Below, piece after piece: positions 1 through 29,826 of a stretch of 29,826 nt of DNA; the first letter of the stretch is position 1; the number at the start of each line of letters is the position of its first letter. The notes beneath the pieces were generated by a model that saw nothing but the letters and a program-made list of their open reading frames with translations, searched no databases and was not told where the DNA came from. Position numbers and translations under genes: made by a program. This DNA comes from a virus. The stretch spans positions 1-29,826 of the IMG/VR virus record IMGVR_UViG_3300031951_000868. One strand, given 5' to 3'.

Positions 1-160
1 TGCTGCGGCTTTTGCCAAGGCCTTTACCTATCGCGGAGCCCTGACCGTCTTTGCCGTGGGCACCTTCCTCCTGGCTTGGTACGCGGTGTCCCTTGATCAG
101 AAGGAACAGCAGCACCGCCGGGACATGGCATACCTCACCTACCGCACCCTCGCCCGATGA
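1..160 (+). CDS. Membrane protein, C-terminal fragment
   Basis: The frame beginning at base 2 is open from the left edge to a TGA at 158-160 and gives 52 residues, so the start lies outside the window. It contains one clear hydrophobic segment (from ALTVFAVG through LLAWYAVSL), followed by a charged tail with QKEQQHRRD and YLTYRTLAR. This looks like a single-pass small membrane protein with a polar C-terminus. Its stop overlaps the ATG of the next gene by the ATGA arrangement, so the two are probably translationally coupled in one plus-strand operon. I do not recognise a family. Confidence 0.6.
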   Translation, partial: AAAFAKAFTYRGALTVFAVGTFLLAWYAVSLDQKEQQHRRDMAYLTYRTLAR

Positions 161-414
161 GCACCGACACCACCACCGCAGCGCCTGAGCTGCTCATTGC
201 CGACGACGACGATTCCAGGTTCCGCTTCAAGCTCGGCAAGCGTGCCTACGTCCGGGGCTGGATCAATTCCGAGCCGGTCATCATCACCCGCCGCCTGCTG
301 CACCTCTCCACCGTGGGCATCTTCAGCCCCCACTACCTCTGCGCCGATGCAGAGGGGAAGGAATGGCGCATCGCCCAGCTGGAACTCAGCAGCAAAGCCA
401 TCGACGTGCGATGA
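157..414 (+). CDS. Hypothetical phage protein, 85 aa
   Basis: This small protein has an acidic N-terminus (IADDDDS) followed by alternating hydrophobic and polar residues (KRAYVRGWIN, EPVIITRRLL, KEWRIAQLEL) that suggest a small beta-rich fold. No catalytic motif is visible. The start is set by the ATGA overlap with the preceding frame, and its stop overlaps the ATG at 411 in the same way, so it is the middle gene of a coupled plus-strand operon. The function is unknown. The position beside an HTH protein and the integrase suggests an early or lysogeny-region gene, which is inference only. Confidence 0.65.
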   Translation: MSTDTTTAAPELLIADDDDSRFRFKLGKRAYVRGWINSEPVIITRRLLHLSTVGIFSPHYLCADAEGKEWRIAQLELSSKAIDVR

Positions 415-992
415 CCGTCTACCGCAAGCCAGCCCCGCAGGTTGACCGCCTCCCAGACCAGGCCATCCGCATCACCGTGGGCAAGCTCACCTCCACCGTC
501 CACAGTGAGCACCTAGTCCCTGAGCGCATCCTGCAGCTCACCCGTCGCCATCAGCGCCACCGCTATGGCAAAGGCACCCACAACCCCAACGCACGCTGGA
601 ACGAGGCCGTGGTCAGGGAGATGCGGGAGCTGCACCTGCTGCAGCACCAGAGCATCTGCCAGATCGCCAAGCGATTCAACACCCACGATGCCAGCGTGTC
701 CCGCATCGTGCGGTGGAAGGATTGGGCCCACTGTGACCACGACCTCAGGGAACTCCCCAGGCCCAAGCTGATTGGCAACCAACGCCCACAGCTCAGCCCG
801 GAAGAGGAAGCCCGCCGGCTAGAGCAGCGCAGGGAACGGCAGCGGGAATACAACCGCAACTACCGCAACCGGCAACGGACCCTGAACTGCGCAACCTGCG
901 TCCATTGGGTTCACAAATGCGGCCTGGGTTACCCGGAAGCCAGCCGATCAAAGGGCCTGTTCGCCCGCCACTGTCCCGCTTACGCAGCCTGA
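411..992 (+). CDS. HTH DNA-binding protein with C-terminal Cys cluster, 193 aa
   Basis: I place the start at the ATG at 411 (TVYRKPAP), which overlaps the previous stop, rather than at an upstream in-frame ATG at 363. Residues about 68-103 (VREMRELHLL, then SICQIAKRFN, then ASVSRIVRWKDW) match the helix-turn-helix of small phage proteins that scan for degenerate sites, including those fused to HNH nucleases. No HNH motif follows. Instead there is a charged Glu/Arg helix (about 130-155) and a Cys cluster (C160, C163, C170, C188) that may bind zinc. It is most likely a phage regulator or a DNA-binding accessory protein. The DNA-binding call is firm; the role is not. Confidence 0.7.
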   Translation: MTVYRKPAPQVDRLPDQAIRITVGKLTSTVHSEHLVPERILQLTRRHQRHRYGKGTHNPNARWNEAVVREMRELHLLQHQSICQIAKRFNTHDASVSRIVRWKDWAHCDHDLRELPRPKLIGNQRPQLSPEEEARRLEQRRERQREYNRNYRNRQRTLNCATCVHWVHKCGLGYPEASRSKGLFARHCPAYAA

Positions 993-1156
993 TGGACGCA
1001 CGCACCGCCCTTCGTCAAGTCATCGCCCGCGCCCTAGCGCAGCGTGATCTCCAGGCTCTCCAGGCCGCCCAGCCACACGATGGAAGCCACGAACTCGATC
1101 ACGATGGCCCGCAGCTCATCCTCAGTGGCCATGGCCAGCGTGGCCGGGTCGGCTAG
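991..1156 (+). CDS. Possible coupled ORF reading into the integrase 3' end
   Basis: An ATG at 991 overlaps the stop of the HTH gene by ATGA, the same coupling used by the two genes before it. The first 15 residues (MDARTALRQVIARAL) look like an ordinary helical protein. From about 1034 the frame runs antisense to the integrase coding sequence, and the product becomes uninformative. It may be a genuine 54-aa overlapping gene, the stump of a gene cut by recombination next to the integrase, or chance. I keep it only because of the coupling. Confidence 0.25.
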
Positions 1157-2299
1157 CAACTCCCGCCGCAGCTCCAGATCAGGCCCGGCAGGCTGCTCAC
1201 GCAGGGCAGCCAGCTGGGCTCTTTGCTTGGCGATCAGCGCCGCATAGTCCGGGTCATCGGCAAACGGCTCCAGCGCCTCGATCCGCCGCATCAGCTCTAG
1301 CTGCTCCGGGGTCAAGGCCGGGCTTCCCTCGCTGGCCAGCTCAGCCATCGCCTCATTGGCCTGCACCAGCGCCTGAATCACTCTGTCCCGCACCACGGAC
1401 ACCCGCAGGCCTTGCCCGTAGCGGTCGCAAACTCGGGTCTTGCACTTCAGCCGCTGCACGTTGCGATCTGTGACCGTGTGCAGGTTCTTCCCGCACGCAT
1501 CGCAGCGGACCAGCCCCGTGAACAGCCGCACCTGACGATCCAAGCTCACGCCTCTTGCCAATGACCGGGCCTGCAGGCACCGCCGCGCATGGTGCCACTG
1601 CTCTGGGGTCACCAGCGGCTCACATCGCATCCCTGGCCGGTTGTTGACCTCGCCCCGCAAAGTGGGGTTCTCGATCCACGCCCGGATGCCTCGCGGCGTG
1701 ATTGAGGCGTCATAATTCTTGATCCAACCGGCAAGGTTGAAGTCCATTTCGGCCAGCTGCGCCCAGCGGTCCTGGGCTAGCCGCCAGTTGACAGAGTGCG
1801 GGACCACCTGGCCGTCAACGTGGGCATACCCGAAGGGCACCTTGCCGCTGGCATACGCGCCCTGTGCCCTGCGGGCCTCCAGCGCCTTACGGACCTTGAG
1901 CCGGCGCGTCCGCGACTCGTTCTCCTGGAACACGGTCCGCAGCTGGGCCATCATCACGTCAGCAGGGTTGTTGGCCGGATCCAGCCATGCCCCGGTGTCC
2001 AGCTCCAGCAGCCGTGCCCCGGTCCGCTCCAGAGCGTCCAGCAGCTCGATGCCCCAGCGCATCCGCCGCTGCGTCCGGTCAAAGTTCGGGACCACCACCT
2101 CCGTGGTCGTACCGTCAAGGATCAGGTCAATCAGGGCCGGGAACTCACTGCCCCGCCGGCCGGCCTCCCGAAAGCCGCTGATGCCGTGGTCTACCAGCAC
2201 CCGAACGCAGCCGGCATCCCGCAGCCGCTGCTCTTGGGTGGCGATGGATGCGGCCTGCTCGGCAGTCTTGGTGCTGACGCGGCAGTAGCCCACCCGCAT
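1034..2299 (-). CDS. int: Large serine recombinase (phage integrase), 421 aa
   Basis: The N-terminal resolvase domain begins GYCRVST, placing the nucleophilic serine at S9, with the conserved arginine block near residues 74-79 (FDRTQRR). A recombinase domain follows (GKVPFGYAHVDG near 152-163, then WIENPTLRGE near 208-217). A zinc ribbon has C266, C269, C286 and C291, and a Glu/Arg-rich segment near 320-360 is the likely coiled coil. This architecture performs site-specific integration and excision through a covalent serine-DNA intermediate. At 421 residues it is short for the family, resembling cyanobacterial element recombinases of the XisF type. It diverges from the GIY-YIG gene with 11 bp between start codons. 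It is the strongest evidence that the element is temperate. Confidence 0.95.
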   Translation of the reverse strand: MRVGYCRVSTKTAEQAASIATQEQRLRDAGCVRVLVDHGISGFREAGRRGSEFPALIDLILDGTTTEVVVPNFDRTQRRMRWGIELLDALERTGARLLELDTGAWLDPANNPADVMMAQLRTVFQENESRTRRLKVRKALEARRAQGAYASGKVPFGYAHVDGQVVPHSVNWRLAQDRWAQLAEMDFNLAGWIKNYDASITPRGIRAWIENPTLRGEVNNRPGMRCEPLVTPEQWHHARRCLQARSLARGVSLDRQVRLFTGLVRCDACGKNLHTVTDRNVQRLKCKTRVCDRYGQGLRVSVVRDRVIQALVQANEAMAELASEGSPALTPEQLELMRRIEALEPFADDPDYAALIAKQRAQLAALREQPAGPDLELRRELLADPATLAMATEDELRAIVIEFVASIVWLGGLESLEITLR

Positions 2300-2310
2300 G
2301 GCGTCCTAGT

Positions 2311-2808
2311 GTGGTCAAAGCGAACACTACCAAGGTGGACTTCCCTCTAACCCTCACGGAAGAGAGCCTTGAATGGCTGCTGCAGCAACTGGGGCTGCGG
2401 CCATGCGTGGACGACCCCAGGCACCGTGCGCTTGACCTTGTGGCCACCCATTGGGCCGTGCCGTTCCGCTGGGCCTGCCATGGCGTCTACAGGCTGCAGG
2501 TCGTGGACGAGATGAGCCCGTATCACGGCATGGAATACGTGGGCATGTCCAACAACGTCCGCAAGCGGGTCGCCTCACACATCTCCACCTATCCAGACTC
2601 GGATCAGCCTTGGGGCGGCTACGGCAGCGATCGACCCAATCTGCTACGCCGCCACATGGAAGCCCGCGCCCTGTCGCTGTTCCCCAATGGGATCTCACGC
2701 AGGGATCTGGCTTTTGTTGAGTACCACTGGATCGAGCTGCTAAAGCCGGCTCTGAACGGTCCGACGCCTAGGCCACAGCGCTACGGGCACAAGCACGTCA
2801 AGGCCTAG
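2311..2808 (+). CDS. GIY-YIG family nuclease, 165 aa
   Basis: The GIY-YIG signature elements are present in order: GVY at 58-60, YVG at 76-78, the catalytic-arginine helix SNNVRKRVASH at 80-90, a metal-binding glutamate at E137 (FVEYHWIELLKP), and the terminal asparagine of LKPALN at N149. The E-to-N spacing of 12 residues equals that in UvrC. It is therefore probably an active single-domain endonuclease that nicks or cuts DNA. About 50 unassigned residues precede the domain. The start is GTG with no clear ribosome-binding site; a second in-frame GTG lies at 2335. It diverges from the integrase, so the two likely share a tiny control region. Confidence 0.8.
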   Translation: MVKANTTKVDFPLTLTEESLEWLLQQLGLRPCVDDPRHRALDLVATHWAVPFRWACHGVYRLQVVDEMSPYHGMEYVGMSNNVRKRVASHISTYPDSDQPWGGYGSDRPNLLRRHMEARALSLFPNGISRRDLAFVEYHWIELLKPALNGPTPRPQRYGHKHVKA

Positions 2809-2972
2809 CACCCGGTCAGGATCAGCCCCGTCACCCACGTATCTGCCCCCTCTGCCCGCAGCGCCTGCCTCACCGCTTCCACATGGTCTCGATGCACCTT
2901 GCGGCTTCTGGCTCCGGCCCGTGTCCACCACCAGACCGTGACCAGCTGCTCACGAGCCTCTGCCACGTCCAT
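2805..2972 (-). CDS. Small hypothetical protein, 55 aa
   Basis: The frame MDVAEAREQL...LILTGC encodes a compact polar and aromatic protein (VTVWWWTRAG; HRDHVEAVRQ). Its stop overlaps the stop of the GIY-YIG gene at a CTAG palindrome, so the two genes converge. I choose the ATG at 2972 because a copy of the window-wide GGCAACCT motif begins exactly 28 bp upstream, the same distance as for the tape measure, major tail and 23244-23963 genes. The function is unknown. Confidence is moderate because the frame also stays open upstream of this ATG, antisense to the next gene. Confidence 0.5.
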   Translation of the reverse strand: MDVAEAREQLVTVWWWTRAGARSRKVHRDHVEAVRQALRAEGADTWVTGLILTGC

Positions 2973-2990
2973 GCCATGCCTGCCGTTACC

Positions 2991-3010
2991 GCAGGTTGCC
3001 GGAAACCTAA
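2991..3010. promoter_or_regulatory. Head-to-head pair of GGMAASCTR motifs between divergent genes
   Basis: On the minus strand GGCAACCTGC (3000-2991) points to the ATG at 2972, 28 bp away. On the plus strand GGAAACCTAA (3001-3010) points to the ATG at 3025, 24 bp away. The two copies abut at CC|GG. The same arrangement recurs at 19821-19840. It is likely a divergent initiation element; whether it acts on transcription or translation is not shown. Confidence 0.5.
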
Positions 3011-3024
3011 GGGACAGGCGGCGG

Positions 3025-3774
3025 ATGGATGGCCAGGGCGGGGCACGACGGCAACCACGGGATGCGCGGGGGCGCTTCTCCAGCACCGGGGCCACCGCAC
3101 GCGGCGGGCGGATCAAGAAGGCCTCAGGCAAGCGGGCCACGGTGACGGCCAAGGCCAAGGGACAGGCCCCTGCGGGCACCATCGGCCGGCGGCCGGGCAA
3201 ACCGTCAAAACCGTCAGCCAACGGCATCAGGCCCACAGGCACCCTCCCGCGGCCTCAGCCCAGCAACTCGGTCAAGCCCACCGGCCGCCGCGCACCGCGC
3301 AACAACGTCCGCCCCTACAGGCCCGCCACCGCTGACGGCAAAATCGGCCAGATTGACCGGCAGATTGATTCCACCATGAAGGGCATGGTGGACGAGATGA
3401 AGGGCATCCGCGATCGGGCCAAGAAGGCCAAGCCCGAGATTGACAAGATGTCCCGGTGGATGGAGCGCACCAACGCTCGCGCCATCGCCGACCGTGGCAA
3501 AAAGGGCATCAACGGGGAGATCGCCCGGATTGAGATCGGCACCGTTGGCACTGGCCCTGGCATGAAGGCCATCCGCCGCAGGGCAGAGCGTGCATCACAG
3601 GCCGCTGCACGGGGCAGCAAGCCTGCCCGCCGTGCCCAGGAGATCTATGCCAGCCAGATGGCGTTCACCGGGCCAGGCAAGCCCAAGGCCGGCAAAAACA
3701 ACCTCAAGCCGGGCCCACGGAACAAGCAAGGCCCGCCGAAACGCACCCGCAAACCACGCAAGCCCCGCAAATGA
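3025..3774 (+). CDS. Highly basic low-complexity protein with GRF leader, 249 aa
   Basis: I start at the ATG at 3025, not the upstream in-frame ATG at 2899, because the conserved RDARGRFSS leader then falls at residues 12-20, as in two other phage proteins in this window (22681-23244 and 23244-23963). The product is dominated by Arg, Lys, Pro and Gly, with a more ordinary helical middle (about 105-195, for example MVDEMKGIRDRAKKAK) and a tail of KPRK type. It also has the APAGTI motif (48-53) seen in the other two. No enzyme motif is visible. It may be a nucleic-acid-binding virion or internal protein, which is inference from composition and the shared leader. Its stop overlaps the ATG of the next gene (ATGA). 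Confidence 0.6.
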   Translation: MDGQGGARRQPRDARGRFSSTGATARGGRIKKASGKRATVTAKAKGQAPAGTIGRRPGKPSKPSANGIRPTGTLPRPQPSNSVKPTGRRAPRNNVRPYRPATADGKIGQIDRQIDSTMKGMVDEMKGIRDRAKKAKPEIDKMSRWMERTNARAIADRGKKGINGEIARIEIGTVGTGPGMKAIRRRAERASQAAARGSKPARRAQEIYASQMAFTGPGKPKAGKNNLKPGPRNKQGPPKRTRKPRKPRK

Positions 3775-3947
3775 TCGTTGAAGCTCCGACCATTGAGGTG
3801 GTCAACCAAGGCGGCGAACCCGTCTGGCGCGTCAGTGGCCTCGGCATGAGCGTCACAGACCGCTGCGGGGCCCGTGCGCAGGAGCTGTGGCACCAGATGG
3901 CCATGGCGCGGGGCTACTTGGGCCCCATGGCGGACAATGCGGCCTGA
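3771..3947 (+). CDS. Small hypothetical protein, 58 aa
   Basis: The gene starts at an ATG overlapping the stop of the preceding basic protein (ATGA) and encodes 58 residues beginning MIVEAPTIEVV. The order suggests a short beta strand pair followed by a helix (RCGARAQELWHQMAMARGYL). The last 34 bp overlap the convergent minus-strand gene ending at 3914. There is no recognisable family. Translational coupling and a protein-like composition support it. Confidence 0.5.
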   Translation: MIVEAPTIEVVNQGGEPVWRVSGLGMSVTDRCGARAQELWHQMAMARGYLGPMADNAA

Positions 3948-4150
3948 GCCTCAAGCTCAGCCACGCGCTTTGTTGCGCCGCGGATGATCTGATCCTGGGT
4001 GATCGTGAGGCGCCAGAGCTTCATGGCCATCGCCAGCACGTCGGCAGGGGTGCCGGACTCCAGCGCCCGCTTGCCCCGCTCCAACTCCAGCTCATGGTGA
4101 GGCTCAAAGACGGGGCACATCCACGATCCCCAGCCAGGCGGATTGGACAC
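3914..4150 (-). CDS. Small hypothetical protein with C-terminal helix, 78 aa
   Basis: The C-terminal two thirds looks strongly protein-like: EPHHELELERGKRALESG, then MAMKLWRLTITQDQIIRGA, then KRVAELEAQAAL, which is likely helical. The start is uncertain. The frame is open from an ATG at 4210, but that would overlap the lysozyme gene by 40 bp. A GTG at 4150 lies 30 bp downstream of a GGCAACCTGA motif, as for other genes here, and I prefer it; an ATG at 4120 is a third option. It is the last gene of the late operon, directly after the lysin, so a lysis accessory role is possible but unsupported by motifs. Confidence 0.55.
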   Translation of the reverse strand: MSNPPGWGSWMCPVFEPHHELELERGKRALESGTPADVLAMAMKLWRLTITQDQIIRGATKRVAELEAQAALSAMGPK

Positions 4151-4170
4151 GGGCAGCGGTGCGGTTTCCC

Positions 4171-4180
4171 TCAGGTTGCC
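4171..4180 (-). promoter_or_regulatory. GGMAASCTR motif copy
   Basis: The sequence GGCAACCTGA on the minus strand contains the lysozyme TGA stop and lies 30 bp before the in-frame GTG at 4150 that I use for the downstream gene. Confidence 0.35.
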
Positions 4181-5319
4181 TTCGGCGTCGGGCAGCTCCC
4201 TAGACCCCAATCGCAGAACAGATCACGGGGATCCGTGTCCCGCAGCCACCCGATTAGCGTCTGCAGGTCACCGATGGACCGCATCCCCACGCAGCCGGCC
4301 GTGCCGGGGCTGCTGCCAGCGTTGGCGTCGTAGTGGATCTCGATGGCACTGCGCTGCGTCGTGCCCGGCTCCAGATACCGCAGGGGGATGCTGGCAGGCC
4401 CCAGGCCCACGCCCCATCTCGCGGCGTAGTTGTCTTTCCCGCCGGCCCACGCGATGTCAGAGATGCCCCAGCGGCCCTCTGGCAGCGGCTCCATGCTCCC
4501 GGCTTTGGAGTCCACTCCCTTGCGGAACACCTGAGCCCCAGGGGCGCCAGAGACGGCCAGCAGCTCACCCACGACGGCGCCGGCCTTGATGTACTGCAGC
4601 TTGAGCAGCTCTAGGCCTCGGCCGTCCTTCCTGCCGGCTCTGGTGAGCCTCAGGTGCGGCTTGCTGGTGGGCGGCGCCACGGTGGCAGGTGCCGCACCAA
4701 GGAACAAGGCCACCTCTGCAGCCCTGCGCCGCTTGAGGCCCTCCAGCACCTTCCCACCGTCGCCCTTGTTCCACCGGGGCAGCTCCTCGGCAATCACGGT
4801 GGCCGGCGATTCCTTGGCCAGCAGCCGCTTGCGCAGCGTGGAATCCTCCACCGCCCCTAGGCCCACATTGAAGGCCCACGACACAAGCGCCGCTTGTTGA
4901 TCCGGCTTCCACGTCTTGGCCATCGGCAGCAGCGCGAACATGCCGGGGGCAAACAGGTTCTCCACCTGATTGACCAGCAGCTCCTCCGCAAACTCGGCCG
5001 TGATCTTGTCGCCCATCCGCACGGGCTTGTCAATCATGCGGGTGGCCCCGTAGCCGATGGTCGGCACCCCTGCAGGGCAGCGGTAGGCCTCCAGGCGCAG
5101 GCCCTCAAACTCTTTGATGATCTTCAGGGCGGGCTTCAGCCATGCCGGCTCCGGCAGCCTCGCAGGGCTCCCCTCTGCCCGCCATGCATCCGTAAACAGT
5201 TCCCGCTGCTCATCCGTCAACGCCTGATCCAACGCCGACAAAGCGGCCAGCTGATGCGGCGTGAGCTTTCCCCGCTTGGCAGCCTCTTCCGCTGCCCCGC
5301 GCACCGTCGCGAAAGTCAT
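4171..5319 (-). CDS. Endolysin: GH24 muramidase plus L,D-transpeptidase-like domain, 382 aa
   Basis: Residues about 62-210 form a phage lysozyme domain. The lambdoid GH24 catalytic pattern E-x8-D/C-x5-T is visible as E72, C81 and T87, within FEGLRLEAYRCPAGVPTIGYGAT. It would cleave the MurNAc-GlcNAc bond at the end of infection. A second domain (about 220-375) contains IHYDANAG...SPGTAGCVGM, placing H329 and C343 as in YkuD-type L,D-transpeptidase or related peptidoglycan-active folds. The first 55 residues are helical with no signal peptide, so it probably needs a holin. The start ATG overlaps the previous stop (ATGA). At 382 residues it is roughly twice the size of a single-domain GH24 lysin. 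Confidence 0.88.
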   Translation of the reverse strand: MTFATVRGAAEEAAKRGKLTPHQLAALSALDQALTDEQRELFTDAWRAEGSPARLPEPAWLKPALKIIKEFEGLRLEAYRCPAGVPTIGYGATRMIDKPVRMGDKITAEFAEELLVNQVENLFAPGMFALLPMAKTWKPDQQAALVSWAFNVGLGAVEDSTLRKRLLAKESPATVIAEELPRWNKGDGGKVLEGLKRRRAAEVALFLGAAPATVAPPTSKPHLRLTRAGRKDGRGLELLKLQYIKAGAVVGELLAVSGAPGAQVFRKGVDSKAGSMEPLPEGRWGISDIAWAGGKDNYAARWGVGLGPASIPLRYLEPGTTQRSAIEIHYDANAGSSPGTAGCVGMRSIGDLQTLIGWLRDTDPRDLFCDWGLGSCPTPKAT

Positions 5320-5657
5320 CAGCGGCGACGGCGGTCGAAGGGGACAGCAGCGGCCACGGGGTTGAACAGGCGGGCCACGGCCTCGATCTGCCCCATGGTT
5401 GCCGGCTTGCCCACAGCATCCGCAATCGCAGAGGCAATGAGGCCTTCCACGATCACGGGCGGGACGTTGTTGCGCAGCACCATCGGCAGCTCCTGATCCA
5501 GCCGGCCGAACACCTGGGGCAAGACTGCCTGCAGAGCACGGTCTACGGCCAGTTCTGCCAGACGGGTGGCCAAGCGGCCGATCAGGGGGCGCAATCTCAC
5601 GGTGGAGCCTGCAGTTTCCCTAGCTTTCCCTGCCCAGGAACCGCCCATCAGGCCCAC
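5319..5657 (-). CDS. Lysis-cassette hypothetical protein, 112 aa
   Basis: The protein is rich in amphipathic helix (RLATRLAELAVDRALQAV; VPPVIVEGLIASAIADAVGK) and ends in a basic FDRRRR tail. There is no clear membrane segment and no known motif. It overlaps the upstream membrane protein by 38 bp and is coupled to the lysin by ATGA. Position suggests a holin partner or lysis regulator, but nothing in the sequence proves this. A second in-frame ATG at 5648 would shorten it by three residues. Confidence 0.6.
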   Translation of the reverse strand: MGLMGGSWAGKARETAGSTVRLRPLIGRLATRLAELAVDRALQAVLPQVFGRLDQELPMVLRNNVPPVIVEGLIASAIADAVGKPATMGQIEAVARLFNPVAAAVPFDRRRR

Positions 5658-5925
5658 GCCGTGCGCCCTGCTGTTGCCGCCGCTTGTGCCCTGACAGATA
5701 GGCCGCCACGGGCGACTGCGCCAGCAGCCCGCCGATCCCCAGCCCCGACGCCCTCAAGTCTGCCTGCATGTTGTCCCATGCCGGCTGGCACTGATCCGGC
5801 CCTGATGCCCGCATCTCGCACAACCCCACACGCACCGCACCGCTCACCGCCAGCGACACCGCAGCGCCAACGATCATGATGCCGATGGGGGTAAAGCCTC
5901 GGAACGTGGGGGAAACGCTGATCAT
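5620..5925 (-). CDS. Single-pass membrane protein, holin candidate, 101 aa
   Basis: Residues about 11-33 (FTPIGIMIVGAAVSLAVSG and onward) form one strong transmembrane segment. A soluble region with two Cys (C36, C46) and a Gly-rich stretch follows. The C-terminus is basic and ends RRGPDGRFLGRES, which resembles the GRF motif at the N-terminus of three other proteins in this window. It lies between another membrane protein and the lysin gene, so a holin or antiholin role is plausible. The 4-bp overlap with the upstream gene supports coupling. Confidence 0.65.
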   Translation of the reverse strand: MISVSPTFRGFTPIGIMIVGAAVSLAVSGAVRVGLCEMRASGPDQCQPAWDNMQADLRASGLGIGGLLAQSPVAAYLSGHKRRQQQGARRGPDGRFLGRES

Positions 5926-6257
5926 TGCTTTCGCCCCATCTCTTGCCGCGTCATCCGCACTTCCAGATCCTGAAGCTCGGCCTTAAACTCCCGCATCTCG
6001 CTCTGGAACGCTTCCTGATTGATCAGCACCCTGTCCAGCCGGATCGGCACCTGAACGGCCAGGTAGCCGATGCCGCCAACGCCGCAGATGATCAGCCATG
6101 ACACCACATGGCGGCGGACTTCATCCCAGAAGGGGTCAGGCGTCCCGTTCACTAGGACCTCCACTGCATGAGCCCAGTCGCTGGGCAGTCTTGGGAGTTC
6201 ATGGCCGGCGATGGTCACAGCAGGACTTAATAAAGGTTGCCGATTCTGAGAGGCCAT
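5922..6257 (-). CDS. Membrane protein with C-terminal coiled coil, holin/antiholin candidate, 111 aa
   Basis: I use the ATG at 6257, which has a GAGTGAGGG ribosome-binding-like sequence upstream, instead of the GTG at 6272 that lies inside it. One transmembrane helix spans about 51-70 (VVSWLIICGVGGIGYLAVQV). A likely coiled coil follows at about 78-108 (FKAELQDLEVRMTRQEM). Helix plus coiled coil next to a lysozyme is typical of holin-like or XhlA-like proteins, though the order here is reversed relative to XhlA. A GGCAACCTAC motif begins 30 bp upstream of the ATG. Confidence 0.65.
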   Translation of the reverse strand: MASQNRQPLLSPAVTIAGHELPRLPSDWAHAVEVLVNGTPDPFWDEVRRHVVSWLIICGVGGIGYLAVQVPIRLDRVLINQEAFQSEMREFKAELQDLEVRMTRQEMGRKQ

Positions 6258-6277
6258 AGGTATAGCCCTCACTCGCG

Positions 6278-6287
6278 GTAGGTTGCC
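6278..6287 (-). promoter_or_regulatory. GGMAASCTR motif copy
   Basis: The sequence GGCAACCTAC lies between the fibre gene and the lysis cassette, 30 bp before the ATG at 6257. The TAG stop of the fibre gene runs into it. The local sequence TAGGTTGCCTA is also a short inverted repeat. Confidence 0.45.
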
Positions 6288-7174
6288 TATGCCATGACAA
6301 GGAACCGCCGCCGCTTGATCTCACCTTCGGCAGTGCCGGCGATGGTGAGCGCAACGATGGAGTTGCCGGCAACGACCACAGTGCCGGATGCCGTGCCGGT
6401 GATGGACAGGATGATTGAGCTGTCACCGCTGACCGGGCCGCCTTCTGCCGTACCTGTTGACTCGCCGGCTATGGACAGGGCTACAGAGCTGGCACCACTG
6501 ACCGCAACCACGCCATCAGCGGCGCCGGTCAGATCAAGGGTGCTTGATGCTGCACCGGCAACCGCAACGCCGGCGGATGCCGATCCCGACAGGCTCAGGG
6601 CCTGGCTCGAAGCGCCAACGACGGCAATGCCACCGGCTGCAGTGCCGGACATGCTGAGCGTGCCGCTGCTGGCACCTGCGACCGCAACAGTGCCCGCTGC
6701 TGTGCCGGTGATCGACAGGGTGGCGCTGCTGGCCCCGCCAACGCTGACGGTGCCTGCTGCGCTGCCCGTGAGGGTCAGGGTCTGGCTGCTGGTGCCGCTG
6801 ACGCGAACTGTCCCGGCGGCACTGCCGCTGAGGCTGAGGGTGCTGGAGCTGGCTCCTGCAACGGCAACGCCACCCGCGGCACTGCCTGACAGGGCCAGGG
6901 TCTGACTGCTGGCGCCGCTGAGGCTGACCGTGCCCGCTGCAGTGTTGCTGCCAAGGGCCAGAGTGACCGAGCTGCTGCCCGTGATTGGGGCAGCGCCGCC
7001 GACTGTGCCCTCGGCACTGCCGGCGAGACTGAGCGTGCTGCTGCTGGCGCCGAGCCGGGCAACGGGGCCGAATGTCCCAGTGGCAACGATCTGGCACCAG
7101 GCCGCCGATTTGGGCGCAACGGCATAGCAGCTAGAGCTGCGGCTGCGACCCCATCGGAATACCCGGTAGGCCAC
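6287..7174 (-). CDS. Repeat-rich tail fibre-like protein, 295 aa
   Basis: After about 40 unique residues the protein is a string of roughly twelve copies of a 20-residue unit of the form GASSxTLSLSGSAAGTVxVx. Spacing is exactly 20 for the copies starting at residues 87 to 227. Ser, Thr, Gly and Ala alternate with hydrophobic residues, as expected for a beta-solenoid or trimeric fibre shaft. The short C-terminal KRRRFLVMA follows directly. The start is GTG with a GAGG-type ribosome-binding site overlapping the previous stop. It is the last virion-type gene before lysis, a usual place for fibres. The receptor is unknown; no knob or peptidase domain is visible. Confidence 0.7.
   Translation of the reverse strand: MAYRVFRWGRSRSSSCYAVAPKSAAWCQIVATGTFGPVARLGASSSTLSLAGSAEGTVGGAAPITGSSSVTLALGSNTAAGTVSLSGASSQTLALSGSAAGGVAVAGASSSTLSLSGSAAGTVRVSGTSSQTLTLTGSAAGTVSVGGASSATLSITGTAAGTVAVAGASSGTLSMSGTAAGGIAVVGASSQALSLSGSASAGVAVAGAASSTLDLTGAADGVVAVSGASSVALSIAGESTGTAEGGPVSGDSSIILSITGTASGTVVVAGNSIVALTIAGTAEGEIKRRRFLVMA
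6315..7051 (-). repeat. Tandem 60-bp coding repeats in the fibre gene
   Basis: About twelve diverged direct repeats of 60 bp encode the 20-residue units of the fibre protein. Indels of whole units at the ends (residues 42-86 and 247-290) suggest past expansion and contraction. Confidence 0.8.
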
Positions 7175-7177
7175 GGC

Positions 7178-8002
7178 TTAGCCCTCTGCGATCTCGATCA
7201 GGACGTTTGGCGTAGAGGTTGAGGTAGATTCAGGCAGGGCCATCAGCATGAGCGCCGAGGTGTCAAACACCTGCGCCATGCCGGTCATGTCTGGGCCCCA
7301 GGTTTTCAGCGTGTTGGCTTCCACCCGGCCAGTCCAGAGCCGGCGCATGAATACGGCGGTGACAGCACCCGTTGACGACGTGGCACCGTTCACCAGATAA
7401 CCATTCATCAATCTGGCGCCATAGTCCCCTGAGTTCCAGGGCACCCGCAGCATCCGGTTGACGGCCACGTTCTGCGTGCTGACGGTGGCGCTGCTTTCCG
7501 CCGTGTTGTCGTCCTGATCCTTGTAGGACATCTGGAACGTGTGGGCGTGGTTAGAGCCTGCGGTGCTCAGCCAAACCCACATCTCTACCTCTTCATAGGC
7601 CGGGGTTGTGCCATCCGAGCGGAACGGCAGCCGCCCCGTGAAGCTGGGCTGCGTACCCAGCGTGACGGTGGTTGTACCGCTGGTGGGGATCGTGGTGGGG
7701 CCAGCCCAGAACAGCACGTCGAACAGGGCCAGCGTCTGGTTCACAGGGGAGAACGCCTCCACCCGGCTCAGATAGCCCTTGTTGCTGCCGCTGAAGGCCT
7801 GGATCGTGGGGAAACCCGTGGTCGCATCCGTAGGCACCACGCCCGTGGTCGTGTTGGCAGGAGCGGCGCCAGCACCAGGGAATCCAGCGGCGGCAATCGT
7901 CGTAGCCCAGTTTCCTGCTGTGGTGGTCACACTCCCAGACTTGCTGACCTGGACGTGCTGCTTGTAGGCCCCAACCAGCTGATCGAACGTCGTGATCGCC
8001 AT
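7178..8002 (-). CDS. Putative virion protein, 274 aa
   Basis: The protein starts MAITTFDQLVGAYKQHVQVSK and is mixed in composition, with Thr/Ser/Gly-rich loops and many beta-type segments (FDVLFWAGPTTIPTSG; EEVEMWVWLSTAGSNHAH; AVTAVFMRRLWTGRVE). I do not recognise a defined family. It lies between a decoration-like protein and the repeat fibre with only 3-4 bp gaps, so a structural role in tail tip, adsorption apparatus or virion surface is likely. No signal peptide or membrane segment is present. Confidence 0.65.
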   Translation of the reverse strand: MAITTFDQLVGAYKQHVQVSKSGSVTTTAGNWATTIAAAGFPGAGAAPANTTTGVVPTDATTGFPTIQAFSGSNKGYLSRVEAFSPVNQTLALFDVLFWAGPTTIPTSGTTTVTLGTQPSFTGRLPFRSDGTTPAYEEVEMWVWLSTAGSNHAHTFQMSYKDQDDNTAESSATVSTQNVAVNRMLRVPWNSGDYGARLMNGYLVNGATSSTGAVTAVFMRRLWTGRVEANTLKTWGPDMTGMAQVFDTSALMLMALPESTSTSTPNVLIEIAEG

Positions 8003-8005
8003 GAA

Positions 8006-8395
8006 TCAGGCCGCCGGCATGGTGCGGGTCCAGCTGGTCACGGTCACGGTCTGACCTGACGCGATGCTGGTGTTGTCAAGCGTCAGATCACCACCGCCAC
8101 CCGTGGCCGTGATCGTGCCCTCTTCGATGTCCGAGCCATTGGTCAGCCGGTAGTGGCCAGCCGTGCCAGTGCCAGAGGCTGAAACCGTCCAGCTGCCGTT
8201 CAATGTCACCTGACCCGTGCCGCTGGTCAGCGGGGTTGAGGGCAGCGTGATCGTGGCCAGCGCACTCCCACCAGCAGCACCACCTACACCGGCCGGTGAA
8301 CCCGTGCGAATGACCAGCGACGAACCAGCCGGAAACGCCGCCACATAGCCGTCCCGCAACCTGTTTCGGGTCGTGCTGGAGTGCTGAATCGCCAT
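8006..8395 (-). CDS. Phage structural protein of the short beta-sandwich type, 129 aa
   Basis: It begins AIQHSSTTRNRLRDGYVAAF and ends with DLTLDNTSIASGQTVTVTSWT. This head and tail, with an SLVIRTGSPAG segment and GTAGHYRLTNGSD between them, is a common pattern of small prophage virion proteins that I recognise in style but cannot name precisely. The fold is probably all-beta. A GGAAACCTAG motif lies 30 bp upstream of the ATG. Confidence 0.65.
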   Translation of the reverse strand: MAIQHSSTTRNRLRDGYVAAFPAGSSLVIRTGSPAGVGGAAGGSALATITLPSTPLTSGTGQVTLNGSWTVSASGTGTAGHYRLTNGSDIEEGTITATGGGGDLTLDNTSIASGQTVTVTSWTRTMPAA

Positions 8396-8415
8396 GGCCT
8401 ACTGGGATCTGTGCC

Positions 8416-8425
8416 CTAGGTTTCC
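8416..8425 (-). promoter_or_regulatory. GGMAASCTR motif copy (variant)
   Basis: The sequence GGAAACCTAG includes the TAG stop of the upstream gene and lies 30 bp before the ATG at 8395. Confidence 0.35.
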
Positions 8426-9165
8426 AGCGTCAGGCTCAGCTCTGTCACCGTCCCACTCACGGCACTGATCTCCAGCCAGACGAAGTTGCCGGACGGAATC
8501 GGCATCTGATCCAAGGGCACATTGGTGCCGGTGGTGGTGCTGGTGACGACCGTGCTGATCGTGGCCGCGGTGCCGCTTGCCGTCCGGTCTGCTGCGTACT
8601 TGAGGATCAGGGTGACGCTGGGGCTGCCGCTGCCCTGCAGCACCCCCACCACAGACAGCAACGTGACATCCCGATCCACACGGAACAGGGTGAAGTCGTC
8701 GCCGGCCAACGGGAACGGGATTGCCACCGACTTGGGCAGCTCCAGGTTGGACGGCCCATCGGGCGGCGTGTAACCCAGCAGCGTGGACTCGCTGGGGATC
8801 CGCAGCTGCATCTGATTCTTGGGCCCCACCCGCTCCGGCACGTTGATCCGGGTGACCGTGGAGCCAGAGAACGAATAGAGCAGGATGCCGGCCACGGTGT
8901 TCAGGCTGGCATCCCCTGCCCAGTCGGTCAGGTACACCAGCCATTCCCTTGTGGCCCCCTGCCCCCGGTACTGCAGCACAGGCGTCAGGTCCGGCTCCGT
9001 CAGGATCACGCACTCCAGCCCGCTAACCCGCGTCCCCGGTGCGAGGCCCTCCCCTGCAGACCGCACCGCAATGGCAGGCGTCGTGATCCCGTTGGCCAGC
9101 GTGTAGTCCCCCAGGAAGGGGCTCAACACCGTTGCCAGCTGGCCTCTGAGGGTCAGAACATCCAT
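8416..9165 (-). CDS. Putative virion/tail protein, 249 aa
   Basis: The N-terminal half contains aromatic and hydrophobic beta segments (LRGQLATVLSPFLGDYTL; REWLVYLTDWAGDASL). The C-terminal half is Thr/Val/Ser-rich and looks like a beta-sandwich (TLLSVVGVLQGSGSPSVT; FVWLEISAVSGTVTELSL), as in surface or receptor-binding virion proteins. No enzymatic motif is visible. It follows the frameshift gene pair by 3 bp. The function is unknown beyond a likely structural role. Confidence 0.6.
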   Translation of the reverse strand: MDVLTLRGQLATVLSPFLGDYTLANGITTPAIAVRSAGEGLAPGTRVSGLECVILTEPDLTPVLQYRGQGATREWLVYLTDWAGDASLNTVAGILLYSFSGSTVTRINVPERVGPKNQMQLRIPSESTLLGYTPPDGPSNLELPKSVAIPFPLAGDDFTLFRVDRDVTLLSVVGVLQGSGSPSVTLILKYAADRTASGTAATISTVVTSTTTGTNVPLDQMPIPSGNFVWLEISAVSGTVTELSLTLET

Positions 9166-9168
9166 GCC

Positions 9169-9178
9169 TCAGCTTGCC
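9169..9178 (-). promoter_or_regulatory. GGMAASCTR motif copy, short spacing
   Basis: The sequence GGCAAGCTGA contains the TGA stop of the upstream gene and lies only 13 bp before the ATG at 9165. The short spacing is shared with the plus-strand copy at 19831. Confidence 0.3.
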
Positions 9179-9819
9179 ATCAACAGCAAGTCACCCTCTA
9201 GCCATGCTGCCGCGTACCGATTGGGCACGGTCAGGTCGTAGTGCAGCAATGGCCGGTCCATGTCCCGCACCCGGACAGGGCCATGGCACGGCTTGCCCAC
9301 GCACACCAGCCCCCCGCGCACGTTCCGACCTTCCATCTTCGGCGCCAGAACCCACACCACCCCGTCATCTGAGCGCAAGCACCGGAACCCCGGCGGCTGC
9401 ACGTCAGCCTTGAGGGCCTTCAGCACCTCAGGCCAGGCGGCCAGCAGGATCGGTGGTGCCTGGCCCTCCCGCTGCAAGCTCAGCGCCACCGCAGCCACCT
9501 GGGCAGACAGGCCCTCGCTGCTGGATTCCTTCTGCTCACGCTGGAACAAGGCCACGTCCGCCGGCATGAACGGCTCCCGCCGCTTCTTCTCGTCCCGGTT
9601 CAGGTTCAGCGTCGTGCTGTGGAGATAGGCGATCGGGAGTTCTGCCAGCGCAGCAGCGTCCATCTTCATCCGCTGCAGATGCCCCCACGCACGGATCACC
9701 ACCGCCCGCAGTTCAGCCCCAAAGCTGCGCCGGTCAAACTGCCCTGGAAACGCTGCAATCAGCCCCCAGAAGATTTCTTCCCAGTCCCACGCTTCGGGAT
9801 GCCATCGCCCGCTGGCGGC
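9169..9819 (-). CDS. -1 frameshift extension of the chaperone-like gene (GT-like)
   Basis: A GTG-initiated frame exists from 9702, but the same frame reads sensibly far upstream: KAASGRWHPEAWDWEEIF, then WGLIAAFPGQFDRRSF, then GAELRAVVIRAWGHLQ. It has no start codon of its own that would include this part, and it overlaps the end of the 9759-10340 gene. The join falls at a slippery GGGAAAG (9825-9819). The fusion would be 174 residues of the upstream frame plus 216 from here, 390 in total. This is the layout of gpG/gpGT tail assembly chaperones, where the long form is made by occasional -1 slippage. The frameshift is well supported by sequence; chaperone function is inferred. Confidence 0.75.
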   Translation of the reverse strand, partial: AASGRWHPEAWDWEEIFWGLIAAFPGQFDRRSFGAELRAVVIRAWGHLQRMKMDAAALAELPIAYLHSTTLNLNRDEKKRREPFMPADVALFQREQKESSSEGLSAQVAAVALSLQREGQAPPILLAAWPEVLKALKADVQPPGFRCLRSDDGVVWVLAPKMEGRNVRGGLVCVGKPCHGPVRVRDMDRPLLHYDLTVPNRYAAAWLEGDLLLMAS

Positions 9820-10340
9820 TTTCCCAGCTCGTCCTCTGTCCGCTGACGGGTGGGCAGACTCTCGACGGCCTGCTCTTCCTCGGCCAGCAGGTACAGGTCA
9901 GAGAACAGCTTGCGGTGTAGACCCTGTGTATCCGCCAGCCCCCAGTCGGGCAGGCTCAGCCGGTGACGGATCAGAGCAGTCACGGTGGCCTGCTGCGTCC
10001 GCTGCCCCGCTGCCCGGAACACCTTGCCCACCTCTTCAATCCGCGCCGCATGGCGCAGCTTCATGGCCTCGGCATCCGGCTCCAGTTCCCTGCCACCGAC
10101 CGCAGCCTCCACCAGCTCAAACGCTTCCGTGAGCGTGATGCCCTCGGCTTTGGCAATCGCATCGGCTGCCTGCGCACCACGCACAAAGGCGTTCTGATCC
10201 TGCGCCAGCAGATCCTGGATCGTGGCACTCTCGGCCACCGTCAAACCGCCCAGCACGGGCACGCTCAGCGTCCCGCTGGCCTCATTGCCCACCACCCGAT
10301 GCTCAGCCTTGGCTGGTGCTTGCAGAAATGGCAAGGTCAT
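9759..10340 (-). CDS. Tail assembly chaperone-like protein, short (G-like) form, 193 aa
   Basis: Apart from a Gly/Ser/Lys-rich tail after the slippery site (KRGTGKKSSGG), the protein is mostly helical and soluble: LSVPVLGGLTVAESATIQDLL, FVRGAQAADAIAKAEGI, QATVTALIRHRLSLPDWGL. This composition and the LPVLGGLTV opening resemble phage tail assembly chaperones that bind the tape measure. The gene overlaps the preceding 40-aa gene by ATGA. Its location is unusual: chaperone pairs normally sit just before the tape measure, but here the pair is about 7 kb downstream of it, after hub-like and fibre-like genes. Another frameshifted virion-assembly protein is therefore possible. Confidence 0.65.
   Translation of the reverse strand: MTLPFLQAPAKAEHRVVGNEASGTLSVPVLGGLTVAESATIQDLLAQDQNAFVRGAQAADAIAKAEGITLTEAFELVEAAVGGRELEPDAEAMKLRHAARIEEVGKVFRAAGQRTQQATVTALIRHRLSLPDWGLADTQGLHRKLFSDLYLLAEEEQAVESLPTRQRTEDELGKPPAGDGIPKRGTGKKSSGG
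9819..9825 (-). other. Programmed -1 ribosomal frameshift site GGGAAAG
   Basis: Read on the minus strand, the zero-frame codons CTG GGA AAG contain the heptamer in the required phase (G GGA AAG). After a -1 slip the next codon is GCC, entering the long downstream frame. This is the heptamer known from lambda G/GT. A weak CGGG...CCCG stem could form 7 nt downstream, but I would not rely on it. Confidence 0.75.
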
Positions 10341-10459
10341 TTGGTAGGTGCGTTCACGATCTGTTGCACCAGCCTACGGTCAATCTCACGCTGCACCATG
10401 GCAAGCCGGTTGGCTGCGGCCTGGGCCTGGATGCGCTGAATCAGGGCTCGGTTGTTCAT
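10337..10459 (-). CDS. Small helical protein, 40 aa
   Basis: The ATG at 10459 overlaps the stop of the 511-aa gene (ATGA), and its TGA overlaps the ATG at 10340 in the same way, so it is coupled on both sides. The product, MNNRALIQRIQAQAAANRLA and onward, is a single predicted amphipathic helix with alternating Arg and Gln. No family is recognisable. Double coupling makes translation likely. Confidence 0.65.
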   Translation of the reverse strand: MNNRALIQRIQAQAAANRLAMVQREIDRRLVQQIVNAPTK

Positions 10460-11991
10460 GGCGTCAGGTCAGAAAGGGAAAACCCGAGGGCAAGGAGTCG
10501 CTGCCGACAGAACCGCGCATCAGACCAGTCATAGGACGTGTAAAGGCGGTTTTGCCATTCGCTTTCCCGTGCATTGCCCTCGTCATCGGCGTACAAGAGT
10601 GCAGGAGGGCTCGTCTCCGGTCGCGCCGTGCGCGATTCTGACAGGCTATTGAGCGCACCATTGAAGTACAGATCGCCGCCATTGGTATAGAGGAAGTCAA
10701 TGGGCTGCTGCGGCGGCACAAGAGCCGACAATCCAGCAAACGCGCCAGAGTTCAACGGGAACACGCTTATCGACTTCTGCTTAACCCTGGCCGCCTGAGG
10801 GTCGTCCCCATCGGCTTCCCAGGTGCTGCCGTGAATCAGCGACGGATAGATAGAAGCCGAGCTGGCAAACTGCACAATCTCCAGGTTTGGGATCTCTGAG
10901 GGGTTGTTGTAAATCCCTGCAGTGCGGGGGGCATCGTAGGTGTGGTCAGTCAGCCAAGTATTATCCGGGTTGACTGCCGGCACGGTTGTCCACGTGATGC
11001 GGGGCACGGTCACTGATCCCGACACTGGGGCGCCGTTGTATTGCTGGACAAAATCGCCGGCATGGTTGAAGTCATAGTCCACGTCCACGATGGAAGGAAC
11101 GTGCGTCGGCAACAGGTCTAGAAGGGTGTCTTGAAACACGGCCGGCAACGCAATCTCACGCACCGTGGAGTTGCCAACGCGGAACGCCTTGGCCTGCACG
11201 ACGGTCTTGGCGCTTAGATCCCCGCTGAACTCGTAGACGACTCGCTGGTTGTCGGGATCGTCGAAATACTCGTAGACGGTTGCCACGCAGGGCTGATAGC
11301 CAAACGTGACCCGTGCGACGCTGACGTACAGCAATGCCTGCGGCCCGATAGGCAGCACGATTTTCACGTCTGCCGACATAAAGCTGCCTCGGTTGTTCCG
11401 CTGATACCGAAGCGGAACCTCGCCATCTGGCCATGATGGATCCGGTGTAATCGGGGTGCTGAACACCCATGACTGCGGCCTCAGGGTTCGCTCATGCCGG
11501 CTGAGCACCCAGTTCTCAGGCGAAGCCCAATACGGAGACTTGGGCAGTGGAGTTGAGGACGGATCAGGAATGACGTTTGAGGCATCAAATACGTCAACCC
11601 ACTCAATCCAGGCAGTGCCATCAACTGAGCCGATCTTGTTGTGGCTTTCAACCGCAGCAATACCTACGGGTGGTGCGCCTACGGTGTTGAGGGCAGTGGA
11701 TCCAAGGCCTCGGAACTTGGAAATCTGAAACGCGCTCCACAGCCATGCGTTGCCGACGCCTACGGCTTGGGCTTCTCTGAACGCTGCAATCTCCACTTTG
11801 GTCTCCGTCTCGGGCACCGCACCGGGCCATGGCTTGGCCTGCTCCACCGGCTTCCGCAGCCGCTTGGCCTCAGCCTCCACTCGCTGCCGGCGCTCCTTGT
11901 TCATCTGCGCCCGGCGGTTGGCCTCAGCCCAGCTTTTAGCCAGCTTGCGCAGGCTGCTGGTGATGACCTGGATGTAGATTTGCTCGGCCAT
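10456..11991 (-). CDS. Large tail/virion protein, 511 aa
   Basis: The N-terminal 55 residues form a charged helix (LAKSWAEANRRAQMNKERRQ). The rest alternates beta segments and aromatic-rich loops (WIEWVDVFDASNVIPDPSS; VLPIGPQALLYVSVARVT; GDLYFNGALNSLSESRTA), typical of tail tip or surface proteins. I see no protease, lysozyme or fold signature that I can name. Start and stop both overlap neighbours by ATGA, placing it firmly in the late operon between a 134-aa fibre-like protein and the frameshift pair. Confidence 0.65.
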   Translation of the reverse strand: MAEQIYIQVITSSLRKLAKSWAEANRRAQMNKERRQRVEAEAKRLRKPVEQAKPWPGAVPETETKVEIAAFREAQAVGVGNAWLWSAFQISKFRGLGSTALNTVGAPPVGIAAVESHNKIGSVDGTAWIEWVDVFDASNVIPDPSSTPLPKSPYWASPENWVLSRHERTLRPQSWVFSTPITPDPSWPDGEVPLRYQRNNRGSFMSADVKIVLPIGPQALLYVSVARVTFGYQPCVATVYEYFDDPDNQRVVYEFSGDLSAKTVVQAKAFRVGNSTVREIALPAVFQDTLLDLLPTHVPSIVDVDYDFNHAGDFVQQYNGAPVSGSVTVPRITWTTVPAVNPDNTWLTDHTYDAPRTAGIYNNPSEIPNLEIVQFASSASIYPSLIHGSTWEADGDDPQAARVKQKSISVFPLNSGAFAGLSALVPPQQPIDFLYTNGGDLYFNGALNSLSESRTARPETSPPALLYADDEGNARESEWQNRLYTSYDWSDARFCRQRLLALGFSLSDLTP

Positions 11992-12395
11992 CAGTCATCC
12001 GTGATGAGCTGGATGCGGTAGGTCTGGGTTTGGCCGGCGGCGATGGTCACCAACGTGGACTCAACGAGGATGCTGTGGATGTAAGTTTCGCCGTTGATGT
12101 AGACCACCACCGTGTCATAGGAGTAAGTGCCGCTGGTGCAGGTAAAGGCGAAGTCCAGCGCCGGGATTTCGTAGCGCAGGTCGGTGCCGTCCCAAGCGCC
12201 AGTGCCAATGACCTCAGAACCCCTGACATAGCCGGTGCCCGTGCTCTCCACGCTTTGCCAGTTGGCCACCGTGCTCTCAGCCGTGTAGCCGGTCACCCCC
12301 ACGGTGCAGAGCATCACCTTGAGCGTCTTGGTCTCATAGGCGAGGCCCGCAACCCGCTTCAGCTCCTTCTGGGAGATCGTGGTGGTGAGTGCCAT
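11991..12395 (-). CDS. Small tail protein, 134 aa
   Basis: The protein starts MALTTTISQKELKRVAGLAY and has beta-rich content with clear strand patterns (LKVMLCTVGVTGYT; YSYDTVVVYINGETYIHSILV; ITIAAGQT-type repeats near the end). It looks like a small virion protein of the tail fibre or collar type. A GGCAACCTAG motif, including the stop of the upstream gene, begins 27 bp before the ATG. The gene overlaps the next one by ATGA. The family was not identified. Confidence 0.6.
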   Translation of the reverse strand: MALTTTISQKELKRVAGLAYETKTLKVMLCTVGVTGYTAESTVANWQSVESTGTGYVRGSEVIGTGAWDGTDLRYEIPALDFAFTCTSGTYSYDTVVVYINGETYIHSILVESTLVTIAAGQTQTYRIQLITDD

Positions 12396-12412
12396 GCCGC
12401 CCTGTCAGTCAC

Positions 12413-12422
12413 CTAGGTTGCC
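12413..12422 (-). promoter_or_regulatory. GGMAASCTR motif copy, perfect local palindrome
   Basis: The sequence GGCAACCTAG lies 27 bp before the ATG at 12395. It is embedded in CTAGG-TTG-CCTAG, a perfect 5-bp inverted repeat. The TAG stop of the upstream gene is part of it. Confidence 0.45.
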
Positions 12423-13024
12423 TAGTCTGATGTGGCATAAAACTCAGTCACAGCCACGTAGCCACCGGCACCTGTGGCGGGCAGAATCCTGATGTAACGG
12501 CCGCTGCTGGTGACAGGGTAGGTCTGGATGCCGCTGGAAAACGTGCCGGTATCAAAGAGCAGCGTCCACGTTGAATCGTCGTCGCTGATCTCTACGTCGC
12601 AGTTCTCGGTGTAGGTCTTGTCCCATCCGCCGGCAATGGCAGAGTCAAAGTCACAGCCGATAATGACATTGGCAACGGGCTTGATAGCGCCAAAGTCCAT
12701 CTTGATGTATTGGTCGGCGCCGCCGTTGGTGCCAGTTTCGGTGCCCGTGTTGTAGCTACCGTCAGTCATGCCGGCATTGGTAGCCGCTGTGTTGGCACTG
12801 TAAACACTGGACTGGCTGTAGGTGATGGCTGCAACGTCAATAGCGGCAGGGTCAAGAGCAGCCACCTTGGCCTTAACCGTCAGAGCCGCCTCGGTGAGCA
12901 GCTCCAGCGCATAGCCGAACCGCGTCACCTCGGCCATCGGCCGCACCCGCAGCGTCTTGGCTACGGTTTCATTGAACGGCGGGATCACCACCGTTGGCGT
13001 CATCGTCGGGCCGGTCAGAGGCAT
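12422..13024 (-). CDS. Tail protein with discoidin (F5/8 type C)-like carbohydrate-binding domain, 200 aa
   Basis: Residues about 75-200 carry the marks of an F5/8 C or CBM32-like module: the QYIKMDFGAIKPVANVIIG strand, then CDVEISDDDSTWTLLFDTG, and the terminal SSGRYIRILPA...VAVTEFYATSD. These jelly-roll domains usually bind glycans. The first 70 residues are a separate connector-like segment. Start and stop placement (ATGA with the hub-like gene) suggests it is a tail-tip component used in host-surface adsorption. Domain assignment is from pattern recognition, not a search. Confidence 0.65.
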   Translation of the reverse strand: MPLTGPTMTPTVVIPPFNETVAKTLRVRPMAEVTRFGYALELLTEAALTVKAKVAALDPAAIDVAAITYSQSSVYSANTAATNAGMTDGSYNTGTETGTNGGADQYIKMDFGAIKPVANVIIGCDFDSAIAGGWDKTYTENCDVEISDDDSTWTLLFDTGTFSSGIQTYPVTSSGRYIRILPATGAGGYVAVTEFYATSD

Positions 13025-15078
13025 CAGTCAGGCTCCGGTGTGAGGGGGAGGTCGCCGGCAGTCATGCCGGGTGGCAGGGGCACCCAGGAATCAGTGGTGC
13101 CCTCGTCAGCACCCACGGCACCCCAGTACAAAGCGTCCGTGGAGGCAATGACGCCATCGCCGGTCATCGCCCAGGAGCAGCCGTTGAGCCGGTACTGGCC
13201 GGTGATGCCGGCGGCCTGGACGTAGATGGGATCAAAGGGCGCGTCAGGCAGGCGCATGGGGTCTAGCTGGAGCGCCAGCGCAACACGGTTGCCCAGCAAG
13301 AGGCGGTTCTGGATGCGGCCAAAGGCACGCGCCTTCTCTTCCGCGTCGCTCGGCGTTGACGTGTAGCCGCCCAGCTCGGTCCAGCTGATCACGTCATCCG
13401 GCGCATAGGGCAGAGTGAATTCCTGCGTGGCTTCCGTTTCAACGCTTCCTACGGCCCAGGTGGTTTCGGTGACGGATTCAGCGGGGTCATCTTTGGCGTT
13501 GGCCGAGTTGTTGCGGTCGGACTGGCTGGGGCGTTTCTGCAGTCCATACTCACGCTCAGTGCGAATCAGCGTCTCCACTGCAACAGGGCGCATCTGGCTG
13601 GCAAGGATCAGCAGGCCTTCAACGCTGCTGAACAGGGACAGCAGTGAGGAGTAGTCAATGCTGTCACGGGCAACCAATGCCAGGTTCTGCTGTCCCGTCA
13701 AGGTGTTGCCTTCGATTTGATAACGCTCTGTTCTGGTTCTGGTTATGCCGGAGGACGGGTCTTTATCGTAGACTACGATCGTGCGCGATTCAAGGATGGT
13801 GGCTTCTGGCGACGTGTACGTGACTTCGCCCGTGTCGCTGCGGAACCCTTCAATGTTCATGCTGGCCGCGAGCTGCAGCGGCGATATGTATGTTTCGGTT
13901 ACGGTCTGCACCACGTCGCTGTAGTCGTCAGGCTTTGTATTGGCGATACACTCAGCAGCGGTTCCGGTGTCCGCGTCTGATTGATCCGATAGGTAAGCCG
14001 CTAGCGCCTGTTCGCCTTCGGCCCGCAAGTAGCCATACGGATCAAAAGTATCAAATGGGCCCGATGGGGCCGGCACCTTGTATTGAGGCTTTTGAACTTG
14101 AATGCGCTCAACCGGCACTTGAGTCTTAACGCCACCGGCCCACCGGGGGCTAACGTCTGATGAAATGCTCAGCTCGTAAGTGACGGAACACACAAGCCGG
14201 TCCCAGGTATCATACGTTGAATAAATGGCTCGGTAAGGCGTGAAGGTGCCGGCAACGGTCTGATAGACGTTTTCAGAGTCAAGATAGGTGAGCGTGGTTT
14301 CCTGCGTCGCGCCATAGGAGACTTCTGCTTCCCATCGTCGCCGCAGGATCTCTTCAGTTGAGGTTGCGTCAGGGTCCGGCGCCTTGAGCTTGCGGGTGGT
14401 GTAGCTGACCCGTGCCGAGTCACCAGCCAGACCCCCAACGCCAACCGGGCCCAGATCAATGATGTCGGCATCGGTGATGATCGGGCCGGTCATGGCCGGA
14501 TCGTCAAAGCTGAAGATCTCCAGTGTGTTCCCGCTGCGCACCATGCCAAAGTGGTTCTCTGACACCAGCAGATCGCTCATCACCTGAACGTAGCCGGCAC
14601 TCAGGTCAAACTCCTCGACGCTGAACTTGTTGGTGAGGGGGTTGGATGACAGGGTGAGGCCGAGGGCATCTGCGCATTGCTGCAGCACGTAGCTGGCGCT
14701 GATCGGCAGCGTCGCGTAGTTGTAGACGTAGCAGGGGACGGCGGCGTTCTCTTCCTTGCTATTGGGGTTCTCGGTGGGCGGCTTACGGTTGGCGAAGTAG
14801 GTCAGCGCACAGCCCAATTCCACCTTGGTGGTCTGCCGGTAGGGATCCACCATGGCCGACAGCACCCGCAGCGACCGGGGGATGGTGTCACCGCCGCCGC
14901 CAGCCTTGGTGTAGGAGAAGTCAACGGTGGTGCCAATGGCAGGGAGGCTGCCGCCCTTCAGCTCAACGCTGCCCCGTGTCCTGATGAGCCCGCTGCCCTG
15001 CAGGTAGTCATCGGCAATGTTGGCCTGGATGACCGGGCCGAGGCCGCACGTGACAACTGCGCGAATGTCGATAGTCAT
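13024..15078 (-). CDS. Tail hub / baseplate-like protein, 684 aa
   Basis: The protein begins DIRAVVTCGLGPVIQANIAD and shows the mixed beta and short-helix pattern of siphophage tail hub (Tal/gp27-like) proteins: RSLRVLSAMVDPYRQTTKVEL, SYVLQQCADALGLTLSSNPL, and VMSDLLVSENHFGMVRSGNT, the last resembling the LysM-like or gp27-type insert. It follows the repeat-bearing candidate distal tail protein and precedes a glycan-binding protein, which fits a hub role. No C-terminal peptidase or lysozyme domain is seen. The ATGA overlaps on both sides support strict co-expression. Confidence 0.6.
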   Translation of the reverse strand: MTIDIRAVVTCGLGPVIQANIADDYLQGSGLIRTRGSVELKGGSLPAIGTTVDFSYTKAGGGGDTIPRSLRVLSAMVDPYRQTTKVELGCALTYFANRKPPTENPNSKEENAAVPCYVYNYATLPISASYVLQQCADALGLTLSSNPLTNKFSVEEFDLSAGYVQVMSDLLVSENHFGMVRSGNTLEIFSFDDPAMTGPIITDADIIDLGPVGVGGLAGDSARVSYTTRKLKAPDPDATSTEEILRRRWEAEVSYGATQETTLTYLDSENVYQTVAGTFTPYRAIYSTYDTWDRLVCSVTYELSISSDVSPRWAGGVKTQVPVERIQVQKPQYKVPAPSGPFDTFDPYGYLRAEGEQALAAYLSDQSDADTGTAAECIANTKPDDYSDVVQTVTETYISPLQLAASMNIEGFRSDTGEVTYTSPEATILESRTIVVYDKDPSSGITRTRTERYQIEGNTLTGQQNLALVARDSIDYSSLLSLFSSVEGLLILASQMRPVAVETLIRTEREYGLQKRPSQSDRNNSANAKDDPAESVTETTWAVGSVETEATQEFTLPYAPDDVISWTELGGYTSTPSDAEEKARAFGRIQNRLLLGNRVALALQLDPMRLPDAPFDPIYVQAAGITGQYRLNGCSWAMTGDGVIASTDALYWGAVGADEGTTDSWVPLPPGMTAGDLPLTPEPD

Positions 15079-17483
15079 CAGACGAGTTTGGCGAGTTCAG
15101 CCGAGACGGTGTAACGGGTGGTCTTGACCCCGGCAACCAGCACGCTCTCAGCGCCTGTGACGGTGGGCGGCCGCGTGGGGAACCATGCCCCTGCACTGGC
15201 ACCGCCGCTGATGGCCCCGTCGTACCAGCTCATCAGGTCGGCCACCGTGCCTCCGGTCACGTAGCCCTCAATAGCCTTGGACTCCAGCGCCTGCAGAGGG
15301 CCCTGGACAAGGGAAAAGCCGCCAGCTGTCCACGTCACTGAGGGCCCAACGGCTCGGCCTGTTGCCGGCTTTGTGAGTTTGATGCTCACGCCCCCCAGAG
15401 ACTCCGTGCCAAGGTCCGGCAGATCCTCGCTGAGGTACTTGTCAATCAGTGCCTGGAAGCTCCGCAGCGTCTTGAGGGAGTCCATGCCGCCGCCGGCAAA
15501 GATTGCCTGCCGTGCGGTGAGGTCCGCAATCTCAATCGCCACCTCAGCAGTCTTGAGGTCTTCGACGTAGGTGCCGTAAACCGATGCCTTGGCCTCGGCG
15601 TTCTGCACCTCCTGCTGCAGGTCAAGGCCAGCCAGCGTGGCAGCAGAGCCGGCCCGTGCGGTGATCTCGGCCGTCTTGTTCAGCACCTCCCTGGCGACGC
15701 TGATGTCAGCCAGGTCAGCGGCGCGGGTGGCAAGGGCATCCAGCTCAGCCTGCTGGGCAACGATGCTGCGGTCGGCATCCAGCTCGGCTAGATCCGCCGC
15801 GTTCGTCGTGAAAGCGGCCAAGTCGGCCGTCTTGCTGACCACCTCGCGGTCGGAATCAATGACGGCAAGAGCGGCGGCATTGACGGCATACGCTGTTGCC
15901 TCTGCGCCCTTGGACGCCAGCTCACGGCTTGAATCCAGCGTTGCCAGTGCCGCAGCGTTGGCGGCATACGCCGTGTTTTCGGCTGTCTTGGCGATCACCT
16001 CCCGGTCGCTGTCCATCTCGGCCAGGGCTGCAGCGTTCGGGGTGTAGGCCGCTAGTTCGGCCGTCTTGGCAGCGATCTCCCGGTCTGCATCAAGCTCGGC
16101 CAGCGTGGCAGCGTTGGGGGTGTAGGCAGCCAGTTCAGCGGTCTTGGCAGCAATCTCCCGGTCTGAGTCGATCTCAGCCAATGCCGTTGCATTGGGCGTG
16201 TAGGCCGCCAGTTCGGCAGTCTTGGCCGCTAGTTCACGATCAATGTCAAGCTCGGCCAACGTGGCGGCGTTGGCCTGGAACACGGGCAGCTCAGCGGTCT
16301 TGGCCGCTATTTCCCGATCACCGTCTAAGGCTGCCAAGGCATCGGCATTGACTGCATAGACGGCCAGTTCTGCCGTCTTGGATGCAATCTCCCGGTCCCC
16401 GTCAATCGCTGCTAGCGCCGCAGCGTTGGGGGTGTAGGCCGCGAGTTCAGCGGTCTTGGATGCCAGCTCACGGTCAGCGTCCAAGCTTGCCAAGGCTGCG
16501 GCATTGGCCTCATACACCGGCAACTCTGCTGTCTTGGCTGCCAGCTCGCGGCTGCCGTCCAAGGCTGCCAGGGCATCCGCGTTTACCTCATAGACGGCCA
16601 GCTCTGCGGTCTTGGCCGCCAACTCTCGGTCACCATCGATACCGGCCAACGTGGCGGCATTGGGCGTGTAGGCCGCCAACTCGGCGGTCTTGGCCGCAAC
16701 CTCTCGCGTTGCATCCAATGTCGCCAGCGCCGCAGCATTGGGCGTGTAGGCCGCCACCTCGGCAGTCTTGGCTGCCAGCTCACGGTCGGCATCCAGCTCT
16801 GCCAGTGCCGCAGCGTTAGGGGTATAGGCCGCCAATTCAGCGGTCTTTGCCACCAGCTCGCGGTCAGCATCCAAGCCCGCCAGCGTGGCCGCTGCAGCGG
16901 CATACGGTCCCGCCTCTGCCGTCTTGGTGAGTACCTCCCGGTCAATCTGCTGCTGGGCGAAGTCATCGGCCAACCCGCCACCCAAGGCGGCCAGCTCACA
17001 GTCGGTTTCGGCCTTTTGCTTTGCCAGGTTGGCCGCGATCACGGCGCAGTCCACGTCAGTTGAATCGGCCACGGCCTCAGCCTGTGTCCGCTCCTTTTCC
17101 AGCTCCCGTTGCCGCAGCAGCACGGCCAGCGCCTGCGCTGCATCCACAAGGATGGCCGTTGCCTGGACGTAAGGGCCAGCCTGCTCTCCTGACGGTGCCT
17201 CGGTGAACCAGCACGCCAATCCCGTGACTGCGATGCCGTTGGCACTTCCTACGGTCAGGCTGATCGTGGTGCCGACACTCTCGCTCAGCAGCGTGTCCTG
17301 ATCGTTCAGCCGTGTGGCCCGCCACGTGTCGTATTCAGTGACCAGAGCCTTCCACTGGGCTGCCGACAGCAACCCGCTGATCCTGAAGGTGCGTGCGGTC
17401 AGGCCTGTCCGCGCCTCGCCCTCATAGCTATAGGGCTGAGCGGTGAGGTAGTCACAGGTGAAGGTGCCGATTGTGATAGCCAT
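15078..17483 (-). CDS. Candidate distal tail protein with 18-copy helical repeat insertion, 801 aa
   Basis: Residues 1-120 (AITIGTFTCDYLTAQPYSY; SAAQWKALVTEYDTWRATRL; YVQATAILVDAAQAL) and about 665-801 (GGVSIKLTKPATGRAVGPSV; SVLVAGVKTTRYTVSAELA) look like ordinary beta-rich tail protein segments. Between them, residues 178-645 are 18 tandem 26-residue units of the form LDADRELAAKTAELAAYTPNAAALAx. Each is likely one helix closed by a TPN-type turn. The immediate position after the tape measure is where siphophages encode the distal tail protein, hence the call. The long helical insertion is not a usual feature of that family. It may form a rod or solenoid projecting from the tail tip. Confidence 0.55.
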   Translation of the reverse strand: MAITIGTFTCDYLTAQPYSYEGEARTGLTARTFRISGLLSAAQWKALVTEYDTWRATRLNDQDTLLSESVGTTISLTVGSANGIAVTGLACWFTEAPSGEQAGPYVQATAILVDAAQALAVLLRQRELEKERTQAEAVADSTDVDCAVIAANLAKQKAETDCELAALGGGLADDFAQQQIDREVLTKTAEAGPYAAAAATLAGLDADRELVAKTAELAAYTPNAAALAELDADRELAAKTAEVAAYTPNAAALATLDATREVAAKTAELAAYTPNAATLAGIDGDRELAAKTAELAVYEVNADALAALDGSRELAAKTAELPVYEANAAALASLDADRELASKTAELAAYTPNAAALAAIDGDREIASKTAELAVYAVNADALAALDGDREIAAKTAELPVFQANAATLAELDIDRELAAKTAELAAYTPNATALAEIDSDREIAAKTAELAAYTPNAATLAELDADREIAAKTAELAAYTPNAAALAEMDSDREVIAKTAENTAYAANAAALATLDSSRELASKGAEATAYAVNAAALAVIDSDREVVSKTADLAAFTTNAADLAELDADRSIVAQQAELDALATRAADLADISVAREVLNKTAEITARAGSAATLAGLDLQQEVQNAEAKASVYGTYVEDLKTAEVAIEIADLTARQAIFAGGGMDSLKTLRSFQALIDKYLSEDLPDLGTESLGGVSIKLTKPATGRAVGPSVTWTAGGFSLVQGPLQALESKAIEGYVTGGTVADLMSWYDGAISGGASAGAWFPTRPPTVTGAESVLVAGVKTTRYTVSAELAKLV
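15549..16952 (-). repeat. Eighteen tandem 78-bp coding repeats
   Basis: The repeat array is exactly 18 x 78 = 1404 bp with no frame break. The inner copies (for example those spanning about 16016-16874) are most alike. The first copy and the last three are degenerate. Conserved positions include the DRE at 4-6, KTAE at 10-13 and NAA at 20-22 of each unit. Confidence 0.9.
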
Positions 17484-17486
17484 GGG

Positions 17487-19802
17487 TCAGGGGAGCGCGG
17501 CGGCCTGATTGATGAAAGTCTGCCCGGTGTCGGCATTGACGGTGACGCTGATGGTGCGGTCTGCCGTGGCGTTCCGGTTCAGTGCTGCCACCAGATTGGG
17601 AATGGCACTGTCAGCGAGGTTGCCGATGGATGTGGTAACGAGCGATCCGGTGGTCACAAAGTCTTGGGCCAGCTGTGCCTGGGCGTTTGCCACGGATTGC
17701 TGGGTGACGTTGAAGCTGGCCACCGAATCGGCAATGGCTGCGGCCTGCTGGCCGAAGGAGATGAAGGCCTGCGCGTTGCTCCGGTCTGGGATAAGGGTCG
17801 GGTCAACAAAGCCAGTCTGAACGCCACGGGTGATGTTCTTCTCCGCCTGCTCCAGGACGCGCTGTTTGCCGATCTGGGTGAGGATGCTGAAGTTGCTAGA
17901 TAGGGTGTCGTCTAGGCGCTTGGTGGCCTCGTTCAGCTGGTCCTTCAACGCACGGCCGCCATTGACAAGGGACAGCTCTAGCTCCTTCCCTGCTGCAACG
18001 TAGTCAAGTGCTCCCTGCTTCAATGCAGACGCATCAGCGCCGGCAGTGGCATCCCTGACCAGCTGCCTGCCAATGTTGATCTGGCTTTGGCGTGCGGCAT
18101 TGATGGATTCCAATACGCCTTGAACAGCCGCAACCTGGCCCCGTTGGCCTTGATCTTCAATGGCTGCCAGCTCCTTTGCCTTGGCAATCTGCAGGTCAAG
18201 GCCTTTCAACCGAGCCCGTGACTGGGCCTCAAAGAGAGTCGCATCAGCCAGCCGAGTCTGGGCATCCTGTAACTCCTTGACTTTCTGCAACTGCTCCTTA
18301 GGGTCTGGCCCGGCAGGAGTCGGGATCGGTTGAGCCACTGCCTGCCCCAACAGCTTGCGGGCTTCCAGTAGCTGCTCAATCTGCAGCCGGATCTGATCCC
18401 GCTCAGTCTTAAGCCCTGAATCACCGGAGCCTGCCTTGATCTTGCGGTCAAGCTCGGCAAGGGCTTCCTTGGACACCTCAATTTGCGTATCAAGGATCAG
18501 CCCTTTGCGCTTGTCGGCTAGCTCGGTCCGCAGCTTGGCCAGCTGAGCATCAATCTGCTCTCGCTGCAACGTGGCATCAAGCGGGAGGTCAATCTTTTGT
18601 TTCTGCAGGTCGTCAATCTGCTTTTGGATGCCGCTGAGCACCGTGAAGGCTTTGGCGCCGGCCTTGTCAAAGCCTTCCAGCAGGGCACGGCCTGACACGT
18701 CCTTAGATCCAAAGAGAATACCTGTGGCCCCCTGGCCAAACAGCTCTTTCTCTTGCTTCTGAATGTCGGCAAGGATCTTGGCCCGCTGGGCATAAGCCTG
18801 CTCTTTGTCGCTTGTGATGATGTCTGGCCGCTTCTGCAGCTTTTGCAGCCGCTTTTCCAGTTCCTTCAGCCGATTTTCGGCGTCAGTGGTGTCCAGCTTG
18901 TACTTTTTGCTCTCGGTGATCAGCTTTGTCGTGGTGGCAATGCCGGCCTCAACCGACTTGATCTCCTGCTGCGTGTCGGTGAGGTTGATATTGCTAAGGA
19001 AGTCAAGCGCAGCCTTAAGGCCGGTCAGCAGTCCATCCCCCACGCCTCCAAACTCCTTGGCCAGGCTCAGTTGCAGGTTTTCCCACGCAACCCCAAGGGC
19101 CTTGATGCGTTCGGCGCTGGTGTTGAGGCTGCTATCCAGCTGCCCCAGCTCAACCCGCTTGAGGTCGTTGAGGGCCTTGATGATCACGTCGGTTGTGATC
19201 TTGCCTTCGCTGCCTAGTTGCTTGATCGAGCCGACCGACACGCCAAGCTGACGGGCAATGGCCTGCGACAGGGGCGGCAGCTGCTCCAGCACGGACCGCA
19301 GCTCATCGCCCTGCAGTCGGCCGGATGCCAAGCCCTGCGTCAGCTGGATCAGGGCATTGTTGACGCTCTCAGCACTTAGGCCGGTGTTCTTCGCCGCAGC
19401 GGTGACACCTACAAAGATCGTCTCAATCTCGGCCAAGCTGACGCCCGTTGGCCGCAGGGCGGAATACAGCTGGGCAAAGCCGTTGGCCGCTTCGGTCTGC
19501 GACAAGTTGAGCTGTTTGGCTGCTGCCGATGCCGTGGCAATGGCCGCAGCACTCTCGCCAAACCTGCCCGCAAGAGACGTGAGCCGAACACCAGCCGACT
19601 CAGCGGCAATGGACAGATCGGCAATTTGTTTGACGGTGGCAACGATGGCCGTGCCGGCAATGGCACCTTGGAAGGCCAAGAAGGCCGTCTTCAGCTCCTG
19701 CCCGGTGGACAGGGCGGACTGCTTGACGCGCTCTAGGCCGGTCAGTGCGGCCCGGTTGTCAACGTCAATCTCTAGGACAAGACCACCGAGCTTTTCCGCC
19801 AC
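17487..19802 (-). CDS. Tape measure protein, 771 aa
   Basis: The N-terminal segment LGGLVLEIDVDNRAALTGLERVK and the region around residues 100-215 (LSQTEAANGFAQLYSALRP; NALIQLTQGLASGRLQGDEL; LPPLSQAIARQLGVSVGSIK; GKITTDVIIKALNDL) match the tape-measure N-terminal domain of long-tailed phages. Long helical, Lys/Gln-rich stretches follow. The start is GTG. A GGCAAGCTAA motif begins 28 bp upstream. Assuming the known rule of about 0.15 nm per residue, the tail would be near 115 nm. It is separated from the major tail gene by two inverted plus-strand genes, which is atypical. Confidence 0.9.
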   Translation of the reverse strand: MAEKLGGLVLEIDVDNRAALTGLERVKQSALSTGQELKTAFLAFQGAIAGTAIVATVKQIADLSIAAESAGVRLTSLAGRFGESAAAIATASAAAKQLNLSQTEAANGFAQLYSALRPTGVSLAEIETIFVGVTAAAKNTGLSAESVNNALIQLTQGLASGRLQGDELRSVLEQLPPLSQAIARQLGVSVGSIKQLGSEGKITTDVIIKALNDLKRVELGQLDSSLNTSAERIKALGVAWENLQLSLAKEFGGVGDGLLTGLKAALDFLSNINLTDTQQEIKSVEAGIATTTKLITESKKYKLDTTDAENRLKELEKRLQKLQKRPDIITSDKEQAYAQRAKILADIQKQEKELFGQGATGILFGSKDVSGRALLEGFDKAGAKAFTVLSGIQKQIDDLQKQKIDLPLDATLQREQIDAQLAKLRTELADKRKGLILDTQIEVSKEALAELDRKIKAGSGDSGLKTERDQIRLQIEQLLEARKLLGQAVAQPIPTPAGPDPKEQLQKVKELQDAQTRLADATLFEAQSRARLKGLDLQIAKAKELAAIEDQGQRGQVAAVQGVLESINAARQSQINIGRQLVRDATAGADASALKQGALDYVAAGKELELSLVNGGRALKDQLNEATKRLDDTLSSNFSILTQIGKQRVLEQAEKNITRGVQTGFVDPTLIPDRSNAQAFISFGQQAAAIADSVASFNVTQQSVANAQAQLAQDFVTTGSLVTTSIGNLADSAIPNLVAALNRNATADRTISVTVNADTGQTFINQAAALP

Positions 19803-19820
19803 GCCACGCCAATCGCTCCC

Positions 19821-19840
19821 TTAGCTTGCCGGAAACCTAG
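19821..19840. promoter_or_regulatory. Head-to-head pair of GGMAASCTR motifs between divergent genes
   Basis: On the minus strand GGCAAGCTAA (19830-19821) points to the tape measure GTG at 19802, 28 bp away. On the plus strand GGAAACCTAG (19831-19840) points to the ATG at 19844, 13 bp away. The geometry matches 2991-3010, including the shared core TTGCCGGAAACCTA. Confidence 0.55.
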
Positions 19841-19843
19841 GCC

Positions 19844-20248
19844 ATGACTAGCGCCATCGCCTTTCTGGCCAATGCCTCGGCCGTCTTTGACGTGCCCACG
19901 GCAGGGACACTGACCGACCCGACCACAGGCAACGTGGTGCCGAACACGGAGACAGTCACGGTGACGCTGTACCTGCGCGGACAGGGGGGCAGTGCTCCCT
20001 CACTGAGCGAGTTCCCCGGCGTTGGCGTTGAGGATGACGTGCTGGAAGGCTATGCCGTGAGCCCTCAGGCCCTCGATAGCCGCATCGTGCCCGGGGTGCG
20101 GGGGACGCTGACCTTCGGCGCTGATGACCCGGTGCCCTGTGAGGTGGCTGCTGCGCGGTATCCGTTCGGCAGCACCGGGTTTCTGGGCGAGACGCTGCAG
20201 GGGATCCTCGGGGACAAGATCCGCATCAGCAGGTACAGCCAGCGATGA
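19844..20248 (+). CDS. Head-tail joining candidate (stopper-like), 134 aa
   Basis: The protein opens SAIAFLANASAVFDVPTAG and is beta-rich (TETVTVTLYLRGQGG; VRGTLTFGADDPVPCEVAA), as small head closure or tail terminator proteins are. The family was not confirmed. It is on the plus strand inside the minus-strand late operon and is coupled to the next gene by ATGA. Its start is 41 bp from the divergent tape measure start. Confidence 0.55.
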   Translation: MTSAIAFLANASAVFDVPTAGTLTDPTTGNVVPNTETVTVTLYLRGQGGSAPSLSEFPGVGVEDDVLEGYAVSPQALDSRIVPGVRGTLTFGADDPVPCEVAAARYPFGSTGFLGETLQGILGDKIRISRYSQR

Positions 20249-20670
20249 CCACCCTCAAGACGAGCTTCCGATTGACCGGGTGGAACACCACGGCACTGAA
20301 GCTCAGGATCCCTGCCATCCTCACGGCCTACGGCAAAGCAGTTGGAGACGAGTTCCAGCAGCAGATCAAGCTCGTCCAATACGACTGGCCCCGCCGTACC
20401 TACCGGAAAAACGGCACCATTGAAGACAGCCCCCGCGACATCGTGGATCTCGGCGGATTCCTCCGCTCCCAACGGCGGGAACGGGTCAACGCCACGACCC
20501 TGCGCTTCAGCTGGAACGTCCCCTACGCCTCGCTGATCTTCAGTGGGTACACCACCAACCGTGGCAACGTCTGCCCGCCTCGGAACTGGATCAAACCGGC
20601 CCTAGACGCGCAGCCCTTGGATCGCTTCTTCGCCGATCAGTGGAAGGCCCTGGCCAAGCGGTCGCTCTGA
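20245..20670 (+). CDS. Tail completion / HK97 gp10-like protein, 141 aa
   Basis: The order of segments fits gp10-like neck or tail-completion proteins: an N-terminal helix (KLRIPAILTAYGKAVGDEFQ), then SPRDIVDLGGFLRSQRRERV, then the strand FSWNVPYASLIFSGYTT, and finally PPRNWIKPALDAQPLDRFFA. It has the expected length. The gene overlaps the preceding one by ATGA and ends just before a terminator that belongs to the opposite strand. Confidence 0.6.
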   Translation: MTTLKTSFRLTGWNTTALKLRIPAILTAYGKAVGDEFQQQIKLVQYDWPRRTYRKNGTIEDSPRDIVDLGGFLRSQRRERVNATTLRFSWNVPYASLIFSGYTTNRGNVCPPRNWIKPALDAQPLDRFFADQWKALAKRSL

Positions 20671-20674
20671 CAAG

Positions 20675-20700
20675 AAAAAGCCCCCGCATGGCACGGGGGC
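20675..20700 (-). terminator. Rho-independent terminator downstream of the major tail gene
   Basis: A perfect 7-bp stem, GCCCCCG (20680-20686) with CGGGGGC (20694-20700) and a 7-nt loop, is followed on the minus strand by TTTTTCTTG. The T-tract is on the minus side only, so it terminates transcription coming from the major tail gene, 32 bp beyond its stop. Confidence 0.85.
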
Positions 20701-20719
20701 TCGCTACCCACTGGTCGGC

Positions 20720-20729
20720 TTAGCTTGCC
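20720..20729 (-). promoter_or_regulatory. Orphan GGMAASCTR motif copy before the terminator
   Basis: The sequence GGCAAGCTAA is identical to the copies at 19821, 21509 and 23982, but no start codon of a credible gene follows; the terminator begins 20 bp downstream. It may be a relic from before the plus-strand genes were inserted, or it may start a very short RNA. Confidence 0.35.
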
Positions 20730-20731
20730 GA

Positions 20732-21490
20732 TCAGCTCACCGTGGCCACGGTGAACGTCGGCCGCACGTCTGCGCCAGCGTCGCCCACAGTGCCGGCACC
20801 CACGGTCAGGATGTCGCCCACCTTGTAGTTGGTGCCGCCTGCCACGATTGTCGGCGCTGCGGTCACGGTGCCGCCGCCAGCCACCACGATGTCCGCCGTG
20901 GCATCCCGGCCACTGCCCACACCTTGGCCAGGGGTCACACCAATCAGCGACACGCCGCTATAGGTGGCGGGAGTCATGCCAGAGCCGTTGGTGGTAACAG
21001 TCAAGGTGGCGATGGGGTTGCCCTGCGGGTACCAAAGCAGGCTGCCGTACCCTCTGAACGTGAAGCTGACCGTAGCCACGTCGCCAGCCTGGATTGACTC
21101 CTGGAAGCCTTCCACAAAGGCAATGCCGCTGTGGATCTCAGCATTATCACCACTGCCGTCCTTCACAGGCGACACCCGATAGACCCGCAGGGCAGTACCG
21201 GCTGCGCCGCCGAGCCATGCCGACTTGAGCAGCTTGTACCCCGCATCCCCCAATGCGATGTTCATGCTGGCCGGAACACTCCAGCCGATATTGGTCATCA
21301 GAGGATTTTTCCACCCGTATTCGCTGCTGTAGTCCAGCGGTGCATCGGTAGAGTCGGTACTGCCATCAATACTGGCATTGGTGAGGCTCAGAACCTGCGT
21401 CAAGCCCGAGGTAGACGTGGGCGCGGATGATGCGGTGGTGCCGAGCCCTACATACAGCTCGTAGTCGAGGGCTGTGAAATACCCGGACAT
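20732..21490 (-). CDS. Major tail (tube) protein, 252 aa
   Basis: The start SGYFTALDYELYVGLGTTA and segments such as NIGWSVPASMNIALGDAGYK and GDVATVSFTFRGYGSLLWYP are characteristic of siphophage tail tube proteins. The last 70 residues are Gly/Thr/Val-rich (GGGTVTAAPTIVAGGTNYKV) and may be an Ig-like or surface-exposed extension. A GGCAAGCTAA motif lies 28 bp upstream of the ATG, and a strong terminator follows, so it can be expressed as its own unit, as expected for an abundant protein. Confidence 0.75.
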   Translation of the reverse strand: MSGYFTALDYELYVGLGTTASSAPTSTSGLTQVLSLTNASIDGSTDSTDAPLDYSSEYGWKNPLMTNIGWSVPASMNIALGDAGYKLLKSAWLGGAAGTALRVYRVSPVKDGSGDNAEIHSGIAFVEGFQESIQAGDVATVSFTFRGYGSLLWYPQGNPIATLTVTTNGSGMTPATYSGVSLIGVTPGQGVGSGRDATADIVVAGGGTVTAAPTIVAGGTNYKVGDILTVGAGTVGDAGADVRPTFTVATVS

Positions 21491-21508
21491 GATTGACAGT
21501 CGTTTGGC

Positions 21509-21518
21509 TTAGCTTGCC
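21509..21518 (-). promoter_or_regulatory. GGMAASCTR motif copy upstream of the major tail gene
   Basis: The sequence GGCAAGCTAA includes the TAA stop of the sigma gene and lies exactly 28 bp before the major tail ATG at 21490. Confidence 0.55.
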
Positions 21519-22120
21519 GCCGCCAGTTCCCGCTCCTCCTCAGCCTCCAGCCATTCCATGGGCGACGGCCGCTGATCGCAGTGCAGCTCCCAATCCTGCA
21601 CGTCATGCCCGATGCCAGAGGTGGCAAGCAGGGATTCCTGTAGCTCCTGCAGGCTGCAGCCGAGGGCCTCGGTGACCTGCTGCGGCGTCATGCCTGCGGC
21701 TGCCAGCTTGCGGGCCTTACTGCCCCGTTCCCGCACAACGGGGGGTGCTGCGATCTGGAACCCGTGGTCCCGCAGGTAGTGCATGATCTCGCCCTCCACG
21801 AAGCGGCCTAGGAGGGTGGAGAGCTTGTAGGGCTCACCGTTGGCAGGGTTGAGCTTGGTGGGGTCGTAGCTGCGGAAGGTGCGCAGAAACGCCACGTCCA
21901 CCAGGGAGCTGATCACATCCCGCTCCAAGACTGGAAACTTCCTGGCCATCTTGGCGGTGAACTTCCAGGCAAGCCCGATGTTGGCCGCGTAGAGCTTCCC
22001 AAAGGCGCGGCGTTCCTCCCTTGTGAAGGGCCGTTCCAGGTGGTCACGTTCCCGCCACTGTTCTTCCGGCAGGCCTAGCGCCGTGAGCAGTGTGAGTTGG
22101 TTGCGGTCTTTGCGGGCCAT
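21509..22120 (-). CDS. Phage-encoded sigma factor, regions 2-3 only, 203 aa
   Basis: Residues 41-124 read as sigma70 region 2: LYAANIGLAWKFTAKMARKF, then VISSLVDVAFLRTFRSYDP, then KLSTLLGRFVEGEIMHYLRD. The GEIMHYLRDHGFQIAAP stretch is a near match to region 2.3-2.4 of SigF/SigB-type factors. Residues about 129-167 (SKARKLAAAGMTPQQVTEAL; CSLQELQESL) fit region 3. The remaining 36 residues are acidic and show no region 4 helix-turn-helix, so contact with a -35 box is not expected. T4 gp55 is the known precedent for such a short late sigma. It lies between the head-tail adaptor and major tail genes. Its role in phage late transcription is inferred. Confidence 0.8.
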   Translation of the reverse strand: MARKDRNQLTLLTALGLPEEQWRERDHLERPFTREERRAFGKLYAANIGLAWKFTAKMARKFPVLERDVISSLVDVAFLRTFRSYDPTKLNPANGEPYKLSTLLGRFVEGEIMHYLRDHGFQIAAPPVVRERGSKARKLAAAGMTPQQVTEALGCSLQELQESLLATSGIGHDVQDWELHCDQRPSPMEWLEAEEERELAAAS

Positions 22121-22126
22121 GGCCCA

Positions 22127-22684
22127 TCAGCCACGGAACACCCTGATGCTACCGGAACTGCCTTTGGGAACCGAAGTGGTCAATACCCCGAGCGTTCCCA
22201 CCAGCGAGGGCACGACGGTGAGGCAGTTGAGCACCGTGGGCGCACCGCCTTGGCGGAAGGTCACGGACACCACGTCCACGCTGGCTGACTGCAGGCTGCT
22301 GTTGGGGATGCCAGGGATCAGCTCACCTAGTGCCGTGTTGCTGCCGCTGAGCAGGGTGGGGGTTGCCAGCAGCGCATTGGCCAGGTCAAAGGTGGCCTGT
22401 TCGATCTGTTCGGGGATGGTGGTGCTGCTGAGCGCCACGCCATCCAGGGTGATGCCGCTGCGGGGCCAGCCGAGGGCCTGGGTGGAGGATGCGCGATCCC
22501 CAATCCACTCCAGCTCGTCTAGGTAGCGGGTGGCAGAGATGACGGCACGGCCCTTGTCGTCGGTGGTGGCACTGCTCCAGGCAAGCGTGCCCAGCTGCAG
22601 ATTGGCGATGGTGTCACCGCCGGCAACCGTGAGGTAGGAGTTGGCAGAGGCAGAGCCTGCCGTGGCGGTGACGGTGACGGTCAT
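22127..22684 (-). CDS. Head-tail adaptor, DnaT-like/gp6-type, 185 aa
   Basis: The pattern ASANSYLTVAGGDTIANL, then VISATRYLDELEWIGDRAS, QALGWPRSGITLDGV, and IPEQIEQATFDLANALL is that of the small helical connector proteins often labelled DnaT-like in phages. They attach to the portal and prepare the head for the tail. The C-terminal third is more variable. The stop is 6 bp before the sigma start codon, and the start overlaps the preceding gene by ATGA. Confidence 0.75.
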   Translation of the reverse strand: MTVTVTATAGSASANSYLTVAGGDTIANLQLGTLAWSSATTDDKGRAVISATRYLDELEWIGDRASSTQALGWPRSGITLDGVALSSTTIPEQIEQATFDLANALLATPTLLSGSNTALGELIPGIPNSSLQSASVDVVSVTFRQGGAPTVLNCLTVVPSLVGTLGVLTTSVPKGSSGSIRVFRG

Positions 22685-23244
22685 GGCTTGCGGATGGTGG
22701 AACGCTGCCGGGGCAGTCTCTTGATGCGTGCCGCGGGCTTGCTGGAGCGTGCCTGCTCACGGATGAGCGCCGATGCCCCGGAATAACGGCCGGTGCGCCC
22801 TGTGCCCGTGGTTCCGATCAGCTTGCGCGGGCCATCCTTGGACGTGATGGCAGCGCTGGGGTTGCGCTTAGGGATCGTGCCCCGAGGGGCTGACGTGAGG
22901 AACGTGTTGTCCCGCAGGACCCGGCGGCTGGTGGTGCGAGGGTTGACGGTGCGCAGCCCTGCAGCCTTGGCCTGTTGCTTCAGGGTGGGGCTGACCCTGG
23001 CGACCTTGGGCTTAATGGCCCGGCCCATCATCGCGGCAGTCTCGCGGGAGAACTGATCCACGCTGCGGCCAAAGCGCGTGCCGCTGATGGTGCCTCTGGG
23101 CTTGGCAGTGCCGCTGACAGCGTTGCGCCGCAGCCGGGGAGCGGTGACGCTGGTGCCAACCTTGGCACGCAGGGTGCGCCTGCCAGCAGCGCCACCACCG
23201 CTAGAGAAGCGCCCGCGTGAGTCCCTGGCGTAGCGGCGTGCCAT
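22681..23244 (-). CDS. Arg-rich basic phage protein with GRF leader, 187 aa
   Basis: I prefer the ATG at 23244, which overlaps the previous stop, over the GTG one codon upstream. The leader ARRYARDSRGRFSSGGG is shared with two other basic proteins in this window. APRGTIPKRNPS (119-130) and a similar KPRGTISGTR (49-57) repeat a motif also found in them. Overall it is extremely basic, with one helical patch (QFSRETAAMMGRAIKPK). It lies among head genes and may be an internal or DNA-contacting virion protein. No family is known to me. Confidence 0.6.
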   Translation of the reverse strand: MARRYARDSRGRFSSGGGAAGRRTLRAKVGTSVTAPRLRRNAVSGTAKPRGTISGTRFGRSVDQFSRETAAMMGRAIKPKVARVSPTLKQQAKAAGLRTVNPRTTSRRVLRDNTFLTSAPRGTIPKRNPSAAITSKDGPRKLIGTTGTGRTGRYSGASALIREQARSSKPAARIKRLPRQRSTIRKP

Positions 23245-23963
23245 CACTTCTTGCCCTTGCGCTTCGGCTTGGCAGCACCCTTGCGACCACCGCCCATGGT
23301 CTTGTAGTAGTCCTTGGCAGCCTGAGCCGTAATCAAGGAGTTGGCGGCCTTCTTGTCGTAGGGGTTGGCACGACGGGCCTTGTCGGCACGTTTCAGGTTG
23401 GCACTAGCGCGGCCTGCGGCAGTCTTGGGCCCAGCTTTCGCCTTGGGGGCAGGGGCTGGGGTCGCCTTACTGGCATACCCAGGGCCATTCATCTGCCGCG
23501 AACCGTACAGCCGGGCAACACGTCCCTTGGCAATGGTCCCCTCAGGGGCGGAGGTTCCAGGGCGACGGGAGCCAAGGTTGATTCCACGCTTCTTGGCTTT
23601 GGGCGCAGGCGCCGATGCTGCAGATTGCTGCGACTTGGCACGCACACGCGCCACCTGACGCGGGGAAACCCCGATCGTGCCCATGGATGCAGAGGTCCGG
23701 GGGCCAGAGCCCTTGCCGGTGTACATGATCCGCTTCTGATTGCGCAGACCACCGGCACGCTCTTGCGCACCCTTGCCACCGGCAAAGCCCTTGGCCTTGA
23801 CCCGGCCACCAATGGCCGTGGTGCCCTTGGCCTTCAGATCAGCAGCGCGGCTGGAGTTGGCCTTGCGGGTGCCTGCAGCCTTGCTGCCGCCTCCACCGCC
23901 GCCTGTGGATGCAAACCTGCCGTTCTTGTCCCTGTTGTACTTCCTACCCCCACCCTTGGCCAT
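23244..23963 (-). CDS. Gly/Lys/Arg-rich basic phage protein with GRF leader, 239 aa
   Basis: It opens AKGGGRKYNRDKNGRFASTGG followed by a Gly run, then low-complexity Lys/Arg/Ala sequence ending GAAKPKRKGKK. The motifs SASMGTIGVS (91-100) and SAPEGTIAKG (138-147) match motifs in the two sister proteins. A Lys/Ala segment near 167-182 (TPAPAPKAKAGPK) resembles histone-like tails. A short ordered C-terminal helix is possible (ANSLITAQAAKDYYKTMGG). A GGCAAGCTAA motif lies 28 bp upstream. The role is unknown; DNA condensation or head interior is a guess. Confidence 0.6.
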   Translation of the reverse strand: MAKGGGRKYNRDKNGRFASTGGGGGGSKAAGTRKANSSRAADLKAKGTTAIGGRVKAKGFAGGKGAQERAGGLRNQKRIMYTGKGSGPRTSASMGTIGVSPRQVARVRAKSQQSAASAPAPKAKKRGINLGSRRPGTSAPEGTIAKGRVARLYGSRQMNGPGYASKATPAPAPKAKAGPKTAAGRASANLKRADKARRANPYDKKAANSLITAQAAKDYYKTMGGGRKGAAKPKRKGKK

Positions 23964-23981
23964 TGATCTAAGACGACTGCG

Positions 23982-23991
23982 TTAGCTTGCC
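23982..23991 (-). promoter_or_regulatory. GGMAASCTR motif copy
   Basis: The sequence GGCAAGCTAA includes the TAA stop of the minor head gene and lies exactly 28 bp before the ATG at 23963. Confidence 0.5.
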
Positions 23992-25049
23992 GGCGCCTGC
24001 CATAGCTTCACCGCACGATCCAGCGAGATCCGCTTCACCGGGCGCCCCTCACGGTCGCTGCCCAGCAGCTGATCCCCGATGCGTTTGCCGAAGATGGCGC
24101 GGGTGGTTTCAGGGTTGGCGCGGATCCAGTCCACGGTGGCGGCCTTGAAGCTCAGCGTGCCCTCGCCACGGTCGCCCTCGGTGGGACGCTTGGGCTCAAC
24201 TCGCTTGCCCTTGGGGCTGATCATGTCCTCATTGCGCCACTTGTTCGGCAGCACGTAGCAGCGGCAATTCATGTGCGGCGACACCTTCGCCCTGCCGTCC
24301 CAGTAGGCCCCCGGCTCCCCGAACTGATACCGCTTGCCGTCCAGCCCCAGACAGATCGGGCACACGGCAGAATCCAGCGTGGCCGTCCACACCAGGCCAT
24401 CCTCCCCCAGCCAATCGGGATCCGTCTCCACTTCATAGATGGCCATCTGCGCGGCGCTGCCCACCTCATGCACGCCCGTGCGGATGATTGCCTCCACGTT
24501 GTTTGAGGTCGTGCGAACAACGGCATCCGCATAGGTGGCCGCCACCTCCCCGCCCAGGTCGCTCATGCCAAGCCGGATCAGGCGCTCCATCCGGTCAGAC
24601 ACCATCAGAGGCACCGAGATGCGCAGGGTGTCGGCCAAGGTCTTGCCGCCCACCACCGCCTGATTGATCGCCTGATTCACCAGCCCCTGCGACGCTGCCA
24701 CCGCACCGGGGTTGCTCAGCGCCCCACCGGACAACTCCACCATCTGCCGGGCGAACTCCAGCTGCTGCGCGAAGAACGGGGTCAGGGCCTGCTGGAGGGC
24801 CTCGATCTGCGGCACACCCCAAGACCGCTGAACGCTGTTGGCCACGGCTGTGACAAGGCGCCGGATCTGCTCATCACGACCCGGCCCTGGCGACATGATG
24901 CCCGAGGTGTCCAGCGTGCGTTGGATGCCGGTGAGGGTCTGGCGCAGGGCTTTGAGGGCATCCTGCACCAGCTCATCCTCTAGACGCTTCTGACTGAGAG
25001 CGTTACGGAGGAAGGCCTCAATCTGATCCGGCAGGTTGGCCTCAGCCAT
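23982..25049 (-). CDS. Mu F-like minor head protein, 355 aa
   Basis: The C-terminal half has the hallmark of the phage head morphogenesis (SPP1 gp7 / Mu gpF) family: RTGVHEVGSAAQMAIYE near 190-206, ATLDSAVCPICLGLDGKRY near 223-241, and SPHMNCRCYVLP near 257-268, with C230, C233, H259, C262 and C264 placed to bind zinc. The N-terminal half is long helices (ALKALRQTLTGIQRTLDTSG). In the family this protein sits with the portal and assists DNA packaging or ejection. The start overlaps the upstream gene by 8 bp. A portal-proximal role is supported by position. Confidence 0.85.
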   Translation of the reverse strand: MAEANLPDQIEAFLRNALSQKRLEDELVQDALKALRQTLTGIQRTLDTSGIMSPGPGRDEQIRRLVTAVANSVQRSWGVPQIEALQQALTPFFAQQLEFARQMVELSGGALSNPGAVAASQGLVNQAINQAVVGGKTLADTLRISVPLMVSDRMERLIRLGMSDLGGEVAATYADAVVRTTSNNVEAIIRTGVHEVGSAAQMAIYEVETDPDWLGEDGLVWTATLDSAVCPICLGLDGKRYQFGEPGAYWDGRAKVSPHMNCRCYVLPNKWRNEDMISPKGKRVEPKRPTEGDRGEGTLSFKAATVDWIRANPETTRAIFGKRIGDQLLGSDREGRPVKRISLDRAVKLWQAPAS

Positions 25050-25383
25050 CCTCAGGCTCGGTGCCCGCGAACACGCGCCCGCCGCTGCCGTAGGGCACCA
25101 CGTAGGCGCTCACTGCTTCGGGTAGCTCCCCGGCGGCGTTGACGTAATAGCCGAGCTTGAAGGTGGCGGGGGTGGTCACCTCGCCGGTTTCAGGGTCCAC
25201 CACGGCGGGGGTGTCCACAGCCACCGCAATCTCATCGATGCACCAGGCGAACGCCGTGCCGTCCTCGCGGATCGTTTGCCCGTCCGTGCGCAGCTTGTCG
25301 GCATCCTCATCCCAGAACCCCAGCGCCTGGGCCGAGGCCTTGGCGGTGGCGTAGTTGGGGAAGCACAAAGTCACGTAGGCCAT
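25042..25383 (-). CDS. Hypothetical phage protein, 113 aa
   Basis: An alpha/beta-looking small protein starts MAYVTLCFPNYATAKASAQA and continues LGFWDEDADKLRT, TAFAWCIDEIAVAVDTPAV, and KLGYYVNAAGELPEAVSAY. The composition is balanced and protein-like. I do not recognise the family. It is squeezed between the LamG-like gene (4 bp gap) and the minor head gene (8 bp overlap). Confidence 0.6.
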   Translation of the reverse strand: MAYVTLCFPNYATAKASAQALGFWDEDADKLRTDGQTIREDGTAFAWCIDEIAVAVDTPAVVDPETGEVTTPATFKLGYYVNAAGELPEAVSAYVVPYGSGGRVFAGTEPEDG

Positions 25384-25387
25384 GGCG

Positions 25388-26704
25388 TTAGGCGGTTAGG
25401 GCTTGGAGGGTGGCGTTGCTCAGCCTTGTCGGCCAATACGCAATCCTGGAAATGGTGCCAGCCTTGACCCTGTTCAATGCACCGTGATCTGAGCCGATGT
25501 CAGCCCGCGTCAGGGCCGAAGGCATCGTGGCGGTGGCATCAGTTGCTGGAGCGGCCCCATTGAGAGAGGTTGCGAGATCGTTTGCGGCATAAGCAGCAGC
25601 GATTTGCCCCGTGACATTGGCGCTTAGACCCGTTCCTGCGGTTGCAACTCCGTCATAGGCGCCACCCGAAGCCGTGGCGAGTGACACACCGCCCGCGCTT
25701 TGAACATTCCAAGCAATTTGATTGTTGTAACTGTTATCGCTGACCCTAAACAGAAACTGGTTGCCGCCGCTAGCTGGCTGGGCCACTGCGGCTTGGACAA
25801 ATGCACTGCCCTGCCCCTGGTTATACCACCCCGAGAACGCAGTGCCGGTGATCGTGGCGATGTCAGCCGACCGCGTGGCGCTGGTGCCGGTGGTGGGGAT
25901 GTAACTGGTGGGGAACGCGCCGGCTTCTAGCTGGGCGCCTGTGACGTGATAACCACCCACTCCATCGGCTACATCCGACTTTATTGTCCAGTGATCTCCA
26001 CGATTGCCTGGGGCAGTTGTCGTTGACGTGAATGTCCATGAGATGCGAAACCAGTCATCACGAAAGGGCTGCACTGTCCAGGCCGTGACTGTCCCACTGG
26101 GTGCAGGAGCCCCCGAAGACGGCGTGATGCTAAAGACTTCTCCGGTGACATTGCTACGCAGCCTGAACACACTGGCGCCACTCATTCGCACAAAGATGCT
26201 TTGGGTGTAGACAGTAGTATTGGCAAGCGTAGTTCCGCTTCCAAAATTAAAGCCATCTATGCTGTTGCCAGTATTTGCACCAACATTCAGCGCAAGTAAA
26301 GAGGCAGTAGTGCCGCCAAGTGGGGTTGATATGCTGACAGACGTAAGTGTTGCATTAGCTATTCCGTAGTTATTCGCGCCAAGGATCGCATCGCTGTACG
26401 TTTTCAGATTTGCCCTCTGCTCCTCCACCAGCAGCCCCAGGCACGCGCCCGTGGTGGGGTCATGCTGGAACCGGGGCACGTCGTTGGCAACGGTTTCGAT
26501 CAAGCCTGTGGGGCCCACCACGGTGGCATTACTGGCCCGGGTGAAGGTGACCAGCGATTGCCCGGTCACCGCATCGCGCAGGCTCCGGTTTGCCGCAAAG
26601 CGCAGGTCAAGGCTCGGCACCCTCTGAGCACGCTGCCACAGCGGATCACGCACCCACCCCGGCGTCACAATCCCCCGATAGCCAGGCTCCACCATGCTCA
26701 CCAT
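25388..26704 (-). CDS. LamG/ConA-like virion surface protein, 438 aa
   Basis: Residues about 40-110 (TFTRASNATVVGPTGLIET, then VPRFQHDPTTGACLGLLVEE, then QRANLKTYSD) and the C-terminus (NRVKAGTISRIAYWPTRLS, NATLQALTA) are the hallmark frame of phage surface proteins built on a concanavalin/LamG jelly roll that bind carbohydrates. The middle contains a second beta domain with an HWTIKSDVADGVGGYHVTGA segment. The start may be the ATG at 26704 or the one at 26695. The stretch about 26200-26380 is visibly more AT-rich than its surroundings, which suggests mosaic exchange. Located among capsid genes, it may decorate the head rather than the tail. Confidence 0.75.
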   Translation of the reverse strand: MVSMVEPGYRGIVTPGWVRDPLWQRAQRVPSLDLRFAANRSLRDAVTGQSLVTFTRASNATVVGPTGLIETVANDVPRFQHDPTTGACLGLLVEEQRANLKTYSDAILGANNYGIANATLTSVSISTPLGGTTASLLALNVGANTGNSIDGFNFGSGTTLANTTVYTQSIFVRMSGASVFRLRSNVTGEVFSITPSSGAPAPSGTVTAWTVQPFRDDWFRISWTFTSTTTAPGNRGDHWTIKSDVADGVGGYHVTGAQLEAGAFPTSYIPTTGTSATRSADIATITGTAFSGWYNQGQGSAFVQAAVAQPASGGNQFLFRVSDNSYNNQIAWNVQSAGGVSLATASGGAYDGVATAGTGLSANVTGQIAAAYAANDLATSLNGAAPATDATATMPSALTRADIGSDHGALNRVKAGTISRIAYWPTRLSNATLQALTA

Positions 26705-27201
26705 GACCGATAGCCCGAGTCCAGAGCGTTCACGCGCAGCTCATACACCTCGCTGTTGGCACCGGGGGTGAAGGTGCCGAGGGTCTGTAGCTGCGCCCAG
26801 AGGGTATTGGTGTTGTTGGCAAACCGAACGAGGATCCCCGCGTAGTCAACCTGGCTGACCAGCGTGCTGCCGAAGTCCTGGGGCGCCGGTAGGTCAAGGA
26901 ACCCGATGTAGGGATCCCGATCTGCGGCAACCAGATCAAAGACAGCGTTATCGGCAATCGCCGTGGGCGATGACGTGTAGAAGTGCAGCCGGAAGTTGCT
27001 CATCCCGCTCGGGATGCTGGCAACGTGGATCTGCAGCCGCACCGACTGGATCTGAATGAACCCGCCCGGCTTACCAAGGTTTGTGAACGAGTGGATGGCA
27101 CTGGTCGTGGTGCCCACCACGTCATTGGCCGTGTACTGGGTGGTGTTTGCCGGCCGCGTGAACTGACGCACCGACCGATAGGATCCGAAATCAGTGCCCA
27201 T
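26698..27201 (-). CDS. Capsid-associated structural protein, 167 aa
   Basis: The pattern GTDFGSYRSVRQFTRPANTTQ, ANDVVGTTTSAIHSFTNLG, PGGFIQIQSVRLQIHVASIP, YIGFLDLPAPQDFGSTLVSQ, and the final SEVYELRVNALDS is that of a small beta-sandwich virion protein found next to capsid genes. The exact function is unknown. It starts inside the end of the 57-aa gene (11 bp overlap) and overlaps the LamG-like gene start by 7 bp. Confidence 0.65.
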   Translation of the reverse strand: MGTDFGSYRSVRQFTRPANTTQYTANDVVGTTTSAIHSFTNLGKPGGFIQIQSVRLQIHVASIPSGMSNFRLHFYTSSPTAIADNAVFDLVAADRDPYIGFLDLPAPQDFGSTLVSQVDYAGILVRFANNTNTLWAQLQTLGTFTPGANSEVYELRVNALDSGYRSW

Positions 27202-27364
27202 CTTGTTCCTTGGCGATCAGCCGTCTGCGGCGTGGTTGTCTCTTAGGTTGCCGATCCTCCACCGGATCAGCTTGCGGCTCCACAGAGAAAGAGGCCGCAG
27301 CCTCTGCCTGGGTGGCAGAGATTGCAGCCTCGATCTTGTGCCGCCGGAAAGCGGTCAGACCCAT
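27191..27364 (-). CDS. Small capsid-region protein, 57 aa
   Basis: The frame MGLTAFRRHKIEAAISATQA continues with a Glu/Ala helix, a short acidic section, and a basic KRQPRRRRLIAK stretch before the stop. Its start lies 4 bp after the decoration-like gene, and its end overlaps the next start by 11 bp, which is the packing of the rest of the operon. Small charged proteins of this form are common after phage capsid genes, though I cannot assign a family. A copy of the GGCAACCTAA motif (27243-27252) lies inside the coding sequence. Confidence 0.65.
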   Translation of the reverse strand: MGLTAFRRHKIEAAISATQAEAAASFSVEPQADPVEDRQPKRQPRRRRLIAKEQDGH

Positions 27365-27368
27365 TGGA

Positions 27369-27749
27369 TCACTTGCGGTAGTAGATCACGGTGGAGCTGG
27401 TAGCCACGCGGCCGATGAAGGTCGCGGAGCTTGCAGCAGCCACGGTGCCCGAGCCGGTCACGGTGACGCCAGTGGCGTTGGCCGTGAAGGTGATGGCATG
27501 GGTAGCACCGGCCAGGTTGACGACGGTCACCTCAAAGGTGCTGCCGACCCGATACTCCCCAAGCTCGGCAATGATTGCCGGGCCAGTGGCAGTGGTCACC
27601 GCACGCCCCGTGGTGGGGGTCATGGTGACGACGCTGTGAATCGACTGCGCGGCAGTCAGCTCAGTGTCAGCGTTGGAAGCGGCCAGCAGGGTGCGGCCAT
27701 TCAGCGCCCGATCAAACGGGGGCTGTTCCAGGTGGAATTGTCCAGCCAT
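27369..27749 (-). CDS. Head decoration-like protein, 126 aa
   Basis: It starts AGQFHLEQPPFDRALNGRTLL and is otherwise almost all beta (STFEVTVVNLAGATHAITFT; TGVTVTGSGTVAAASSATF), a composition typical of trimeric decoration or capsid-stabilising proteins. It is the first gene after the major capsid, a common place for such proteins. A clear GAGGT ribosome-binding site lies upstream of the ATG, matching high expression. Confidence 0.65.
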   Translation of the reverse strand: MAGQFHLEQPPFDRALNGRTLLAASNADTELTAAQSIHSVVTMTPTTGRAVTTATGPAIIAELGEYRVGSTFEVTVVNLAGATHAITFTANATGVTVTGSGTVAAASSATFIGRVATSSTVIYYRK

Positions 27750-27760
27750 TGTCAGTTACC

Positions 27761-28837
27761 TCAACCGTACAGGGGGCAGGTGCTGACGATGTTCGCCACA
27801 CCGATGTTCTTCTTGTCGAAGACCTTGGTCCAGGAGGCCGAGGCTTCCAGATCAGACGCGCCGGGGTTGGCAGCGCCTGCGTAGGAAGTGCCCAATGCAT
27901 GAAAACATTGGTCCCACTGAACTTTAATGACGTCCTCTCCTCCCGACGTCAGGATGTCGCGGTCGGTCTCGGTACGCACCGGAGCCTGGTAGCCCATGCC
28001 GATGGCGCCGGGCTTGAAGATATAGGTTCCATACTTGTAGGAACCGGGCGAACCAGCACGGGGGGCATCGTCGGAAACGATGACGCGCTTGCTGCCGAAC
28101 ACGGGCACGGTGGACTCACCAGTGAAAGCACCGGAGAAGTCGCCGTTGACGGCGTTGCTGGCAGTGATGCTGCCGGCAGCGATGGTGGAGGCCGTAATGC
28201 CAGGCAGCTCCTTGGCGTTCACGTAGTTGATCATCTCGCGCACCCGCAGGTAGGCGTAGATATCAGGGTGAACGACCATGATGCCGTAGTTGTCGGCATC
28301 CTCGCCCAGCAGCAGGTCAGCACGGACGACGTGGGAGACAGAGAAATCGGTCTCACCGGAGCCGCCGGCGTCAATGCTCATGCTGGTGAGGGCATAGGCG
28401 CTGTTGCTGGTGCCAGGGACGCCGAACAGACCCTTGAGGGTGCTCAGCAGACGGGCCTGCTGGGCGTTGGCGACGTACTGGGCAACCTTCTGACCGATGG
28501 CTTGCATCGGGTCATTGGCGGAACCCACAGCGAGCTTCACCAGCTCGGAAGCGCCCCATGCCTGGATGGCGTGGTAGACGACGCCGGTCTGCTTGGTAGA
28601 GCCCAGCTTGTTGACGGTGGCCTGCACGCCCTCAGCGGGAACCTGCAGGGTGCCGCCAAGGTTGGCGTTCCAGTTGGGGATCTGGAAAGTATCGCCCTTG
28701 GTGATGTTGGCGCTGATGACGGGGTTGGTGTCAACAAGGCCGCTGGTCAGGAAGGCACTGCGAAGGGTGGTCTGCTCAGAGATGTAGTCCGAAAACGGAT
28801 TGAGGATCTGAGCGTCCGCCCGGTAGGTGAAAGCCAT
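27761..28837 (-). CDS. Major capsid protein, 358 aa
   Basis: The N-terminal FTYRADAQILNPFSDYISEQ with TTLRSAFLTSGLVDTNPVIS, then GDTFQIPNWNANLGGTLQVP, and the central VVYHAIQAWGASELVKLAVG and GEDADNYGIMVVHPDIYAYL form the gp13-like branch of HK97-fold major capsid proteins. No scaffold or protease domain is fused. A GAGAG ribosome-binding-like sequence precedes the ATG. An 82-bp gap separates it from the scaffold gene, the longest intergenic gap inside the late operon. It is the structural anchor of the annotation. Confidence 0.88.
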   Translation of the reverse strand: MAFTYRADAQILNPFSDYISEQTTLRSAFLTSGLVDTNPVISANITKGDTFQIPNWNANLGGTLQVPAEGVQATVNKLGSTKQTGVVYHAIQAWGASELVKLAVGSANDPMQAIGQKVAQYVANAQQARLLSTLKGLFGVPGTSNSAYALTSMSIDAGGSGETDFSVSHVVRADLLLGEDADNYGIMVVHPDIYAYLRVREMINYVNAKELPGITASTIAAGSITASNAVNGDFSGAFTGESTVPVFGSKRVIVSDDAPRAGSPGSYKYGTYIFKPGAIGMGYQAPVRTETDRDILTSGGEDVIKVQWDQCFHALGTSYAGAANPGASDLEASASWTKVFDKKNIGVANIVSTCPLYG

Positions 28838-28919
28838 TGCTCTCTACGGGATGGGGAACGGATGGCCACAAGCCTGCGGGCGGCACAGCCGGCCCAGTTG
28901 TCAATAGTGTGCCATGAAA

Positions 28920-29609
28920 TCAGCCACGCGCATTGATAGCGTCGGCTTCACTCTTCAACTGAGCGGCCAACAGCGGATTGATCCGCACTAGGCGGTCTTG
29001 CTCGGTGAGGTTGTAGGACGCACGCACCCACGGGTTGTTGGTGCCGGTGGGGAGGGAGGTGGCGACGCTGCCGCCCACGGGCGCCCCGGTGCCACGGGCC
29101 TGCGGTTCCTTCAGGTAGTGGCGGGGGAGGTTGGCGCGTGCCCAGTCGGCAATGGGGATCCGCTCCAGGCCGTTCACCACCACCGGGCCTGATGCGCCGT
29201 GCTCGATCTGCTCAGGCTTGAGCTTGCCGGTGGCAAACACGTCATCAGGGTCGTGGACGATCTTCGACAGCTCAGAGGATGCAGGGCTGATCAGCTCCAG
29301 GTCACGGATGCGGGCAGTGAGCCGGTCAATCTCTTTCCTGAGCGCAGCGGTGTCGGTGTCGTACTGCTGCTGCAGCTGCTGGCGAAGCTCCGCGAAGTTG
29401 CCGGCCTCTTCCAGCTTGGCCTGCTCGGTCTTGCGGCGAAACTCGATCAGCTCCTGCACGTCCACGCCATCGGGGACCTGGGAGGCCTTGGCCTTGGCTT
29501 TCTTGGCTTCGTCGAGCAGCTCGCGGTTCTTGGCGCGAAGGCGTTCGAGTTCTTCGGCAGCGGTGTCGGTGCTGGGGGTTTGCTCCACAGGAGCGAGATT
29601 GTCGGACAT
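28920..29609 (-). CDS. Capsid scaffold protein, 229 aa
   Basis: The ATG at 29609 (SDNLAPVEQ) is preferred over the GTG two codons upstream. Residues about 15-100 are strongly charged helix and coiled coil (AAEELERLRAKNRELLDEAK; NFAELRQQLQQQYDTD). An acidic linker and a more globular C-terminus (TGTNNPWVRASYNLTEQDRL; INPLLAAQLKSEADAINA) end the protein. This form, placed directly before the major capsid, is that of an internal scaffold that is removed during maturation. Confidence 0.8.
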   Translation of the reverse strand: MSDNLAPVEQTPSTDTAAEELERLRAKNRELLDEAKKAKAKASQVPDGVDVQELIEFRRKTEQAKLEEAGNFAELRQQLQQQYDTDTAALRKEIDRLTARIRDLELISPASSELSKIVHDPDDVFATGKLKPEQIEHGASGPVVVNGLERIPIADWARANLPRHYLKEPQARGTGAPVGGSVATSLPTGTNNPWVRASYNLTEQDRLVRINPLLAAQLKSEADAINARG

Positions 29610-29631
29610 GCCCACAGGGCTGGTGTGCCCC

Positions 29632-29641
29632 GTAGGTTGCC
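29632..29641 (-). promoter_or_regulatory. GGMAASCTR motif copy upstream of the scaffold gene
   Basis: The sequence GGCAACCTAC begins 32 bp before the ATG at 29609 (26 bp before the GTG at 29615). It includes the first base of the portal stop context TAGGCAACCTA and is a perfect GTAGG-TTG-CCTAC inverted repeat. Confidence 0.45.
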
Positions 29642-29826
29642 TACTGCGGCAGCTCGTTCATGCCTGCCTGCAGCATCTGCTCCTGCTGCTGCATCCGTGC
29701 CTGCTGCTGCGCCTCGGTGGCCTGTAGTTCCTCGTCAACGCTGAACTCGTCGCCCATCCATCCGCCCTTGTCCAGCAGCTGCAAGAGCTTCTCCTGCGTG
29801 ATGCTGCCGTTCAGGTTGAGGGCAAT
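29641..29826 (-). CDS. Portal protein, C-terminal fragment
   Basis: Sixty-one residues ending at a TAG (29643-29641) remain; the gene continues beyond the right edge. The sequence LNGSITQEKLLQLLDKGGWM and GDEFSVDEELQATEAQ is followed by a Gln/Met-rich helix (QQARMQQQEQML). This C-terminal pattern, helix ending in a Gln-rich tail just before a scaffold gene, fits a phage portal protein. Terminase genes would be expected further right. Assignment rests on position and composition. Confidence 0.55.
   Translation of the reverse strand: MALNLNGSITQEKLLQLLDKGGWMGDEFSVDEELQATEAQQQARMQQQEQMLQAGMNELPQ

Follow-up and report, generated by a model that had tools for sequence, protein, structure and literature searches.

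The DNA analysed here (the window, a linear virus record of 29,826 bases) is the structural part of a siphovirus genome, encoding endolysin, tail genes, tape measure, major tail protein, head-tail adaptor, major capsid and scaffold together with a serine integrase (Table 1). It comes from a freshwater phage, probably a cyanobacterial one, and since the best named relatives of the capsid are Synechococcus and Prochlorococcus siphoviruses (36-39% identity), protein similarity points to a picocyanobacterium as the likely host. The gene on which this analysis centres sits between the PHROG 477 head-tail adaptor Ad1 and the major tail protein, i.e. inside the structural operon, where a preliminary description made from the sequence had placed it. 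For the product of the preceding gene (22127-22684) Pfam gives the name DnaT-like ssDNA-binding protein (DnaT_2), which may mislead, since the gene context favours the PHROG assignment, head-tail adaptor Ad1.

The 203-residue open reading frame at 21509-22120 (minus strand) encodes a genuine sigma-70-type factor that has regions 2 and 3 but lacks region 4. The preliminary description, which took region 2 to be plain and SigF/SigB-like, region 3 likely and region 4 absent, is borne out by HMM searches and by a predicted structure that is sigma-like. Two PHROG sigma families match the protein (E 1.7e-10 and 2.6e-10), as does the NCBIfam SigF model (E 6e-4); Pfam Sigma70_r2 misses the query itself and matches 26 of 31 homologues, lying above cut-off in relatives G004 and G009, and Sigma70_r4 matches none of the 31. 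The family profile matches S. aureus sigmaB and Bacillus-type sigmaF in the PDB over regions 2-3, extending to profile position ~153, which supports region 3, and ending ahead of region 4. All 31 homologues, drawn from many lineages, share one conserved end, R-x-T-P-W-E-V-L-E-A-E-E, so that neither a frameshift nor a truncated contig accounts for the missing region; by the order of regions this stretch would be the region 3.2 linker. An AlphaFold2 model built with the 31 natural homologues has a mean pLDDT of 81, above 90 across most of region 2, and its domain 2 fits SigE with a Z of 10.5 (1.8 Å over 78 residues). Model residues 31-169 align to E. coli sigma70 367-503, at a large rmsd because the domain 3 pose, unsettled in the model (pTM 0.53), differs. 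The dN/dS of 0.07-0.24 against relatives indicates purifying selection. Two further matches were discarded, a weak and misleading HTH_23 + Decapeptide match given by Pfam on the query alone, and an uninformative PDB match to 8vd6 (CAP repeat) that covers only the sigma3 helix-turn-helix stretch.

Table 1. Genes and late boxes of the window, with the gene assigned to each box
Feature	Position	Strand	Remarks
Sigma factor, domains 2 + 3, without domain 4, 203 aa	21509..22120	-	PHROG 36098/351, Pfam, fold, purifying selection
Head-tail adaptor Ad1	22127..22684	-	gene preceding sigma; PHROG 477, E 1.1e-32
Major tail protein	20732..21490	-	first gene past sigma; PHROG 1407
Serine integrase	1034-2299		
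Late box GGCAAGCTA	21510..21518	-	overlaps sigma stop; precedes major tail protein (ATG 21490); predicted +1 21505
Late box GGCAAGCTA	23983..23991	-	heads unit 23244-23963, 22681-23247, Ad1, sigma; nearest box upstream of sigma
Late box GGCAAGCTA	19822..19830	-	upstream of tape measure gene, start 19802
Late box GGAAACCTA	19831..19839	+	back to back with 19822..19830; predicted +1 is A of ATG 19844, leaderless
Late box GGCAACCTA	27244..27252	-	upstream of gene 26698-27201
Late box GGCAACCTA	29633..29641	-	upstream of head scaffold gene 28920-29615
Late box GGCAACCTA	12414..12422	-	upstream of gene 11991-12395
Late box GGAAACCTA	8417..8425	-	upstream of structural gene 8006-8395
Late box GGCAACCTA	6279..6287	-	upstream of gene 5922-6272; likewise in G010
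Late box GGAAAGCTA	5621..5629	-	probably for gene ending at 5319; weakest assignment of the list
Late box GGAAACCTA	3001..3009	+	upstream of basic protein 3025-3774; kept in G008, G010
Late box GGCAAGCTA	20721..20729	-	past tail-protein stop, then intrinsic terminator hairpin; no gene downstream

A single 10-bp box at late gene starts had also been claimed for this genome, and it exists in the form GGMAASCTA(R). Repeated 11-mers led to CGGCAAGCTAA and from there to GGMAASCTA, of which the window holds 12 exact copies against 0.49 +- 0.76 in shuffles. The gene at 5922-6272, which lies behind one of them, probably has its true start at a later ATG. The box at 20721..20729 runs directly into its terminator (window 20677-20729, z -2.0), and could therefore yield only an RNA of ~45 nt; relative G008 has no exact box at the equivalent spot. 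At 19822-19839 and 2992-3009 boxes on opposite strands stand back to back with CCGG in common, as compact divergent promoters, and the divergent arrangement at the tape-measure locus recurs in G003, G004, G005, G006, G007, G008 and G010.

The box has the anatomy of a promoter element. A pile-up of 107 boxes gives the consensus GGMAASCTAGGSCA, and because the columns upstream of it, where a -35 signal was sought, sit at background, there is no -35 element. Counting 13 bases from the first G, 109 boxes have A in 84 cases, G in 16, C in 9 and never T (A62 G14 C9 T0 with leaderless cases left out), whereas control SCTA sites outside boxes have ~20% A and 19% T at the equivalent base and no purine bias. 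Boxes stand 4 to ~30 nt ahead of start codons and point strictly towards genes; 82 of the 109 have a plausible start no more than 60 bases away, compared with 28% for random places. The start codon begins exactly at base 13 in 24 of the 109, apparently giving leaderless mRNAs, and a second peak lies 15 bases further. The G-led first half of the box could be read like extended -10 elements. If base 13 is the +1, as we predict, the box spans -13 to -5, where the T4 late box and the bacterial -10 also lie (PMC2988020).

The same element recurs in relatives, where de novo k-mer discovery in three groups places it among the top words. Nine large relatives, found via the sigma or the capsid gene, carry 8-14 copies of GGMAASCTA each against 0-2 of the backwards pattern; G009 has no copies. 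On both strands of the large relatives, boxes occur throughout the head, tail and lysis genes; they are nearly absent from the blocks of SSB, replication initiator (RepO), helicase and RusA genes (~12-19 kb), the exception being one box in the replication block of G008, ahead of an unknown gene adjoining RusA. These blocks were recognised by gene content and the box-free intervals read off afterwards, so no p-value is attached. At the sigma locus itself, a box lies no more than 60 nt from the sigma stop codon in 76 of 99 cases, often overlapping the stop, and a box directly precedes Ad1-sigma in G005, G007, G009 and L040. The last of these (RFRL01000240.1), the one contig returned by an Ad1 search of genome contigs, is binned to a Planctomycetia MAG, possibly by mis-binning; it encodes the adaptor, sigma and tail genes of the window's phage group and carries boxes.

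Gene and motif occur together, as would be expected had the preliminary description rightly linked them. Among relatives drawn by capsid and adaptor profiles irrespective of sigma, the loci with sigma (counted if at least 8 kb long, overlapping loci from one contig counted apart) hold 265 boxes in 756 kb against 51 for the reversed control, whereas 45 capsid-homologue loci without sigma hold 8 boxes in 529 kb against 31 for the reversed control. Likewise, S-H1, KBS-S-2A and MED4-184, which are without this sigma, have 1-3 boxes per genome. The capsid tree unites the sigma-minus phages in one clade (support 100/99), whose near neighbours, among them the rows G004, L196, L197 and L132, have both sigma and boxes; box presence thus tracks sigma and not distance from the window. 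As the sigma-minus phages form a single clade, this presence and absence amounts to roughly one event, and these phages have a lower GC. Two rows labelled sigma-minus on the tree, L180 and L182, are contigs stopping ahead of the adaptor gene and are uninformative. In some sigma-plus lineages, L165-L173 and L176, the canonical boxes number just zero to three per locus. The G011/L068 provirus, with a weak sigma match, has no boxes and was left aside. G011 (L096-L097) comes from an isolate genome; at its contig end this provirus has a short sigma-like gene, apparently also without domain 4.

The spelling of the box varies with sigma lineage. The spelling beside sigma predicts that elsewhere in the genome, with 26 matches against 9.2 by lineage shuffling (permutation p = 0.0004 over 23 lineages, which are not fully independent). 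In G009 the variant GGGAAGCTA occupies four late sites, two of them the homologous ones next to Ad1 and the tail protein; GGCAAACTA, in the kin of L184, numbers 21 copies across 84 kb from one sigma group, compared with two across 365 kb without sigma.

We consider it highly probable that the protein is a phage late sigma which works on host core polymerase much as T4 gp55 does, reading a -10-only late promoter, GGMAASCTA. The first sigma molecules would be made from host-type promoters or by read-through, and the protein would then replace the host's own sigma on its core RNA polymerase. Reading of the single element, at roughly -13 to -5 relative to a starting purine, would fall to domain 2 and the first part of domain 3, with no -35 element needed because domain 4 is missing, and the head, tail and lysis genes would thereby be turned on, several of them as leaderless mRNAs. 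Since sigma's own transcription unit stands behind a box, the positive feedback of late expression suggested earlier is plausible.

Four other readings have to be set against this one. It is improbable that the protein is a sigma reading something else while the box serves as the site of another late-regulon phage protein, an activator or repressor: the partly palindromic form of some copies (TAGGCAACCTA) and the back-to-back pairs would suit such a site, but the strict gene-ward orientation, the purine at fixed spacing and the start codons exactly at that base would not, nor would the lack of a second conserved element upstream of the boxes or a spelling that follows sigma lineage. Split sigmas are known, SPO1 gp33/gp34 and Bacillus SigO/RsoA being examples, and the uniform lack of domain 4 in the family, along with other sigma-like or r4-like genes in some relatives, might suggest that a second phage protein brings domain 4 and reads a -35. 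We think this a little less probable again, as there is no conserved -35 column in the pile-up and no r4 protein was found in G001, G002, G008 or G010; a gp33-like, sequence-blind helper may nonetheless exist. That the box is an RNA signal for processing or translation is very unlikely despite its place 4 to ~30 nt ahead of start codons, for it is not Shine-Dalgarno-like, keeps two separate distances to start codons (13 and ~28) and tracks a sigma gene. Least likely of all is a decayed or moonlighting sigma without its own promoter (e.g. a competitor of host sigma), since a short, divergent protein lacking domain 4 would fit it but purifying selection does not, nor do the conserved position of the gene, its conserved C-terminus and the co-variation of sigma and box.

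The late sigma proposed here has its closest functional parallel in T4 gp55, the textbook model for a late sigma without domain 4, which is tied to a clamp and a co-activator. The precedent drawn by the preliminary description stands as regards anatomy. Alike are a sigma without domain 4 on host core (predicted for our phage), a single element in the -10 position, the lack of a -35 and the restriction to late genes (PMC2988020, PMC7892883). In contrast, gp55 combines a sigma2 homology domain with a helix-loop-helix, whereas the window sigma is SigF/SigB-like and retains sigma3; T4 uses an 8-bp TATA box, while the window box is G-led; and the T4 system needs gp33 and the clamp gp45 for full activity, no counterparts of which are known for the window phage. 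Gp55 is absent among the sequence and fold matches listed for the window sigma, and a distant kinship is possible.

The nearest named homologues, at 28-30% identity, are S-CBS2 gp077 and the 'SigF' of S-CRES1-3. Together with P-SS2 ORF003 these are, like the window sigma, of group 3 type and beside packaging genes, a situation already on record for P-SS2 (PMC2784084) and S-CBS2. They differ in adjoining TerL, whereas the window sigma lies between Ad1 and the tail tube. S-CBS2 and S-CRES3 have no excess of GGMAASCTA (2-4 per 72 kb), and an equivalent box was sought in S-CBS2/S-CRES with none established, the top k-mers being collagen-like coding repeats (GGAATTC) and a few TATATATA tracts. The accessible part of the P-SS2 report proposes a particular regulon for its sigma and reports no box there (PMC2784084). 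In the literature searched, which included few subscription papers, no paper was found to report GGMAASCTA or to tie a promoter box to the sigma of a cyanosiphovirus, and the matches listed for a search with the box letters were unrelated.

Cyanobacterial SigF and Bacillus SigB-SigF resemble the window sigma in sequence over regions 2-3 but have the region 4 that it lacks. Synechocystis SigF reads TAGGC (-32) and GGTAA (-12) (PMC2758279), a pairing that our pile-up, with its upstream columns at background, does not show. KBS-S-2A, a phage with homologous head genes, also bears a sigma (CPKG_00011), which differs in being RpoD-like with regions 2 and 4, lying elsewhere in the genome, and having no box excess in that phage. 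Some relatives, G004 (L075, 208-1490) and G009 (L091, 3063-3731), carry an additional RpoD-like sigma gene that, as in KBS-S-2A, has both region 2 and region 4 and possibly serves an earlier expression phase.

We put at about even the chances of a broader reading, that a widespread phage family with homologous head genes has independently evolved a self-sufficient late system, comprising a sigma2-sigma3 factor without domain 4 or sliding clamp, one G-led 9-bp element, many leaderless late mRNAs, and co-evolution of sigma and box. Were small siphoviruses to provide a second case, SigF-like and with a compact, predictable promoter, this would suggest that the solution arose more than once. The box would allow late promoters and transcription starts to be predicted in many uncultured phages, and the naturally co-varying sigma-promoter pairs would offer a set for learning -10 specificity.

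The window also contains two repeat arrays. One, of ~14 copies of a 78-bp tandem repeat (15600-16960), lies inside an 801-aa protein (15078-17483) for which the PHROG search gave no match. The other, a degenerate 60-bp array (6320-7070), lies inside a 295-aa protein (6287-7174) that is perhaps a fibre or receptor-binding protein.
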